DNA from: Gemmobacter fulvus
GTDB lineage: Bacteria > Pseudomonadota > Alphaproteobacteria > Rhodobacterales > Rhodobacteraceae
Direction: 5' to 3'
Assembly: GCF_018798885.1 (NCBI RefSeq)
Contig: NZ_CP076365.1
Location: 62,001-126,000, forward strand
Length of the DNA stretch: 64,000 bases
Shown here: positions 1 to 64,000 of the stretch, in pieces
Numbering within the stretch: the first letter of the stretch is position 1
How the letters are laid out: each line of letters begins with the position of its first letter
Position numbers and translations under genes: made by a program
The notes under the pieces: generated by a model
What the model was told of the DNA's origin: nothing
What the model saw: the letters and a program-made list of their open reading frames with translations, nothing else
Database searches by the model: none

Positions 1-558
1 GGCGCAGTATTGCTGTGAAACAAGGCGATCCTGTCTGAACGGCGCAAGGCCCTGACCGCAAGACGGGCAGCGGTCGCGCAATCGGCAGCCATGGCGAAAG
101 CAGGACACGCGGGTTGCCAGAGTCCAACTCTGCCGGAAATAGGGCGCCTCGTCTTCCCGCAGGCAGGTGGGACAGAACTGCAGCCAACAGGACTGCGCCG
201 TCGATGTCCCTGCATCTTGCGGCCGGCTCCGCAGCTGCAAGCGCACGCTCGACAAGGGACTGTGGGCCAGACAAAGTCCGTCAATATCTTCGGGGCAGAT
301 CGACGTATGGTCGAGCAGGATGCGGCGAACTGCCTCCGGAAGATGCCGGTCAAGTTGTGCCGACCATGTCTCGCCGGCCACTCCGAGCACCGCTCCAAAA
401 TAGCGCGGCGGCACACCATTGGCATGTGCAAGCCGATGCAGCCAGCTTGACAAAAGCTCGCCAGGAGCCGGCCTGATGTCCACCGGCCAGCGATGTCCCG
501 CCGCCACTCTATAGCGGCGGGCCGGGGAGACGATGATCCTCGGCGCATTGCTGGTCAT
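1..558 (-). CDS. tniQ: TniQ-family transposition targeting protein (5' part, cut by left window edge)
   Basis: The first 186 codons of a minus-strand gene are open to the window edge. The ATG at 558 overlaps the tniB stop by four bases (ATGA). The N-terminus contains the TniQ-like stretch PGELLSSWLHRLAHANG. Further on there is a probable zinc knuckle: a CPTC pair, then CFRHGC, then a CPSCG motif. TniQ proteins work with the TniA transposase and TniB ATPase in target selection of Tn5053/Tn402- and Tn7-like elements. Gene order tniA-tniB-tniQ and tight coupling support the call. The C-terminus and any resolvase gene lie outside the window. Confidence 0.88.
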   Translation of the reverse strand, partial: MTSNAPRIIVSPARRYRVAAGHRWPVDIRPAPGELLSSWLHRLAHANGVPPRYFGAVLGVAGETWSAQLDRHLPEAVRRILLDHTSICPEDIDGLCLAHSPLSSVRLQLRSRPQDAGTSTAQSCWLQFCPTCLREDEAPYFRQSWTLATRVSCFRHGCRLRDRCPSCGQGLAPFRQDRLVSQQYCA

Positions 559-1436
559 GTCATTGAATGGCGCAAGGCCGAGTTCCGTCGCCGTGACAGC
601 GGCACATAGCCGAGGGCCATGACGGTGCTGGACGTGATCCGTTCCTCACCGCTCTCAATAGCTGCAACCGCCGCCCGGGTGACGATGTCGACCACCTCGC
701 CAATCAGCCCTTCCGACAGATCATGGATCATTCTGGCAAGGGGCAACCGCGAGAGGTTAGAGGCTTGGGCAAGCGGAATGCTCGCCTCGAGACTGTCGAG
801 AAGGGCTGCAAAATCCTCGTCGAAACCCCACCGCGGCACTGGGACCGTATCAAATCGTGATCCCATTTCATCGGTGTCGTGCAGCGCATCGTAGACGGCG
901 ATTTCGCCGACAAGCACGGGCGAGATGTCATGCACCCGTGCGATCCGCCGCAGGAACGAGAAGATTGCCTTCACATCCTGCCTGCGCCCACGCAGCGCAC
1001 TATAGAACTCGTCGAAGATGAGCAGGCGCGGCTTCAGGCTGTCGAGAAGATGATCGACCTGTTCGCTGGCGCGGGACAGGCTGCGCCAGCCGGCAGCCTG
1101 CGGGGCGCGCAGTCCGGACAGAATGCTGGCGTAGAAATGCGACAGGCCTGCCCCCTCCCGGGTCTGGATCACCCAGACCCTTTGCCGGTCGGCACGGCGC
1201 AGATGTTCGACGGCGAAGCGTTCGGCGATCATGGTCTTGCCGTTGTGATAGGGACCAGCAATCAACAAGCCGCGTGGGCGGAGTGATGGCGGACGTTCCA
1301 GCAGCTGCCGCAACGCATCATGTGCCGCAGAGGCACCGGGATGGCCTATCCAGCGTGGCGCCCGAATATGAGCAATGCGGGTGGCAGCATCCGCATCGAG
1401 CAACGCTGAGGTTGATGGTAGGAGATGGTCGGCCAT
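555..1436 (-). CDS. tniB: TniB AAA+ ATPase of a Tn5053/Tn7-like transposon
   Basis: A 293-aa protein with Walker A GPYHNGKT at about residues 61-68 and Walker B LLIFDE at about 138-143, as in TniB/TnsC-type transposition ATPases that deliver the transposase to a target. The start is placed at the ATG at 1436, one base beyond the tniA stop. An in-frame ATG at 1520 would overlap tniA by over 80 bases and adds a stretch without TniB character. The gene overlaps tniQ by four bases, so the three are probably translationally coupled. The role is inferred from family and context. Confidence 0.9.
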   Translation of the reverse strand: MADHLLPSTSALLDADAATRIAHIRAPRWIGHPGASAAHDALRQLLERPPSLRPRGLLIAGPYHNGKTMIAERFAVEHLRRADRQRVWVIQTREGAGLSHFYASILSGLRAPQAAGWRSLSRASEQVDHLLDSLKPRLLIFDEFYSALRGRRQDVKAIFSFLRRIARVHDISPVLVGEIAVYDALHDTDEMGSRFDTVPVPRWGFDEDFAALLDSLEASIPLAQASNLSRLPLARMIHDLSEGLIGEVVDIVTRAAVAAIESGEERITSSTVMALGYVPLSRRRNSALRHSMT

Positions 1437-1437
1437 G

Positions 1438-3099
1438 CTACCAGGTCTCCACAGGAAAGACGCGGCGGGGTCGGTCAGGTTCTGGTCCGGTATGGGTCGC
1501 CTCTGAAACGTGCCCGACATTTTGATACGCCTTCGGCGCGTCTGCGGCGTGTCGGGCCCGGGTCATTTCCCGCAGGTGAGCCTTCGTGGATCTGGCCCCG
1601 GCGACCGTTGCCGCGATTTCCCGGCGCAGAAGCGTCTTTTCCTGCGCCGGTCGTTGTTGGCTCTCTCGCATGCGCGCTCGGTCGGCTTCATGCTGCCAAA
1701 GGGTGATTGGCATGGTCACCCCGTCCCGCCGCTTTACCGGACGCCAGATCCGCGTGTCGGGATCGGCGATGTAGATCCGGCTGATGTCCCGGGGGTCGTA
1801 GCATAGATCCAGAGGTGGCAACCGGTCACGGCGGGCGACGAGAGGCCCAAGCCATTGCTCGAAGTAGTCGATGGCGAACACGCTGACGCCTTGGGGAGAG
1901 ATGCGGCGTGTTGTGCGGGGGAGAAAGTTGAGCAGGACTTGGTCAGGATCATCGATCGGCCGGTCCGTCGGTGGAAGTCGCCGCTCCCATTCGAGGCGAG
2001 GCACGGTCAGCTTGCGCGCGTTCTGGGTCTGGTTGTGATCGATGATTGCCAGGGCAATGCAGCGCTCGAGGGCCGCGAAGGTCAGACTTGCCCGCTTGTC
2101 GGACGAATAATCTCCGCGGTCCGCGATCGACCGACCGGTCTTGCCGGGAAGGGAGCGAAGCACCGTGTTCACCTTGCCCAGGAGCCGTTCGACAACGCCA
2201 CCCCGGTGAACCGTTCCCTTGTTCCGGGTGCGGACGCTGATGCCGAAATCGGCACATCCCGTCGTGAAGGTGCTGCTCTGGAACTCCTTAGCGGAGTCCA
2301 CGACGATCTGCTTGGGCCGGCCATGCATCGCCCATGGATGGGCAATCCCGCGTTCTGCCAGCCAGTCATCCTTGCGGCACATCGCGTGCGCAAGGCACAA
2401 TGCCACCGAGAGTCGGGAAGGGCGCTCGAGGGTGAGGCAAAAGCCGATGATTGCACTGGTCGCCACATCGGCGGCGATGGTCAGATAGGGTCTACCCACG
2501 AAAACGCCGTGGTCGTCGATCACCTCGACGAACTGGATATCGGCCGGCGTGTGATCGATCTGGACGACGTCAAGGGAGTGGCTGGCGCGGATATATCCCG
2601 GACGCGGCTTCAGGCGGTGCAAGTGTTTGCCACCGGAAAGCCGCCGCCGCGCGATCTCCTCGGGGGAGAACAGTTTGGCAATCCGTCTGGCAACCGTGAC
2701 ATAGGCCGGGGGCTTTAGCCCTTCGTCGGCACAGCGCGCGCGGATTTCGTCGACGATCGGGGCGAGATCAGGTTGCTCCGGCTGCAGCCACATCTCCCGC
2801 AACGTCTCGGAAATGATGGCTTCAACGCCGATCGATATCCTCGCACGCCGCGCACCGTTTGTTCGCGGCAGAACCGACGACACACGTCGCTCCCCACGAT
2901 ACCGGGCGAGGTGATTGTAGACCTGACGGGTCGACAGGCGCAGTTCCACCGCTGCCCGGCTGACAGCCTCCCGCATTGGCAAGTCCCCGTCCAGAACGCG
3001 GTCCAACTCGCGGGCAATCCGAACCGCCTTCGACCAAGCTTCCTCTGAAGCGCGGGAAGCTGCCCGTTCCAAGGGCCGATCTTTGCTGAGCGTTGTCAT
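1438..3099 (-). CDS. tniA: TniA transposase, Mu/retroviral-integrase-type DDE
   Basis: A 553-aa transposase. The N-terminal third holds a helix-turn-helix region near residues 45-65 for end recognition. The integrase core follows, with likely catalytic residues D182 (in VVQIDHTP), D268 (in IVVDSAKEF) and E304 (in GVVERLLG); 35 residues separate the last two, giving the D-35-E spacing. The C-terminal Mu-transposase beta-barrel region is present, so the length looks complete. It leads the tniABQ operon and reads away from a candidate transposon end at about 3235. All core residues are intact, so the enzyme may be active. Confidence 0.92.
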   Translation of the reverse strand: MTTLSKDRPLERAASRASEEAWSKAVRIARELDRVLDGDLPMREAVSRAAVELRLSTRQVYNHLARYRGERRVSSVLPRTNGARRARISIGVEAIISETLREMWLQPEQPDLAPIVDEIRARCADEGLKPPAYVTVARRIAKLFSPEEIARRRLSGGKHLHRLKPRPGYIRASHSLDVVQIDHTPADIQFVEVIDDHGVFVGRPYLTIAADVATSAIIGFCLTLERPSRLSVALCLAHAMCRKDDWLAERGIAHPWAMHGRPKQIVVDSAKEFQSSTFTTGCADFGISVRTRNKGTVHRGGVVERLLGKVNTVLRSLPGKTGRSIADRGDYSSDKRASLTFAALERCIALAIIDHNQTQNARKLTVPRLEWERRLPPTDRPIDDPDQVLLNFLPRTTRRISPQGVSVFAIDYFEQWLGPLVARRDRLPPLDLCYDPRDISRIYIADPDTRIWRPVKRRDGVTMPITLWQHEADRARMRESQQRPAQEKTLLRREIAATVAGARSTKAHLREMTRARHAADAPKAYQNVGHVSEATHTGPEPDRPRRVFPVETW

Positions 3100-3119
3100 T
3101 CCGCCGTGCCCTTCGAACC

Positions 3120-3235
3120 CTATTGAAGCCCTAAATGAAATTGAAATTGCAAAGCAAAAACCCTCGCCGCTTCCAGAGCTACCTTGTGGAAATCATGTGA
3201 AAACCACGCAGTGAAATCGTGAAGGAAAAGCGACA
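3120..3235. mobile_element. Candidate outer end of the Tni transposon with repeated TniA-binding-like motifs
   Basis: Read on the minus strand from 3235, the sequence begins TGTCGCTTTTCC, resembling the TGTC...TTTTC termini of Tn402/Tn5053-type elements. Inside it, upstream of tniA, are several related TGAAA/GGAAA-containing blocks (about 3138-3150, 3186-3202, 3211-3230), as expected for multiple transposase sites at such an end. The opposite end is outside the window, so neither the inverted repeat nor a 5-bp target duplication can be tested. The exact boundary is an inference. Confidence 0.45.
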
Positions 3236-3544
3236 CCGGCTTTTCGGGCCGACCGAGGCGGGCAGGGATCTTGCTCCCAGAGGCGCGACCAGATCTGCCC
3301 AATGGCTGCCAGAGGTAAAATGACCCCTTTGCCCCGCCACATGGCCCCGTAGCCTCCATCAAGCTGGGGCAGGCGCAGGTGGCCCAAAGTTGCCGGTTGG
3401 CATCCAGGAATACGACGACAGACACGTGCCGGGTGGTCCGCAACGGCGGCGGCTGAGCGGGGGCGCCCCTGCACGATCGGAAAGGCCTGCCACATCGGTG
3501 GCAGGGCCTTTTTCCGTTTGATGCCGCGCCGCAGCGCGACGGCC
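3236..3544. other. Intergenic stretch between transposon end and aminotransferase gene
   Basis: About 310 bases with no recognisable gene. An open minus-strand frame of about 100 codons (3193-3495) crosses the proposed transposon end; it has no clear ribosome site and no recognised motif, so it is left uncalled. The right end carries the hairpin listed separately. Confidence 0.5.
3483..3513. terminator. Hairpin terminator, probably for the minus-strand kinase/phospho-lyase operon
   Basis: GGCCTGCCAC and GTGGCAGGGCC pair around an ATCG loop with one bulged base. The plus-strand side is followed by TTTTT and the minus-strand side by a short T run, so it could act in both directions. It sits about 30 bases beyond the stop of the minus-strand aminotransferase-like gene. 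Confidence 0.6.
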
Positions 3545-4882
3545 TTAAGGTCTTGCGGTGCCGATCCTGATCAGCACCCGGTCAACAGCTGCAAGGAACA
3601 GGTCGACGTGTTCGGCCTGGCAGATCAGCGGCGGGCGCACTTTCAGCGCATCCTCGTTGGCGCCGGTGGTGCTGACCAGCACGCCGTCGTCACGCAGCGC
3701 ATTCACGACATCCTGAGCCATGGCGCGGCGGGCTGCCGGGGCCATGCTCTCGGTGCCCATGTCCACGCCGAAGAAGAGACCGGCGTTGCGGATGGCCCGG
3801 ATCCCGGGCCGCTGCTTGGCCAGCCGTTCCAGACCGGCCCGCAGGCGCAGGCCCATGGCAAATGCGTTCTGTGGGATCTGGTCACGCTGCAGGATCGTCA
3901 GCACGGCATCGGCGGTGGCGATCCCGATCGTATTGCCGGCAAAAGTGTTCGAATAGCGCGCCGTGGTGCCGAAGCGGTCCATCGCTGCGTGCCGACCGAC
4001 AACAGCGCCAATGGGAAAGCCGTTGCCCATCGGCTTGCCCAGTGTCACCAGGTCGGGTACCACGCCGTGCCGTTCAAAGCCCCACATATGAGCACCGGTG
4101 CGCCCGAAGCCCGGCTGCACCTCGTCCGAGATCACGAGCCCGCCTGCTGCGCGCACTGCGTCGACGCCGCCTGCGATGAAGCCCGGGGGATCGACCCAGA
4201 CACCGTCGCTGGAGAAGATGCTGTCGAACAGCAGGGCTGCAACGCCAATGCCGCGGCGGTTCAGATCGGTGATGGCCGCACGCACCTGCGCCTGGAAATA
4301 GTCCGCCGCCTGGGCGTCGGGAATACCCGCCGGGCCGGGCAAGGTGACCATGCGCACGTTGGGGCTCAGCATGACCGCGTCGCCAAGGTTCGGCGACACG
4401 GCCGCAACGGCGGCACTGGTGCCGTGATAGGCGTAGTTCGACACGATCACGCCCTCGTTGCCGGTGACAAGGCGGGCGATGCGCAGGGCAAGGTCATTGG
4501 ATTCACTGCCGGTGCAGGTGAAGACCACACGGTCCAGTTCGGGTGGAAAGGTTGCCACCAGCCGCTCGGCATAGTCGACAAGCCTTGGTTCCAGATACCG
4601 GGTGTTCGCGCTGATCCGTCCGGCTTGTTCGGCCATGGCGGCGTTCACTTCCGGGTGGCAGTGACCCAACGATGGGACGTTGTTGTAGAAGTCCAGATAG
4701 GCGCGCCCGTCCGGATCATAGAGCCACATGCCCTCGCCCCGGAGGAAATGCACCGGGCGGCGATAGTGCAGCCGGTAGGAGGCGCCAAGGACCCCGTCAC
4801 GGCGGGCGATCAGCGCCGCTTCGCGCTGGGGAAGTTGGGCTTCGCCTGGGCGGTAGCGGTTGGGCATAAGGTCGGTGGACAT
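3545..4882 (-). CDS. Class III aminotransferase-fold PLP enzyme, phospho-lyase type (ETNPPL/PHYKPL-like)
   Basis: A 445-aa fold-type I PLP enzyme. Expected residues are visible: the [10 protein letters not shown] cofactor-binding loop near 125-134, D253-E254-V-Q256 for the pyridine ring, and the Schiff-base lysine K283 in [21 protein letters not shown] and the [14 protein letters not shown] segment resemble the phosphoethanolamine / 5-phosphohydroxylysine phospho-lyase branch rather than ordinary transaminases. The gene next to it encodes a kinase related to hydroxylysine kinase, so the pair probably phosphorylates an amino alcohol and then eliminates phosphate and ammonia. Start chosen at 4882 with AAGG eight bases upstream; upstream in-frame ATGs (4888, 4954) are less well placed. 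A plain omega-aminotransferase remains possible. Confidence 0.78.
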
Positions 4883-4919
4883 GTGCATGCGCCTTTGAAG
4901 GGGTGGCTTGATTGGTCCG

Positions 4920-6050
4920 TCAGGGACGGTGGGAGATTGCGGCCTCGACGGCAATTGCGCCTGACCGTTGGTCCAGGTCGGTCAGGATGCCGAGGCCGCG
5001 TTCAGCCCGTGCAACGTTCTTCTTGATATATTGCGCCTCGGCCGGGAACAGGTGCGCGCGCCAGTGGTTTATCAGGATCAGCGCGCTTTGCCGGGCCTTC
5101 ATCAGGCCGACGAGCAGGCTTGTTTCGACCCCTGAAAGCGGGATGACCGAGGCATAGCCGGCAATCAGGTCGCCGGCCCCGCCTAGGGGCAGGGCTGGAT
5201 CGGTGACGACATGACCAGCCGCGATGGCAAGGTCCTGAATCCGGGGGCTGTGGCACCCATCGCCAAAGTCGATGAAGCCAAGGCCCTGATCCGTGACCAT
5301 CATGTTGAACGGGCTGGGGTCGTTGTGGGTCACTTGCCAGCACAGATGGCCAAGCCGGGGTTCGATGGTTTCCACGTAGTCGCGCATCGAATGGCTGACC
5401 TGCACTGCAGTCGGCCCCGGCGGCAGGTGGCCGACGAATTCCATAAGCCGTGGCCAGCATCCGATGTGCCACAGAAGCGGGCGGTCGGTGGCTGGTAGGT
5501 GCAGCGGCGCAAGGGCCAGATCGAGCCGGGCCAAGGCCGTGCCCGTCCGGAACAGGAGATCGGGCGTTGGGTCCGCCTGATTCAGCGCAGTTCCGTTCAG
5601 CCGGGTCTGCAAATAGCCGCAGATGCCTTCATCCACGAACATCAGGTCACCGCTGAGGGTCGGAAGCACGTCAGGGGCAACAAAGCCCGCTGCCCCGCGA
5701 ACCCCGACGATGGCCTGTGCCTGAAAGGCAAAGCTGTCCAGCGCCTCGGGTCTGGTCGACGTCTTCAGGATCAACCGGCGGCCATCCACCAAATCGACTG
5801 CCACGGTACGCTCCACCTCGGAGGACAGGGTGGCCAGCGATCCGTTCAGGCCATAGTAGCGCTGCAACAGCGCTGCCGAGCGGTCCGCTTCCGACGCATC
5901 CGCCTGAACGGCGAGGGCTGCGGCGGCCGCACGGAAGCAGGTTTCGGTGGCGGGATCATGGCGCGCATCCAATTCGAAGTATCCTTGCCGGACCGGGACC
6001 GGTCGCCTTGCCGTTTCAAAGATTGCAGCGCCCCGGTGCCGGAGCGCCAC
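4920..6050 (-). CDS. APH-fold kinase, hydroxylysine/amino-alcohol kinase-like
   Basis: About 376 aa when started at the GTG at 6050. That start lies 16 bases after the stop of the HAD gene; the frame is open further upstream but would overlap that gene heavily. The protein shows the phosphotransferase signature: an ATP-binding lysine in RLILKTS, the catalytic loop HNDPSPFN (about H242-N249) and the metal-binding IDFGD (about D261). The sequence after IDFGD, with ...LAIAAGHVV, resembles human hydroxylysine kinase more than antibiotic phosphotransferases. Its partner downstream is a phospho-lyase-type PLP enzyme. The substrate (hydroxylysine, ethanolamine or another amino alcohol) cannot be read from sequence. 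The start codon is uncertain. Confidence 0.72.
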   Translation of the reverse strand: MALRHRGAAIFETARRPVPVRQGYFELDARHDPATETCFRAAAAALAVQADASEADRSAALLQRYYGLNGSLATLSSEVERTVAVDLVDGRRLILKTSTRPEALDSFAFQAQAIVGVRGAAGFVAPDVLPTLSGDLMFVDEGICGYLQTRLNGTALNQADPTPDLLFRTGTALARLDLALAPLHLPATDRPLLWHIGCWPRLMEFVGHLPPGPTAVQVSHSMRDYVETIEPRLGHLCWQVTHNDPSPFNMMVTDQGLGFIDFGDGCHSPRIQDLAIAAGHVVTDPALPLGGAGDLIAGYASVIPLSGVETSLLVGLMKARQSALILINHWRAHLFPAEAQYIKKNVARAERGLGILTDLDQRSGAIAVEAAISHRP

Positions 6051-6066
6051 CAGTTCAAGCGCTGGA

Positions 6067-6735
6067 TCAGAGGCCGAACACGCCGGGCAGGTGCGAGACG
6101 TCGGGGATTTCGGTGTATTCGTAGAAAGGGTTGGCCGGTTCGTGGCCACGGTTGACCCATACCTTGCTTTTGATGCCGAGATCATAGGCCGACATCAGGT
6201 CGTGGCGGAAGGACGAGGACACATGGGTGATGTCCTCGGGCCCGCAGCCCAGCGTGTCGAACATATATTCGAACGCCTTGAAATGCGGCTTGTAGGCGCC
6301 TGCCTCTTCGGCGGTCAGAACGGCATGGAACGGCGCGCCGAGCTTGGCGATGTTCGACGGAATCTGCACCTTCATCGAGTTGGTGATGGTGACCAGCGGA
6401 ATCTCCTTGGCCAACTTCGCCAGCCCCGCCGGGACATCTGCATGCGGGCCCCAGGTCGGAATGCGGTTGTAGATCATCAGCGCGTCTTCTGCCCGGAAGG
6501 CCAGGCCATTGCGGCGGCAGGCACGTTCCAGCGCGTTGTGGACGACGTCGGCATAGGGCTTCCAGTCCTGCATCACCTCGTCAAAGCGGTAGCCCTGGAA
6601 GTTGCGGATGAACTCATTCATGCGCGCTGCGTCCAGCAGGTTGCCGTAGAGATCGCGGGCGGCCTCCGCCATCTGGAAGTTGATCAAAGTGCCGTGGGTG
6701 TCGAACGTCACGTATTTTGGGCGAAAGCGTTCCAT
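6067..6735 (-). CDS. HAD-superfamily hydrolase, haloacid dehalogenase type II-like
   Basis: A 222-aa protein with HAD motif I TFDTHGTL (nucleophile about D12), motif II in TITNS, the motif III lysine in AYKPHFKAF, and a C-terminal HVSSSFRHDL segment typical of the L-2-haloacid dehalogenase branch. The ATG at 6735 has GGAA eight bases upstream. It is the first gene of a three-gene minus-strand set with the kinase and phospho-lyase. In this context it may be a phosphatase or dehalogenase acting on a pathway intermediate; the substrate is not known. Confidence 0.75.
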   Translation of the reverse strand: MERFRPKYVTFDTHGTLINFQMAEAARDLYGNLLDAARMNEFIRNFQGYRFDEVMQDWKPYADVVHNALERACRRNGLAFRAEDALMIYNRIPTWGPHADVPAGLAKLAKEIPLVTITNSMKVQIPSNIAKLGAPFHAVLTAEEAGAYKPHFKAFEYMFDTLGCGPEDITHVSSSFRHDLMSAYDLGIKSKVWVNRGHEPANPFYEYTEIPDVSHLPGVFGL

Positions 6736-7088
6736 GTCCTTGGTTCCTGTCAGATTTGCCTGTTGGCCAAGCTTAGGCGCAGGCCTCTGGCAGAATCTGC
6801 CGCAATACCCGGACATGCAGTACATACCCCTCCAGTCGACCGCCAAACCGGCACGGGCTTTTGCAGCGCTGTCCGGGCAAACAGTGCTCGCCCCAACCGA
6901 AGAGAAGCCGGAACCGCGACAGGCCCTCAATCGGATGGCGCTGTTGCAGCTTTGCGACCTGTTTTGGGGTCAGCGGGCGCGGCCTGATCCGGCGAAGGGG
7001 GGTGAAAGCCTGACGGTTGCCTGCAACTCACGGGTCGCACGCGTCACCTGGTGCCGCGTGCGGCTCTGACCTGGCGCCGGGCCTGGAC
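6736..7088. other. Non-coding stretch upstream of the HAD gene
   Basis: About 350 bases with only short unconvincing frames. It should hold the promoter of the minus-strand HAD/kinase/phospho-lyase operon; no clear -35/-10 pair was identified by eye. Its right side runs into a transposase remnant. Confidence 0.4.
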
Positions 7089-7216
7089 CGAGGTCACGCC
7101 GTCCGAGAATGGGGTGCGGCCCGCTACGACAGATGTGCAAAGATCTTCCTCTCTGCCGTCGCACTCGCCGCAACCGTCATGTTCTGGCTTTGACGATCAA
7201 TGGGTCTGGAGTCTAA
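7089..7216 (+). pseudogene. 3' remnant of an IS5-family (IS427-like) transposase with its right terminus
   Basis: In one plus-strand frame the sequence ends in RYDRCAKIFLSAV then ALAATVMFWL and a TGA at 7192-7194, the very conserved C-terminus of IS5/IS427-group transposases. Twenty-odd bases later GGGTCTGGAGTCTAA (7202-7216) looks like the terminal repeat and a TNA-type target. Upstream the similarity fades within some 25 codons and no left end is seen, so only the 3' tail survives. It marks an old insertion beside the mobilisation module. Confidence 0.7.
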
Positions 7217-7687
7217 TTCACATCTGTTTAATCTGAACGCACATTGCGGGTATCGGAAACCGGATCACGCAAATCTTATTGTGCAAGGTGTGCCTCTTTA
7301 ATTTTTTGTCTGATTGCTGAATGCGTATGTCTTTTATCTGATCACATAAGGCGTGTCTCGCCAAGCACAATCCTGAACACACATCCCTGATGCCATAAAA
7401 CGCATCTCACACATCCTTTCTCCGGACACTGAACGCTGAACGCGAGGCTCCGCACGTTAAACAAACAAGGCTTTAAGTCCATATTCACAAGGAAAATCCA
7501 CCTCTGATCACGTGGCTCGGGGTGCGCCGTCCCTGGTTAACCTTGTGTATTGCGCGATCAGCGAAACGCATTCAGTGGCGGGGGATTTACGCAAGACGGT
7601 GCAATCTGAAAGGGAATAAACCTCGCAGAGATTGTGCTTGAAAGGGAGGTGTAGGAAGGGGTAAGGAAGAGTGGCAGGAAATGCGAT
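7217..7687. other. AT-richer leader of the relaxase gene, candidate oriT region
   Basis: About 470 bases, clearly lower in GC than the surroundings, just upstream of a relaxase gene. It has direct repeats: CACACATCC at 7378-7386 and 7408-7416, and two tandem CTGAACG heptamers at 7429-7442. Origins of transfer usually lie next to the relaxase and are AT-rich with such repeats, so this is the best oriT candidate in the window. No nic site could be assigned by eye. Confidence 0.4.
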
Positions 7688-7891
7688 ATGTCTACAAATA
7701 ATCGGTGGCGGAAGTTGGTGGTAAAATCAGAGCCTCGCAAAGCGCGACTGAAGTCGCAGCCCAATGTCTTGGCGGGAGTTGGCAATGGAATTGCTGACCC
7801 TGCAGCGCAGCAAGGCGCCGGATGCCGTCGGCAAGCTGTGGCGCTGTTCCGCAAGGTTGCGGAACCTCAGGAGGGCGCGCGCCATGGTTAA
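7688..7891 (+). CDS. Small basic protein preceding the relaxase (unrecognised)
   Basis: A 67-aa frame with a good ribosome site (AGGAA seven bases before the ATG at 7688). Its stop lies eight bases inside the relaxase gene, so the two could be translationally coupled. The N-terminal third is rich in Lys and Arg (MSTNNRWRKLVVKSEPRK), which would suit a DNA-binding mobilisation accessory protein. The protein matches no family I recognise. It might instead be a leader frame that only helps relaxase translation. Confidence 0.4.
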   Translation: MSTNNRWRKLVVKSEPRKARLKSQPNVLAGVGNGIADPAAQQGAGCRRQAVALFRKVAEPQEGARHG

Positions 7892-9701
7892 GCTTGGATC
7901 GCGGCCCATCGGGTTGGCAGAGGCGGTTCTCGGCGAGATCAACGTCCTGCGGCCTCAACGGGGCGGGGTGAAGGCGGGCAACGCCGCGCCCAAACACGGG
8001 TTCAGCTTTTCGAGCCGGGCCAGCCAGCTGTGGCGGTTTTCGCTGGGCTCAAGCGCGGCGGTGCTGAAGAAGATCGGCAAGGGCGGGACGGCCAACGCCA
8101 AAGAGCTGGCGGCGCAGATGGACTATCTGTTTTCGAAGTCGGCCTCGATCTTCGGCAACGGGGTCGTTCTGGATGCCGATGCCAAGGGGCTGACCAAGGA
8201 CGAGCGCAACGAGATCGTCGGCGACTGGGTCGAGGATTGGCGTGGCGCGCCGAAGAACGGCCACACCACCCATCTGCTGATGAGCTTCCCGTCGCATGTG
8301 CGGCCGGAGAAGGCCAAGCTGATCGCCGAGGCCTGGGCCTTCGAGATGTTCCAGTCGGGCGCGCATCAGGATGATGTCTGGGCCTATGTCGCGGCCCTGC
8401 ACAGCGACAAGGCGCATCCGCATGTCCACATGGTCGTCAACAACCGGGGCACGGTGAAGGACAGCTGGTTCTACATGGCCAAAGAGCATGCCTTCAATCT
8501 GGAGGTCATGAAGGCGCGCATGGTGGTGATCGCGGCCGAGGAGGGTGTGTTCCTCGATGCCACCTCGCGCGCCGAGCGTGGCTTGCTGACTTATGGGCCG
8601 TCGCGCGCAGAAATCGAACGGGCCCGCGTTGAAGGCCGGGCGCCCGGGGAACGGCCGCGCGAGGGCAAGGCTCTGGAGGATGCCTTGGTCACAATGACGC
8701 GCACGGCGGAAGCTATGCGCAGCCTGCAGCATGTGGCGGCACTGACCGGGCTGCCGGAGATTGGCGAGAAGATCGCCAGGGCGGAAGAGGCCCTGCGGCG
8801 GGGTGGGGTGTTGCAGCCGTTTCCGGGTGATGTGGCGACAGCGGAGCGGGCCGATCTGGACCGGCATTTCAGCGGCTGGATGGCAGATGCCGAGGGCAAG
8901 ATCCGGAAGATGCCGGTCCCCGAGCGCAAGGACATGCGGGATGAGCTTTATGGCTATGCCATCGACATCGCCAAGGGCCTGGGCGATGCTCGTGGGGCGC
9001 AGCTGTTGCAGATGCTGCCGCAGACCAAGCTTTACGCGACGGCTCTTGAGGGGGACCGGCTGACGCAGGGCAAGGCGGTTGTTGACCTGGAGCCTGGGGC
9101 CACGGATCGGCTGAAATCGGACATTGTCGGCAAAGCGGTGGGCTTGGGTCTCAGCGGTGACCGGGTGGCCGAGCGGCTGGAAACCGGTGCCGCCAATGCC
9201 TGGGAAGAACGCGATTGGGTGCGCAGTGACTTGGCAACCCTGTCCGGGCGGCGGCGTGCCGACCTTCGCACCCCGGATCAAAGCCGGACGGTCGTCGATG
9301 ATCTCGACGGTTTCTACGAAGCGGTGGCCAAGTTGATTGAGCATGCCCGCGCGCATGAGGTGGTGCCGGACAATGCGCGGTTGCTGCGCGCCCTCGGGTC
9401 GATGGGCCGTATCATGCAAGCGGATGGCAAGGTGGAGTTCCGGGGAGATGCCCATGCGCAGCGCTTCGCCGATGAGCTGCGGCAACGGTATGGCAAAGGG
9501 ATTGTGGCGGAACTCGCCAGCGGGCGGACGGATGCGCTGGCAGGGGAGTTCGAGGATGCGGACCAGCGGAAGTGGATCGCGCGGGCGGTTGTTTCTGCAG
9601 CCAAGTCGCATGTGGCGTTCGGGTTGACGCTCAAAGAGGCACGGCACGCTGAGCGAGATCTGATGGGGGGATCGAAACGCGACAGAGATTGGGAGCGATA
9701 G
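7884..9701 (+). CDS. Relaxase / mobilisation nuclease, MobP (VirD2)-like
   Basis: A 605-aa protein. The start at 7884 is set by a strong AGGAGG (7869-7874). A likely nicking tyrosine is Y81 in AAQMDYLFSK. Histidines follow at H127/H130 and the metal-binding cluster H178-P-H180-V-H182 in KAHPHVHMVVNNRG, which is the HUH-type relaxase signature. The long C-terminal part (about 250-605) is mostly helical with no recognised domain. A relaxase nicks oriT and carries the DNA strand into the recipient. No coupling protein or mating-pair genes are nearby, so the element would be mobilisable rather than self-transmissible. Confidence 0.85.
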   Translation: MVKLGSRPIGLAEAVLGEINVLRPQRGGVKAGNAAPKHGFSFSSRASQLWRFSLGSSAAVLKKIGKGGTANAKELAAQMDYLFSKSASIFGNGVVLDADAKGLTKDERNEIVGDWVEDWRGAPKNGHTTHLLMSFPSHVRPEKAKLIAEAWAFEMFQSGAHQDDVWAYVAALHSDKAHPHVHMVVNNRGTVKDSWFYMAKEHAFNLEVMKARMVVIAAEEGVFLDATSRAERGLLTYGPSRAEIERARVEGRAPGERPREGKALEDALVTMTRTAEAMRSLQHVAALTGLPEIGEKIARAEEALRRGGVLQPFPGDVATAERADLDRHFSGWMADAEGKIRKMPVPERKDMRDELYGYAIDIAKGLGDARGAQLLQMLPQTKLYATALEGDRLTQGKAVVDLEPGATDRLKSDIVGKAVGLGLSGDRVAERLETGAANAWEERDWVRSDLATLSGRRRADLRTPDQSRTVVDDLDGFYEAVAKLIEHARAHEVVPDNARLLRALGSMGRIMQADGKVEFRGDAHAQRFADELRQRYGKGIVAELASGRTDALAGEFEDADQRKWIARAVVSAAKSHVAFGLTLKEARHAERDLMGGSKRDRDWER

Positions 9702-9900
9702 CTGTCATACTGGTGGAAAGCGGGTGATCGCCACGCGTGCCAGATTGCAGTTTCGCCATTGGCAGACATTTATGCTTTGCCTTGACAGGCGAACAGAAAA
9801 TCTGGGATGCCTTTGGGCATGGGGATGCGCGACCTCCCCACGAGGCGTCAGCTGAAGATCGCGTTCCACTCCTGTCCATCTTTTCCGAGGGGGAACGCAG
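9702..9900. promoter_or_regulatory. Leader of the chromate resistance operon
   Basis: About 200 bases between the relaxase and chrB-like genes. A TTGACA at about 9780-9785 could serve as a -35 element, but the -10 match downstream is poor. No separate chromate-responsive regulator gene is present. Confidence 0.3.
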
Positions 9901-10734
9901 ATGCCTGCACCTGACGCCATTTCCTGTGAACAGTTGACCCGCCTTCTGGGCACCCCGAAATCTCCGACCCTTCTGGATGTTCGCCGGGAGGCTGTTCGTG
10001 CCAATGACCCGCGCCAATTGCCTGGGGCGCGTGTTTTGGCGGAACATGAGCTTGCACCAGATCCCTTGGCTGCCCTTGCCAGAGACCTGGCAGGCCCCGT
10101 GGTCGTGGTTTGTGCCGAGGGGCATCGTCTGAGCCAGGGCACTGCGGCGTGGCTGCGACACGAGGGGGTGCAGGCGGAATATCTACTCGGCGGTCAGGCG
10201 GCATGGGCGGCATCAGGATTGCCGTTGGTCGACCCAGGCAAGATCACCGCGCGTGACGGGCGGGGCCGATCCCTCTGGGTGACGCGGTCACGTCCCAAGA
10301 TCGACCGCATCGCCTGCTCCTGGCTGATCCGTCGCTTCATCGACCCGCGCGCGGTGTTCCTGTTTGTTGCCCCGGGCGAAGTCCAGGGTGTGGCAGAGCG
10401 GTTCTGCGCGATGCCCTATGACATAGAAGACGTGTTCTGGAGCCACCGGGGGGATCTGTGCACCTTTGATGTGCTTCTGTCCGAATTCGGCCTGTCGACC
10501 CCGGCGCTGGACCGGCTGGCCACCATTGTGCGGGGGGCCGATACAGCGCGGCCTGATCTCGCGCCCGAATGTGCGGGGCTTCTGGCGGCATCATTGGGGC
10601 TGTCGCGGATGTATTCCGACGATCTCGCACAGCTTGAGGCCGGGATGGCGCTTTACGATGCCTTCTACCGTTGGGCGCGTGACGCAACCGACGAGGCGCA
10701 CAACTGGCCAACCAAGGCGGGAAAAGCAAAATGA
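9901..10734 (+). CDS. chrB: Rhodanese-ChrB fusion, chromate resistance protein
   Basis: A 277-aa two-domain protein. Residues 1-110 form a rhodanese domain with LLDVRRE and an apparently active cysteine (C71, in VVVCAEGHR). Residues from about 128 on match the ChrB C-terminal domain, with the signature RPKIDRIACSWLIRRFIDP. ChrB proteins regulate or assist chromate resistance. The rhodanese half replaces the usual ChrB N-terminal domain and may transfer sulfur or act as a redox sensor. The stop overlaps the chrA start (ATGA), so both are co-translated. Confidence 0.85.
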   Translation: MPAPDAISCEQLTRLLGTPKSPTLLDVRREAVRANDPRQLPGARVLAEHELAPDPLAALARDLAGPVVVVCAEGHRLSQGTAAWLRHEGVQAEYLLGGQAAWAASGLPLVDPGKITARDGRGRSLWVTRSRPKIDRIACSWLIRRFIDPRAVFLFVAPGEVQGVAERFCAMPYDIEDVFWSHRGDLCTFDVLLSEFGLSTPALDRLATIVRGADTARPDLAPECAGLLAASLGLSRMYSDDLAQLEAGMALYDAFYRWARDATDEAHNWPTKAGKAK

Positions 10735-12098
10735 GCGATCACAAGGATTTTCCAACATTGGGCGAGGCCACACGGGTCTGGGCAAGGATTGCAGCCCTGT
10801 CCTTTGGCGGGCCTGCGGGACAGATTGCGGTGATGCACCGTATCCTCGTTGAGGAGAAGCGCTGGCTGGGTGACGGGAGGTTCCTGCATGCGCTGAACTT
10901 CTGCATGCTGCTGCCCGGCCCCGAGGCGCAGCAACTGGCGACCTATATCGGCTGGCTGATGCATGGGGTGAAGGGGGCCCTGATGGCAGGTCTGCTGTTC
11001 ATCCTTCCCGGTATCCTCGCGATCATGGGACTCAGCTGGGTCTATGCGATCTGGGGGGATGTCGCCGTTGTTTCTGCGCTGTTCTTCGGGCTGAAGGCCG
11101 CAGTGCTTGCCATCGTGCTGCAAGCCGTGGTCAGGGTGGGCAAACGCGCGCTGAAGAACAATGCGATGCGCGGCCTCGCCGCGGCCTCCTTCGTGGCGAT
11201 CTTTGCGTTTGGCGTGCCGTTTCCGCTGATCGTGGCGGCGGCGGCGCTGATCGGCTGGTCAGGCGCAAAGGCGGGGATTTCTGCGTTTCAGGGCGGGGGC
11301 GGGCATGGGTCGGTCGGCAAGGCCCATGTCGACGATTCCGCCACGCTGTTGGGCGCGGAACATGGTGATCTGACCAGCGCGGCGCGCGCAGGCGCCTTCT
11401 GGGCGGGGGCGGTTGCCTTGGTCCTGTGGATCGTCCCTGTGGTGGCGCTGCTGCTGTTGGCACCGGACAGCGTGTTCACCGACATTGCCACCTTCTTTTC
11501 CAAGTTGGCGGTGCTGACCTTTGGCGGGGCTTATGCGGTGCTGGCCTGGGTCGCACAGGAGGCTGTCGGCACCTATGGCTGGCTGGAACCGGGCGAGATG
11601 CTCGATGGTCTTGGCATGGCCGAAACAACGCCGGGGCCGTTGATCATGGTGCTGCAATTCGTGGGGTTCATGGGGGCCTTCCGCGAGGCGGGCTGGGCCA
11701 TGCCGTTGCTGGCGGGCACATTGGGCGGACTGCTGACCACATGGGTCACCTTTGCCCCCTGCTTTGCGTGGATTTTCCTTGGTGCGCCGTTCATGGAGGG
11801 CTTGCGCTCCAACAAGGCCCTGTCGGCCGCCTTGTCGGCTGTGACTGCCGCTGTGGTGGGTGTGATCCTGAACCTGTCGATCTGGTTCGCAATCCATGTG
11901 GTCTGGCGCGAGGTTGCGATGGTCGACGCGGGACCGCTGTCGCTGGAACTGCCCGTCATGCGGTCGATTGACTGGATTGCGGCGGCGCTGTCAGCCTTGG
12001 CTTTGGGGGCCGTGTTCCGGCTGAAGCTGGGTATGGCAACCGTGCTGGGGGGCGCGGCAGTGTTGGGGCTGGCTCTGCATCTGGCGGGTTGGGTGTGA
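10731..12098 (+). CDS. chrA: ChrA chromate transporter
   Basis: A 455-aa polytopic membrane protein of the CHR family. It has two homologous halves, each beginning with a LSFGGP/LTFGGA-type motif. The first half contains the family-typical MLLPGPEAQQLATYIGW and the second AETTPGPLIMVLQFVGF. ChrA exports chromate from the cytoplasm using the membrane potential. It follows the rhodanese-ChrB gene with a four-base overlap and ends before a strong hairpin. Confidence 0.93.
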   Translation: MSDHKDFPTLGEATRVWARIAALSFGGPAGQIAVMHRILVEEKRWLGDGRFLHALNFCMLLPGPEAQQLATYIGWLMHGVKGALMAGLLFILPGILAIMGLSWVYAIWGDVAVVSALFFGLKAAVLAIVLQAVVRVGKRALKNNAMRGLAAASFVAIFAFGVPFPLIVAAAALIGWSGAKAGISAFQGGGGHGSVGKAHVDDSATLLGAEHGDLTSAARAGAFWAGAVALVLWIVPVVALLLLAPDSVFTDIATFFSKLAVLTFGGAYAVLAWVAQEAVGTYGWLEPGEMLDGLGMAETTPGPLIMVLQFVGFMGAFREAGWAMPLLAGTLGGLLTTWVTFAPCFAWIFLGAPFMEGLRSNKALSAALSAVTAAVVGVILNLSIWFAIHVVWREVAMVDAGPLSLELPVMRSIDWIAAALSALALGAVFRLKLGMATVLGGAAVLGLALHLAGWV

Positions 12099-12215
12099 GC
12101 CTCAGGCTTCCCTGACCATTGACGCGGAGGCGGTCGCAGCGTTGCCGGACTGGTCGGCTGTCATGACCAGCCGGTTCCGGGAGGTCAGTCCCCAGCTTTC
12201 GCCCGCATCACCTGG

Positions 12216-12238
12216 CCTGCCGGGAGGTTCCCGGCAGG
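12216..12238. terminator. Perfect hairpin between the convergent chrA and HbpS-like genes
   Basis: CCTGCCGGGA and TCCCGGCAGG form a perfect 10-bp stem around a GGT loop. No long T run follows on either strand, so intrinsic termination may be weak. The position between convergent genes supports a terminator role. Confidence 0.6.
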
Positions 12239-12252
12239 ACCACGCGTGGGGC

Positions 12253-12738
12253 TTATTGTGCGGCGCCGATGGCGGTCAGGCCTGCGATGGCACAGGTGGT
12301 GTCGATGTCGCCCGACGGCGCGCCGCCGACGCCGATGCCGCCGACCAGCGCCTCGCCGATGCGGATCGGCAGGCCGCCTGCCTGAATGACCATCCGCGCG
12401 TCCATGTCGCGCAGCCCGTCATTGGCTGGTTTGCTGGCGATGAACTCGGCCAGCCCTGCCGTATCGCGGCCCAGGGCGGCGGAGGTGAAGGCCTTGCCGG
12501 TCGCGCTCGCGCCGGTATGCGGGCCGGAGCCGTCGGCCTTCAGCACGACCTTGGTGGCGCCGTCGCGGGCCACGATGGCCACACTGACGGTATGGCCCTC
12601 GGCGGCGCAGGCCTGCACGGCGGCGTCGGCGGCCTTCACCGCCAGGTCCAGCGGCAGATAGGGTGCCGTCGGCAGATCTTGTGCGGCGACGGCGAAAGGG
12701 GCCAGCAGGGCAGTGGCCAGAACGGGGATACGGATCAT
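12253..12738 (-). CDS. Secreted GlcG/HbpS-family (DUF336) protein
   Basis: A 161-aa protein with an N-terminal signal peptide (hydrophobic ALLAPFAVAA, probable cleavage after AAQ or nearby) followed by a complete GlcG/HbpS-like domain with the AGGLPIRIG...GGIGVGGAPSGDID core. In Streptomyces, HbpS is an extracellular haem-binding partner of the SenS-SenR two-component system. Here the gene lies 91 bases downstream of a response-regulator gene on the same strand, behind a histidine kinase. A sensory accessory role is therefore attractive; haem binding itself is not shown by the sequence. Confidence 0.82.
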   Translation of the reverse strand: MIRIPVLATALLAPFAVAAQDLPTAPYLPLDLAVKAADAAVQACAAEGHTVSVAIVARDGATKVVLKADGSGPHTGASATGKAFTSAALGRDTAGLAEFIASKPANDGLRDMDARMVIQAGGLPIRIGEALVGGIGVGGAPSGDIDTTCAIAGLTAIGAAQ

Positions 12739-12829
12739 CGGGGGTCTCCTGTCATGGGGGGATGACAGGACCCTAGCCGCACCGCGCCGGGCCGGGTATT
12801 CGTAGGCCTGACAGGTGGTCTCCGTAGAA

Positions 12830-13438
12830 CTACGGAGCGGTGTTTCCCTCCAGCCAGAGACGGGTCATTTCTGCCTGCGAAGTGGTGCCGAGCTTGGCCC
12901 CGATGGCCGCACGGTGGCTTTCCACCGTGCGGGGCGACAGGCCCAGCCCTTCGGCGATCTGGCGGGTGGTGAAACCTGCGGCGATGCGGTCCAGCACTTC
13001 AGCCTCGCGCGGGGTCAGGGCCGAAAGCAGCGCCAGTGTCTCGGCCCGTTCGGCACGGCGATCCAGCTGCAGATCAAGGATCGCCTGTGCTTTCTGGATG
13101 GCGTCGATCAGATCCTGTTCATCGACCGGCTTCGACAGGAAGTCGATCGCGCCATTGCGAAAGGCGCGGCGGCAGGCCTCGATATCACCATGGCCCGACA
13201 TCACGATGGTCGGCCAGTCGATGGCCAGATCGGCCAGCCGCTCCTGCAGCTTCAGGCCGGAAATCACCGGCATGCGGATATCGAGGATCAGACAGCCCGG
13301 CGACAGCTGCGGCAGGCGGACCAGAAAGGCTTGCGGATCGGCAAAGCCGGTCACCGGGATATCGACGGTCGACAGCAGCAGCGTCAAGGCCTGCCGCACC
13401 GCCGCATCATCCTCGACCAGATAGACGGGATGGATCAT
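12830..13438 (-). CDS. Response regulator, FixJ/NarL-type with LuxR HTH
   Basis: A 202-aa regulator. The receiver domain (1-120) has the acidic pair in VEDD, phospho-acceptor D53 in LILDIRMP and K103 in LSKPVD. The LuxR-type helix-turn-helix (about 138-195) is recognisable from LTPREAEVLDRIAAG and TVESHRAAI. The ATG at 13438 overlaps the kinase stop (ATGA), which rules out the longer upstream frame. It is the partner of the adjacent sensor kinase and may control the downstream HbpS-like gene; other targets are unknown. Confidence 0.9.
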   Translation of the reverse strand: MIHPVYLVEDDAAVRQALTLLLSTVDIPVTGFADPQAFLVRLPQLSPGCLILDIRMPVISGLKLQERLADLAIDWPTIVMSGHGDIEACRRAFRNGAIDFLSKPVDEQDLIDAIQKAQAILDLQLDRRAERAETLALLSALTPREAEVLDRIAAGFTTRQIAEGLGLSPRTVESHRAAIGAKLGTTSQAEMTRLWLEGNTAP

Positions 13439-14946
13439 GGTGCCCTTTCCAGCGGCAGGGTGATGCGGAAGCTTGCACCTTGGGCGCTGTCTTCCAGCAC
13501 GATCTCGCCCCCGGCGCGTTCGACCAGCCGCTGGCTGAGCGCGAGGCCAAGCCCGGTGCCATCCGCCCGGGTGGTGGTGAAGGGGGTGAAGAGCCGCGCC
13601 CGCAGATCCCGCGCGATGCCGGGGCCGTTGTCGCACACCGTCAGCGCGGCGATACCTGCCTGCCCGCGCAGGGTGACATGGATCTGCCCTGCGTTCCTGT
13701 CTCTCAGGGCCTCCAGCGCGTTACGCAGGAGGTTGAAGCCGACCTGCTCCATCTCCACCGGATCGGCGCGGACCGTGACCGGATCGGCGGGCAGATCGAA
13801 GGTGAGCGTTACGCCCTGCGCCCCGGCCTGCGGTGCGAGCAACGCTGCAACATTGTTCCAGGCATCGCGCAGGTCGAAGGTCTGAACCGGGGCCGCCTGC
13901 GGGCGTGACCAGTTGCGGAACCGTTCCAGAATGGCCGAGGCGCGGCGGGCCTGGGTCACGGTGTCGTCCAGCACCGGGGCCAGTCGGCCCCACTCATCGC
14001 GCGCAAGCAACCGCCGTCCGGCCTGTGCCTGCGCCAGAATGGCGGTCAGCGGCTGGGTCAGCTCATGCGTCAGGCCGCTGGCCAGCTCTCCCAGCGCATT
14101 GACGCGCGCGGCATGGGCCAGCCGCGAGTCGAGCGCACTGAGCCGCGCCTGTTCCAGGGCCTGACCCGCGCGCTGCCGCTGACGCAGAAAGGCCAGTGCG
14201 GCCCCGGCCAGAAGCGTGGCGACCAGCACCGTCAGCCCGCTGCGCAGGGGCGGGAAGAGATCGGCCATGGTGATGCTGCGGGCGGTCTCCAGCAGCAGGG
14301 GTTGCGAGGCGCTGCCGAGGGTCCTGGTCAGCCCTGCCTGCGCCGCCGTGCCGTGCTGATAAAGCCGCGTCCCATCCGGCAGCGACAGGGCCACATGGAT
14401 CCCGGACCGGTTCCACAAGGCCCCGGCATCGTCCAGCAGACGGGCCGCGTCGATGAAGATCGTCAGCCCATAGCGCGCGGCTTCGGAATTGGGGCTGCGC
14501 TTGACCATGATGTAATGGCCGGTTTGACCCGGATCGGCGAGAAGCGCGATCTCTCCGTCGGAGGCCTGCGCCGCCGCCCGGACCTGTGCTGCAAGTGCCG
14601 GGGTCAATGCGGCCCCCACCGAAGCCCCGTCTGACGCCAGCGGCATCAGCGCGATGGCACTGATGCGCGGATAAAAGCGGGTGATCGTCGCCGCCACCTC
14701 CAGAAACAGCCGCTGTTCGGGATCGTCACTGGCCACTGCAATCGCGGAAAGCGCTGTCAGATGCGCGTCATGCTGATCGGCGCGCTGCGAGGCAAGGCGA
14801 TGCAGCACGGCGGTTTCCTGCATCAGTTCGCCGGTCAATGCCCGATGCTGCAAGCTGCCCATGGTTACCAGCAGCAATGCAAGCAGACCGGCCCCCAGAA
14901 GGGCCAGCCTTGCAGGGCTTTCCAGAAAGGGAACGGGGCGCGTCAT
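13435..14946 (-). CDS. Membrane sensor histidine kinase
   Basis: About 503 aa. TM1 is at about 12-30 and TM2 at about 236-253, leaving a 200-residue extracytoplasmic sensor region with the periplasmic double-PAS look of DctB-like kinases. After TM2 comes a short coiled stretch, then the HisKA box GLTHELTQPL with H294, and the HATPase domain with NALEALRD (N box), DNGPGI (G1) and GTGLGLALS (G2). The start at 14946 places TM1 at the N-terminus; the frame continues upstream to 15183 but that part is not membrane-like. The ribosome site is weak. The ligand is unknown. Confidence 0.87.
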   Translation of the reverse strand: MTRPVPFLESPARLALLGAGLLALLLVTMGSLQHRALTGELMQETAVLHRLASQRADQHDAHLTALSAIAVASDDPEQRLFLEVAATITRFYPRISAIALMPLASDGASVGAALTPALAAQVRAAAQASDGEIALLADPGQTGHYIMVKRSPNSEAARYGLTIFIDAARLLDDAGALWNRSGIHVALSLPDGTRLYQHGTAAQAGLTRTLGSASQPLLLETARSITMADLFPPLRSGLTVLVATLLAGAALAFLRQRQRAGQALEQARLSALDSRLAHAARVNALGELASGLTHELTQPLTAILAQAQAGRRLLARDEWGRLAPVLDDTVTQARRASAILERFRNWSRPQAAPVQTFDLRDAWNNVAALLAPQAGAQGVTLTFDLPADPVTVRADPVEMEQVGFNLLRNALEALRDRNAGQIHVTLRGQAGIAALTVCDNGPGIARDLRARLFTPFTTTRADGTGLGLALSQRLVERAGGEIVLEDSAQGASFRITLPLERAP

Positions 14947-15251
14947 GGTATCAGTCTGGCAGGTTGGGCGTTCTAGGGGAATGGGCTGATGCGGCAGCGG
15001 ATGGCGCGCAGCTAGGGGGCCGATGCGCGTGTCGTCATCTTCAGCGATCAGTGTCCGCACTCCGCTGACTGGCAAGCACATCCTGAAGGGACGTGAGGCC
15101 ATCGACTGCAACCCGCAGCTTCCGTAAAGCGCTTTGCGGCGCGCAACGTGGGCGGGATCACCACAGTCCAGAACGTCGCGCATGACGACAGCGACGCCGA
15201 TGGTATCGTATGGGCGTGATCGTGGCGCCCACGCAGGGGCCGTTGCTCCGG
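14947..15251. other. Intergenic region upstream of the sensor kinase
   Basis: About 300 bases between the kinase gene and the 3' end of a lysR gene on the same strand. It should contain the kinase promoter. No gene, repeat or clear operator was recognised. Confidence 0.4.
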
Positions 15252-16154
15252 CTACCCCAGCGGCCGCACGCGGGTCACGTAATCGGCCACGAAATCCGAA
15301 AACTGCGTCAGCCGCACCGGCAGCCGGTCATAGGGCGGGTAATATAGCGTGAACCAAAGCTCGGGCGGGATCCAGTCGGGCAGGATCTGCTGCACCCGGC
15401 CCGAGGACAGGCCCGCCTCCAGCATGAAGCGCGGCAGCAGCACGATGCCTTCGCCGCTTTCGGCCAGACCGGCCATCAGGTCGCCATTGTTGGTGGCGAT
15501 ATGGCCGCCCGCCCGGATGCGCCGCAGGGTGCTGCCCGCGCGCAGCTCCCAGGTTTCGGCCTGTGCATCGCTGTCATGGGCGATACAGGCATGCTGGGCC
15601 AGATCATCGGCATGTTGCGGGATGCCCTGCCGTTTGAGGTAATGCGGCGAGGCGGCGAGGATCCGCTCCACCCGGCAGATCTTGCGCCAGATGCTCAGCG
15701 TGTCGCGCGGGGGGCGAGAAATGCGGATCGCCAGATCGAAACTGTCATCCACGCTGTCGACAAAGCGGTCGGTCAGCGTCACCGAAAAGGTCACACCGGG
15801 ATAGAGCACCCGGAACTGCGCCAGAATATCGGGCAGGAAGCGCAGGCCGAAGGTCATCGGCGCGTTCAGCCGGATCAGGCCCGCCGTCTCGCCATGCCGT
15901 TCGCGCAGCTCGTCATTGGCCAGCGCCAGATCGCGGACCAGCGGCGTGATCCTGGCCGCATAGGCCGCCCCGGCGGCGGTCAGCGACACGCGCCGGGTGG
16001 TCCGCACGAAAAGCTGCACCCCGAGCCGGTCCTCCAGCGCGGCAATCGCCCGCGTCACCGATGGCGGCGTCATCGCCATGGCCCGGGCGGCCCCGACGAA
16101 ACTGCGCGCGCGTGCCACTGCCAGAAACAGCCGCAGGTCTTCGATCTCGCCCAT
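15252..16154 (-). CDS. LysR-family transcriptional regulator, divergent from pirin gene
   Basis: A 300-aa LysR regulator: winged HTH at residues 1-60 (DLRLFLAVARARSF...TPPSVTRAIAALE), then the effector-binding domain. AGGAGG seven bases before the ATG at 16154 fixes the start. Divergent placement against the pirin gene, with an inverted repeat between them, suggests it regulates pirin and itself. LysR proteins of this type (PP-x-VTRAIAALE, TTRRVSLT) often respond to redox or aromatic signals, but the effector here is not known. Confidence 0.9.
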   Translation of the reverse strand: MGEIEDLRLFLAVARARSFVGAARAMAMTPPSVTRAIAALEDRLGVQLFVRTTRRVSLTAAGAAYAARITPLVRDLALANDELRERHGETAGLIRLNAPMTFGLRFLPDILAQFRVLYPGVTFSVTLTDRFVDSVDDSFDLAIRISRPPRDTLSIWRKICRVERILAASPHYLKRQGIPQHADDLAQHACIAHDSDAQAETWELRAGSTLRRIRAGGHIATNNGDLMAGLAESGEGIVLLPRFMLEAGLSSGRVQQILPDWIPPELWFTLYYPPYDRLPVRLTQFSDFVADYVTRVRPLG

Positions 16155-16231
16155 GGCAGGCCTCCTGCAGAACGGGCAGGCCCGGAGGGGCCTACCGGGG
16201 GGCACTGTGATTGTTGCGCAAACTGAAATCA

Positions 16232-16255
16232 AGAATGGAAAATTATTGCCATTCT
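16232..16255. promoter_or_regulatory. Inverted repeat between divergent lysR and pirin genes
   Basis: AGAATGG and CCATTCT form 7-base arms separated by ten bases. Two further symmetric AA/TT pairs inside give an interrupted dyad of the T-N11-A kind bound by LysR proteins. It lies roughly midway between the two start codons. A TTGCGCAA palindrome sits just to its left at about 16213-16220. Confidence 0.45.
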
Positions 16256-16326
16256 GCCGTGGCTGCCTTTCGGCCATGCTGACCGCCAGAGCGCCGCCCT
16301 TGCTGCGGCCAGACAAGGAGTGTGTC

Positions 16327-17010
16327 ATGTCCATCCTCATTCACGGCAACATGAGCCGGGGCCGCAGCCAGAAGGGCTGGGCCGAGGCCTTTCACAGCTT
16401 TTCCTTCGGGGATTTTCTGGATCCGGCCCGCATGGGCTTTGCCCGGCTGCGGGTGCTGAACGAGGATCGCATCGTGCCGGGAGCCGGGTTTGCGCCGCAT
16501 GACCATGCCGATATGGATATCCTGACGCTGGTTCTGGCGGGGCGCATCCGCCATGAGGACAGTCTGGGCACAGTCAGTGATCTGGTGCCGGGCATGGTGC
16601 AGCTGATGCGGGCGGGCAGCGGCATCACCCATTCCGAGGTGAATGCCTCGGACCGCGAGCCGGCGCATGTGGTGCAGATCTGGCTGATCCCCGACCGGGC
16701 CGGGGGGCCGCCCTCCTATCAGACCCTGCACCTGCCGCCGGGCGACGCGCTGATCGCGGCGGGTGATGGCACGGCGCCGCTGCATCTGGGGTCGGACAGC
16801 CGCATCCGGCTGGCGCAGCCGCGGGACGGCACGGTCAGCCGGATCGTGGTGGCTCCGGGCCGGGCGGTGTTCGTGCAGATCCTGGACGGCATGGCGCGGA
16901 TGGAGGGTGAACGGCTTGTCGCGGGCGACGGGCTGCAACTGACCAGCACCCCGCCCGATCTGCACTGGCAGAGCGATGGCCGGATGCTGATTTTCGACAT
17001 GCCGGCCTGA
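16327..17010 (+). CDS. Pirin-family bicupin protein
   Basis: A 227-aa pirin homologue. The N-terminal cupin carries the metal-binding set HDHADMDILT and the conserved GSGITHSE motif; FSFGDFLDP and DPARMGFARLRVLNEDRI are typical of the YhaK/YhhW-type pirins. AAGGAG seven bases before the ATG at 16327 sets the start. Some pirins have quercetinase activity or respond to oxidative stress. A role linked to the divergent LysR regulator is likely; the substrate is unknown. Confidence 0.92.
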   Translation: MSILIHGNMSRGRSQKGWAEAFHSFSFGDFLDPARMGFARLRVLNEDRIVPGAGFAPHDHADMDILTLVLAGRIRHEDSLGTVSDLVPGMVQLMRAGSGITHSEVNASDREPAHVVQIWLIPDRAGGPPSYQTLHLPPGDALIAAGDGTAPLHLGSDSRIRLAQPRDGTVSRIVVAPGRAVFVQILDGMARMEGERLVAGDGLQLTSTPPDLHWQSDGRMLIFDMPA

Positions 17011-17255
17011 GCGGTGGCGGCGGGGGCCCAATGTGGCCCCCGATGCGGCCCCGATGCGGCGATGAAACTGCCCGGCGGCCCCAAAACTTTGCCCGCAGCC
17101 TATTGAACACCCACAATCATTGCCTTCATAAGGGACGGGCTTCCCCTGTCAGATCCGGCCCGCCGCTGCGCTGTTTGGTCGATCCTGTGTCACACAGCAT
17201 CTGGCCTGCGGGGCACCCTGTCTTTTGCCCCGCAACGAGGAGCCGCCACCCCCGG

Positions 17256-20171
17256 ATGATCGAGCAGAACCTGATCCTGATCCTCGTCGCGCTGCCGTTT
17301 CTGGCCGCGCTGATCTGTGCCACGCTGTCGGTCCATACGCATGATGCGGCGGCCTGGGTGTCGGGCCTGTCGATGGTGGCGGGGCTGGGGATCCTGCTGG
17401 GCTTTCACGGGGCCATCACCGAGGGCACGGTGCTGCGCGCCACGCTGCGCTGGATCCCGTCGCTGAACCTGAACCTGACCTTCCGACTGGACGGATTTGC
17501 CTGGCTGTTTGTCACGCTGGTGCTGGCCATCGCGGTTCTGGTGGTGATCTATGCCCGTTATTATCTGGCGAAAACCGATCCGGTGCCGCGGTTCTATGCC
17601 TTTCTGATGGGCTTTACCGGGGCGATGCTGGGCATGTTGCTGTCGGGCAATCTGCTGATGCTGGTGGTGTTCTGGGAACTGACCTCGATCCTGTCCTTCC
17701 TGCTGATCGGCTATTGGCATCAGGGGCAGGCCGCGCGCGATGGCGCGCGCATGGCGCTGATCGTGACGGCAACCGGCGGGCTGTGCCTGCTGCTGGCGAT
17801 GCTGATGCTGGGGCAGATCACCGGCAGTTACGATCTGGATCGGGTGCTGGCCTCGGGGCCGGTGATCCGCGCGCATCCGCTCTATCCGGTGGTGCTGGCG
17901 CTGTTCCTGCTGGGGGCCTTCACCAAATCGGCGCAGTTCCCGTTCCATTTCTGGCTGCCCGGCGCGATGGCCGCCCCGACGCCGGTTTCGGCCTTTCTCC
18001 ATTCGGCCACCATGGTCAAGGCCGGGGTGTTCCTGCTGGTGCGGTTCTCGCCCGCGCTTGGCGGCACCGAGCTGTGGTTCTTTGCCGTCACCGGCACCGG
18101 CATGGCGACGCTGATCCTTGGCGCGGTCATCGCGCTGTTCCGGCATGATCTGAAGGGGCTGCTGGCCTATTCCACCATCAGCCATCTGGGCCTGATCACC
18201 GCCTTGGCCGGGATCGGCAGCACCGGGGCCATTCTGGCCGCGATCTTTCATATCGTGAACCATGCGGTGTTCAAGGCCTCGCTGTTCATGGCGGCGGGCA
18301 TCATCGACCACGAGACCGGCACCCGCGACATGCGCCGACTGAGCGGGCTGATCCGCTTCATGCCGGTGACGGGCACGCTGGCCATCGTCGCCTCGGCGGC
18401 CATGGCCGGGGTGCCGCTGATGAACGGGTTCCTGTCGAAGGAGATGTTCTTTGCCGAGGCGGTGGATTGGCACAATGGCACCTGGCTGGACGATGCGCTG
18501 CCCTATCTGGCCACCTTTGCCAGCGTCTTTGCCGTGGCCTATTCGGTGCGCTTCATCGCCACGGTGTTCTTCGGCCCGCCCGCCGAGGGCCTGCCCAAAC
18601 AGCCGCATGAACCCTCGGCCTGGATGCGGCGGCCGGTGGAACTGCTGGTGCTGGTCTGCCTGATCGTCGGCATCCTGCCCGCCGTCACGCTGGGGCCGAT
18701 CCTGAACATTGCGGCGCGCGCGGTGCTGGGGCCGGATCTGCCCTATTACGACATTGCGATCTGGCATGGCCTGACCCTACCGCTGATCATGAGCCTGGTG
18801 GCGCTGGCCGTGGGTCTGCTGCTGTATGCCGTCTTCGCGCGCCGCATTTCCGAAGGGCCGGAAGGCCCGCCGCTGCTGCACCGGATCCGGGCGCAGCGGC
18901 TGTTCGAGCGGCTGCTGCTGACCCTGTCGTGGAAGGCGCCGCGCGCGCTCTACCGGCGCATGGGCACCGAACGGCTGCAACCGCAGCTGCGGCTGATGGT
19001 GCTGATCGCCATTGCCTGTGCCCTGATCACGCTCTGGGGCGGGCTGCGCCTGGCGGCCACGCCGCTGGCGACCGGGCTGAACCCGGCCTTCGGGCTGATG
19101 TGGCTGGTCGGCATCGCCTGCGCCATCGGCGCGGCCTGGCAGGCCAAATATCACCGCTTTGCCGCGCTGGTGCTGCTGGGCGGGGCGGGGCTGGTCACCT
19201 GTCTGACCTTCGCGTGGTTTTCGGCCCCCGATCTGGCGGTGACGCAGCTTCTGGTCGAGATCGTGACCACGGCGCTGCTGCTGCTGGGGCTGCGCTGGCT
19301 GCCCAAACGCCGCGCCGAAATCGCCGAGGACAAGCTGATGCCCGCCCGGCTGCGCCGCATCCGCGATCTGGTGATTGCGGTGGTGGCGGGCGGCGGCATC
19401 GCCGCCATCGCCTATCTGGTGATGACCCGGCCGCTGATCCCCAATGTCGGCGACTGGTTCCTGCGCAATGCCTATTACGAAGGCGGCGGCACCAATGTGG
19501 TGAATGTGATCCTGGTCGATTTCCGCGCCTTCGACACCTTTGGCGAGATCACCGTTCTGGCGATTGTCGGGCTCACGGTCTTTGCGCTGCTGCGCCGGTT
19601 CCGCCCGGCGGCAGAAAGCGTGGGCCTTCCCGATCCGCAGCAGGAGGCGGCGGATGAGGAGCTGCGTGATTATCTGCTGGTGCCTTCGGTGATCATGCGC
19701 TGGATGTTCCCGGCGATGATCGTGATGTCGGCCTATTTCTTTCTGCGCGGGCATGATCTGCCGGGGGGGGGCTTTTCGGCGGGGGTGACGCTGGCGATTG
19801 CCTTCCTGCTGCAATATCTGGGCCATGATGTCCGCTGGGCCGAGGCGCGGCTGACCGTGCTGCCGATCCGCTGGATGGGCTTCGGCCTGCTGATCGCCGG
19901 CGCGACCGGCGTCGGCGCCTTTGCCTTCGGCTATCCGTTCCTCACTGCCCATGCGCAATATCTGACCCTGCCGCTGATCGGGCAGGTGCCTGCGGCGACG
20001 GCGCTCTTGTTCGACGCCGGGGTGTTTGCGCTGGTGGTCGGGGCGACGGTGCTGATGCTGATCGCGATTGCCCACCAGTCGCTGCGCTCGGCCCGCCTGC
20101 GCGAACATGAGGCCGAGATGGCCGAAGCGGCGTCCCCGGTCCAGCCCTCTGCAAACACGGAGGTCCGGTGA
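17256..20171 (+). CDS. mrpA: Na+(K+)/H+ antiporter subunit A fused to subunit B (MrpAB/PhaAB)
   Basis: About 971 aa. The N-terminal 500 residues are the NuoL/ND5-like proton channel with some 14 TM helices, including the lysine- and histidine-bearing helices in FTKSAQFPFHFWLPGAM and YSTISHLGLI. A membrane stretch typical of MrpA follows, and the C-terminal 150 residues match MrpB (SAYFFLRGHDLPGGGFSAGV). Fusion of A and B is usual in alphaproteobacteria. ATG at 17256 is preferred because the membrane domain begins there; a GAGGAG lies rather far upstream (about 15 bases). The stop overlaps mrpC. Confidence 0.93.
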   Translation: MIEQNLILILVALPFLAALICATLSVHTHDAAAWVSGLSMVAGLGILLGFHGAITEGTVLRATLRWIPSLNLNLTFRLDGFAWLFVTLVLAIAVLVVIYARYYLAKTDPVPRFYAFLMGFTGAMLGMLLSGNLLMLVVFWELTSILSFLLIGYWHQGQAARDGARMALIVTATGGLCLLLAMLMLGQITGSYDLDRVLASGPVIRAHPLYPVVLALFLLGAFTKSAQFPFHFWLPGAMAAPTPVSAFLHSATMVKAGVFLLVRFSPALGGTELWFFAVTGTGMATLILGAVIALFRHDLKGLLAYSTISHLGLITALAGIGSTGAILAAIFHIVNHAVFKASLFMAAGIIDHETGTRDMRRLSGLIRFMPVTGTLAIVASAAMAGVPLMNGFLSKEMFFAEAVDWHNGTWLDDALPYLATFASVFAVAYSVRFIATVFFGPPAEGLPKQPHEPSAWMRRPVELLVLVCLIVGILPAVTLGPILNIAARAVLGPDLPYYDIAIWHGLTLPLIMSLVALAVGLLLYAVFARRISEGPEGPPLLHRIRAQRLFERLLLTLSWKAPRALYRRMGTERLQPQLRLMVLIAIACALITLWGGLRLAATPLATGLNPAFGLMWLVGIACAIGAAWQAKYHRFAALVLLGGAGLVTCLTFAWFSAPDLAVTQLLVEIVTTALLLLGLRWLPKRRAEIAEDKLMPARLRRIRDLVIAVVAGGGIAAIAYLVMTRPLIPNVGDWFLRNAYYEGGGTNVVNVILVDFRAFDTFGEITVLAIVGLTVFALLRRFRPAAESVGLPDPQQEAADEELRDYLLVPSVIMRWMFPAMIVMSAYFFLRGHDLPGGGFSAGVTLAIAFLLQYLGHDVRWAEARLTVLPIRWMGFGLLIAGATGVGAFAFGYPFLTAHAQYLTLPLIGQVPAATALLFDAGVFALVVGATVLMLIAIAHQSLRSARLREHEAEMAEAASPVQPSANTEVR

Positions 20172-20515
20172 TGGAGCTTGTCCTGTCTGCCGCCATCGGC
20201 ATCCTCGCCGCCTCGGGGATCTGGCTGTTGCTGCGCCCGCGCACCTTCCAGGTGATCATCGGGCTGTGCCTGCTGTCCTATGCGGTCAATCTCTTCATCT
20301 TCTCGATGGGGCGGCTGGCCTTGGGCGCGCCGCCGATCATGCCGCGCGGCGGCTTCATCAACCCTGCCGCCTATGCCGATCCGGTGCCACAGGCGCTGGT
20401 GCTGACCGCCATCGTGATCAGCTTTGCCACCACCGCGCTGTTTCTGGTGGTGATGATTGCCTCGCGCGGGGTCACCGGCACCGACCATGTCGATGGACAG
20501 GAGCGTGAGGAATGA
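20171..20515 (+). CDS. mrpC: Na+/H+ antiporter subunit C (MrpC, NuoK-like)
   Basis: A 114-aa, three-helix protein related to NuoK; GIWLLLRPRTFQVIIGLCLLSYAVNLFIF contains the family pattern. The ATG at 20171 shares one base with the mrpA stop and has GGAGG seven bases upstream; a GTG three bases earlier is the less likely start. It is part of the seven-protein membrane complex that exchanges monovalent cations for protons. Confidence 0.93.
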   Translation: MELVLSAAIGILAASGIWLLLRPRTFQVIIGLCLLSYAVNLFIFSMGRLALGAPPIMPRGGFINPAAYADPVPQALVLTAIVISFATTALFLVVMIASRGVTGTDHVDGQEREE

Positions 20516-22215
20516 CGGCCGGTCTCGATCATCTCGCCATCGCCCCGGTGCTTGTGCCCTTCTTTGCCGGGGCCCTGATGCTGCTTTATGATGACCGGCG
20601 GCGACGGGCCAAGCTGCTGATCAGCCTTGGTGCTGCGCTGCTGCTGCTGGTCATCGCGATCGAGCTGCTGATCCGGGCCAAGGGCAGCGCCCTGTCGGGC
20701 GGCAATGACATCGGCTTTTACCTGCTGGGCGACTGGGCGATGCCCTTCGGCATCGTGCTGGTGATCGACCGGCTGTCGGCAATGATGCTGGTGCTGACCG
20801 CCCTGCTGGCCATTCCGGCGCTGATCTATGCGGCGGCGGGGTGGCACCGGCAGGGCCAGCATTTCCACTCGTTGTTCCAGTTTCTGCTGATGGGGCTGAA
20901 CGGGGCCTTTCTGACCGGCGACCTGTTCAATCTGTTCGTGTTCTTCGAGGTGCTGCTGGCAGCCTCTTACGGGCTGCTGCTGCATGGGTCGGGCCAACTG
21001 CGGGTGCGGGCCGGGCTGCATTACATCGCGGTGAACCTGACCGCCTCGCTGCTGTTCCTGATCGGGGTCAGCCTGATCTATGGCGTGACCGGCACGCTGA
21101 ACATGGCGCAGCTGTCGACCATGGTGCCGCTGCTGCCCGACAGCGAACGCCCGCTGTTCCATGCCGGGGCGGCCATCCTTGGTTTGGCCTTCCTGATCAA
21201 GGCGGGGATCTGGCCTTTGTCCTTCTGGCTGCCCACCGCTTATATGGCCGGGGCGGCCCCGGTGGCCGCGATGTTCGCCATCATGACCAAGGTCGGGGTC
21301 TATGTGATCCTGCGCCTGTCGATGCTGATGTTCGGCGCCGGGGCCGGGGCCTCGGCGGGGTTCGGCGGGCCGGTGCTGATCGCGGGCGGCATGGCCACGG
21401 TGGTCTTCGGCTTTCTGGGCGTGCTGTCGGCGCAGGGGCTGGGCCGGATGGCGGCGCATCTGGTGCTGGTCTCTTCGGGCACCGTGCTGGCGGTGACCGG
21501 CTTTGCGCTGGCGGGCGGCGGGCCCGAGATGCTGGGCGGCGCGCTGTTCTATCTGGTCGGCTCCACCCTTGCCACCAGTGCGCTGTTCCTGCTGCTGGAA
21601 CCGATGAGCCGCGAGGAAGGCGGCATCGCCGCCCTGCTGGCCCTGACCGCCGATGCCTATGGTCTGGACGAGCGCGAAGAGGACAGCCAGCCCGAAACCG
21701 GCCTTGCCATTCCCGGCACGCTGACGGTGCTGGGCCTGTCCTTCGGCATCTGCATGATCGTGCTGGCTGGGCTGCCGCCGCTGCCGGGCTTCATCGGCAA
21801 GGTGGCGATCCTGCAAGGCGTGATGGCCAATCCCGAGGTGCCGCAGGCGCTTGGCTGGCCCTTCGTCGCGCTGCTGCTGGTTTCGGGGCTGGCCACGATG
21901 ATCGGGCTGGTGCGCATCGGCATCCAGACCTTCTGGGCCTCGGACGGGGTGGTGCCGCGGGTTCTGGCGCTGGAGATCGCGCCGGTGCTGGTGCTGTGCG
22001 GCATGATCCTGCTGCTGACGGTCAAGGCTGACGAGACGCTGCGCTACATGCGCATGACAGCGGCGGCGCTCTATCGCCCGGCGATCTATGCCGAAGGCGT
22101 GCTGAATGCGCCCCGGGTCGAGGATGCGGCCCGCGCGGCGGCGGCGGCTGCGCAGCAGATGCCCGCCCCCGCCGAACCGCAGGCGGATCCGACGGATGCG
22201 GAGGGGCCGCAATGA
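20512..22215 (+). CDS. mrpD: Na+/H+ antiporter subunit D (MrpD, NuoN/M-like)
   Basis: A 567-aa membrane protein related to NuoM/NuoN with about 14 helices; the characteristic FNLFVFFEVLLAASYGLLLHG and IKAGIWPLSFWLPTAY stretches carry the conserved Glu and Lys of the proton path. The start overlaps the mrpC stop (ATGA) and the end overlaps mrpE. The alanine/proline-rich C-terminal tail (about 530-567) is unusual but harmless in appearance. Confidence 0.93.
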   Translation: MTAGLDHLAIAPVLVPFFAGALMLLYDDRRRRAKLLISLGAALLLLVIAIELLIRAKGSALSGGNDIGFYLLGDWAMPFGIVLVIDRLSAMMLVLTALLAIPALIYAAAGWHRQGQHFHSLFQFLLMGLNGAFLTGDLFNLFVFFEVLLAASYGLLLHGSGQLRVRAGLHYIAVNLTASLLFLIGVSLIYGVTGTLNMAQLSTMVPLLPDSERPLFHAGAAILGLAFLIKAGIWPLSFWLPTAYMAGAAPVAAMFAIMTKVGVYVILRLSMLMFGAGAGASAGFGGPVLIAGGMATVVFGFLGVLSAQGLGRMAAHLVLVSSGTVLAVTGFALAGGGPEMLGGALFYLVGSTLATSALFLLLEPMSREEGGIAALLALTADAYGLDEREEDSQPETGLAIPGTLTVLGLSFGICMIVLAGLPPLPGFIGKVAILQGVMANPEVPQALGWPFVALLLVSGLATMIGLVRIGIQTFWASDGVVPRVLALEIAPVLVLCGMILLLTVKADETLRYMRMTAAALYRPAIYAEGVLNAPRVEDAARAAAAAAQQMPAPAEPQADPTDAEGPQ

Positions 22216-22700
22216 CCCGGCTCGTGCCCCATCCGCTGCTGTCGCTGGTGCTGATGCTGGTGTGGCTGCTGCTCACCCGTCTGTCGCCGGGCAATCTCGT
22301 GCTGGGTCTGGCGGTCGGGCTGCTGGCCGGCTGGTCCTTTGCCCGGCTGGAGCCGGAGGGCAAACGCCTGCGCAGCCTGCGGCCCTTGCTGCGGCTGATG
22401 GCCATCGTCAGTCAGGATATCCTCCGCTCCAACCTCGCCGTGGCGCGGCTGATCCTGCGCGGCGGCCAGCACGGGCAGCGGCATTCGGCCTTTGTGGAAA
22501 TTCCGCTGCGACTGACGGATCCCGCGCCGCTGGCATTGCTGGCCATGGTGATCACCGCGACGCCGGGCACCGCCTGGATCGCCTATGACAAGGACAGCGG
22601 CATCCTGTTGCTGCATGTGTTCGATATGGTCGAGGGCAGCGACTGGTCGCGGCTGATCCGCGACCGCTATGAGGCTTTGTTGCTGGAGGCATTCGCATGA
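22212..22700 (+). CDS. mrpE: Na+/H+ antiporter subunit E (MrpE)
   Basis: A 162-aa protein with two or three N-terminal membrane helices and a conserved soluble part ([25 protein letters not shown]) that is the MrpE hallmark. Four-base overlaps with mrpD and mrpF show tight coupling. Confidence 0.92.
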
Positions 22701-22981
22701 CCGCCGGAACCCTTCTGTGGCTGGCGCTGAGCTATGCGCAGCTGATGCTGGCGCTGGCGGCCTGTCTGGCCGCGTGGCGCACCCTGCGCGGCCCCCGCGC
22801 CCAGGACCGGGTGCTGGGGCTGGATGCGCTTTATATCACCGCCATGCTGCTGTTCATCGTCACCGGCATGCGGCTGGGCACGCCGTTCTTTTTCGAGGCG
22901 GCGATGGTGATCGGCGTCTTGGGTTTTGTTGCCACCGTGACGCTGGCCAAGTTCCTGATCCGGGGCGAGGTGATCGAATGA
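22697..22981 (+). CDS. mrpF: Na+/H+ antiporter subunit F (MrpF)
   Basis: A 94-aa, three-helix subunit with the [15 protein letters not shown] loop conserved in MrpF proteins. Start and stop both overlap neighbouring genes by four bases. Confidence 0.92.
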
Positions 22982-23400
22982 CGCCGCTGGATACTCTGCC
23001 GCTCTGGCTTGCCCTGCCGGTCGCCTTGCTGCTGGTGATCGGCAGCACGCTGACCTTTCTGGGGGCGCTGGGTCTGGTGCAGCTGAAAAGCTTCTATGAC
23101 CGCATCCATGCGCCGACGCTGGGCACCAGCTGGGGCACGGCGGGCATCCTGCTGGCCTCGATCTGTGCCTATTCCTGGGGGGCGGGCCGCCCGATCCTGC
23201 ACGAGCTGGTGATCGGGGCCTTCGTGATGATCACCACGCCGGTCACGCTGATGCTGCTGGGCCGCGCCGCGCTGCACCGCGACCGGATCGAAGGGCAAAG
23301 CGGCATGCCGGTCTGGCCCCCCGCCCGCTCCTCTGCCACCCCGGAGGCGGCCCCTGATCCGGACAGCAGCCCCGCACCGGCAGCGGCGCAGGACGGCTGA
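22978..23400 (+). CDS. mrpG: Na+/H+ antiporter subunit G (MrpG)
   Basis: A 140-aa subunit with three helices and the conserved [19 protein letters not shown] segment; the C-terminal 40 residues are Pro/Ala/Ser-rich. The ATG at 22978 overlaps the mrpF stop. It is the last gene of the mrpA(B)CDEFG operon, which supports pH and sodium homeostasis; a T-tailed hairpin lies about 200 bases downstream. Confidence 0.92.
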
Positions 23401-23605
23401 CGGGATCCGGGGCTGCGGCGCGCGATGCTCACGCTGCGTGAGGCGCTGCGGCTGCCGCTCATGCCCCGGATCTGGCGCAACCGGGGCGTTTCACGACAAA
23501 ACCCGCAGGCCAAGCCCGCGTCCTTGCCCGGGCCATCCCTCATTTTCTAAGCTGTGCGGGCGGCACTGGTTTTTCTGACTGCGGCCAGTGGACGCCTCAA
23601 ACTCC
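23401..23605. other. Spacer between mrp operon and terminator
   Basis: About 200 bases after mrpG. It contains GC-rich dyads (for example around 23420-23460) but no gene that I can support. Confidence 0.4.
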
Positions 23606-23642
23606 CCCTCGCTGACCCCCAATTTCAGCGAGGGTTTTTTTT
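23606..23642 (+). terminator. Rho-independent terminator
   Basis: CCCTCGCTGA and TCAGCGAGGG form a perfect 10-bp stem with a nine-base loop, followed by eight consecutive T on the plus strand. It ends plus-strand (mrp) transcription just before the convergent kdgK gene. Confidence 0.9.
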
Positions 23643-23659
23643 GGACTCATCCCCCCGCC

Positions 23660-24541
23660 TCAGCCAAGCGCACCCTTGCGGCCGATCACCTGTGTCGCCA
23701 GCCCATGCGCCGCGGCCAGACAGGCCTCGGGCGACAGCCCGGCGCTGTGGCTGACCAGCCAGCCTGCGTTGAACGCATCGCCCGCACCAGTCGTATCCAC
23801 CGGGGTGACCGGGGTCAGCGGCACATGGATCTGCTGCCCGCCGATGGCGATCAAGACATCCTGACCGCCATTCTTCACGATGACGGTGCGCCCCTCGGCG
23901 GCACCATAGCGGCGGGCACAATCGGCGAGGCTCGCATCGCCGAAATGCGTGGCCTCATCCTCGAAACTCGGCAGGATGATGTCTGACAGGGCAGCGGCCT
24001 GGCCGATCACCGCGCGCATCACCGCCGCATCCTCCCACAGGCGCGGGCGGATATTGGGATCGAAAGCCACCTGCACCCCGTTCTGCCGGGCGCGGGCCAG
24101 GGCGGCCAGCAGGCGGTCCCGCGCCGCAGGCGATAGGATCGCCAGCGTGATGCCACTGAGATAGGCCATCCCCGCCCAGGACAGGGCAGCGCTCAGCGCC
24201 GCCGGATCCTCGGCCAGCCGCCGGGCTGCCGACTGGTCGCGCCAATAGGTGAAGCTGCGCTCGCCCTCGGAGAGCGAAATGGCATAAAGCCCCGGCCCGC
24301 GCGCCGGGTCGCGCCGGATGAACCGGGTCTCGACGCCCGCCGCCGCGATGAACCCGGCAATCCGGTCCGAAAACGGATCCTGACCCAGGCAGGTGAGATA
24401 GGCCACCTCGGTCTGCGCTCCTGCCAGCTGCCGGACATGCCAGGCGGTGTTGAACGTATCGCCCGCCACATTCATCGCCCAAAGCGGCGGTGCCTGTTCC
24501 GACAGTTCCAGCATGGCCTCGCCGATCGCCAGAAAACGCAT
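23660..24541 (-). CDS. kdgK: 2-keto-3-deoxygluconate kinase (PfkB family)
   Basis: A 293-aa PfkB/ribokinase-type sugar kinase with the C-terminal signature DTTGAGDAFNAG that holds the catalytic Asp, and an N-terminal GEAMLELSE as in KDG kinases. It phosphorylates 2-keto-3-deoxygluconate to KDPG, the last step before aldolase cleavage. It is the final gene of an operon with uxuA and uxuB, whose product is KDG, so the substrate assignment rests on both sequence and context. No KDPG aldolase gene is in the operon. Confidence 0.87.
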   Translation of the reverse strand: MRFLAIGEAMLELSEQAPPLWAMNVAGDTFNTAWHVRQLAGAQTEVAYLTCLGQDPFSDRIAGFIAAAGVETRFIRRDPARGPGLYAISLSEGERSFTYWRDQSAARRLAEDPAALSAALSWAGMAYLSGITLAILSPAARDRLLAALARARQNGVQVAFDPNIRPRLWEDAAVMRAVIGQAAALSDIILPSFEDEATHFGDASLADCARRYGAAEGRTVIVKNGGQDVLIAIGGQQIHVPLTPVTPVDTTGAGDAFNAGWLVSHSAGLSPEACLAAAHGLATQVIGRKGALG

Positions 24542-24544
24542 GGG

Positions 24545-26014
24545 TCAGATCCTTGTCTGCGCGGCTTCGCGCGCGATGACGGCGGCCATGCCTTCGCTCA
24601 GGATCAGCGACAGGCTGTCGCGCAGGGCAGCGCCGAAGGCCCCGCCGGTCAGGGCGGGCGGCAGAATGTCGGGGCAAAGGGCCGCGACCGCCGCGATACT
24701 GTCGGCCGCCCCGCGACAGGAGGCGAGGGCTGCGGCCAGCGCCGCGGCTTCGGGATCGTCCACCGGCAGCAGGCGCCCATCCGCCTCTCGGCGCAGCAGA
24801 TAGGCAAGCCAGGCGGCCAGCGCAAAGGCATAGGGGCGCGAGGCAGTGCCGGTCGCCAGCGCCTCCAGCGCCGGGGCGGTGATGCGCTGCGGCAGTTTCT
24901 GGGTGCCATCCATCGCGATCTGCGCCGTGGCATGGGCAATCGCCGGATTGGCAAAGCGCGCCGCCAGGGCATCGGCATAGGCGTCAAGGTCGATGCTCAG
25001 GCCGCGCAACGTGGCGGCGGCGGCGGCCAGATGGCTGCGCACCAGAGCGGCATGGGCAGGATCGGCCATCACATCGCGCACGAAAGCCTTGCCCGACAGC
25101 TGGCCACTATAGGCCAGCATGGAATGGGCGCCGTTCAGCATACGCAGCTTCATCTGCTCATAGGGGGCCACATCGCGCACGAACAAAGCCCCGCCCAGAT
25201 CCCAGGCCGGGCGGCCCGCGCAGAAATCATCCTCGATCACCCATTGCGCGAAGGGTTCGGTATCGACGGCGGCCTGATCTTCATAGCCGGTCAGCTCTGC
25301 CGCGATGGCCGCCGTGGCAGCGGTGGCGGCGGGGGTGATCCGGTCCACCATGGTGGAGGGAAACCGCGCTTCCGAGGCGATCCAGCCAGCCAGGTCGGCC
25401 CCGCCGGTGTCTTGGGCAAATTCGAGCACGGCGGCGCGCAGCTTCTGGCCATTGTGCGCAAGGTTGTCACAGCTCAGCACGGTCAGGGCGGCCAACCCCG
25501 CCGTGCGCCGCCCGGCCAGTGCCGCCACGATCAGGCCGATCACCCCGACCGGGGCGGCGGGCTGCGCCAGATCGGCGCGCACGGCGGGGTGGCTGCGGTC
25601 CAGCCGCCCGTCGCTGGTGATGCCATAGCCCTTTTCGGTGACGGTCAGGCTGACGATACGGCAACCCGGCGCCTGCATGGCGGCCAGCGCTTGCGCGCCC
25701 GCATCCGGCCCGGCCAGCACCTCCGCCAGCGCGCCGATCACCCGCGCCGAAGGGGCGGCCCCCTGGGTCAGCAGCGTATAACGCCCGTCCTGCGGGCGCA
25801 GGCTTTCGGCCACGGCGGTGCCGCGCAGCGACACACCGGTCACCCGCCAGTCGCCGCCCTCTGCCGCCAGCGCGGTATCGGTATAGGCGAGCAGATGGGC
25901 CCGGGCAAAATTGCCCAGACCCAGATGCACGATGCCCACCCCGTGATCCTCGGGGCGGTAGCCGGGCCAGTCGGCCCGACCGCCCGGAACAGCCTGCGCC
26001 GACAGCCGGGTCAT
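24545..26014 (-). CDS. uxuB: Fructuronate reductase / mannitol dehydrogenase-family oxidoreductase
   Basis: A 489-aa polyol-dehydrogenase-family enzyme with the N-terminal nucleotide fold (VHLGLGNFARAH) and the catalytic K-x5-N-x2-H pattern in KLRMLNGAH. The family includes mannitol 2-dehydrogenase and D-fructuronate reductase. Overlap with the mannonate dehydratase gene (four bases) favours the UxuB role: reduction of D-fructuronate to D-mannonate with NADH. Confidence 0.85.
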   Translation of the reverse strand: MTRLSAQAVPGGRADWPGYRPEDHGVGIVHLGLGNFARAHLLAYTDTALAAEGGDWRVTGVSLRGTAVAESLRPQDGRYTLLTQGAAPSARVIGALAEVLAGPDAGAQALAAMQAPGCRIVSLTVTEKGYGITSDGRLDRSHPAVRADLAQPAAPVGVIGLIVAALAGRRTAGLAALTVLSCDNLAHNGQKLRAAVLEFAQDTGGADLAGWIASEARFPSTMVDRITPAATAATAAIAAELTGYEDQAAVDTEPFAQWVIEDDFCAGRPAWDLGGALFVRDVAPYEQMKLRMLNGAHSMLAYSGQLSGKAFVRDVMADPAHAALVRSHLAAAAATLRGLSIDLDAYADALAARFANPAIAHATAQIAMDGTQKLPQRITAPALEALATGTASRPYAFALAAWLAYLLRREADGRLLPVDDPEAAALAAALASCRGAADSIAAVAALCPDILPPALTGGAFGAALRDSLSLILSEGMAAVIAREAAQTRI

Positions 26015-27228
26015 GGCGCGGCCTTCACCGCCGGATGCGCCAGCGCGGTCATGATGCCGCGCAGCTCGGCCAGCCCCTTCAGCCGTCCGATGGCCGGATA
26101 GCCGGGCTGGGCCTTGCGCTTGAGGTCATCCAGAATGTCCTGCCCGTGATCGGGGCGCATCGGGATCTGCCAATCGGCGCGACCGGCGGCGCGGCGGCGG
26201 CTCTCTTCGGCCAGAATGGCCGCGATCATCGCCACCATATCGGTATTGCCCTCCAGATGCGCCGCCTCGTGGAACGATCCGCCAAGCGCGCGGTCTTCCA
26301 GCGCCACATTGCGCAGATGTAGGAAATGCACCCGGTCGCCCAGCCGCGTCATCATGCCCGGCAGATCATTGTCGGCGCGCGCGCCCAGGGATCCGGTGCA
26401 GAGCGTGATGCCATTGGCCGGAAGATCCACCGCCGCCATCACCGCCTTGTAATCGGCCTCGGTCGACATGATGCGCGGCAGGCCCAGCAGCGGGAAGGGC
26501 GGATCATCCGGGTGGCAGCAGAGCCGCATACCTAGTTCCTGCGCCAGCGGCGAAACCTCGGCCAGAAAATCCACCAGATGCGCGCGCAGCCGGGCCGCCG
26601 GGATATTGTCGTAATGCGCCAGATGGGTTTTCACATCCTGCATCGACATGCGCTCTGCCGCCCCCGGCAGACCGAAGACCACATTGCCTGCCAGCTCGTC
26701 CTTGCGCGCGTCACTCATCGTGGCGAAGCGGGCGCGGGCCTGTTCCAGCACCTCGGGCGCATAGCTGTCGGCAGCACCCCGCCGCTCCAGCAGGAACAGA
26801 TCGAAGGCGGCAAAGTCGATGGCGTCAAACCGCATGCAGGTGGCGCCATTGGCCAGCCGGTACGCCAGATCGGTGCGCGTCCAGTCGAGGATCGGCATGA
26901 AATTGTAGCAGATCACTTCGATCCCCGCCGCGCGCAGATGGCGCATCGAGGTTTTCCAATTGGCGATATGTGCCTTCCAGTCGCCGGTCTGGCGTTTGAT
27001 GTCTTCCGACACCGGCAGGCTTTCCACCACATCCCAGGTCAGGCCCGATGGCGCGCCATCCGTCATCACCGCCAGCTCGGCCTGCCGCCGCGCGATGTCT
27101 TCCGGGCTCCAGACCGTGCCGGTGGGCACATGGTGCAGGGCGGTGACCACGCCCTCCACCCCGGCTTGCAGCATGTCGTCGATGGATACCAGGTCCTTGG
27201 GGCCGAACCAGCGCCAGGTCTGTTTCAT
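26011..27228 (-). CDS. uxuA: Mannonate dehydratase
   Basis: A 405-aa xylose-isomerase-fold protein. The N-terminus MKQTWRWFGPKDLVSIDDMLQAG and VVTALHHVP(T)G are diagnostic of UxuA, which dehydrates D-mannonate to 2-keto-3-deoxygluconate. Metal-binding His/Asp/Cys candidates include LCCHPDDPPFP and HFLHLRN. GGAAAG eight bases upstream supports the start. It lies between the Zn-dehydrogenase and fructuronate reductase genes in one operon. Confidence 0.94.
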   Translation of the reverse strand: MKQTWRWFGPKDLVSIDDMLQAGVEGVVTALHHVPTGTVWSPEDIARRQAELAVMTDGAPSGLTWDVVESLPVSEDIKRQTGDWKAHIANWKTSMRHLRAAGIEVICYNFMPILDWTRTDLAYRLANGATCMRFDAIDFAAFDLFLLERRGAADSYAPEVLEQARARFATMSDARKDELAGNVVFGLPGAAERMSMQDVKTHLAHYDNIPAARLRAHLVDFLAEVSPLAQELGMRLCCHPDDPPFPLLGLPRIMSTEADYKAVMAAVDLPANGITLCTGSLGARADNDLPGMMTRLGDRVHFLHLRNVALEDRALGGSFHEAAHLEGNTDMVAMIAAILAEESRRRAAGRADWQIPMRPDHGQDILDDLKRKAQPGYPAIGRLKGLAELRGIMTALAHPAVKAAP

Positions 27229-27258
27229 GGGGATGTCTTTCCGTCTGAAATGCCGCGC

Positions 27259-28329
27259 TCAGGCGTCGGCAAAGGAGAGTTGAACCTTGACCGACTGCGC
27301 GCGGTCCGAAGCGGCCCGAAAGGCGGCCAGCGCCTCGGTCACCGGATAGGTGGCGGTGATCATCGGGCGCGGGTCGATGGCGCCCGATCCGATCAGCGCC
27401 ACGGCATCAGCGAATTCCCGGTCGAACCGCTGCGATCCGACGAACAGGATTTCCTTGCCCACCATCACGTTCAGCGGCACCGGCGTCGGCCCGGCGACCC
27501 CCACCTGCACCAGCGTGCCGTGCGGGCGCAGGCAGCTGACCGCATCGCGGATCGCAGGGGCGGCGGCGGAACATTCGAACACCAGATCCACCCGGCCCTT
27601 CACGGCCTGCCACGGGGCCAGCCCTTCGGGGGTGGTGGCGGTGTTGATCGCATGATCGGCCCCCATCCTGCGGGCCACCGCCAGTGTCGCATCCTGAATG
27701 TCGGTCACGATGATTTCGGCAGCGCCGCGCTGGCGCGCCACCGCCACACAGAGCGCCCCGATCGGGCCCGCTCCGGTCACCAGCACCGTCTTGCCCGCCA
27801 GACTGCCCGCCACGGCCTCGCCCCGGTTGGCGGCGTGCAGGCAGACGGCCAAGGGCTCAGCACAGGCGGCAGCGCCGGGCTCGATGCCCTCGGGCAGCGC
27901 AAAACACTGGCCCGCGCCGATCACCATCAGGCTGCGGAACATGCCCTGCTGATGCGGCAGATACATGGCCGAGCCCTTGAACTTCATCGCGGTGCAATGG
28001 ATCGGCAGGCCCTGCAGACAGAAATCGCAGGTGCCGCAGGGATGCGAGGGGTTCATGGCGACCAACTGGCCCACTGCAACGCCGGTGACCCCCTCACCGA
28101 GGGATTCAACCCAGCCTGCGGCCTCATGGCCCAGAATGATCGGTTCGCGCACACGGATGGTGCCGATACCGCCCTCCAGCCAGTAATGCAGGTCAGAGCC
28201 GCAGATGCCGCCCGCCGCAACGGCCACCCGCACCTCGCCCGGACCCGGCGCCACAAGCGCGCGGGTCTCCACCTTCAGATCCTCCTGCCCATGCAGGATG
28301 ACCACCGTGTTTTCAGACCGTTCCGTCAT
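27259..28329 (-). CDS. Zinc-dependent sugar-acid dehydrogenase (L-idonate/L-gulonate 5-dehydrogenase-like)
   Basis: A 356-aa medium-chain dehydrogenase. Catalytic zinc ligands are in GGICGSDLHYW and LGHEAAGW; four structural-zinc cysteines are in CGTCDFCLQGLPIHC; the Rossmann motif is VTGAGPIGALC. The sequence resembles L-idonate 5-dehydrogenases. In an operon with UxuB, UxuA and KdgK, but no uronate isomerase, a likely reaction is oxidation of L-gulonate (or L-idonate) at C5 to a keto-acid such as D-fructuronate. Start at 28329 with GAGGGG four bases upstream. Confidence 0.8.
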   Translation of the reverse strand: MTERSENTVVILHGQEDLKVETRALVAPGPGEVRVAVAAGGICGSDLHYWLEGGIGTIRVREPIILGHEAAGWVESLGEGVTGVAVGQLVAMNPSHPCGTCDFCLQGLPIHCTAMKFKGSAMYLPHQQGMFRSLMVIGAGQCFALPEGIEPGAAACAEPLAVCLHAANRGEAVAGSLAGKTVLVTGAGPIGALCVAVARQRGAAEIIVTDIQDATLAVARRMGADHAINTATTPEGLAPWQAVKGRVDLVFECSAAAPAIRDAVSCLRPHGTLVQVGVAGPTPVPLNVMVGKEILFVGSQRFDREFADAVALIGSGAIDPRPMITATYPVTEALAAFRAASDRAQSVKVQLSFADA

Positions 28330-28337
28330 GGCGCCCC

Positions 28338-29615
28338 TCACGGCATCAGCGTGTTGGGCAGCCAGGTCGCCAGCGGCGCCCAATAGCTGACCATCAGCAG
28401 GACAAGGATATTGGTGAGGATATAGGGGATGATTGCCCGGATCACCGGCGACAGCGGCAGCCGCGCGATGTTCGAGGCGACGAAGAGGCAGACCCCCACC
28501 GGCGGCGTGGTCAGGCCGATCATCAGGTTCAGCACTGCGAAACAGGCAAAGTGGATCGGGTCGATCCCCACGGCCATGGCCAGCGCCTGCAACGGCACGA
28601 ACAGGATGATCAGCGCGGCGATCGTTTCCATGAACATGCCGACGAACAGCAGCAGGATGTTGATCAGCAGGATCACCACGAACTTGTTGTCGGTCAGCGA
28701 CAGCACACCATCGGCCAGCATCTGCGGGATGCGTTCGGCCACCAGGATCCAGCCGAACACATTGGCGGTGCCGACCAGAACCAGAATCCCGGCCGAGCTG
28801 ACGGCGCTGTCGATGATGATCTTCGGAATGCGCGCCACCGGCAGTTCGCGGTAGATGAACAGGCCGACAAGGGCCGCATAAAGGCAGGCGACAATCGCGG
28901 TTTCGGTCGGCGTGGTGATGCCGATCAGCAGCCCGCCCACGATCAGCGCGGTCATCGCGATGGCCCAGATCGCCCCGGTGAAGGACGAGAACAGCTCGCC
29001 CATGCCCTGCCAGGCCTCGCGCGGGAAGTTCTTTTTCTTGGCGATGAAATAGGTGGTCACCATCATGGCAAAGCCCATCAGCAGGCCGGGCACGGCACCG
29101 GCCAGGAACAGCTTGCCCACCGACAGGCCCGACAGCGAGCCCACGATGATCATCGGCACGCTGGGCGGGATCATAGGCCCGACGGTCGAGGAGGCGGCCG
29201 TGACAGCCGCCGAGAAATCGCCGGGATACCCCGCCTTTTTCATGCCGGGGATCATCATGCCGCCGACCGAGGCCACATCGGCCACTGCCGTGCCCGAAAT
29301 GCCGCCGAACAGCATCGAGGCCGCGATATTGGCCTGCGCCAGCCCGCCGCGCATCCAGCCGACAAGGGCATTGGCAAAGCGGATGATGCGTTCGGTGATG
29401 CCGCCCGAATTCATCAGATTGCCCGCAAGGATGAAGCCGGGGATGCAGAGCAGCACGAAGCTGTCCATGCCCGCGTACATTTTCTGCGGGATCACCACGA
29501 GCGGGATATCGGCGAACAGCAGATAGGCCATCGACGACAGGCCCAGTGTCACCGCGACCGGCAGGCCGATGGCAAGGCCGAGCACGAAGGTGCCCAGAAG
29601 CAGGGTCAGACCCAT
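28338..29615 (-). CDS. dctM: TRAP transporter large permease (DctM family)
   Basis: A 425-aa membrane protein with about 12 helices and the TRAP-M hallmarks IPGFILAGNLMNSGGI and STVGPMIPPSVPMI. It shares one base with the dctQ stop, so the two are coupled. With DctQ it forms the sodium-driven permease fed by the periplasmic receptor. Confidence 0.94.
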   Translation of the reverse strand: MGLTLLLGTFVLGLAIGLPVAVTLGLSSMAYLLFADIPLVVIPQKMYAGMDSFVLLCIPGFILAGNLMNSGGITERIIRFANALVGWMRGGLAQANIAASMLFGGISGTAVADVASVGGMMIPGMKKAGYPGDFSAAVTAASSTVGPMIPPSVPMIIVGSLSGLSVGKLFLAGAVPGLLMGFAMMVTTYFIAKKKNFPREAWQGMGELFSSFTGAIWAIAMTALIVGGLLIGITTPTETAIVACLYAALVGLFIYRELPVARIPKIIIDSAVSSAGILVLVGTANVFGWILVAERIPQMLADGVLSLTDNKFVVILLINILLLFVGMFMETIAALIILFVPLQALAMAVGIDPIHFACFAVLNLMIGLTTPPVGVCLFVASNIARLPLSPVIRAIIPYILTNILVLLMVSYWAPLATWLPNTLMP

Positions 29616-30115
29616 CAGTTGTCCTCCGCAGTCAGAATGGGGCGGCCATCATGGCGGCCGGTCAGCATCTCGTAGGCGCGCATCAGGGCCCAGAGTGCCA
29701 GGGTGACGAACAGGATCAGCATCGTCCCGTGCAGGAAATCCATGCGCCAGCCCAGCGACGGCGCGGTCTGGCGGCTGCCGACCTGCGTATAGTCCCAGGC
29801 AGCGGGCAGCAGCAGCAGCGCGAACAGCGCGGTCAGCCCGGCACTGAGCAGACGCAGCAGATAGGGGAGGCGCCCCGGCAGGCTTTCACACAGCAGATCG
29901 ACATTCACCATGTCGCCGCTGCGCAGGGCGAGGCCCGCGCCAAGCGCGCCGATATAGATCAGGCAGAACCGCGTCAGCTCTTCCGTCCAGACCGGGGCCG
30001 TGGGCAGGAAGGTGCGCGAAAAGACCTGGAGCAGCACCGAGGCCGCCAACAGCAGGAATGCCGCGAGGATCAGGAGGCGGCACAGCCCCTCCAGCCCTTT
30101 GAATAGATGTGTCAT
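29615..30115 (-). CDS. dctQ: TRAP transporter small permease (DctQ family)
   Basis: A 166-aa protein with four predicted helices and the DctQ-typical WTEELTRFCLIYIGALGAG segment. Lies between the receptor and large-permease genes. Confidence 0.92.
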   Translation of the reverse strand: MTHLFKGLEGLCRLLILAAFLLLAASVLLQVFSRTFLPTAPVWTEELTRFCLIYIGALGAGLALRSGDMVNVDLLCESLPGRLPYLLRLLSAGLTALFALLLLPAAWDYTQVGSRQTAPSLGWRMDFLHGTMLILFVTLALWALMRAYEMLTGRHDGRPILTAEDN

Positions 30116-30166
30116 GGAACCCTCCGCGACAGCCCTGCCGGATCCGCCCGGCAGGGCCTGCTGCTG

Positions 30167-31141
30167 TCAGTTGTTGAAGATCTGCTCGACCATCGGGCGG
30201 AGCTCTTCGGCAACCGATCCGATCACCGCATCGCGCGCCTTGGCGGCGAAGGCGGCCTGATCGACCTCGACGAAGGTCACGCCCCGGCCTTCCAGATCGG
30301 CGACCAGTGCGGTTTCATCGGCCAGGAACAGCTCGCGCTCATAGGCCTGGGTGCGTTTGGCCGCTTCCAGCAGGGCGGCCTGATCGGCTTCGGACAATTT
30401 GCCCCAGCTGCGTTCCGAGATGGTCAGATAGATCCAGGAGCGCACATGCTCGGTCTTGTTGACGACCTTCTGCACCTCGTAGAAACCGCCCGACTTGAAC
30501 AGGGCCAGCGGGTTTTCCTGCCCCTCGATCGTGCCGTTCTGCAGCGAGGTGAACACTTCCGAAAACGCCATCGGCGTCGGGTTCGCCCCGATGGCCTGCC
30601 AGGCCGACACGAAGATCGGCACATTGGGCACACGCAGCTTGAAGCCGTTCAGATCTTCGGGCTTGGTGATCTCGCGGTTGGCCGACAGGTTGCGCGGGCC
30701 ACGGGCGAAATAGGTCAGCGGGCGGATGCCGGCCTTGTCGACGATCTCGGCCTCGATCTGCTGGCCGATCTCGCCCGAGGCGACCTCATCCATATGCGCC
30801 AGCGATTTATAGGCATAGGGCAGCGCCAGCAGGGCGGCGCGCGGCGCCCAGTTCTGCAGGCTTTCGCCGGTGATCGTCATGTCGGCGGTGCCAAGCTGCA
30901 TGCCGTTGATCACGTCGATTTCCTTGCCCAGCGACTCGTTGGGATAGATTTCCACCGCCACACGGCCTTCGGTCAGCGCCGCAGCCTCTTCGGCGAATTT
31001 CAGCGCCGCCTTGTGCCAGATGTTCTCTTCATTCGCGAGATGGCCCAGCTTGAGCGTGACCTCCGCCGCAGCGGCGGCACTGCCCATCAGGGCGACCATC
31101 GCGCAGGTTGCGGCAAAATTGGCCAGTTTGTGGAATGTCAT
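30167..31141 (-). CDS. dctP: TRAP transporter substrate-binding protein (DctP family)
   Basis: A 324-aa periplasmic receptor with a Sec signal peptide (MTFHKLANFAATCAMVALMG, probable cleavage near AAAAAE). A conserved carboxylate-binding arginine probably lies in LNGFKLRVPNVPIF, as in DctP/UehA proteins. It is the first transporter gene, 46 bases after gntR. Linked catabolic genes make a sugar acid (hexuronate or aldonate) the likely ligand. Confidence 0.92.
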   Translation of the reverse strand: MTFHKLANFAATCAMVALMGSAAAAAEVTLKLGHLANEENIWHKAALKFAEEAAALTEGRVAVEIYPNESLGKEIDVINGMQLGTADMTITGESLQNWAPRAALLALPYAYKSLAHMDEVASGEIGQQIEAEIVDKAGIRPLTYFARGPRNLSANREITKPEDLNGFKLRVPNVPIFVSAWQAIGANPTPMAFSEVFTSLQNGTIEGQENPLALFKSGGFYEVQKVVNKTEHVRSWIYLTISERSWGKLSEADQAALLEAAKRTQAYERELFLADETALVADLEGRGVTFVEVDQAAFAAKARDAVIGSVAEELRPMVEQIFNN

Positions 31142-31187
31142 CGTGTGCTCCTCCTCCAGGACGATGCGATCGCGGCCGGGGCCGGGA

Positions 31188-31877
31188 TCAAAGAAAATAT
31201 TCGGGACGTTCCTGCTTGATCAGCGGCAGATCGGTCAGGATGCCTTGCAGGTGCAGCCGCATCGACCTCTCGGCGCGGGCCACATCGCCGGTGGCAATGC
31301 CCTCCACCACCTCGCGGTGCTGGTCGATCAGGCGGTCCACCGGGAATTTCATGCTGGACAGAAAGCGCACGCGGTCCATCTGCGCCTTCATCTCGACGAC
31401 GGTGCGCCAGGCCTTGCCCTTGCCCGCCCCCTCGGCCAGCGTGCGGTGAAAGATCTCGTCGGCTTCCATGAAATCGCGGGCCGAGCCGCCGACCAGATCC
31501 TGCTGGCGCACCAGCTGGGCGCGCAGGTCGGCCACAAGAGCGGTATCCGGGGTCTGTGCCAGCAGTTTCACGATATCTGCCTCGACCGCCTCGCGCACGA
31601 AGCGGGCATCCATCACATCCGACAGGGAAATCTTGGCGACGAAGGTGCCGCGCTGGGGCCGCACCTCCAGCAGGCCTTCATTGGCCAGGGTGATGAAGGC
31701 CTCGCGTACCGGCTGGCGGCTGATGCCATATTGCTGCGCCACCTCGGCCTCCGAGATACGCGTGCCGGGGCTGAGCGCATTGTCGATGATGGCGGCGCGC
31801 AGGGCCGCATAGAGCTGATCCACGACGCTGATGCGCTGCGGTTGCAACAAGACCGATGGCGATGCGTGATCTGACAT
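31188..31877 (-). CDS. GntR/FadR-type regulator of the uronate operon
   Basis: A 229-aa regulator with a winged HTH (about 20-85, ISEAEVAQQYGISRQPVREAF) and a FadR-type helical C-terminal FCD domain with candidate metal/ligand-binding Asp and His residues. GGAGGAG seven bases before the ATG at 31877 fixes the start. It is promoter-proximal in the operon and a tandem 8-mer just upstream is a plausible autogenous operator. Most such regulators repress until a pathway intermediate binds. Confidence 0.9.
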   Translation of the reverse strand: MSDHASPSVLLQPQRISVVDQLYAALRAAIIDNALSPGTRISEAEVAQQYGISRQPVREAFITLANEGLLEVRPQRGTFVAKISLSDVMDARFVREAVEADIVKLLAQTPDTALVADLRAQLVRQQDLVGGSARDFMEADEIFHRTLAEGAGKGKAWRTVVEMKAQMDRVRFLSSMKFPVDRLIDQHREVVEGIATGDVARAERSMRLHLQGILTDLPLIKQERPEYFL

Positions 31878-31904
31878 GATGCGACTCCTCCCCCGGCGCA
31901 TCAC

Positions 31905-31924
31905 TATACCATACTACCATACAA
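31905..31924. promoter_or_regulatory. Tandem 8-bp repeat upstream of gntR, candidate operator
   Basis: TACCATAC occurs twice without a gap at 31907-31922 (GTATGGTA twice in the gene's direction), 30-45 bases before the gntR start. The motif contains the TGGTA half-site seen in many GntR/FadR operators, but in direct rather than inverted arrangement. Confidence 0.45.
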
Positions 31925-31994
31925 GTCAATGCGAGGCCGCGCGGCCCCGCAGAGATGCGTCCTGAAAGGTCCGGGGAGGCCGTCGGGCCGCCCC

Positions 31995-33197
31995 TCAGAC
32001 CGGGCAGGCCAGCCGGGCTGCCATGCCGCGCCGATGCCCCAGCCAGACCAGCCCCAGCCCGGCTGCTGCCAGCAGCCCGCCCGCCACCGGCACCGCCGCA
32101 TAGCCCAGATCCGCCCCGATCACCGCGCCGCCCAGGGCCGCCCCCAGCGCATTACCCAGGTTGAACGCGCCGATATTGATCGAGGAGGCCAGACCCGGCG
32201 CTTCGGCGGCGGCCTGCATCACCCGCATCTGCACCGGCGGCACCAGCGCAAAGGCGGCAGCGCCCCAGACCGTCAGCAGGATCGCGGCGGCCAGCGGGCT
32301 GCCCAGCCCCCAGGGCGCCAGCAGCATGAGCCCGGCCAGCGCCGCCATGAAGATCGCGGTGGCCCCGGTCAGCGACCAGTCGGCCAGCCGCCCGCCCAGC
32401 CAGTTGCCGATGGTGAAGCCGATCCCGATCAGCACCAACGCCAGCGTGACGAATGCGTCGGAGGCCTCGGTCAGCACCGTCAGGATCGGCGCGATATAGG
32501 TGTAGAGCGTGAACATCGCCCCCGCGCCCATGACGGTGGTCAGCATCGCAATCACCACCTCGGGCCGGACCAGCACGCCCAGTTCGCGCCGCACATCGGG
32601 CCGCTGGCCGGGGGTGCCCTGCGGCAGCGCCAGCCACAGCGCAGCAATGGCAACCAGACCCAGAGCGGCGGTGCCCGCAAAGGCCTCGCGCCAGCCGATC
32701 TGCTGGCCCAGCCAGGTCGCCGCCGGAACCCCGCCGATATTGGCGATGGTCAGCCCCATGAACATGGTGGCCACCGCGCTGGCCTGCCGGTCTTTCGGCA
32801 CCACGCTGGCCGCGACCACCGCGCCCAGACCGAAAAACGCGCCATGGTTCAGGCTGGTGACCAGCCGCGCGATCAGCAGGGTCCAATAATCCGGTGCCGC
32901 CGCCGACATCAGGTTGCCCAGCGTGAAGATGCCCATCAGCGCCATCAGCGCCGTGCGTTTGCCAAAGCGGCTGAACAGCAGGGTCATCACCGGCGCGCCG
33001 AGCATGACGCCGATGGCATAGGCGCTGACCAGCAGCCCCGCCGCAGGGATCGAGACATCCACCCCCTCGGCAATCACCGGCAACAGGCCCATGGGGGAAA
33101 ATTCGGTGGTGCCGATGGCAAAGGCACCGATGGCCAGCGCCAGCAGCGGCCAGGCCGCGCCGCGTGGCGCGGAGGACGGGGTTACAGTCACGGTCAT
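31995..33197 (-). CDS. MFS efflux transporter, DHA1 (AraJ-like) family
   Basis: A 400-aa, 12-helix major facilitator. IGTTEFSPMGLLPVIAEGV at the first helix is characteristic of the AraJ/Bcr-like arabinose-efflux/drug exporter branch; a RFGKRTALM motif-A-like loop lies between helices 2 and 3. It is separated from the aldo/keto reductase gene by six bases, so the two are co-transcribed under the divergent LysR regulator. The substrate is unknown. Confidence 0.88.
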   Translation of the reverse strand: MTVTVTPSSAPRGAAWPLLALAIGAFAIGTTEFSPMGLLPVIAEGVDVSIPAAGLLVSAYAIGVMLGAPVMTLLFSRFGKRTALMALMGIFTLGNLMSAAAPDYWTLLIARLVTSLNHGAFFGLGAVVAASVVPKDRQASAVATMFMGLTIANIGGVPAATWLGQQIGWREAFAGTAALGLVAIAALWLALPQGTPGQRPDVRRELGVLVRPEVVIAMLTTVMGAGAMFTLYTYIAPILTVLTEASDAFVTLALVLIGIGFTIGNWLGGRLADWSLTGATAIFMAALAGLMLLAPWGLGSPLAAAILLTVWGAAAFALVPPVQMRVMQAAAEAPGLASSINIGAFNLGNALGAALGGAVIGADLGYAAVPVAGGLLAAAGLGLVWLGHRRGMAARLACPV

Positions 33198-33203
33198 GTC
33201 TCC

Positions 33204-34028
33204 TCAGAGGGTCCAGTCAGGGGCGAGGCCCGGCGGGCTGACGATGCGGCCATCGGGCCGGGCAAGCGCATGGATGGCCGCCATCTCTCCGGCGCTCAGG
33301 CTGAAATCGAACACGGCGATGTTTTCGGCCACCCGTGCCGGATGCGCCGTCTTGGTCAGCACAATATGACCCTGTTGCAGCAGCCAGCGCAGCCCGACCT
33401 GGGCCGCGCTTTTGCCATGGCGTGCCCCGATCTCCTGCAACAGCGGATCGCGCGGCACCGCCCCGTCGGCCATGCCGTAATAGGCGGTGAGCGCCACACC
33501 GCAGGCGCGGGCCGCCGCGATCATCGCCCCCTGATCCAGATAGGGGTGCATCTCGATCTGGTTGGTCAGCAGCGGCGCGGCGCTCTGCGCCACCGCCGCG
33601 CGCAATTGCTGGCGGTTCTGGTTGCTGACACCGATGAACCGGGTCTGCCCGGCCGCCTGCACCTGGTTCAGCATCTCGATCTGCGCTGCGACCGGCACGC
33701 TGTCACCGGGCCAGTGCAAGAGCAGCAGATCGACCTGATCGACGTGCAGCTTGTCCAGGCTTTCCGCCACCGAGGCGGCAAAGCGCGCGGGGCTGTAGTG
33801 GCTGACCCAGACCTTGGTGGTCAGGAACAGATCCGCCCGCGCCGCCCCGGCCCCGGCCAAGGCGCGGCCAAGGGCCGCCTCGTTTTCATAGATCTGGGCG
33901 GTGTCGAAATGGCGGAACCCGGCCTCCAGCGCGGCAGGGATCACCTGCGCCACCTCGGTCTCCGTCATGCGGAACACCCCAAAGCCGAGTGCGGGCACAC
34001 GCGCGCCCTGCACGGTTACATCGTCCAT
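33204..34028 (-). CDS. Aldo/keto reductase
   Basis: A 274-aa (beta/alpha)8 reductase. The catalytic tetrad is readable: Asp and Tyr in FDTAQIYENE, Lys in LTTKVW, His in LLLLHWPG; the C-terminal KTAHPARVAEN forms the NADPH site. This resembles DkgA/DkgB-type 2,5-diketo-gluconate reductases. It is paired with an MFS exporter and divergent from a LysR gene, suggesting aldehyde detoxification and export; physiological substrate unknown. Confidence 0.9.
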   Translation of the reverse strand: MDDVTVQGARVPALGFGVFRMTETEVAQVIPAALEAGFRHFDTAQIYENEAALGRALAGAGAARADLFLTTKVWVSHYSPARFAASVAESLDKLHVDQVDLLLLHWPGDSVPVAAQIEMLNQVQAAGQTRFIGVSNQNRQQLRAAVAQSAAPLLTNQIEMHPYLDQGAMIAAARACGVALTAYYGMADGAVPRDPLLQEIGARHGKSAAQVGLRWLLQQGHIVLTKTAHPARVAENIAVFDFSLSAGEMAAIHALARPDGRIVSPPGLAPDWTL

Positions 34029-34143
34029 GATCTGTCCTTCTGCCTCGTGGCGGGATCGCGGCCACTGCGGGCCACTGCCCTGTTGTGCTGGCAGAGATAC
34101 GCAAGGGTGCCGGGCTTGATAATCCCCCGCCTTCCCCTATCAT

Positions 34144-34162
34144 CTGTGAAGCAAATTCACAG
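34144..34162. promoter_or_regulatory. Perfect dyad upstream of lysR, probable LysR operator
   Basis: CTGTGAA and TTCACAG arms (7 bases each, perfect) flank a five-base centre, fitting the LysR T-N11-A pattern. The site is 26 bases before the lysR start and between the divergent aldo/keto reductase and lysR genes, so one site could serve both. Confidence 0.6.
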
Positions 34163-34187
34163 ACACCCCGCTGCACAGGCAGGCCAT

Positions 34188-35093
34188 ATGGACAATCGCG
34201 CCGGCGAAATGCAGGTCTTCCTGCGCGTGGTCGAAAGCGGCAGCTTTTCCGAGGCGGCCCGCGTCCTGCGCATGACGCCCTCCACCGTCAGCAAGCTGGT
34301 CGCCCGCATCGAGACCCGGCTGGGGGTGCGGTTGCTGGAACGCTCCACCCGCCGCCTGTCGCTGACCGCCGAGGGCCAGATCTATTACGACCGCAGCCAG
34401 AGCCTGCTGGCCACGCTGGAAGATATCGAACGGGATCTGTCGCAGGGCGCGGGCAGCATGGGCGGCACGGTGCGGGTCAGCGCCTCGGTCGGCTTCGGCA
34501 TTCTGGGGGTGGAGCCGCTGCTGCCCGCCTTCTGGGCCTGTTATCCCAATATCGTGGTCGATCTGTCGCTGTCGGACGAGATCGTGGATCTGTATCTCGA
34601 CCGGACCGATGTGGCCTTTCGCGTCGGCCCGCTGCCTGACTCAGGAATGACGGCGCGCAAGCTGGGGGCCGCGCCGCGCAAGATCGTGGCCGCCCCCGCC
34701 TATCTGGCCCGGCACGGCACGCCGCAGACCATCGCGGATCTGGCCGATCATGCCTGCCTCGGCTTCAACTTCCGCCGCGCCGCCCCGGTCTGGCCGCTGC
34801 GCGACAGTGGCCGGATCGTCGACCGGCATCTGACCGGCCCGCTGATTGCCAATAACGGCGAGACGGTGCGGCGCATGGCGCTGGCCGGCATGGGGCTGGC
34901 CCGGATGGGCGAATTCCACGTGCGCGAGGATCTGCGGCAGGGCGCGTTGGTCGAGGTGCTGACCGAGGCGGTGGCGGGCGACAGCGAGGATGTGCATGCC
35001 CTGTATCTGGGCGGCCCGCATCTTCCGCACCGCCTGCGCGCCTTCCTGGATTTCATGTCACCCCGGCTGCGGCTGTTTCTGGCGGGCGGCTGA
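34188..35093 (+). CDS. LysR-family regulator divergent from aldo/keto reductase-MFS pair
   Basis: A 301-aa LysR protein with HTH in residues 1-60 (MQVFLRVVESGSFSEAARVL, TPSTVSKLVARIE) and an intact effector domain. The ATG at 34188 is chosen because it begins the HTH domain just after a perfect operator-like dyad; the frame is open far upstream but that part is antisense to the transporter. Likely controls the divergent reductase/exporter pair, a common arrangement for this subgroup. Confidence 0.9.
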   Translation: MDNRAGEMQVFLRVVESGSFSEAARVLRMTPSTVSKLVARIETRLGVRLLERSTRRLSLTAEGQIYYDRSQSLLATLEDIERDLSQGAGSMGGTVRVSASVGFGILGVEPLLPAFWACYPNIVVDLSLSDEIVDLYLDRTDVAFRVGPLPDSGMTARKLGAAPRKIVAAPAYLARHGTPQTIADLADHACLGFNFRRAAPVWPLRDSGRIVDRHLTGPLIANNGETVRRMALAGMGLARMGEFHVREDLRQGALVEVLTEAVAGDSEDVHALYLGGPHLPHRLRAFLDFMSPRLRLFLAGG

Positions 35094-35126
35094 GCAGCAA
35101 CCGCTTGCTCCGCGGGCATGCCCCCG

Positions 35127-36674
35127 TCAGAAAAAGTCTTCGGCCCCCAGCTGTGCCCGCGTCACCCCCATCACGGTCAGCGTCAGCCCCGGCTGATCCT
35201 CGAAGCTCAGCCGGACACCGCCGGTGACCGCCGTCTCGGTGGCATCGCGAAAACGCAGACCGCCGCTCAGGTCGATCCGGTCCTGGCCATTGCGAAAATC
35301 GGTGATGACATCGCGGCCAAAACCGGTGCCGAAGACAAACACATCCCGGCCCAGCCCGCCGATCAACCGATCATCGCCCCGGCCGCCGTTCAGCGTGTCA
35401 TTCCCCGCACCGCCGAACAGCCGGTCCTGCTCTGTGCCGCCCGACAGCGCGTCGCGGTCCGCACCGCCCAGCAGGCGGTCCTTGCCGGAGAGGCCCGAAA
35501 GGATGTCCCGTCCGGCCCCGCCCAGCAGCACATCGGACCCGCCCCCCCCGTCCAGCCGGTCGCGGCCCGCGCCGCCGAACAGCGCATCATCGGCACGGCC
35601 ACCCAGCAGCCGGTCATTGCCCGCGAGGCCAAACAGCACGTCCCGCCCCGCGCCACCGTCGAACCGGTCATGGCCCGCCCCCAGCAGGAATCTGTCACCA
35701 TGCGCGGTGCCGTTGAACAGCGCGGCCTCACTGCCGACAACCAGGGTCACATCCGAATTGCGTGACCCGAAAACGATATTGCGCACCGTGGGGCCCGCCC
35801 CCGGGATCAGTCCGACCAGATCGGCGACGAAATTGCGCACCGCGCTGTTGGCCCGTGCATCAAGCGCCTCGACATCCAGCGTGCCGTCGAAATAGCCATC
35901 CACCCCATATTGCAACACGTCGCCGAATTCTTCGCCGGCATCGGCCCCGACCTGCCAGGCCTCGGCCAGATCGCTGGCGGTGCCTCCGGCCTGGATCAGG
36001 CCGCCCAGCACCCCGTCCGCCTGCCCGAGGATCGTCACGACTGCATCGCCGACCACTTCGCCCACCGCCGACAGGAAGGCCCCCGCCGTGCTGCCCGCAG
36101 CACCCTGCTCCGGCGCATCGCCCAGCACGGCCCAGCCGCCATCGGCATCGTCAAAGCGGAAGGTCGGCGAGGTAAAGGCGAAGCTGTCCGCCTCCGCGTC
36201 GATCTGCCAGCCATAGGATTCCGCATGGTCTTCCAACTGCGCCGCCGTGGTCGGAAAATCGTGAAGGTCAAAGTCGATGTCCGGCCCGTCCGGGTCTTCG
36301 GCAAAGATCTCGCCCAGCACATCGCTGTCGGCATATCCGTCGACAAGGCTCAGCCCGTCCTCAAGCAGGCGCACGATATTCTCGCCGCGCTGCGCAATCG
36401 CCTCCTGCAGCAGGGCATAAACATCTGCGGGCAGGTGTGACGAGATGTCGGGATCGTCGAGCAGTTCCTGCATCGACGACCAGTCGAAGGCGCGCAGCGC
36501 CGCAATCGCGTCATTCAGCAGGGTGCGATACTGCCCCACCGTCATTGCGTTGATCTCTGCCTCGGTCAGCAGCGGCACGCCGCCAAAGCCGCCAAGACCA
36601 TACAGCTGGTCAAAGAACCCCTCTTGCGTATCTGAAGCGCTGTAGGACGCGCCAGTCCTCCGGGCAAATGCCAT
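35127..36674 (-). CDS. RTX (hemolysin-type calcium-binding) protein with unique N-terminal region
   Basis: A 515-aa protein. Residues 1-310 form an acidic N-terminal region, without a Sec signal and without a family I recognise. Residues from about 330 to 460 hold roughly a dozen GGxGxDxLxGG nonapeptides that bind calcium in a beta-roll. The C-terminus (DRIDLSGGLRF... ending LGAEDFF) resembles type I secretion signals. AGGAG seven bases before the ATG at 36674 sets the start. A type I exporter pair lies 9 kb away in the same island and could secrete it. Enzymatic or adhesive function is unknown. Confidence 0.82.
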   Translation of the reverse strand: MAFARRTGASYSASDTQEGFFDQLYGLGGFGGVPLLTEAEINAMTVGQYRTLLNDAIAALRAFDWSSMQELLDDPDISSHLPADVYALLQEAIAQRGENIVRLLEDGLSLVDGYADSDVLGEIFAEDPDGPDIDFDLHDFPTTAAQLEDHAESYGWQIDAEADSFAFTSPTFRFDDADGGWAVLGDAPEQGAAGSTAGAFLSAVGEVVGDAVVTILGQADGVLGGLIQAGGTASDLAEAWQVGADAGEEFGDVLQYGVDGYFDGTLDVEALDARANSAVRNFVADLVGLIPGAGPTVRNIVFGSRNSDVTLVVGSEAALFNGTAHGDRFLLGAGHDRFDGGAGRDVLFGLAGNDRLLGGRADDALFGGAGRDRLDGGGGSDVLLGGAGRDILSGLSGKDRLLGGADRDALSGGTEQDRLFGGAGNDTLNGGRGDDRLIGGLGRDVFVFGTGFGRDVITDFRNGQDRIDLSGGLRFRDATETAVTGGVRLSFEDQPGLTLTVMGVTRAQLGAEDFF

Positions 36675-36804
36675 ATCCGGTCTCCTGAATGAATCGGGCA
36701 CCCTCAAAGGCGGCGTGGCGCCCTGTAAATATCAATTTGCGATAGAGGAATGAGACCAGACCGGCGGGCCTTCTGTCAACTGGCCACACCGGTCATCGGG
36801 ATCG

Positions 36805-37407
36805 CTACGCGGGATCCCCCTGCCGGAGGCCCGCCGCATCCAGCCACCAGCAGATCACCTGGCCTTCGGGGCGCAGGCGGTCGTGGTCGGCTGTGGCAGG
36901 CGCGCTCAGGCTGCGGTGGCAGGCAAGATTGGCAATCTGCATCGTGCCATAGGTGCTGTGCCCGAGATGGGCCGACATCACCTTGTCGATCAGATAGGGG
37001 CTGAGCTCGTCCGGGCGGGCACAGGCGGGATCGGCGATGATCTCGGCCAGACGCTGACGACGGCTGTCCTCCTCGGCCAGGATCCGGTCCACCGCGGCGC
37101 GGAAGGCGGTTTCCGTGGCCGCATAGGCCTCGAGCGCGGGCAAGGACCGCAGCGCCGGTTTTTTCAGCTTCAGATGCCCGGCATGATAGAGTGCCAGCAG
37201 CACCCGCGCACCGATGGGCGAGGTCAGCGGCACCGAGGTGTCCTGAAACGCCAGTTCCTTCTCGTCGCCCGACAGCCGGAGCACCGCCGGGCGCCCGTCC
37301 AGCACGGCCCGACGCAACAGCGTCAGGGCCGGGGTGCGATGGACATTGGGGATCAGGTCGATGACCGACAGGGCCGGTTTCATGAGGGCGCGGATCTCCC
37401 ATAACAT
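36805..37407 (-). CDS. Unrecognised 200-aa protein
   Basis: The ATG at 37407 has AAAGGAG seven bases upstream, so translation is likely; an in-frame ATG at 37458 is less well served. The protein is soluble with alternating helices (for example the Arg/Glu-rich EEDSRRQRLAEIIADP), has no signal peptide and no motif that I recognise. It is divergent from the pyruvyltransferase-fusion gene and 130 bases upstream of the RTX gene on the same strand, so it belongs physically to the surface-protein island. Function unknown. Confidence 0.65.
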   Translation of the reverse strand: MLWEIRALMKPALSVIDLIPNVHRTPALTLLRRAVLDGRPAVLRLSGDEKELAFQDTSVPLTSPIGARVLLALYHAGHLKLKKPALRSLPALEAYAATETAFRAAVDRILAEEDSRRQRLAEIIADPACARPDELSPYLIDKVMSAHLGHSTYGTMQIANLACHRSLSAPATADHDRLRPEGQVICWWLDAAGLRQGDPA

Positions 37408-37814
37408 GATGTGGCTCCTTTGATGCACAGACACGGGCGTCGCGCCGATGGCGCGCAAACACGGGCGTCCCGTCCTGATAGCGGCCCGGCAGGGCAGCGT
37501 CCATCCCGCCGGGGACCGGGGGGCGACGCTGCCGCATGACCGGCCCTGCCAGCGGCAATCCCCCGGCCCACATTGACGCTTGGACCCAATCTGCCTAGAG
37601 AAAGCCTGCTAGAGAAGGCCTGCGCCACGAATCCCGGGATGAAGATGCAGAACGATTGCCCTGTTTCCGCTTTTGTCCCCATGCCCGCCGCGTGCCCTGC
37701 CGGGGTATTGGCCGGGTGCGGGACCGCAGGTTCCGTCTCATCCTCCTTCTGGCTCCGCCGCGCTGCGCCTTGCCATCCCGTATCCAAGCCATCCCGTATC
37801 CAAGGAACCCGCAT
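37408..37814. promoter_or_regulatory. Divergent intergenic region (about 400 bases)
   Basis: Separates the unknown 200-aa gene and the pyruvyltransferase-fusion gene and must hold promoters for both. The sequence contains a near-direct repeat (CATCCCGTATCCAAG twice at about 37770-37805). No other element was recognised. Confidence 0.4.
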
Positions 37815-40430
37815 ATGACCGCGCCGGAACAGACTTATGACGTTGGAATTCTGGGCTGGTGGTATGGCAAGAATTACGGCTCCATCCTGACCTATTACGG
37901 GCTGAACCGCGCCATCGAGACGCTGGGGTTCAGGGCGCTCATGGTGCATGAGGCTCTGGGCTACAATGGCTATCGCGTGCTCTGGCCCGATGACATCCTA
38001 TCGATGGAATTCGCCCGCCGCGCCGGGTATCATTACACCAGTCAGGTGCATTTCTCGGAATTGCCTGCGCTCAATGCCCGGGCGCGCACCTTCATTGTCG
38101 GCTCCGACCAGCTGTGGAACCCGGTGATCGGCCGGGTGAATGACGATCTCTTCCTTGATTTCGTCAGCCCCGAAAACCGCCGTGTCGCCTATGCCACCTC
38201 GTTCGGCAATCGCGGCACCGCGAAGTTCAAGCCCGATTTCGTGGCCAAACACAGCGCCAACCTGCAGCAGTTCAACGCCATCTCGGTGCGCGAGGGCTAT
38301 GCCGTCGATACTGCGCGCGATATTTTCGGCGTGGTGGCAACCCAGGTGGTGGACCCGGTGTTCCTGCTGCCCACCAGCGCCTATGACGCACTGGCCGACA
38401 TGGCGAGTGTCGAGCTGTCGGGCGATTACCTGGCGGTGTTCTTCCTCGATCCCAATCCCGAAAAGCGTGATGTCGCCGTGGCGCTGGCCGAACGGCTGGG
38501 CCTGGCGCGGATCGTGGTCATCCCCAATCCCGATGGAGGCCGGCCGCTGGCGGAAGAGCTGTTCGCGGATCCGCGCTTCGAGATCCTTGACGAGGACGCG
38601 CCCGAGAACTTCCTGCATGCCTACCGGGCGGCCAGCTATGTGGTGACCGACAGTTTCCACGGCACCGCCTTTGCCACGATCTTCGGCAAGCCCTTCTCGT
38701 CGATCTACAACACCCATCGCGGGGTGGACCGTTTCAAGAACCTGCTGAACTGGCTGGGCTTCGGCGAGAGCCGCCGCCTGCTGGAAACCGATACGGCCGA
38801 GACGCTCGCCGCCAATCCGAACCTCAGCCTGACGCTGGATTATACCAAGACGAATGCGCGCATCGCCGAGGGGCGCACGCGCTCGCTGGCCTGGCTGCAG
38901 GCCGCGCTGACGACAGAGCGGGGCACCACTGCGGCGCTGCCCGCCACCGACGGCGCCCCGCAGAGACCGGGATCCAAGCCCCCTGCCCCCTTCACCGCCG
39001 GCAATGCGGCCTGGCAGGTCTCCGCCCGGGGCGCGGGGCAGGATCTGAAGGTTGCGCCCGATGGTGCGGTGCGCGGCAATCAGGTCTGGTGCGATCTGCC
39101 GCCGCAGCCCGCGCCCGGCAGCGCCTGCCGGCTGACCCTGGACTGGACCGTGCGCAGCACCGCCCCGGCCCTGAACCTGCATCTGCGCAACCCGCAGACC
39201 GGTGCCTTCCATGTCATCGGCAAGGTGGCGGTAGAGGGCCGGGTGAATGTGGTGCGGCGCGATACGGTCGATTTCATCATGCCGCCGGGCGGGTTCAGCC
39301 AGTTCATGCTGGGGGCGGTGCATTTCTCCGGCCCGGGCGGCGGCGCCTGGATCACCGGCCTTGCGCTGGACGAGATCAGCCCGGCCGAGATGCAGAAGGC
39401 CCCGGCCAAGCCCAAACCGCCCACCCATGCCGAGCTGGCGCGGAAACTGGCGCTGGACGACCATGACCGTTTCGTCAAGGCACATGCCGAGGCCGGCCGG
39501 TCGCTCACCAGCGCGCGGGCCCGGATCATGTTCCATGCCCATGCCATCGAGAAGGGCCTGAGCCGTCTGGATTTCCGCGGCGGCTTCGGCAAGATCTCGG
39601 TTCCGGCGCTGGCACGCGAGATGGGGGCCTGGCTGCAGGCCGGGCGCGATCCGCAGGATGCCTATTTCCGCACCGCCGCCGCCGTGATGCAGGCCTATTT
39701 CGAGCGTCACCGCCAGATTGATGTCGATGTTTCGGCCTTCCGCGCGCTGTTCGCAGCACCCGTGCTGGCGCAGATCGAGGCCGCCGGGACGGCCGAGGGC
39801 GGCGTGCTCGCCGCCGCCGCCGACCGCGAGCCGGTGCCGGAGGTGAATGCCGACAACCGCTTCCTCGATGTGGTCTATGGCCGCCGCAGCATCCGCGATT
39901 TCACCGCCGATCCGGTGTCGGACGAGGATCTGCGCCGGGCCGTGCAACTGGCCATGCAGGCACCTTCGGTCTGCAACCGTCAGGCCGGGCGGGTGCATGT
40001 CTTTTCGGACCCGCTCCGCATCCAGGCCGCCATCGACATTCAGGGCGGTTTCGGCGGCTACAACACCCCGCCGCGCCTGCTGCTGGTCACTGCCGATCTG
40101 AACGCCTTCCTCTTTGCCTCGGAACGCAATCAGGCCTTTGTCGATGGCGGGCTGTTCATGATGGGGCTGCTGCTGGGGCTGCAGCATGTGGGTCTGGGCG
40201 GCTGCCCGCTCAACACCGCGATGAATACCCAGCGCGAGGCGGCGCTGCGGGAGCTGCTGGACATTCCGGAAAGCGAAGTCTTCATCTCCTTCGTGGCGGC
40301 AGGCCATTACGATCCGGCGATCCTGACGCCGCGGTCGCGCCGCGTCGGCGTGGAGCAGGTGATGCGCCACCATGACCAGCCCGCCACCGATGCCGTTCCG
40401 GCCTTCCGCCAGGACGAGGCGGTGAAGTGA
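37815..40430 (+). CDS. Polysaccharide pyruvyltransferase - beta-domain - nitroreductase fusion
   Basis: An 871-aa protein. Residues 1-370 match the polysaccharide pyruvyl transferase family (GILGWWYGKNYGSILTYYGL; FIVGSDQLWNP; VTDSFHGTAFATIFGKPF). A Pro/Ala linker leads to a beta-rich domain at about 400-530. After a helical part (about 555-680, AHAIEKGLSRLDFRGGFGK) comes a nitroreductase/FMN-type domain (about 685-850) with YGRRSIRDF and APSVCNRQ. AAGGAA seven bases before ATG 37815 supports the start; the stop overlaps the next gene. The first domain may add ketal pyruvate to a surface glycan. The flavin domain's role is unknown. Confidence 0.82.
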   Translation: MTAPEQTYDVGILGWWYGKNYGSILTYYGLNRAIETLGFRALMVHEALGYNGYRVLWPDDILSMEFARRAGYHYTSQVHFSELPALNARARTFIVGSDQLWNPVIGRVNDDLFLDFVSPENRRVAYATSFGNRGTAKFKPDFVAKHSANLQQFNAISVREGYAVDTARDIFGVVATQVVDPVFLLPTSAYDALADMASVELSGDYLAVFFLDPNPEKRDVAVALAERLGLARIVVIPNPDGGRPLAEELFADPRFEILDEDAPENFLHAYRAASYVVTDSFHGTAFATIFGKPFSSIYNTHRGVDRFKNLLNWLGFGESRRLLETDTAETLAANPNLSLTLDYTKTNARIAEGRTRSLAWLQAALTTERGTTAALPATDGAPQRPGSKPPAPFTAGNAAWQVSARGAGQDLKVAPDGAVRGNQVWCDLPPQPAPGSACRLTLDWTVRSTAPALNLHLRNPQTGAFHVIGKVAVEGRVNVVRRDTVDFIMPPGGFSQFMLGAVHFSGPGGGAWITGLALDEISPAEMQKAPAKPKPPTHAELARKLALDDHDRFVKAHAEAGRSLTSARARIMFHAHAIEKGLSRLDFRGGFGKISVPALAREMGAWLQAGRDPQDAYFRTAAAVMQAYFERHRQIDVDVSAFRALFAAPVLAQIEAAGTAEGGVLAAAADREPVPEVNADNRFLDVVYGRRSIRDFTADPVSDEDLRRAVQLAMQAPSVCNRQAGRVHVFSDPLRIQAAIDIQGGFGGYNTPPRLLLVTADLNAFLFASERNQAFVDGGLFMMGLLLGLQHVGLGGCPLNTAMNTQREAALRELLDIPESEVFISFVAAGHYDPAILTPRSRRVGVEQVMRHHDQPATDAVPAFRQDEAVK

Positions 40431-42241
40431 CGCAAGACCGCCAGCCCGCGCCCTTCCACGCGCTGCAACCTGCGATCTGGCCCGAGGTCGGCATCTCCAC
40501 GGAAACCGCGCCCTATCTGGGGCTGACGGGGCCCTGTGCCACCTCGCTGGACCATGGCGGGGTGATCTTCGCGCCGGGCGGGGCGGTCATGGTGGATGGG
40601 TATTTCAACCTGTTCAACCTGAGCAAATGGCGCGACTGCTGTGGTGAGATGCCACTGTCGCTGCAATTGCGCGGGCGCGGGCGGTTCCAGCTGACGGTCT
40701 GGCTGGCCAGCCGCGAACGCTCGTGGGAGCGCATCCATTGCGAGCCGGTGAGCATCGAGGGCGATCTTGTGCTGCCGCTTGATCTGTCGGCAGCGACCCT
40801 GCCACGCATGCTGCTGTTCTTCGAGCTGGTCGCGCTGAGCGAGGGGGCGCTGGAGGATTTCGCCTGGGGCACGCCGATGCCGCCGCGCCAGACCCCCGAT
40901 CTGATGCTGTCGGTCACCACCTTCCGGCGCGAAGCCGAGGTGGCCGATACCGTGGCGCGCTTCCGCCGCTTCCGCGCCACCTCGCCCCTGCGCGACCATC
41001 TGCGCATGCTGGTGGTGGACAATGGCCAGTCGGTGACGATTGCGCCGGGCGACGGCGTCAGCCTCCTGCCCAATGCCAATCTGGGCGGCGCAGGCGGCTT
41101 TTCGCGGGGCCTGCTGGAGGCGCGCGCCACCGGGGCCAGCCATTGCCTGTTCATGGATGACGATGCCTCGGTGCATATGGGGGCCTTCACCCGCACCTGG
41201 ATGCTGCTGGCCTATGCCACCGATCCGCGCGTGGCGGTGGCGGGGGCGATGATCAATGCCGATTACCGCTGGCAGATCTGGGAAAACGGCGCGGTCTTTG
41301 ACGGCGGCTGCCGGCCCCTGTTCCATGGCACCGACCTGCGCAACCGGGTTTCGGTCTTCGAGATGGAATTCGACACCACCGGCCCGGCCCCTGCGGGCCA
41401 TTATGCCGGCTGGTGGTTCTTTGCCTTTCCGGTGGACCGGGCAGAGCACATGCCCTTCCCCTTTTTCGTGCGCGGCGATGATGTCAGCTTCTCGCTGGCC
41501 AATGAGTTCCGCTGCGTGACGCTGCCTGGCGTGGCCTCGTTTCAGGAAAGCTTCACCGACAAGGCGGCCCCGCTGACCTGGTATCTCGACCTGCGCAGCC
41601 ATCTGGCGCATCACCTGAGCCTGCCCGCCAAGCAGATCGGCTGGCGACGGCTGATGCGGATGGTGGCGAGCTTCTATCTGCGCACCGTGCTGCGCTTCCA
41701 TTACGACAGCCTGTCGGCGGTCAACCTCGCAATGGAAGACGCGCAGCGCGGACCGGCCTTCTTTGCCGAACATGCCGATATGGCGACCCGGCGGCAGGAT
41801 CTGAAGGCGCTGACCGTGACCGAGGCCTGGCAGACGCTTGACCCGCGCGCGCCGCGGCCCGGGATCCGCCATGGCCGGTTGTCGCGCTGGCAGCGAGCGG
41901 TGCTGCTGCTGACGCTGAACGGTCATCTGCTGCCCTTTGCCAACCGCTTCGGCAGCGATCTGGTGATCGAGGCCGCCCATCGCGAGAACCACCGCGAGGT
42001 CTATGGCGCGCGGCAGATCACCTATCTGAACGCGCCCCGCACCGCCACCTATACGGTCAGGCGCGACCGCCGCCGCTTCTGGGCGGAAAGCCTGCGCCTG
42101 ATGAAGAACTGCCTTGCGCTGCGCCGCAATCAGGCCCGGTTGCAGGCCGAATGGCAGGGCAGCTATGCCGACATGACCTCGGAACGCTTCTGGCAGGACA
42201 AGCTGGGGATCGCCGACGAAAGGCGTGATGCCGCCCAATGA
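40427..42241 (+). CDS. GlfT2-like GT2 glycosyltransferase
   Basis: A 604-aa enzyme built like mycobacterial galactofuranosyltransferase GlfT2: an N-terminal beta-sandwich (about 20-140), a GT-A domain with LVVDNG, NLGGAGGFSRG and the metal-binding FMDDDASV (D244-D246), the acceptor/catalytic-base region FVRGDDVSF (D351-D352) and conserved tryptophans GWWFF, and a C-terminal helical part. It starts with GTG overlapping the upstream stop (GTGA). A galactofuranosyl or related transfer to a surface glycan is inferred; donor specificity cannot be read directly. Confidence 0.83.
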   Translation: MTQDRQPAPFHALQPAIWPEVGISTETAPYLGLTGPCATSLDHGGVIFAPGGAVMVDGYFNLFNLSKWRDCCGEMPLSLQLRGRGRFQLTVWLASRERSWERIHCEPVSIEGDLVLPLDLSAATLPRMLLFFELVALSEGALEDFAWGTPMPPRQTPDLMLSVTTFRREAEVADTVARFRRFRATSPLRDHLRMLVVDNGQSVTIAPGDGVSLLPNANLGGAGGFSRGLLEARATGASHCLFMDDDASVHMGAFTRTWMLLAYATDPRVAVAGAMINADYRWQIWENGAVFDGGCRPLFHGTDLRNRVSVFEMEFDTTGPAPAGHYAGWWFFAFPVDRAEHMPFPFFVRGDDVSFSLANEFRCVTLPGVASFQESFTDKAAPLTWYLDLRSHLAHHLSLPAKQIGWRRLMRMVASFYLRTVLRFHYDSLSAVNLAMEDAQRGPAFFAEHADMATRRQDLKALTVTEAWQTLDPRAPRPGIRHGRLSRWQRAVLLLTLNGHLLPFANRFGSDLVIEAAHRENHREVYGARQITYLNAPRTATYTVRRDRRRFWAESLRLMKNCLALRRNQARLQAEWQGSYADMTSERFWQDKLGIADERRDAAQ

Positions 42242-43425
42242 CAGCCGCCCCCTCCGACCCGAAGGAAAGTCAGAACCGCATGTCCTCTGCAGAGAAACAG
42301 CTTGTCATCCACATCGGTGATCCGAAAACCGGCACCTCGTCGATCCAGCGGGCCCTGCAGAACGACCTGATCACCAGCCGGAACGGCAAGGTTTCGGGCT
42401 TCATCAGCGGCAGGAGCAGCGCCAATGCCGTGACCGTGGCGCGCGGCTTCCACGGCCGTGATCCCGAGCGGGTCCGGGCTGCCATGAAACAGCTGGCACC
42501 CTGGATCGCCACGGCCCAGGCAGAGTTTCTGGTCCTGTCTTCGGAGTTCTTCATCGACGCGACACCCGGGGTCCTGAAGCGGGCCTTTCTGCGGCGGCAC
42601 CCGAGCCTGGCCGCGGATATGCAGGTCATGGCCTACGCCCGCCCGCATGTCGGGCGCACCCTGTCTGCCTATGCCGAACGGGTTAAATGCGGCTATACGC
42701 TCAGAAGCTTTTCCGACTGGCTGCCCCATTTCATCGCAGATGGATCGCTGAACTATTCCACCCGGTTCCAGAAATGGCGCGAGGCCTTTGGCGATGGCTT
42801 TATCCTGCGACCCTTCCTGCGCGAGGAGTTGCGGAATGGCGATGCGGTCGCCGATTTCTTCAGCATCGTCACCGGAGACCCGGAGGTTGCCGTTGGCAAT
42901 CTGCCACATGAAAATCAGACGCTGAGCCTGCGGGCGCTGGCGGGGTTGCGTGCCTTCAACCGTTACATGAACGAGGCCGGCATCCAGGGACGGCAGCGTA
43001 TCCCGCTGTCGCGCAGCATCGCCCGGGCCGTGACGCCGCACCCGCTCGACAGCAAGCCGGAGCTCGATCAGGACAGTCTCACCCTGATCGCCCGGACTTG
43101 CGCCGCCGACGCTCAGGCACTGGACGCAGCCTATTTCGGGCGCCCGGTCTTTGCCCCGGCGCTGGAGCAGATGACCACTCGGGCGGCAGGCAAACCGCTC
43201 GATCTGGCGCTGGATGCCTATTTCAGCCCGGCAGAACAGGCAGAGATGATGCAGCATGCCAGTGCCGTTCTGGGACTGCTGGGCGCGGACTGGGGCCGTT
43301 GGCACGAATACTATGCCAACACGCGCGCACAGCTGAATCTGGGCCTGCCCGTGAACGCCAAAGGCGGAGGCCAGATCCAGGCGCATCTGAGCGATCTGGG
43401 GCGGCTGTTCAGCCTGCCTGTCTGA
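42238..43425 (+). CDS. Sulfotransferase-like protein
   Basis: A 395-aa protein whose N-terminus has the PAPS 5'-phosphosulfate loop pattern IHIGDPKTGTSSIQ and a later Arg-containing VMAYARPHVGRTLSAYAE stretch corresponding to the 3'-phosphate loop of sulfotransferases. The remainder is divergent. Four-base overlap with the glycosyltransferase gene puts it in the same translational unit, so it may sulfate the glycan built by that enzyme. An internal ATG at 42280 is a possible alternative start. Confidence 0.72.
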   Translation: MTAAPSDPKESQNRMSSAEKQLVIHIGDPKTGTSSIQRALQNDLITSRNGKVSGFISGRSSANAVTVARGFHGRDPERVRAAMKQLAPWIATAQAEFLVLSSEFFIDATPGVLKRAFLRRHPSLAADMQVMAYARPHVGRTLSAYAERVKCGYTLRSFSDWLPHFIADGSLNYSTRFQKWREAFGDGFILRPFLREELRNGDAVADFFSIVTGDPEVAVGNLPHENQTLSLRALAGLRAFNRYMNEAGIQGRQRIPLSRSIARAVTPHPLDSKPELDQDSLTLIARTCAADAQALDAAYFGRPVFAPALEQMTTRAAGKPLDLALDAYFSPAEQAEMMQHASAVLGLLGADWGRWHEYYANTRAQLNLGLPVNAKGGGQIQAHLSDLGRLFSLPV

Positions 43426-43740
43426 GCGTCGCTCGCGCGGTCAGGCCTGCCCGTGATATTGGCATGCAAATCTTCCTGAAGCGCGCGGCTTCCATGTGAT
43501 CTTGGTGAACGCACGCTACACCAAGAATGAGCCGGGGCGCAAATCCGGCATAATGTTTCATGCTGCGCTTCCTTCCTGATGCTTGTGTCTGCTTCATAGA
43601 GACCACGATGTACAATCAGCTCAAAGCGCAGCACCTCCACGAACGTCAGCGTTGAGAATGGGGCGCAAGCCGAATACCCCATCTGCTAGGGGCGTTGCGC
43701 AATTGCAGCCTAGGGCGTGACCTCCCTTTTCCCGCCGGTT
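43426..43740. other. Non-coding spacer after the glycan-modification operon
   Basis: About 315 bases of lower coding quality with short frames on both strands and no recognised gene or clear terminator. The next stretch is a transposase remnant, suggesting this region is an old insertion scar. Confidence 0.4.
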
Positions 43741-43908
43741 TCAGAACACGCGAACGATTTCGGCAGTGCTGATCGCTGAAAAGCGGCTCATCAGTGCGAC
43801 GCGGATCTGGATTTCGGCGGTTTGGTGGTGGGAGTCTCTTGCGCTGATGCGCTCACCGAAGGCGTTGAGGCACAGCACTATGCCTCGATCCGGCTCTTGC
43901 ATGGTATC
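43741..43908 (-). pseudogene. C-terminal remnant of a transposase
   Basis: A minus-strand frame reads MQEPDRGIVLCLNAFGE, then RISARD...QTAEIQIRVALM, and ends ...TAEIVRVF at a TGA (43743-43741). This is the look of a conserved DDE-transposase C-terminus found in many Rhodobacterales IS copies; I cannot name the IS family with certainty. No upstream catalytic region and no inverted repeat remain. Confidence 0.45.
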
Positions 43909-43948
43909 CTGTTCAGTGCTTCCAGAACGCCCCTTGGTCGCCGAAGGA

Positions 43949-44710
43949 TTAGCTGGACGTCAGGTGTGAGAAGTCTATCATCTCATCCGTGCTCAGGAAG
44001 GTCTGGCGGCGCAGCACCTCGTCGCGGCTCATCCAATCGCGGAATCTTTCGGCAACCACCCCACGCGGCGGAGCGTTCCTGCGATGCATGGCCGAAAACT
44101 CCATCACGGCCAGAAGGCGAAGGGCCAGAAATTTTTCCTTGCGACTGTCCATTGCCATGTCTTGGCGCGCACCCTGTGGCGATGATGGCGCAGGAAGCCA
44201 GTCGCAGCCCGGCCCGTCGCCGTCTGTCTCGTTGCTGACAAGATACCTGCGCGCGATCAAAAGACGCACCGCTCCCCCCAGTTTCCTGTGTCCTGCGGCA
44301 TGGGCCTGCAGCATTTGCGCCACTTGCTGGCGCAGCGCAACGGGCCGCTCCGGCTCTGGCATCGACAGGGTGTCGCGCAGGCGGATCGCGCCACCACTGG
44401 CGGTTGCCACAAAAGGCAGCAACCGGGTGGCTAGCGGACGATACCCCGAGGCAAAGCGCCCCGATGCGTCAAACGCCGGGCGCCGCAAGGTCTCGGACCG
44501 CAGATCCGCCATCAGGGTCAGATCGCCCTCCTCGTCGCGCACCACCAGTGGAAAGTGCCGCGCAATCTGATAAAGCTCGGTCAGCACGACCGGACAGGCG
44601 CGCAGATGGTGCAGGCGATCATCAAAGGCCCGGTCCGGCCAGGAGGCCAATGCGCCATCCGACAGCGGATCGGCCCCGGTCACGCCGGGAAATACCTCGA
44701 ACCATTTCAC
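43949..44710 (-). CDS. SapC-family-like protein (second of pair)
   Basis: A 253-aa protein whose N-terminal part (CPVVLTELYQIARHFPLVVRD) follows the SapC-family pattern, while the C-terminal 100 residues are divergent and rich in Arg and Gln. The start overlaps the upstream SapC gene by four bases. SapC was first noted in S-layer protein export loci, but its biochemical role is not settled. Divergence from a type I secretion operon suggests a part in secretion or modification of the cargo. Confidence 0.6.
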   Translation of the reverse strand: MKWFEVFPGVTGADPLSDGALASWPDRAFDDRLHHLRACPVVLTELYQIARHFPLVVRDEEGDLTLMADLRSETLRRPAFDASGRFASGYRPLATRLLPFVATASGGAIRLRDTLSMPEPERPVALRQQVAQMLQAHAAGHRKLGGAVRLLIARRYLVSNETDGDGPGCDWLPAPSSPQGARQDMAMDSRKEKFLALRLLAVMEFSAMHRRNAPPRGVVAERFRDWMSRDEVLRRQTFLSTDEMIDFSHLTSS

Positions 44711-45399
44711 GCCGCAGTTCCTTCTGCTGCCGCGATCAGGCGGCCCATCGTGTAAAGCGACATCCGCTGCGCAGCCAGAAAGCGCGCGGTCAGGGGCCAG
44801 TGTTCATACGGAATATCTTCGAAGATCAGGGCGTCGTCAGGGAAGGGCAGCACGACGAAAAAGTCGGGCAGATCGTATTTCGCAACGATTTCATCCGGCA
44901 GAACAACGGGTTCGATCAGGCCGTGGCGAAAGACGGCGGCCGTCAGGCGCAATCGGGTGTCGGCATCTGCCTGAAAGGCCTCCAGCGCCCCGAGCTTCAT
45001 TTCCGCCCCCGGCAGCAGATTGCCCTGCGGATCGTGAATGTAAGATCCGGCATCCCCCTCCCGCATCGGGGCGGACTGGTCCACCCCGATCTCCGTGCCG
45101 CGTGCTGTGTCCCGAAACCGAAAGGGGAAGGCCTGCAGCAACAGCGGCAGCGCCAGCCGACTTTGCGCCCGAGCGCCCGGAATTTCCGCCTTTGCGTCCA
45201 GCCCCCGCAGCACGACAAGCTCCGGGTCGCCATGCAGATCGCGCCGCCAGATCACTGGATAACGTTCGGCAAGTGGCAGCGCTTCGGACAGGCTGATTGG
45301 CACAATGCGTTCATAAAGTGCGGGCCGATAAGAAAACGGATCATAAATCCGCAGCGCCGCGCGCGTCGCCGTGTCCCAACTTTCATAGGCCATGTACAT
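44707..45399 (-). CDS. SapC-family protein (first of pair)
   Basis: A 230-aa protein with full-length SapC similarity: IVPISLSEALPLAERYPVIWRRD near residues 30-52, LPLLLQAFPFRF in the middle, and the C-terminal GLIEPVVLPDEI and RFLAAQRMSLYTMGRLI. No signal peptide. Divergently transcribed from the type I secretion ABC gene, with about 55 bases between the start codons. A truncated paralogue of the first 60 residues is present at 48690-48881, in the same position relative to an ABC fragment. Confidence 0.8.
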   Translation of the reverse strand: MYMAYESWDTATRAALRIYDPFSYRPALYERIVPISLSEALPLAERYPVIWRRDLHGDPELVVLRGLDAKAEIPGARAQSRLALPLLLQAFPFRFRDTARGTEIGVDQSAPMREGDAGSYIHDPQGNLLPGAEMKLGALEAFQADADTRLRLTAAVFRHGLIEPVVLPDEIVAKYDLPDFFVVLPFPDDALIFEDIPYEHWPLTARFLAAQRMSLYTMGRLIAAAEGTAA

Positions 45400-45454
45400 G
45401 CTTGTAACTCACCTGCAGTTGTGATCCCTGAACCTGTACATTTTGGGAAGATGC

Positions 45455-47161
45455 ATGAAGGTCTCTTCTGTAATTCATAAATCTCGCGGTAGCTATGTGC
45501 GAATCTGGGGGCAAAGCATATTCAGTGCCGTGCTTGCACTCAGCCCGTTCCTCTACATGATGCAGGTGACAGAGCGCGTTTATTCCAGCCGGAGCTGGGA
45601 AACGCTGGGATTCATCACGGTGCTGACTGTCTTTTTGATGATCGTCTGGGCGGTTCTCGATCATTTTCGTGCCAGTGCCTTGTTTGCCGTCGGGCATAGA
45701 ATTGACCATGAGTTGCGCGAAGGAGTGTTTGACGCGGTGCATCGCGGCAACAAGCCGGAGGCATTCCGCGCCTATGGCGACATCACAACGGTGCAGCAAG
45801 GCTTGACGGGGCCTCTGATCGAGGCGGCGATGGATGCCTCGCTCTCGCCGATCTACATCGTCATCCTGTTCCTGCTGCATCCCGCTTTCGGCTTCATCGC
45901 GATCGGCTATATCTTGCTGCTCGCCGTGCTGAGCAGCCGGTCCAAGTCCATCTGGCAGCGGGTCCGCGCGGAATCGCGCGAACATGAGGACCGGGCCTTT
46001 TCCTTCGGCCTGGCAACGGCGACACGGCGCGAGACGATCCGCGCGATGAACATCCTGCCGGGCGTGCGGCGCGAATGGTCGGGTCTGGAAAACAAGGCCT
46101 CAGGCATCCTGCTCCGGGGGCAGACCACGGCCAACAGGATCGACAGCGTCATCAGCCTGCTGCAACAGGGCCAGATGGTCATCCTGATCGGGGCGGGTGC
46201 AGTGCTTTATCTGCTGGATGCGGCCTCGGTGAATGCCGGCATGGCCGCCTTCATCGTGATGATGCGCGGAGTAAACCCTGTGGTCTCGGTGGCGCGCAAC
46301 TGGTCCATGATCAACGATGTGCGCAGCGCCATACAGCGGCTCGACATCGTGCTGGCCGATGTGCCCGCCGATGCCACGACCCTGCTGCCCGAGATGCAGG
46401 GCCAGGTGTCATGCGACAATCTGGTGGTCATGGGAACGGACGGAAAACCCGTGCTGTCCGGCATCCGCTTCGATGTTCCGGCGGGCTCTGTCGTCGGCAT
46501 TGTCGGGCCTAGCGGGGCGGGCAAATCGACGCTGCTGCGCATGTTGTCGGGCGCGGGGCGTCCGTCATCGGGTAGCGTGAAGATCGACGGTTTTCCCCTG
46601 CATCAATGGCCCGAGGCGCAGCGCGGCCCGGACATCGGCTATTTGCCGCAATCGGTGGATCTACTGCCCGGCACTATCATGCAGAATGTCACGCGCTTTG
46701 GCCCGGTGACCGACGCGCAGGCTATCGCGGCCTCCGAGGCATTGCGCCTTGCCGGGGCGCTCGACATCGTTCAGGCCCGTGGGCGCGGTCTGGACTTCCG
46801 CCTGCAAGAGGACGGGGCGCCGCTGTCGGGCGGGCAACGTCAGCGCATCGGGCTGGCGCGCGCACTCTATGGCCAGCCGAAGGTGCTGGTACTGGACGAA
46901 CCGAACTCGGCGCTGGATGCGGCAGGCGAAAAGACCCTGCTGGAAAGCATTACTGCCGTCAGCCAGCGGGGGACCACGGTGTTCTTCAGCACCCACAAGG
47001 TCAACATGCTGGGGATCTGCGACTACATCCTGGTGATCATGGATGGTTACATGCATTCGTTCAGCACACGGGAAGACATGCTGCGCCGCCTGACCGTGGC
47101 CGGAAACCCGCTGCTTTCCAATGGCCGTGCCGATCACCCCAACGGCGAGGCCCGGGTATGA
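45455..47161 (+). CDS. Type I secretion ABC transporter (PrtD/HlyB family)
   Basis: A 568-aa ABC exporter half-transporter. Membrane domain residues 1-300 (LALSPFLYMMQVTERVYSS is the typical first segment of PrtD-type proteins). Nucleotide-binding domain: Walker A GPSGAGKST (about 351-359), signature LSGGQRQR (about 457), Walker B VLVLDEPNSALD and H-loop FSTHK. The ATG at 45455 with GGGA six bases upstream is chosen because the truncated paralogue begins at the same point; a TTG at 45443 is a weaker start. Likely cargo are the RTX proteins of this island. The outer-membrane TolC partner is not in the window. Confidence 0.92.
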   Translation: MKVSSVIHKSRGSYVRIWGQSIFSAVLALSPFLYMMQVTERVYSSRSWETLGFITVLTVFLMIVWAVLDHFRASALFAVGHRIDHELREGVFDAVHRGNKPEAFRAYGDITTVQQGLTGPLIEAAMDASLSPIYIVILFLLHPAFGFIAIGYILLLAVLSSRSKSIWQRVRAESREHEDRAFSFGLATATRRETIRAMNILPGVRREWSGLENKASGILLRGQTTANRIDSVISLLQQGQMVILIGAGAVLYLLDAASVNAGMAAFIVMMRGVNPVVSVARNWSMINDVRSAIQRLDIVLADVPADATTLLPEMQGQVSCDNLVVMGTDGKPVLSGIRFDVPAGSVVGIVGPSGAGKSTLLRMLSGAGRPSSGSVKIDGFPLHQWPEAQRGPDIGYLPQSVDLLPGTIMQNVTRFGPVTDAQAIAASEALRLAGALDIVQARGRGLDFRLQEDGAPLSGGQRQRIGLARALYGQPKVLVLDEPNSALDAAGEKTLLESITAVSQRGTTVFFSTHKVNMLGICDYILVIMDGYMHSFSTREDMLRRLTVAGNPLLSNGRADHPNGEARV

Positions 47162-48555
47162 ACGTCGTAAACCTGCCAAGCGCCGCCCCAACCAGCCGCC
47201 CGTCCGCAGCCACAGGACCGTTGCACCCGCATCCGTCCACCGCACCACAGACTACGATCGAAACCTGCGACCGGCAGTTGCAGCGCTCGCTCCGGGCCTC
47301 AGCCATCACGATCCTGCTCTGTTTCGGGTTGGTAGGGGGCTGGCTTGCCGTCGCCCGGCTCGACAGCGCCGTCGTCACCAGTGGCGTTCTGGAAAATGCC
47401 AATACCACCCGACAGATACAGCATCTTGAGGGTGGAATCGTGCGCGAGATTTTTGTGCGCAGCGGTGATCAGGTGAAAGCGGGCGATCTACTGCTGAGGC
47501 TTGATCCAACGGAAAGCGCCGCCACCGCAGAGCTGTTCGATACACAGATCCTCGGCAGCCGGGCCCGGCAGGAACGGCTGGAGGCCGAACTGCGCATGGC
47601 GGATACGCTGACATTCAGCCCCGCCCTCGTCGCGCAGCTTGCGGCTGATCCAGCGATCGCCCGCGTTGCAGAAAACGAAATCCAGCGATTCGACATCCAG
47701 CGCAGTGAACTGCTTCAGGCGCGTAACCTGCTGCAGACCAATATCGCGCAGGCCGAAGAAGAGATCCGTGCCAACACCGTGCGCCGCAGCATCGCTGAAC
47801 GTGAGACAGTGCTTGTGAAAGCCGATCTTGCCGATCAGAAAAGCCTGCTAGAACGGGGGCTGACCAGTCAGACGCGTGTGACCCAACTGGAACAGGCCAG
47901 CCTGACGCTGGAAGAAAAGATCGCTCAGGCGGATATCGAAATTGCCCGCATCCGGCAGTCGATCATCGGGTTCCGTCTGCAGATGACCCAGCTGGAACAG
48001 GAATATCGCAGCCGTGCCGCCGAGAATCTAGAACAGGTTTCCACCGAGATTCGCTCGCTGGAACGCGATGCCATCATCGCGACGGATTCGCTGAACCGGG
48101 TCGAAATCCGTTCACCGGTCGATGGCACGGTGCAGGAAAGTATTCTGGGCACCATTGGGGCAATTGTGCGCGGCGGCGACACGATCATGAAAATCGCCCC
48201 GGCCGAGGCAGATTACATCATCGTCACGCGCGTTTCGCCCAATGATATTGACGGTCTGCTGCCGGGATCGGACGCGCTCATTACCTTTCCTGCCTTCCAG
48301 CTGCTGAGCCTGCCCCCCGCCGAGGGCGAGTTGCTGACCCTGTCGCGCGACCGCGTTGTCGATCCTGTCACCCGTACCGATTATTACGAGGCGCGGGTCC
48401 GGCTGGACGAGGCCACCTTGCCGGATGAACCGCGCGAACGGCTTGTCGCCGGGATGTCAGCGACGACCATCCTGCCGACAGGCAAGCGCACCGCGCTCAA
48501 CTATCTGGTCGGCCCTATGCTGCGCCGGTTCCAGTCCGCGATGCGTGAGGAATGA
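47158..48555 (+). CDS. Type I secretion membrane-fusion protein (HlyD/PrtE family)
   Basis: A 465-aa adaptor: cytoplasmic N-terminal 60 residues, one TM helix (about 47-65, ITILLCFGLVGGWLAV), a lipoyl half-motif (HLEGGIVREIFVRSGDQVKAGDLL), long helical hairpin (about 120-310), second lipoyl half (VEIRSPVDGTVQ) and beta-barrel C-terminus. The start overlaps the ABC stop (ATGA). Bridges the ABC exporter to an outer-membrane channel. Confidence 0.92.
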   Translation: MNVVNLPSAAPTSRPSAATGPLHPHPSTAPQTTIETCDRQLQRSLRASAITILLCFGLVGGWLAVARLDSAVVTSGVLENANTTRQIQHLEGGIVREIFVRSGDQVKAGDLLLRLDPTESAATAELFDTQILGSRARQERLEAELRMADTLTFSPALVAQLAADPAIARVAENEIQRFDIQRSELLQARNLLQTNIAQAEEEIRANTVRRSIAERETVLVKADLADQKSLLERGLTSQTRVTQLEQASLTLEEKIAQADIEIARIRQSIIGFRLQMTQLEQEYRSRAAENLEQVSTEIRSLERDAIIATDSLNRVEIRSPVDGTVQESILGTIGAIVRGGDTIMKIAPAEADYIIVTRVSPNDIDGLLPGSDALITFPAFQLLSLPPAEGELLTLSRDRVVDPVTRTDYYEARVRLDEATLPDEPRERLVAGMSATTILPTGKRTALNYLVGPMLRRFQSAMREE

Positions 48556-48595
48556 ACCTGTCCGACCTGCCCACAGAACTCCCCGAGAGAACATG

Positions 48596-48690
48596 ATGTA
48601 TGAAAAGCTGGAACTCTCACCCCAGGTCTTCTGACGCTGCGCTATGCTAAGCCCGCAGCGGACGAGGCAAATGCGGTGGTCCGGGCGATT
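48596..48690 (+). pseudogene. 5' fragment of a second copy of the 254-aa unknown gene
   Basis: Begins MYEKLELSP and, after a one-base frame change, continues GLLTLRYAKPAADEANAVVR. This aligns with MYETVKLQPGLLTLTF...ADALIRP at the start of the intact gene at 49173. The unshifted frame stops after 12 codons. It directly follows the membrane-fusion gene, which is presumably the original location of this gene type, and breaks off where a truncated SapC copy on the other strand begins. Confidence 0.75.
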
Positions 48691-48881
48691 GGGCATCTCG
48701 CTGCGCAGCACCAACAGCTCAGGGTCGCCATGATCGTCCGCTCGCCTTCGGTCAGGTGCGAGTTTTCCGAAAGGCAAACCGGCACGATGCGCTCGTGGAG
48801 GGCAGGACGGTAGGCGAATGGGTCATAAATCCGCAATGCAGCGCCCGTCGCCTCCTCCCAGCGATCAAATGTGCTGTACAT
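48690..48881 (-). pseudogene. Truncated, frameshifted second SapC-family copy
   Basis: The 48881 start reads MYSTFDRWEEATGAALRIYDPFAYRPALHERIVPVCLSE in two near-identical blocks to the intact SapC gene (ALRIYDPF.YRPAL.ERIVP). After LTEGERTI the frame shifts: HGDPELLVLR continues in another frame and matches HGDPELVVLR of the intact copy. Similarity ends at about 48690, at the junction with the broken copy of the unknown gene. Only about one quarter of the gene remains. Confidence 0.8.
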
Positions 48882-48937
48882 GCTTGTTTCCGGCTTCCAA
48901 CTGTGGTCCCTGACCCCGAATTGACTCAGGAACGCTT

Positions 48938-49180
48938 ATGATGACGGTTTCCCCTGTATTCCAGAACGCCCGCGGCAGCTATGTGCGGATCTGCGTGCAC
49001 AGCATCTTCATTGCCTTGCTGGCGCTGAGCCCGTTCCTTTACCTGATACAGGTGACCCAGCGTGTCTATACCAGCCACAACTGGGAGACGCTGGGATTCA
49101 TCACCGCCCCGATCGGTTTTCTGATGCTGGTCTTGGGGATAACCGCGAGAGCGGTGCCAGAGGGCCAAACCCATGTATGA
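48938..49180 (+). pseudogene. N-terminal fragment of a second type I secretion ABC gene
   Basis: Reads ...RGSYVRICVHSIFIALLALS then PFLYLIQVTQRVYTSHNWETLGFI, closely matching the first 65 residues of the intact ABC gene at 45455. The similarity ends at about LMLVLG (49135); 15 unrelated codons follow to a stop inside the next gene. The remaining 500 residues and the membrane-fusion partner are missing. It might be translated as an 80-aa two-helix membrane peptide, but it cannot be a transporter. Confidence 0.8.
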
Positions 49181-49937
49181 AACAGTAAAACTGCAGCCGG
49201 GTCTCCTGACACTGACCTTCGTCGCCCCGGCCGAGGGAAGTGCCGATGCGCTGATCCGCCCAGTGGTGATGCCAGCCTCGCGTCAGGCGCTCAGCCTGAT
49301 GTTCGAGGCGGGAAATGTCGCCGGGGCGCTGACCTCGCCAGGCGAATTCTGCGTGATCCGCTGCGGTCGCCCTGCAGTGCTGGGCATCGAGATCAGCGCG
49401 CGTCAGACCGGAGCAATGCCGCGCGGCGGGATCGAACTGAACTACCTGTCGCGCCGCGGCCCCGACCCGGCACCGGACGAAACCACCGGGGCAGATTACA
49501 TCCTGCATCTCGCAGGCCATGGCGATCGCCCGGCAAGCTTCGGCAGCTGGACCGGCGGCGACACACCCGACCAGGCCATCGCTGGGCTGATGATCCGGGC
49601 ACGCACCGGTCGACCGCGCATCGTCGCTCAGGATCCCGCTACCGGGCAGATCGCCCAACCCGGCGATTTTCTGGGCAGCCGGGGCGGCTTCAGGCCGTTT
49701 TCCGAGTTGCAGCTGTGGATCGACGAACCTGACGGGCGCTACCGGTTGGGCGTCGAGGCCGAATTCGCCGAAGCCGGGCGGGTGAGCGCCTCGGGCACGA
49801 TGGTCAGCCTGCACGGCATGAGCACCGGCGACAGGCTACTGCGTCTGAGGATGGTGCTAGAGCAGATGTCGGCTGACAGCGAAAAGCGCGCAACCGCACG
49901 TCGCAACGACCGCATCCGAATCTTCCGCAAAGGTTGA
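49173..49937 (+). CDS. Unrecognised 254-aa protein linked to type I secretion locus
   Basis: A soluble-looking protein, no signal peptide or TM helix, beta-rich with many Gly/Pro/Arg residues and an amphipathic, Arg-rich C-terminal helix (LRMVLEQMSADSEKRATARRNDRIRIFRKG in two parts). GAGGG eight bases before ATG 49173 supports the start. A decayed second copy begins 42 bases after the membrane-fusion gene, so this gene type is an original part of the SapC-ABC-HlyD cassette. A role in cargo recognition or regulation of export is conceivable; no family is recognised. Confidence 0.7.
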   Translation: MYETVKLQPGLLTLTFVAPAEGSADALIRPVVMPASRQALSLMFEAGNVAGALTSPGEFCVIRCGRPAVLGIEISARQTGAMPRGGIELNYLSRRGPDPAPDETTGADYILHLAGHGDRPASFGSWTGGDTPDQAIAGLMIRARTGRPRIVAQDPATGQIAQPGDFLGSRGGFRPFSELQLWIDEPDGRYRLGVEAEFAEAGRVSASGTMVSLHGMSTGDRLLRLRMVLEQMSADSEKRATARRNDRIRIFRKG

Positions 49938-50204
49938 ACTCTTGCAGGCCGAAACAGGAGAGGCTGATGACCTCCCGATCCTCGACTACATCTTTGAACT
50001 CGGCTCAACTATTCAGCGCAAGCATATAATTTTTGCTTCTTTGAAAGAAAAGAGCCTCTTAGAGCAACTCAGGCCTTCTTGATCTTGTTACCAACGGCTG
50101 CTAGCAAGAGAATATTGTTTGTGAATCCTCTTCACAGTGTTTTTGGCTGAGTTCAGTCATCCAGGACGAGTATTCCAACGCAATCATTTGTGGAGATAAC
50201 GCCC
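49938..50204. promoter_or_regulatory. AT-richer leader of the RTX gene
   Basis: About 265 bases, distinctly lower in GC than the flanks, with A/T-rich tracts around 50010-50060 and 50110-50145. It should hold the promoter of the RTX gene. No well-spaced promoter consensus could be assigned by eye. Confidence 0.45.
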
Positions 50205-51467
50205 ATGTCCTCATCCGAATACAGTTCACTTGAAGACGTCGGGGAAGGCCTCGACGATCTTGGGTTGAATGAAGCGCAGATCAACAGCATCCTCAGCAAG
50301 CTGCCGGATGACGAAGATCTCACTGTCTCAATCGTAGGCCCAGGCGAAGAGCCGGATCCAGATGCCGACCTTATCGTGCGGCAGACCGGCAGTGGCATGG
50401 TCGTGATTCGCGTCCCGGGATACCAAGACAAAACTGTGATTGGGTCGTCGGAAGGCGACAGCATCGTCGGTGGTGGCGGTGAAGACACCCTGATCGGAGG
50501 CGAAGGCAAGGATCTGATTGCAGGCGGCGAGGGTGATGACACTGCCTTGGGCGGTGGTGGCAACGACAAGCTTGCAGGCGGTCAAGGCAACGACAAGCTT
50601 GCAGGCGGTGATGGCAAAGACACTCTCATAGGCGGTGATGGCAAAGACACTCTCATGGGCGGTCAAGGCGATGACATGCTCTATGGCGGGGTTGGCAGCG
50701 ACATGCTCTATGGCGGTAGCGGTAGCGACACGCTCTATGGCGGTAGCGGTAGCGACACGTTGAATGGCGGTAGTGGCCATGACACGCTCTTCGGCGACGG
50801 CGGCAACGACAAGCTTGCAGGCGATGAGGGTGACGATACGCTTGGTGGCGGTGATGGCAACGACAAGCTTGCAGGCGGTGATGGCAACGACAAGCTTGCA
50901 GGCGGTGATGGCAAAGACAAGCTTGCAGGCGGTGATGGCAAAGACACTCTCATGGGCGGTCAAGGCGATGACATGCTCTATGGCGGGGTTGGCAGCGACA
51001 TGCTCTATGGCGGTAGCGGTAGCGACACGCTCAATGGCGGTAGCGGTAGCGATACGTTGAATGGCGGTAGTGGCCATGACACGCTCTTCGGCGACGGCGG
51101 CAACGACAAGCTTGCAGGCAATGAGGGTGACGATACGCTTGATGGCGGTGGGGGCAAAGACACTCTCATGGGCGGTCAAGGCGATGACATGCTCTATGGC
51201 GGCGCTGGCAGCGACACGCTCAACGGCGGCGACGGCAGCGACTTGCTCTATGGCCGCAGCGGCAACGACACGTTCAGTGCAGGAGCAGGCGATACCGTTT
51301 ATGGGGGCGCGGACGATGATACTGTCACGCTCAATGCCAACTTCGACGATGTCAGCATCCAGACGGTCGGCGCAAAGACGCTTATCACCTTCTCGGATGG
51401 TAGCTTCGTCACGGTGTCCGGCGTTGAACATCTCAACTTCAACGACGACAAAGACATCGATCTGTGA
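50205..51467 (+). CDS. RTX repeat protein, probable type I secretion cargo
   Basis: A 420-aa acidic protein. Residues 1-80 form a short N-terminal part; about 85-365 consist almost wholly of some 30 tandem GGxGxDxLxGG nonapeptides (calcium-binding beta-roll); the last 55 residues end in [10 protein letters not shown], a typical uncleaved type I signal. No catalytic domain is present, so it is a structural, adhesive or matrix-type surface protein. ATG 50205 with GGAG ten bases upstream is preferred to a GTG at 50190. A SapC-ABC-HlyD exporter lies just upstream and two glycosyltransferases follow. Confidence 0.88.
50641..51147 (+). repeat. Higher-order DNA repeat inside the RTX gene
   Basis: A segment of about 210 bases beginning GCAAAGACACTCTCATGGGC at 50641 recurs at 50938, offset by 297 bases (99 codons, 11 nonapeptides), with only a few substitutions. 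A third partial copy starts near 51152. Between them are shorter GGTGATGGCAA-type units. Such near-identity at DNA level implies recent duplication or gene conversion. Confidence 0.85.
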
Positions 51468-51478
51468 ACCTGATCTTT

Positions 51479-51511
51479 CAGCCGCCCGAGATATTCGGGC
51501 GGCTGTTCTCT
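51479..51511 (+). terminator. Strong hairpin after the RTX gene
   Basis: CAGCCGCCCGA and TCGGGCGGCTG form a perfect 11-bp stem with a GATAT loop, followed by TTCTCT, 11 bases after the RTX stop. The glycosyltransferase gene begins 20 bases further on, so this may attenuate rather than abolish read-through and set a high RTX to enzyme ratio. Confidence 0.75.
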
Positions 51512-51531
51512 GAGCGCCGACCTGACGCCGC

Positions 51532-53358
51532 ATGAGCAAGACGTCTGGACAACTGAGTCCTTTCCAAACCGTAGATCGGCTGGTGGCCCTTCAGACAGCG
51601 CTGCACGATTCTGCAGCGTCTTCGGCTTTTATCGAGAGGGCCATGCTTCTGCAAAGCCTCGGCTATGTCGGACTGGCGCGGATCGATGCGCGCCATGCCC
51701 ACCGGCTTGATCCATCGAGCCCTGATGCTATGGTGCTGTTTTGCAGTCTGGGCGCAGCGCGAGATGACCCCTCGGACACCCATGATATCGCGACAGCTCT
51801 ACTGAACAGCCCCTTCGCCAGCTCAGCAGAGCGGCGACTGGCGCTGGTCGCGCTTGACCCCAAGCGAATGCCACTGCTGCTGCACCAAAACTTGGCCCTG
51901 AACGTGCGGCTGACTCTGCTGCAGCGGCAGGGTGACAGCATTGCGCTGGAAGGCATCGGACCGGACGACCGGGTCGAGGCACTGGGTCAAGCTGGCCGCC
52001 ACGGGATCGTTGCACTGGATTGCCATGTCGCACGCCCTGCCACCGGATCACGTCACCTGACCGTTCTGTCCGACGGCGGCACCGCGCAGCTGATCAACAT
52101 CGACGCTCCGGCGTCACCGCAGCCACTGCCCGCCCCCAAGGGCCGTGCTCGTGCACGACTATGGATAGTCATACCTCTGAAGGATGGCGGCACGATACTG
52201 GCGCGTTGCCTACAGTCGGTTCTGGACAATCTTCACCGACTGCGCGGTGCGCGGCTCATACTGGTCGACGACGGATCTGAGCTGCCCGAGACACAACGGC
52301 TTCTGGCCGATTGCGCCCAACACCCGGGCGTCAGTGTAACCCGGACACCGGAAACCCTTGGCTTTACCGGCGCAGTCAATCATGGACTGCGACAGATTGG
52401 CTCTGGCCCGGTCCTGTTGCTGAATTCCGATACTTGGTTGCCGCGGCAAACCCTGCCCCGCCTGCTGGCCCATCTGCGTGCGCCCGAAGTGGGAACCGTC
52501 ACGCCGCTATCAAACAATGCTGGTTCGGTCTGCCTATTGGGACCAGGGAAAGCCGCGCTCATGCCGGATCCAGCGATCTGCGATCGTCTTGCCGCGGCGG
52601 CTTCCCGGCACAACCGCGGCCTCACCATCGATCTGCCCAGCGGTAACGGCTTTGCCATGCTGATCTCCGAGCCTTGTCTGCGCGCCATCGGTCCACTGTC
52701 GGGCCTTTATGACAGCGGATATTACGAAGAGGTCGATTTCTGCCTGCGCGCCACTTTGCGCGGCTGGCGGCATGTTGCGGCGACGGATTGCTTCGTCGGC
52801 CATGCCGGTTCGGTTACTTATGGTGGCGAAAAGCACCGGCTGGCTACCGCGAACTACCGTCGGCTGGTGCAGCGTTTTCCCGAGTATCCGGCGCTTTACA
52901 AACGCTTCGCGGCACTCGATCCGCTGGCCGCGCCAAGGGCACGGTTGCTGACAGCCACTGCTGCAGATTGGACGCCCGAGGCCCGGACGGACACGCCCCC
53001 ACATCCCGGCAACGGGCGGATGACCCTCCCCCTCCCCCCCCAAGGGCCACTGGTCCTACCTTTGCAGGGCGAGGTGCCGAGCACACTGCGACGCCACCGA
53101 TTCCGCTTGCTGCGGCTCGCGCCGACCAAGGTACTCCATGCCTGCGGGCTGAGGCTGGAGCCGGGGCATGACCTCATAGCAGAATACGATGCGGCGACGG
53201 GACTACTTCTGATTCGCCTCGGCCCGACGGGAAAACCACTGGCCGATTTTGCCTGCACCGGCGCCTCGGCCTCTGATTTAGCGGATCTCGAGACGACGCT
53301 TCTCGAAATCCTGGCCAGAAGAGCCGAAGCAGGAGGGAAACATGCCGTTCCTGTCTGA
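51532..53358 (+). CDS. Large GT2-family glycosyltransferase with helical N-terminal region
   Basis: A 608-aa protein. Residues 20-130 are helical and TPR-like; a GT-A domain (about 208-450) has IVIPLKDGG, LILVDDGSE, the DXD-like LLLNSDTW and YYEEVDFCLR motif of GT2 enzymes; the C-terminal 130 residues are beta-rich. It overlaps the next glycosyltransferase gene by 17 bases. Position right after an RTX gene suggests modification of a secreted glycan or glycoprotein. Donor and acceptor are unknown. Confidence 0.85.
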   Translation: MSKTSGQLSPFQTVDRLVALQTALHDSAASSAFIERAMLLQSLGYVGLARIDARHAHRLDPSSPDAMVLFCSLGAARDDPSDTHDIATALLNSPFASSAERRLALVALDPKRMPLLLHQNLALNVRLTLLQRQGDSIALEGIGPDDRVEALGQAGRHGIVALDCHVARPATGSRHLTVLSDGGTAQLINIDAPASPQPLPAPKGRARARLWIVIPLKDGGTILARCLQSVLDNLHRLRGARLILVDDGSELPETQRLLADCAQHPGVSVTRTPETLGFTGAVNHGLRQIGSGPVLLLNSDTWLPRQTLPRLLAHLRAPEVGTVTPLSNNAGSVCLLGPGKAALMPDPAICDRLAAAASRHNRGLTIDLPSGNGFAMLISEPCLRAIGPLSGLYDSGYYEEVDFCLRATLRGWRHVAATDCFVGHAGSVTYGGEKHRLATANYRRLVQRFPEYPALYKRFAALDPLAAPRARLLTATAADWTPEARTDTPPHPGNGRMTLPLPPQGPLVLPLQGEVPSTLRRHRFRLLRLAPTKVLHACGLRLEPGHDLIAEYDAATGLLLIRLGPTGKPLADFACTGASASDLADLETTLLEILARRAEAGGKHAVPV

Positions 53359-55579
53359 CCTTACCTTTACCGAACCCGGCCTGTTGCGGGGCCATGTCCT
53401 ACTGGACAGCCAACCGGACCGGCAATGGCATGTCGGGCTCTTCGTGAATGGTCGGCTACTGGGCGCCACACCGGCCGATCTGCCCGTCGATCTGGACTGC
53501 AACCCCGGCTGGATCGGTGAGCACGGTTTTCGCTTCAGCCTCAATCCAAGGGCACTACAAGATGTAGATGTGCTGCGGGTCGAAGTACTCAACGCGGGTC
53601 ACATCATTTTCGAACACGAATTCCTGAACCTACGCAAAACCACCAGCCCGGTCATTCGGGGGCCGGGATCTTTGCGTCACGCGCGCGGACTAATGCTCAG
53701 CGGAACGGTTGAGAACGGCGTCACCGACCTGCCCTCCTACGAGATCCTCGCCATGGAGGGCGACCGGATCGTCGGGCGCTGCCGGGTCAACCGCTGGGAG
53801 CACATCGGCAACCCGCAAGATCCACTGGGCCGTGCCGCCGCGTTCGACCTACATCTTGATTCCGATCTGGCCGACGGGCAGATGCATCGGCTGCATGTTG
53901 AAACCTCGACTGGTATCGTGCTGGAGGGCAGCCCGGTCGATGTGATCGCCTGGCCGAACCGTCTGCGTGCGGGGCTGATCGCCGCCGCTTCTGGCAACAC
54001 ACCTGCCCATGCCCGCCGGGCCGAGGCCATGCTCGACCGACTTCTGGGGCTGGGTATGCCGCTATCGGCCTATACCGCCCTTTATCCCGAGCTGGCTGCC
54101 CCCCCTCGCCCGCCAGCGGCGGATGGCCGGATCGGCGAGGACGGCACTTGGTTCCGTCTGGGTGGCACCGGCTGGGTTCTATGCTGCCATACGGCGGTGC
54201 ACCCCCTACCCAGCTTCGCCGCACGACTGGCCGACGCCCTACCAACAATGCACGGGGCCAAGGCGGTGTTTTGCGATCTGGCGCTGCGACAAACGGATGG
54301 TATGCTCTGGCCGCTGCTGATGCCCGCATTCGACACCGAGCGGTTGCTGGAACAAGGTCATGCTGCACTGTGCTTCGCCCTACCTGAAGCTGCCCTGTCT
54401 AAAACAGTGCTGCCCGAAGTGGAGCCGCCCTCGCTAGTGGCGCTGCTGCTGGATCATCTGGCACCTAGAGGCGGCATGCCGGACATGACTGGCTTGTGGC
54501 ACCTGCCTCATCCTGGCGGATGGGCCGAAGAGGCGGCGTTGGCAACGACCTGCGTGTCGCGCACCCAAGCGCTGAATACAGCACTGCGCCAGCCCGGGCG
54601 CCTGCCTGCTGACAGCAGGATCATCACAACCCCGCCGCGCGCAGGCGCGTTGTTTCCCACACTGCATCTTCACCGGCCAGTGGAAGACCGCGCCGTCAGC
54701 GTGATCGTACCGACCCGCAACCAAGGGCCAATGCTGAAAGCCGCTGTCACCGGCCTGATCGCCGCTAATCCGGGATTCGATCTGGACGTGATCGTGGTCG
54801 ATAATGGCTCGAACGAAGCCGAGAGCCTTGAGGTGTTGAACGAGCTCGAGGATGGCGGCGCGCGCATCCTCGAATTCGGCGAGGGGTTCAACTTTTCGCT
54901 GATCAACAATCTGGCCTGCGACCATGCCCGCCATGCGCAGCTTTGCTTCATGAACAACGACGTAGCCTTTCCTTGGCCCGGAGTTCTGGACGAGTTGTGC
55001 AGTCGGCTGGCCGACCCCGGTGTCGGGGCGACGGGACCGCTGATGCTGCGCGCCTCCGACATCATCCAGCATGGCGGCGTAGTTCTGGGTCCCTGGCACG
55101 GCGCCGTCCATGCCTTCGAGGACAGGATGCTGGGGGATCCAGGCTATGGCGAGCTGCTTTGCGCCGCATCGGAACCTGCGGCGGTGACCGGCGCCTTCCT
55201 GCTGACGCGGCGGGCACTGTTCGAGGGGCTTGGTGGATTTGACACCACGCGCTTCTCGGTGAATTTCAATGATGTTGATTACTGCCTGCGGCTGCGGCAG
55301 GCCGGCTACAGGATCGTGCTATCGCCGCATGCACGAATCCGCCACTTCGAATCTGTCAGCCGCGGGCGCGAGAAGGGTAACCCAGCTGGGCTGCGCCTGC
55401 AGCGCGAACTGGCGTGCCTGCGCGATATCTGGCGCGAGACGGTGCTGAACGACCCGCAATATCACCCGCTGTTCGCCCCAGATGCCTTGCCCTATCGTGC
55501 ACTGTCTCTGGAGCACCGCGACCCCGCGCCGCGCCGCGCCTGGTGCTGGCAGCCCGCTAAGCTGCCCCACTGGGCTTAA
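53342..55579 (+). CDS. Large GT2-family glycosyltransferase with beta-rich N-terminal region
   Basis: A 745-aa protein. AGGAGG five bases before ATG 53342 sets the start. The N-terminal 220 residues are beta-rich with two related modules (about 8-100 and 115-205). A GT-A domain (about 445-690) shows VSVIVPTRNQ, VIVVDNGS, CFMNNDVAF and NFNDVDYCLRL, as in rhamnosyl-type WbbL/GT2 enzymes. The middle part (about 220-440) is unassigned. Probably the partner of the preceding glycosyltransferase. Confidence 0.85.
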   Translation: MPFLSDLTFTEPGLLRGHVLLDSQPDRQWHVGLFVNGRLLGATPADLPVDLDCNPGWIGEHGFRFSLNPRALQDVDVLRVEVLNAGHIIFEHEFLNLRKTTSPVIRGPGSLRHARGLMLSGTVENGVTDLPSYEILAMEGDRIVGRCRVNRWEHIGNPQDPLGRAAAFDLHLDSDLADGQMHRLHVETSTGIVLEGSPVDVIAWPNRLRAGLIAAASGNTPAHARRAEAMLDRLLGLGMPLSAYTALYPELAAPPRPPAADGRIGEDGTWFRLGGTGWVLCCHTAVHPLPSFAARLADALPTMHGAKAVFCDLALRQTDGMLWPLLMPAFDTERLLEQGHAALCFALPEAALSKTVLPEVEPPSLVALLLDHLAPRGGMPDMTGLWHLPHPGGWAEEAALATTCVSRTQALNTALRQPGRLPADSRIITTPPRAGALFPTLHLHRPVEDRAVSVIVPTRNQGPMLKAAVTGLIAANPGFDLDVIVVDNGSNEAESLEVLNELEDGGARILEFGEGFNFSLINNLACDHARHAQLCFMNNDVAFPWPGVLDELCSRLADPGVGATGPLMLRASDIIQHGGVVLGPWHGAVHAFEDRMLGDPGYGELLCAASEPAAVTGAFLLTRRALFEGLGGFDTTRFSVNFNDVDYCLRLRQAGYRIVLSPHARIRHFESVSRGREKGNPAGLRLQRELACLRDIWRETVLNDPQYHPLFAPDALPYRALSLEHRDPAPRRAWCWQPAKLPHWA

Positions 55580-55612
55580 TCTTTTTTACACTCTCTCCCC
55601 ACAGGCCAGCCG

Positions 55613-56224
55613 ATGTCCATACCACGCACCCTCTACAACCTCGGCTCCGGCCCCCGGCGTCTCTTCGACCTGCTGCCCGATGCTCCGGCCTTCGCAGGCT
55701 GGCAGGAGGTGCGGGTAGATGTCGACGCCGCCTGCAGGCCCGACATCCATGCCGATCTAACCGATCTGCAGCAGGTCATCCCCGACGGGACGGCCGGGAT
55801 AATCTATTGCTCGCATGTGATTGAACATTTCTTCGACCACGACGTGCCGAAGGTTCTGGCCGAATGCGCGCGTATCCTGCACCCCGACGGGGCGGCGGTG
55901 CTACGGCTGCCCGATCTGGCGGCGGTGGTACGGGCCTTCGACGAAGGCGATATTGAGCGCCCCCTCTACCATTCGCCCTCCGGACCGATCGCGGCGCTGG
56001 ATGTGATCTATGGCCACCGCAGGTCAATCGAAGATGGTAACCCCTTCATGGCACATCGCACCGGATTCACCGAGGCTTCGTTGGCACGGCGGATGCTCGC
56101 GGCGGGCTTCGAAGAGGTACAGACCGTCCCCGGCCCCTCGGTCGAATTCTGTGCGGTGGCAACCCGGCGCCCGACGGCCTTTCAGGCCCAGATCGATGCG
56201 CTGCTGTCCTTCGTCAACCCCTGA
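55613..56224 (+). CDS. SAM-dependent methyltransferase (class I)
   Basis: A 203-aa enzyme of the predicted-SAM-methyltransferase group common in glycan clusters: LNLGSG-like YNLGSGPRR motif I, VDVDAACRPDIHADLTD motif and IIYCSHVIEHF motif. The insertion YHSPSGPIAALDVIYGHR is usual for this group. Last gene of the glycosyltransferase operon; probably O-methylates a sugar or glycosylated protein. Confidence 0.85.
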   Translation: MSIPRTLYNLGSGPRRLFDLLPDAPAFAGWQEVRVDVDAACRPDIHADLTDLQQVIPDGTAGIIYCSHVIEHFFDHDVPKVLAECARILHPDGAAVLRLPDLAAVVRAFDEGDIERPLYHSPSGPIAALDVIYGHRRSIEDGNPFMAHRTGFTEASLARRMLAAGFEEVQTVPGPSVEFCAVATRRPTAFQAQIDALLSFVNP

Positions 56225-56374
56225 CCCAGCGCGACCCCATGGCCGGTTTCGCTTAACATCCCCGATAAAGGTCTCTACGCTGCACTTGCATTGTGCCCGC
56301 GACCTGATCCCTTCCTGTCTTTTCTCTTGCCTTTAGTGATATATCCCAGATCATGAATACTCCGCTTTCCGAGA
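56225..56374. other. Spacer truncated by the IS6-family element
   Basis: About 150 bases after the methyltransferase gene without a gene or clear hairpin. Its right end abuts the left inverted repeat of the IS, so the original downstream neighbour is lost or displaced. Confidence 0.5.
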
Positions 56375-57201
56375 GGTTCTGTCGCAAACTTTTGGGATCT
56401 TTCGTTTGTTGGCTGATTTTGCGACATGGTTCTCAAACAAGCAAGCAACAGGGTGTATCGGATGTCGGTTGATTTCAAGGGAGCCCATTATCCTAAAAGC
56501 GTAATCCTGTACGCTGTTTATTTCTATGTGCGATATGGAGTTTCCTATCGCGACCTGGAAGAAATCATGGAGGAGCGTGGGGCTGAAGTTGACCATGCAA
56601 CCTTGAACCGTTGGGTGGTTAAGTTTGGGTCGCTGATGGCGGCACAAGCGCAGTCCCGCAAGAAGCCAACCGCCAAATCTTGGCGCATGGACGAAACCTA
56701 CATCAAGGTTAAAGGCAAATGGACCTACTATTACCGGGCGGTCGACAACACGGGAAAAACTCTTGATTTCATGCTATCTGAGCGTCGCGACAAGGCGGCA
56801 GCCCGTCGATTTTTTAAGGGTGCGATTGGCACGAACGGCGTGCCCGACCGTGTCGTCATCGACAAGAGTGGCGCCAATCTGGCGGGTCTGCAAAGCGTCA
56901 ATGTGATCCTGAAGTTCACGGGCTCAGGCAACACGATCAAGATCCTGCAGGTCAAATACCTCAACAACATCATCGAACAAGATCATCGCTTCGTGAAGCG
57001 GATCACGGGCCCCATGCTCGGCTTCAAGGCCTTCCATTCTGCCGAGGCGACCTTGGCTGGGATCGAGACCGCGCACATGATCCGAAAGGGGCAGATCTAT
57101 GCCAACGGCCTTACCGCGTTTCAGCAGTTTGCGGAGCTCGCAGCATAATTATGTCCGGGCGATGCCCGCACTCAAACTCCAACAAACTTTGCGACAGAAC
57201 C
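56375..57201 (+). mobile_element. IS6-family insertion sequence, complete (827 bp)
   Basis: Terminal inverted repeats GGTTCTGTCGCAAACTTT (from 56375) and its complement AAAGTTTGCGACAGAACC-type at 57184-57201 match at 17 of 18 positions. Between them lies one transposase gene. Length and organisation are typical for IS6/IS26 relatives. The flanking 8-mers TTCCGAGA (left) and CCGCAATC (right) differ, so there is no target duplication, as expected after IS-mediated deletion or cointegrate resolution. Confidence 0.93.
56462..57148 (+). CDS. IS6-family transposase
   Basis: A 228-aa DDE transposase. N-terminal MSVDFKGAHYPKSVILYAV and RDLEEIMEERG segments are typical of the family; catalytic residues are about D77 (WRMDETY), D134 (VVIDKSG) and E172 (NNIIEQDHR). 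An in-frame ATG at 56426 exists, but 56462 matches the usual family start. The frame is intact, so the element is potentially active. Confidence 0.92.
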   Translation: MSVDFKGAHYPKSVILYAVYFYVRYGVSYRDLEEIMEERGAEVDHATLNRWVVKFGSLMAAQAQSRKKPTAKSWRMDETYIKVKGKWTYYYRAVDNTGKTLDFMLSERRDKAAARRFFKGAIGTNGVPDRVVIDKSGANLAGLQSVNVILKFTGSGNTIKILQVKYLNNIIEQDHRFVKRITGPMLGFKAFHSAEATLAGIETAHMIRKGQIYANGLTAFQQFAELAA

Positions 57202-57748
57202 CCGCAATCGGCCCGCCGATCACACAGGCCGCGATTAGCCCGACAGTATTGGCCGCGACCCCCAGTTCCAGCGCATTCGTGATCCCCAGCTTTTCGGCGA
57301 ATATCGGTGCCCAGGCCAGCGTGGTGCCAACGCCGCCGGTCAGCGAAACCGAGCCGACCATCAGCCCGGCCTTCGGCTCCATTCCAAAGAGCCTCGCCAG
57401 CCCCTTCCCCGCGAAGTTCTGCAAAAGGATGAAGCTGGTCGCAAGGATCAACAGGATCACCAACGGCCTGCCCCCCGCAAGCAGCGTGCGGATATCGGAT
57501 TTCAGCCCGATACCGGCAAAGAACACCAGCAGCAGGAAATCACGGATCCCCACCTCGAATGAGACCTTCAGATCGAACAGCGCCCAGAGGAGCCCCGTTA
57601 CCGCGATACAGAGAAAGCCGCCCGCCACCGGCTCGGGGATCGAATAGCGGCGCAGAAGATCAATGTTCAGGGTCAGGATCTTGCCCGCGATCAGCAAGAC
57701 CACGGCAAGATTGAAGGAATGGAAGGGATGAACCGTAAAGAAGGTCAC
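57202..57748 (-). pseudogene. gltS: gltS sodium/glutamate symporter, truncated by the IS
   Basis: The N-terminal 182 residues of GltS are intact from MTFFTVHPFHSFNLAVVL through FFAGIGLKSD and SLTGGVGTTLAWAP to VIGGPIAG, where the IS6 end interrupts the gene. About half of the usual 400 residues are missing; the frame runs 16 more codons inside the IS to a stop. The missing half is not on the other side of the IS, so DNA was lost or moved. Transport activity is not expected. Confidence 0.9.
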
Positions 57749-57840
57749 GCGGCGGCGCCTGTCAGAATGCTGTCAACTGATGTTGATTCCGCTTTGCCCC
57801 GGATCCGCCTTCCGGTCAAGGGCGGGGCCCCGCGCCTGCC

Positions 57841-58605
57841 TCAGGCGGTGGTGTGAAATCCGTTATCGGCATAGACCACCGATCCGCTCATGGGACTTGC
57901 GGCCTCGGTTGCCAGAAAGGCCGCCAGCGTACCGATCTCTTCGATGCTTACCAGTTTTCCCGCAGGCGTACGGGCGCGAATCTTATCCATCAGCGCATCG
58001 AACCGGTCGATCCCCGAGGCGGCGCGGGTCTTGACCGGACCGGTTGAAAGCGAAAAGGCACGAATCCCTTCGCCCGCCAGATCGGCCGCCGCATAGCGGA
58101 CCGAAGCCTCCAGCGCGGCCTTTACCGGACCCATGAGGTTGTAATTCTCGACCACCCGATCCGCGCCGTAAAAGCTGACCGTGATCAGCGAACCACCCGC
58201 CTGCATCAAAGGCCGCGCCAGCCGCGCCATGCGCAGGAAGGAGTGGCAAGAGATATCCATCGCCGTCGCAAAACCTTCGGCCGAAGCGTTGACAACGCTG
58301 GTGTGCAGATCCTCGCGCGGGGCGAAGGCGATGGCATGAAGCAGAAAATCAAGCCGCCCCCATTCAGCGGTAATGCGGTCAAACACGGCTTCCAACTGGC
58401 CGGGTTCACGCACATCGCAAGGAAGGAACAGCGGCGCACCCACTTCCTGCGCCACGGGTTCGACCCATGGCCGGGCCTTTTCATTAAGAAAGGTCAGCGC
58501 CAGCTCTGCCCCCGCCGCGCGAAAGGCCCTGGCGCAACCGGCGGCGATGCTGGCCTCATTCGCCACGCCAACCACGAGGCCGCGTTTGCCTTTCAGATCA
58601 ATCAT
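57841..58605 (-). CDS. fabI: Enoyl-[acyl-carrier-protein] reductase FabI-type
   Basis: A 254-aa short-chain-dehydrogenase-fold enzyme. Catalytic Y155 and K162 in NYNLMGPVK, the additional Y146 in SFYGADR, and the FabI-specific GVANEASIA cofactor loop are present. Reduces enoyl-ACP (or enoyl-CoA) with NAD(P)H. Overlaps ackA by four bases in the phaC-pta-ackA-fabI operon, so it may be an accessory copy with a role in PHA or acyl recycling rather than housekeeping fatty-acid synthesis. Confidence 0.9.
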   Translation of the reverse strand: MIDLKGKRGLVVGVANEASIAAGCARAFRAAGAELALTFLNEKARPWVEPVAQEVGAPLFLPCDVREPGQLEAVFDRITAEWGRLDFLLHAIAFAPREDLHTSVVNASAEGFATAMDISCHSFLRMARLARPLMQAGGSLITVSFYGADRVVENYNLMGPVKAALEASVRYAAADLAGEGIRAFSLSTGPVKTRAASGIDRFDALMDKIRARTPAGKLVSIEEIGTLAAFLATEAASPMSGSVVYADNGFHTTA

Positions 58606-59771
58606 GTCGCTGCCTCTTCGCTGACGGCCTCCTGGGCGATGATGCTTTCCTCATCGGTCGGAATGACAAGAAGCTGCACCCGGCTGGCGGCGGTGCTGAT
58701 CCTGCGCGACCCTGCTTCATTGGCATCGGGGTCAAGCTCTGCCCCAAGCCAGGCCAGCCGCGCGGCGACACGGGCGCGGATACCGGGCTGATGCTCGCCG
58801 ATTCCTGCCGTGAAGACCAGCGCATCGATCCCGCCCATGCTGGTCGCCAACCGTGCCACCTCGCCCGCGATGCGCAGGCAAAAGAGGTCGATCGCCTCGG
58901 CAGCCTCTGGGCGCGTGCTGGCCATCAGCTCGCGGCTGTCAGCCTCGAAACCCGACACGCCCAGAAGGCCGCTTTCACGATAGAGCATGGTCTCGACCTG
59001 TTTCAGGCTTTGCCCCATTTCGCCCATCAGATGCAGGATCACGCCGGGGTCCAGCGCACCCGAACGCGTCGCCATCGGGATGCCGTCCAGCGTCGAAAAC
59101 CCCATCGAGCTGTCGATGCTCTTGCCGCCCCGGATCGCACAAAGGCTTGCGCCGCTGCCCAGATGTGCGGCGACCACCTTTGCATCGGTGGCCAGATCGC
59201 CCAGTTGCCCGGCGATATAGCGGTAGGAGAGACCATGAAAGCCATAGCGCTTGATCCCCTGATCATAAAGCGCGCGCGGCAGGGCAAAGCGGCGGATCAG
59301 GGGCGGGTTGGTGGCATGAAACGCCGTGTCGAAAGAGGCTGTCTGTGGCACATCGGGGTAAAGCCCCCGCATCGCCCGGATCAGCGCAAGACTTTGCGGC
59401 TGATGCAGCGGCGCAAGCCGCGCCAGCGCGTCGATCTGCGCGATCACCTGATCGGTGATCCGGGCTGGTCCTGTGAAGACATCGCCGCCATGCACAACCC
59501 GATGGCCGATCACCGCAAGGCGCGAAAGATTGAAATGCCCGGCCAGCCAGGCAAAAGCCTGGTTCAGCACGGCTGTCAGATCGCCGGGATCCGCTGTGAT
59601 CGGGCCTGAAAAGGTCTTGCCCTCGCGCGTCAGGCGCACTTCGAAAGGCTCATCGCGGAAATCGATCACGCCCGAGGCCAGCGGGCGCGGCGCGGCGGCC
59701 TCCAGTGCGTAAAACCCCAGCTTGATAGTCGAGGATCCGGTGTTGAATGTCAGGATCAGATCGCGGGTCAC
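58602..59771 (-). CDS. ackA: Acetate/propionate kinase
   Basis: A 389-aa ASKHA-fold kinase with LTFNTGSSTIKLGFY at the N-terminus, VIGHRVVHGG, the AHLGSGASLCAI loop and FTAGIGEHQPGIR near the C-terminus. It interconverts acyl-phosphate plus ADP with carboxylate plus ATP. Four-base overlaps with pta upstream and fabI downstream indicate one operon. Confidence 0.94.
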   Translation of the reverse strand: MTRDLILTFNTGSSTIKLGFYALEAAAPRPLASGVIDFRDEPFEVRLTREGKTFSGPITADPGDLTAVLNQAFAWLAGHFNLSRLAVIGHRVVHGGDVFTGPARITDQVIAQIDALARLAPLHQPQSLALIRAMRGLYPDVPQTASFDTAFHATNPPLIRRFALPRALYDQGIKRYGFHGLSYRYIAGQLGDLATDAKVVAAHLGSGASLCAIRGGKSIDSSMGFSTLDGIPMATRSGALDPGVILHLMGEMGQSLKQVETMLYRESGLLGVSGFEADSRELMASTRPEAAEAIDLFCLRIAGEVARLATSMGGIDALVFTAGIGEHQPGIRARVAARLAWLGAELDPDANEAGSRRISTAASRVQLLVIPTDEESIIAQEAVSEEAAT

Positions 59772-61162
59772 GCCTTCCCCTCCGCTTTGCGGACCGCGAC
59801 CAGCTTGGCCAGCGCAGCCGAGGCGATGCGGGCCGATAAAGGATCCGCCCGGCTTGTCAGAACGATTGGCACCCGTGCGCCCAGAACCAGCCCCGCGGCC
59901 GTGGCGCCCGCGAAATAGATCAGCTGTTTGGCAAGCATGTTCCCGGCCTCGAGATCCGGCACCAGAAGAATATCGGCCTCGCCCGCCACCTGCGAGACGA
60001 TGCCCTTCGTCGCCACCGCCTCGGGGCTGATCGCATTGTCGAAGGCCAGCGGCCCGTCAACCAGCGCGCCCGTGATCTGGCCTCGAGCCGCCATCACCGT
60101 CAGCGCGGCGGCATCCAGCGTGGCGGGCATCGTCGCGTTCACCGTCTCGACCGCCGCCAGCACCGCGACCTTCGGCTGATCGCGCCCCAGAAGCCGCATC
60201 AGATCGACGGCATTCTGGCAGATGTCGCGCTTATGCTCTAATGTCGGTGCGATATTGATCGCGGCATCGGTGACGATCACCGGCTTGCGATAGGCGGGCA
60301 CATCCATCGCATAGACATGGCTGATCCGGCGTTCGGTGCGCAGGCCGCCGCTTTTCGAAACCACCGCCGCAAGCAGTTCATCGGAATGCAGGCTGCCCTT
60401 GACCAGCACCTGGACCTTGCCACAGGCCGCCAGTTCCACCGCCCGCGCCGCCGCTGCATGGCTGTGCTCTGTCTCCTCGATCCGGAAGCCGTCAAGCGAG
60501 ACCCCGGCCTCGGCGGCCGCCGCGCGAATCTTTGCGCCGGGACCGATCAGGATCGGGTCAAGCAGGCCTTCGTCGCGCACCTCGATCGCGCCAAGGATCG
60601 CGGATTTCGAACAGGGATGCACCACCGCCGCCCGCACCGGGGGCAATGCGCGGGCCTCTTCGACAAAGCCCTGCCAGCGCCCCTTCGGCAGGACCACCGC
60701 CTCGGGAAGGTCACCCGGCACCCAGGTCACCTGCTCGACCGGGGCCAGCACCAGCGCCTCGCCCGAAAGCACCACCTCGCCCCGCTGATTGCGGGCGGTG
60801 GTCGTCAGGCGGACACGGTTCTTGCCCTCGATCAGCTCGGCCACTTCAACTTCGGCGGCGATGGTATCGCCTGGCGAAACCGGCTTGTTAAAGCGGATCT
60901 GCTGGTCGAGATAGATCGTCCCCGGCCCCGGCAGGCGGGTGCCCAGCACCGCCGAAATCAGCGCCGCAGTCCACATGCCGTGCACCACGACATGGCCAAA
61001 CGGCCCATGGGCGGCGAAACCGGCATCCAGATGCGCGGGGTTGGCGTCGCCGGAAACAGCGGCGAACAATTCAATATCCTTGGGACCGACGTGGCGGACA
61101 AGACTGGCGCGGTCGCCGATTTTCATCTGGTGAAACAGATAGTTGGTCAGAGTGCCGGTCAT
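59768..61162 (-). CDS. pta: Bifunctional MaoC-like hydratase / phosphate acyltransferase
   Basis: A 464-aa fusion. Residues 1-140 have the MaoC (R)-enoyl-CoA hydratase hotdog fold with the conserved SGDANPAHLDAGFA and GPFGHVVVHGMW motif. Residues about 160-464 are a phosphate acetyl/butyryl-transferase (HPCSKSAILGAIEV; VLVPDLEAGNMLAKQL). ATG 61162 with GAGGTG five bases upstream is chosen over an ATG at 61405 that lies inside phaC. The hydratase half could feed (R)-3-hydroxyacyl-CoA to PhaC, and the acyltransferase half makes acyl-phosphate for AckA. Confidence 0.9.
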   Translation of the reverse strand: MTGTLTNYLFHQMKIGDRASLVRHVGPKDIELFAAVSGDANPAHLDAGFAAHGPFGHVVVHGMWTAALISAVLGTRLPGPGTIYLDQQIRFNKPVSPGDTIAAEVEVAELIEGKNRVRLTTTARNQRGEVVLSGEALVLAPVEQVTWVPGDLPEAVVLPKGRWQGFVEEARALPPVRAAVVHPCSKSAILGAIEVRDEGLLDPILIGPGAKIRAAAAEAGVSLDGFRIEETEHSHAAAARAVELAACGKVQVLVKGSLHSDELLAAVVSKSGGLRTERRISHVYAMDVPAYRKPVIVTDAAINIAPTLEHKRDICQNAVDLMRLLGRDQPKVAVLAAVETVNATMPATLDAAALTVMAARGQITGALVDGPLAFDNAISPEAVATKGIVSQVAGEADILLVPDLEAGNMLAKQLIYFAGATAAGLVLGARVPIVLTSRADPLSARIASAALAKLVAVRKAEGKA

Positions 61163-61166
61163 CTTG

Positions 61167-62924
61167 TCACCTCTGGAAAACATATGTGCCGGGCGCATCT
61201 GCCAGCGCGTTGCCCATTGCGGGCGGCGCGGCGGGGGCACCCGAACGCGCGGCAAGCCAGGCCTGCCAGGGCGTCCACCACGAACCCTCGGTTGCAGGAT
61301 TGGCCTCGACCCAGGTCTCGGGCGGCAAAAGCGCGTCGTCATGGGCGCGGGTCGCCAGCCGGTAGCGGCGGCGCGGGTGACCGGGAGGAGAGACGATCCC
61401 CGCATTATGCCCGCCCGACGTCAGCGCGAAAGTCACCTCGCAATCGGTGAACTGGTGGATTTTGTAGACCGACTTCCAGGGTGCGACATGATCGCGCTCG
61501 GTCCCGACGGCAAAGATCGGCACCCGGATGTTCTGCAACAGAACTGTCTTGCCCCCGGCGGTGAAGCGTCCCGAAGAAAGCTCATTATTCAGATAAAGCC
61601 TGCGCAGATATTCGGCATGCATCCGATAGGGCATCCGGGTGCTGTCGGCATTCCAGGCCATGAGATCATTCATCGCCGTCCGCTCGCCCATCATGTAATC
61701 GCGCACCATCCGGGACCAGATGAGGTCATTCGAGCGCAAAAGCTGAAACGCCCCCGCCATCTGATCGGCAGAGAGATAGCCGCGGTTCCACATCATGCTT
61801 TCAAGAAGATGCAGCTGGCTTGGGTCGATGAACAACGCAAGCTCGCCCGGTTCGGCGAAATCGACCTGCGCGGCAAGCAGCGTCAGCGAGGCGAGACGCG
61901 CGTCCCCCTTCCCCGCCATGGCAGCCGCCGCGATCGACAGCAAAGTGCCACCCAGACAATAGCCGGTGGCGTGGATTTTCTGATCGGGCATTAGACGGGT
62001 GATCTCATCCAACGCGGCCATCACGCCCAGCCGGCGATAATCCTCCAGCGTCAGATCACGATCCTCTGCACCCGGATTGCGCCAGGAAATGGCGAAAACC
62101 GTGTGGCCCTGCGCCACCAGCCAGCGGATCAGTGAATTCTCCGGGCTGAGGTCGAGGATATAGTATTTCATGATCCAGGCCGGAACGATCAGCACCGGCT
62201 CGGGGTGCACGGTTTCTGTCGTGGGCGTATACTGGATCAGTTCGATCAGGTGGTTGCGGAAGATTACCTTGCCCGGCGTCACCGCCACATCGCGACCCGG
62301 TGTAAAGGCCTCGACACCCTCTGGCGGCTCCTGCCGGATCTGGCGGACGACGTCCTGCAGCCAGTTCTGCCAGCCCTTCACAAGGTTCATGCCTCCGGTA
62401 GCCCAGGTCCGTGCCACAACCTCGGGATTGGTAAAAGGGTTGTTCGAAGGCGCACAGACATCAAGGATCTGTTTCGCGGCAAAAGACACCACATCCTCGT
62501 GGTGCTTCGTCACGCCCGGAACCTCATGGGTGACGTTATGCAGCCATTGCTGCTGCAGCAGGAAAGCCTGCGACATCCAGCTGAAGGGCGGTTTCGCCCA
62601 GGCTTCACCGGCGAAACGGCGGTCGCCCGGCAAGGGCGTGATGACCGGCGCGGCCTGCGGATCCATCGCCGAGGCCATCAGATGCGCCATGAGACGCTGC
62701 CATTTGCGGCCCGCCTTGACGCCCAGTTCCATCTGCTTGCCCGGTGCCTGCGCCAGATGAAAGGCCCAGTCGACATAGGCCATCATCAGCGAGCCGGGCG
62801 AGACCCCGCCGCTGAGCTGTCCCGAGAGCGCCTCTCGTATGCGGTCAACGGCCTGAAAAGCCTCGATGCCAAGGCTTTCATCGCCGGTTGCACCCGAGCC
62901 ATCTGATTTGGGAGTAAGGGCCAT
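61167..62924 (-). CDS. phaC: Class I poly(3-hydroxyalkanoate) synthase
   Basis: A 585-aa alpha/beta-hydrolase-fold polymerase. The lipase-like box GYCLGG carries nucleophile C323; D478 (ERDHVAPW) and H506 (SGGHNAG) complete the triad. PAWIMKYYILDLSPENSL is family-typical. It is the first gene of the phaC-pta-ackA-fabI operon and lies 60 bases from a perfect FNR-type site. No phaR, phasin or phaAB genes are in the window. Confidence 0.94.
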   Translation of the reverse strand: MALTPKSDGSGATGDESLGIEAFQAVDRIREALSGQLSGGVSPGSLMMAYVDWAFHLAQAPGKQMELGVKAGRKWQRLMAHLMASAMDPQAAPVITPLPGDRRFAGEAWAKPPFSWMSQAFLLQQQWLHNVTHEVPGVTKHHEDVVSFAAKQILDVCAPSNNPFTNPEVVARTWATGGMNLVKGWQNWLQDVVRQIRQEPPEGVEAFTPGRDVAVTPGKVIFRNHLIELIQYTPTTETVHPEPVLIVPAWIMKYYILDLSPENSLIRWLVAQGHTVFAISWRNPGAEDRDLTLEDYRRLGVMAALDEITRLMPDQKIHATGYCLGGTLLSIAAAAMAGKGDARLASLTLLAAQVDFAEPGELALFIDPSQLHLLESMMWNRGYLSADQMAGAFQLLRSNDLIWSRMVRDYMMGERTAMNDLMAWNADSTRMPYRMHAEYLRRLYLNNELSSGRFTAGGKTVLLQNIRVPIFAVGTERDHVAPWKSVYKIHQFTDCEVTFALTSGGHNAGIVSPPGHPRRRYRLATRAHDDALLPPETWVEANPATEGSWWTPWQAWLAARSGAPAAPPAMGNALADAPGTYVFQR

Positions 62925-62975
62925 GTCGCGTCTCCAATTTACCGGCGGAAGTTAGCACAGAACTATCAACGATTG

Positions 62976-62989
62976 TTGATCGAAATCAA
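62976..62989. promoter_or_regulatory. Perfect FNR/FnrL-type box upstream of phaC
   Basis: TTGAT-CGAA-ATCAA matches the FNR consensus TTGAT-N4-ATCAA exactly. Its centre is about 59 bases before the phaC start; an activator at -41.5 would put the transcription start near 62941, which fits a short leader. It overlaps a second dyad, ATCAAC-GATT-GTTGAT (62965-62980). Confidence 0.72.
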
Positions 62990-62992
62990 AGA

Positions 62993-63012
62993 GTTCAAGA
63001 TTTTTCTTGAAC
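62993..63012. promoter_or_regulatory. Perfect inverted repeat upstream of the FNR box
   Basis: GTTCAAGA and TCTTGAAC form perfect 8-base arms around TTTT, four bases beyond the FNR-type site. Could be a second regulator's operator or a terminator-like hairpin; it has no following T run. Confidence 0.45.
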
Positions 63013-63242
63013 ATAGGCATTGCGCCCAAGGCCCGATGCCGACGACATGTCGTAAAGCGCCGTCAAACCGCCGAAACAGCCGCCCCCGGACTGAACAGGC
63101 AAAGCATCGGCGTCCGGCGGCGGACACGGAATCCCCTGTCCCTGCCCTGATCATCATGGACGATTACCGGCAAAACGGCGCGACGTCGAGGCCATGACCC
63201 GGCCAATGCCGCTGGCACCAACGCCGGGCCAAGGCCGCGGCC
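63013..63242. other. Intergenic remainder between phaC promoter and hydrolase gene
   Basis: About 230 bases with no gene that I can support; short frames on both strands lack ribosome sites. Confidence 0.45.
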
Positions 63243-64000
63243 TCAATCCGCCAGCACATCACCGATGCCAGTGAAGACACCACCGACCTGATTGAAGACA
63301 AAGGCCCCCGCCAAGCGTACCTCACCGAAAAGGGTGTTTTCAACCACAGCCCCGGCCTCGCCGGAAAGCAGGCCGACATAGCGGCTGTGGACGGGATCAT
63401 CGGTCGGAATATCGGTAATATCCACGATCCGTATTCCGGTCGCGACCGCCAGGCGCTGGACCGCCGGATCACGCACATCGACAAGCCCAAGCCGTATCCG
63501 ACGTGCCGAAAGCTGCGACGACAGTTTCAGCGCCAGATCGTCCGAGGAGACGAGCACCGTGATGGGATGCTTCATCGGCCCAAGGCTGACCATCTGGGCG
63601 CGGAAAAGATCGATATCAATATCCGGGGCGGCAAGGATGACCTCGATCCGGTCCAGCACATCGTCCCGCCCGGCAAGACGCAGTTGCACCAGCGTCTCCA
63701 TCGTCAGCCGCGCGCCCATGCTGTGAGCCAGCACCGGCACCGCGTCGGAAGCGGACCGACCCTTTGTCAAAAGCCGCAGCAGATCGGCAAGCGCCGCGCG
63801 GGAAAAGTCAGACGCGTCACGATCAGCCAGATAGGCGCCCGGATAGCCTGCCGAGGGCCATGTAAAAAGGACGGGCTTTTCCTCGATATGCGCATCGACC
63901 GAAAGCTGCGCGGTGCGGAACAAGGCCTCATGAAAGCGGGTGTTGAAGCCGTGGACATAAAGCCCGGCCCCCTCGCGCGAGAGACGCTTTGCAAAGGCGT
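63243..64000 (-). CDS. Alpha/beta-hydrolase of DUF900 type (5' part beyond right edge)
   Basis: The frame remains open to the window edge, so the start is outside. Visible are LYVHGFNTRFHEAL (oxyanion-hole region), VLFTWPSAG, the nucleophile elbow AHSMGARLTMETL and LAAPDIDIDLFR, all characteristic of DUF900 hydrolases. The substrate is unknown. The C-terminal 60 residues (VENTLFGEVRLAG...) are ordinary for the family. It reads toward the phaC promoter region on the same strand but is separated by about 320 bases. Confidence 0.85.
   Translation of the reverse strand, partial: AFAKRLSREGAGLYVHGFNTRFHEALFRTAQLSVDAHIEEKPVLFTWPSAGYPGAYLADRDASDFSRAALADLLRLLTKGRSASDAVPVLAHSMGARLTMETLVQLRLAGRDDVLDRIEVILAAPDIDIDLFRAQMVSLGPMKHPITVLVSSDDLALKLSSQLSARRIRLGLVDVRDPAVQRLAVATGIRIVDITDIPTDDPVHSRYVGLLSGEAGAVVENTLFGEVRLAGAFVFNQVGGVFTGIGDVLAD

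Follow-up and report, generated by a model that had tools for sequence, protein, structure and literature searches.

How did broken pieces of a secretion cassette come to lie between two intact genes of the same cassette? The question is raised by positions 48556-49180 of the window (the whole 64,000-nucleotide stretch of Gemmobacter fulvus DNA that was analyzed), which separate the intact gene for an HlyD-type adaptor (HlyD) from an intact gene here called UNK. Below, the intact copy is the intact cassette copy in the window, and the scar, or remnant, is the set of broken pieces between intact HlyD and intact UNK. The left lineage is that of the genes up to HlyD, and the right lineage is that of UNK and the genes that follow it.

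Intact Cassette and Flanking Genes

The left, outlying lineage comprises two SapC genes on the minus strand, SapC2 (43949..44710; Pfam SapC PF07277, 4.7e-7) and SapC1 (44707..45399; Pfam SapC, 5.7e-12), and two genes on the plus strand, a type I secretion permease/ATPase gene (ABC; 45443..47161; ABC_tran, 3.2e-31) and HlyD (47158..48555; NCBIfam TIGR01843, 315 bits against a cut-off of 208.65). The best NCBIfam match of ABC was the PrtD-type TIGR01842 (E = 7.7e-127), at 424 bits below the cut-off of 510. By family, ABC and HlyD are thus a predicted type I exporter pair, with HlyD above its NCBIfam cut-off and ABC below that of the PrtD subfamily.

The right lineage begins with UNK (49173..49937, plus strand; 254 aa, 85% amino acid identity to Gemmobacter lutimaris), which had no match in Pfam, NCBIfam, or PDB sequences. 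Its structure model was mostly beta and of low confidence (pLDDT, 61.6), with no Foldseek match at E <= 0.001. Then follow, also on the plus strand, an RTX-repeat protein (50190..51467; HemolysinCabind, 8e-77), which is probably the cargo of the exporter, and two glycosyltransferases with a methyltransferase (51532..56224; identified with Pfam, and syntenic with the G. lutimaris locus, L032, at 71 to 83% amino acid identity).

Apart from the scar, the cassette order SapC2-SapC1/ABC-HlyD-UNK-RTX-glycosyltransferase was the same as in G. lutimaris and Paracoccus ravus (L033). In Gemmobacter aquaticus (L034:2397-6191) and genome G301 (L036:9389-13206), the RTX-glycosyltransferase module lay on the SapC side of the cassette; the cargo module, which sits after UNK in the window, L032, and L033, has switched sides in these two. 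A second RTX-repeat protein of 526 aa is encoded on the minus strand of the window (35127-36707), upstream of glycan genes, and could be the left lineage's own cargo.

Left of SapC2 (37806-43425) are a polysaccharide pyruvyl transferase/nitroreductase fusion, a glycosyltransferase, and a putative sulfotransferase, the last named from a reading of its sequence, without a Pfam hit. The fusion gene and glycosyltransferase were also adjacent in genome G303 (L064; 66 to 69%), near a weaker sulfotransferase match (38%). G303 had no SapC match in the stretch examined, no ABC match at E <= 1e-150, and no match to the ABC stub of the scar. The glycan genes at 37.8-42.2 kb are therefore a separable block, since they occur together in G303 without the cassette ABC. 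Where the window has the putative sulfotransferase, the genes adjoining SapC2 in G. lutimaris (L032:2324-5217) resemble what we take to be the sulfate adenylyltransferase subunits CysD and CysN/C. The left edge of the left-lineage block (43426-43948) had no match in the nine loci searched.

Composition of the Scar

The original prediction named four pieces in a fixed order (a 5' piece of UNK, an inverted SapC fragment, a SapC/ABC intergenic region, and the start of an ABC gene), and DNA alignment to the intact copies, a protein profile, and comparison with other genomes together recovered all four at 48556-49180 in that order. The expected alignment of the fragments to the window's intact copies held in part. 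DNA scores exceeded the maxima of 200 dinucleotide shuffles for the inverted SapC piece (75; shuffle maximum, 29), the ABC piece (171; 29), and the whole stretch (233; 37), and by pairwise DNA alone they were not significant for the UNK piece (27, below a maximum of 31) or the intergenic piece (20, below 28).

The first piece (48596..48688, plus strand; right end approximate) is the truncated 5' part of a second UNK gene, in which two extra bases cause a frameshift. It was recognized with a profile made from seven UNK proteins, the intact one of the window included, and ranked second among 1,633 segments when all six frames of the window were scanned (E = 2e-6; next best, 0.67). It has 56 of 95 bases in common with intact UNK and 51 to 61 of 95 with five relatives, and two short pieces compared for affinity to genome G034 gave mixed scores. 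Its position would assign it to the left lineage.

The other pieces are of the right, G. lutimaris-type lineage. The inverted SapC1 5' remnant (48700..48881, minus strand) lacks 16 nt relative to G. lutimaris (gaps of 4, 4, and 8), and its first 41 codons have 95% amino acid identity to G. lutimaris versus 66% to the window's own SapC1. The retained 56-bp divergent SapC1/ABC intergenic region of the right cassette (48882..48937) is a near-match to L032, with two 1-base gaps and one substitution, and is confirmed by its being alignable with the intergenic regions of other genomes. Last comes a 5' stub of ABC (48938..49180, plus strand; 79% amino acid identity to G. lutimaris versus 62% to the window's intact ABC). 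Predicted to be the first 65 codons of an ABC exporter, it has about 66 homologous codons, with homology ending near 49136-49140, after which the open frame enters the UNK leader and continues up to 49180; its stop codon (49178-49180) gives an overlap with the UNK start of 8 nt. At the deletion junction (49136..49141), ABC codon ~67 is joined to the HlyD stop region. Both sides of the junction align to L032, relative to which ~2.9 kb (7077 to 9966) is absent.

Affinity of the Remnant

In pairwise DNA alignments, the remnant (48700-49140) came closest to G. lutimaris (89.8%; 395/440), followed by P. ravus (82.4%), G301 (80.9%), and G. aquaticus (76.7%); the window's own intact copy ranked last (73.8%). 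In a multiple alignment of 437 columns, it was 87.4% to G. lutimaris and 69.8% to the intact copy. Columns favoring one side numbered 91 for G. lutimaris alone versus 14 for the intact copy alone (sign test, P = 5e-15), 85 versus 38 for P. ravus, 65 versus 31 for G301, and 55 versus 39 for G. aquaticus (P = 0.12, the remnant being not significantly closer to this relative), counts that measure likeness, not descent, and that a fast-evolving intact copy would also raise. The short remnant DNA tree had no starred branch and grouped the remnant with G. lutimaris and P. ravus at 92/97; a pair of remnant and G. lutimaris was absent from the best tree and was not rejected (P = 0.39 and 0.41).

These values bear on the tandem duplication in the original prediction, by which the cassette would have been duplicated in this lineage and its second copy would have diverged and decayed. 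Two tandem copies would account for how the pieces are ordered and oriented, and the remnant's own approximately unbiased (AU) test against pairing with the intact copy was only marginal (P = 0.054 with G034, 0.047 without). Duplicates of this kind would be closer to each other than to the copies of other species, whereas the remnant was nearer another species' cassette than its neighbor (89.8% versus 73.8%), and a copy in decay would not be expected to remain the nearest to a different species.

Affinity of the Intact Genes

In six-row trees of SapC2, SapC1, ABC, and HlyD, each gene of the intact copy grouped with G034 against the other four rows (95/91 to 97/97). A clade of the intact copy and G. 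lutimaris was rejected gene by gene (P-AU of 1.2e-4 for SapC2, 0.012 for SapC1, 6.5e-5 for ABC, and 9e-4 for HlyD) and for a concatenation of SapC1, ABC, and HlyD (P-AU = 4e-5). With two more distant outgroups, the concatenation joined the intact copy and G034 at 97/97 and held the other four as one group at 62/57; a split of the left lineage before all four Gemmobacter/Paracoccus cassettes is thus weakly supported.

Identities agreed with the trees. Intact ABC had 69 to 71% amino acid identity to the four relatives versus 79 to 83% among those four, and the window's SapC1 had 66% to G. lutimaris, compared with 84% between G. lutimaris and P. ravus. The distant row G034, sole grouping partner of the left lineage, had 64% amino acid identity to the window in ABC. 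A distant host does not account for the low exporter identity, because a 1,680-base stretch of rpoB from the window genome was 87.9% identical to G. lutimaris (G. aquaticus, 86.4%; G301, 85.7%; 8 of 9 loci used, with the short piece from G304 left out, rpoB having been matched in 9 of 11 genomes).

UNK had a different history. Its best tree placed the window with G. lutimaris at modest support (73/65), and a grouping of the other four without the window was rejected (P-AU = 0.0098). Trees of operon neighbors therefore conflict significantly, the exporter genes rejecting the very clade found in the best UNK tree. The genes right of UNK (RTX protein and glycosyltransferases) were syntenic with L032 and closest to it, and the N-terminal 80 residues of the RTX protein were 71% identical to L032 versus 43 to 49% to L033, L034, and L036. 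Per 150-column window of the alignment, identity to G. lutimaris was 69 to 77% in ABC, 55 to 79% in HlyD, and 80 to 83% in UNK; since no switch was visible inside ABC or HlyD, the lineage change lies within the scar.

Remnant and intact UNK both belong to the G. lutimaris type, and SapC2, SapC1, ABC, and HlyD to another lineage that groups with G034, so neither copy arose from the other within this genome. The predicted tandem duplication is thereby contradicted, and with four intact genes each rejecting the G. lutimaris clade while UNK sits with G. lutimaris, we consider a self-duplication very improbable. The accompanying suggestion of two once-distinct exporters is borne out by the lineage difference between the copies.

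Proposed Origin of the Mosaic

We propose, with a probability of about 0.8, that two diverged cassettes came together, probably on a plasmid of the RepABC type, and then collapsed into a mosaic by join and deletion. Two diverged SapC2-SapC1/ABC-HlyD-UNK lineages would have been placed head to tail in a Gemmobacter. A first join or deletion would have fused left UNK codon ~31 to right SapC1 codon ~66, and a second deletion, of ~2.9 kb, would have removed the right cassette from ABC codon ~67 through the HlyD stop. The survivor would be a mosaic of the left SapC pair, ABC, and HlyD with the right UNK, RTX protein, and glycosyltransferases. To this extent, the earlier view of the order as the leftover of two adjacent cassettes after deletions stands. 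The right cassette is of the type present in the other Gemmobacter genomes that have the cassette.

The window lies on contig C5 (193,372 bp), which in loci L079 and L080 carries a repABC set at ~54.3-57.8 kb (G000:C5:54300-57800) and a further repC at ~135.7-136.9 kb, beside which no repA- or repB-like open reading frame of at least 200 aa was listed. RepC was identified with Pfam PF03428, and RepA and RepB were identified by reading of the sequences. Because of the repABC set and further repC, C5 is probably a plasmid, and its gene content suggests that it is possibly a composite one.

Among the genomes searched, the SapC-ABC-HlyD-UNK cassette is rare. The ABC protein was matched in 3 of 394 genomes, own included (E <= 1e-90; family sample of 393 genera), and in 6 of 195 relatives, own included (E <= 1e-150); at the latter threshold, it was also matched in 2 of 4 genomes in the genus of G039, 1 of 2 in the genus of G034, and 1 of 125 in the genus of Paracoccus ravus. 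The cassette was present in 8 distinct genomes (G000, the window's own, with G034, G039, G405, G295, G300, G301, and G482). Each had one strong ABC match and none had a second among the candidates scored, which in the wide ABC searches were the best 3 to 11 (nearly all or all for G000, G034, G039, and G405; the best 7 to 11 for G295, G300, G301, and G482, where stub searches with all candidates scored agreed in finding one strong match each). Two complete cassettes in a related genome, which the original prediction had proposed to look for, were found in none of the 8.

The stub as query matched 10 of 11 genus members at E <= 0.001, with only four genomes, own included, below 1e-20. A search of 295 family genomes with UNK (E <= 0.001) gave four with a match, namely own, G034, G039, and G229, the last match being short and marginal (6e-4). 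Against genome contigs, UNK matched four loci, in G. lutimaris, P. ravus, G. aquaticus, and a Neomarinimicrobiota metagenome-assembled genome (MAG); the MAG match (L035:2354-2692) was partial, at 30% over UNK residues 11-122, and the other cassette queries were unmatched there. For a donor of ABC, no match above 71% amino acid identity was found among the genomes searched. In a plasmid collection, DNA of 43900-51500 gave partial matches only, those listed being mainly to RTX repeats, with no record covering 80% of the query; none of 813 plasmid records encoded a match to the HlyD protein with at least 60% identity. G. lutimaris (L032) and P. ravus (L033), which are of different genera, had 83 to 84% amino acid identity in SapC1, ABC, and HlyD, a likeness that suggests movement of the cassette between genera.

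The same distribution bears on the possibility that both cassettes lay side by side in an ancestor and that the other sampled lineages lost the left one. Gene trees alone cannot tell this from transfer, as differential loss could give the same trees. Several separate losses would be needed, however (three or four by our count, if the UNK tree is the history), each of the other seven genomes showed just one strong ABC match, and the left lineage has a single grouping partner, the distant G034 (64% in ABC). The cassette also looks mobile (83% in ABC between G. lutimaris and P. ravus) and is found here on a contig with a repC-bearing repABC set. We therefore regard such ancient paralogues as unlikely, and we retain the meeting and collapse of two diverged cassettes.

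Possible Function of the Scar

We infer that the mosaic still exports the RTX protein. The retained right divergent region may now drive UNK through the ABC stub, because the region is kept and the stub stop overlaps the UNK start by 8 nt. Compatible with the two-cassette explanation, and rated separately, is the reading that the scar was kept because it is functional, with the divergent region and stub serving as promoter and leader for the UNK and RTX operon, possibly with a small membrane peptide. In its favor are the intergenic region, almost unchanged relative to L032, and the stub frame, which is open up to its overlap with UNK. Recency alone would also keep the intergenic region, though, and a simple scan for sigma-70-type promoters over 48400-50300, which expects 0.5 sites by chance, found none. 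On the remnant branch, the stub has 8 non-synonymous changes and 3 synonymous ones, compared with 2 and 4 on the G. lutimaris branch, a balance that, in small numbers, leans toward loss of constraint. We hold a functional scar to be possible and lean against it.

A stronger version has the scar as a rewired control element. Deletion of the right exporter would have spared the divergent promoter region and a translationally coupled stub and so uncoupled the UNK/RTX operon from the other lineage's exporter; one lineage's transporter would then serve the other's cargo under the cargo's own control. We find this version doubtful.

The intergenic region of the scar also contains a box, (C/T)TGTG(G/A)TCCCTG (48901-48913), which was aligned in six copies from five genomes and was absent from G034, G039, and G405. 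In the window, both SapC1/ABC intergenic regions (45400-45454 and 48882-48937) hold it, and at 0 or 1 mismatch it occurred only in these two. It is possibly a shared regulatory site. The idea of a regulon was rejected, the box at 2 mismatches being found 4 times in the window versus 4.6 expected by chance, and none of 53 loci matched a longer form of the motif with fixed spacing.

Comparison with Known Systems

In the sapCDEF locus of Campylobacter fetus, a SapC-family gene neighbors a type I exporter and a surface protein that is its cargo. The cassette shares this grouping of SapC-family gene, type I exporter, and cargo; as far as the C. fetus S-layer locus is described in the available part of its report (PMC4943207), the cassette differs from it in having two SapC genes divergent from the exporter and an extra UNK gene, in having no outer-membrane component among its identified genes, and in its likely cargo, an RTX protein beside glycosyltransferases. 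No literature on the SapC family (PF07277) with type I secretion or RTX proteins was found in a search that had most subscription papers outside its scope and so is weak evidence of absence. Composite plasmids of the RepABC type, pMM259 among them, are known (PMC5613091, consulted in excerpt); C5 likewise combines a repABC set and a further repC, and a plasmid fusion may have brought the cassettes together.

The mosaic cassette and its scar look like a case of in situ xenologous displacement, a known kind of event. Mosaic operons formed by in situ (xenologous) gene displacement are known for repABC operons (PMC2783167, which cites Omelchenko et al. 2003). As there, the genes of one operon have conflicting histories with gene order kept. 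In the sections seen of that paper, the case for displacement was made on an intact operon, from trees in conflict and tests for recombination, and homologous recombination was argued. Here, by contrast, the ends of displaced genes remain as scars, so the joins can be placed, and the first join lies between non-matching genes (UNK to SapC1). Both the joins and the deletion are legible to the base, and they favor juxtaposition with deletion over homologous replacement of one gene by its counterpart. Should the mosaic work, ABC and HlyD would be exchangeable across ~30% protein divergence, with UNK and the cargo remaining a matched pair, which yields a testable view of the exporter parts that must co-evolve.
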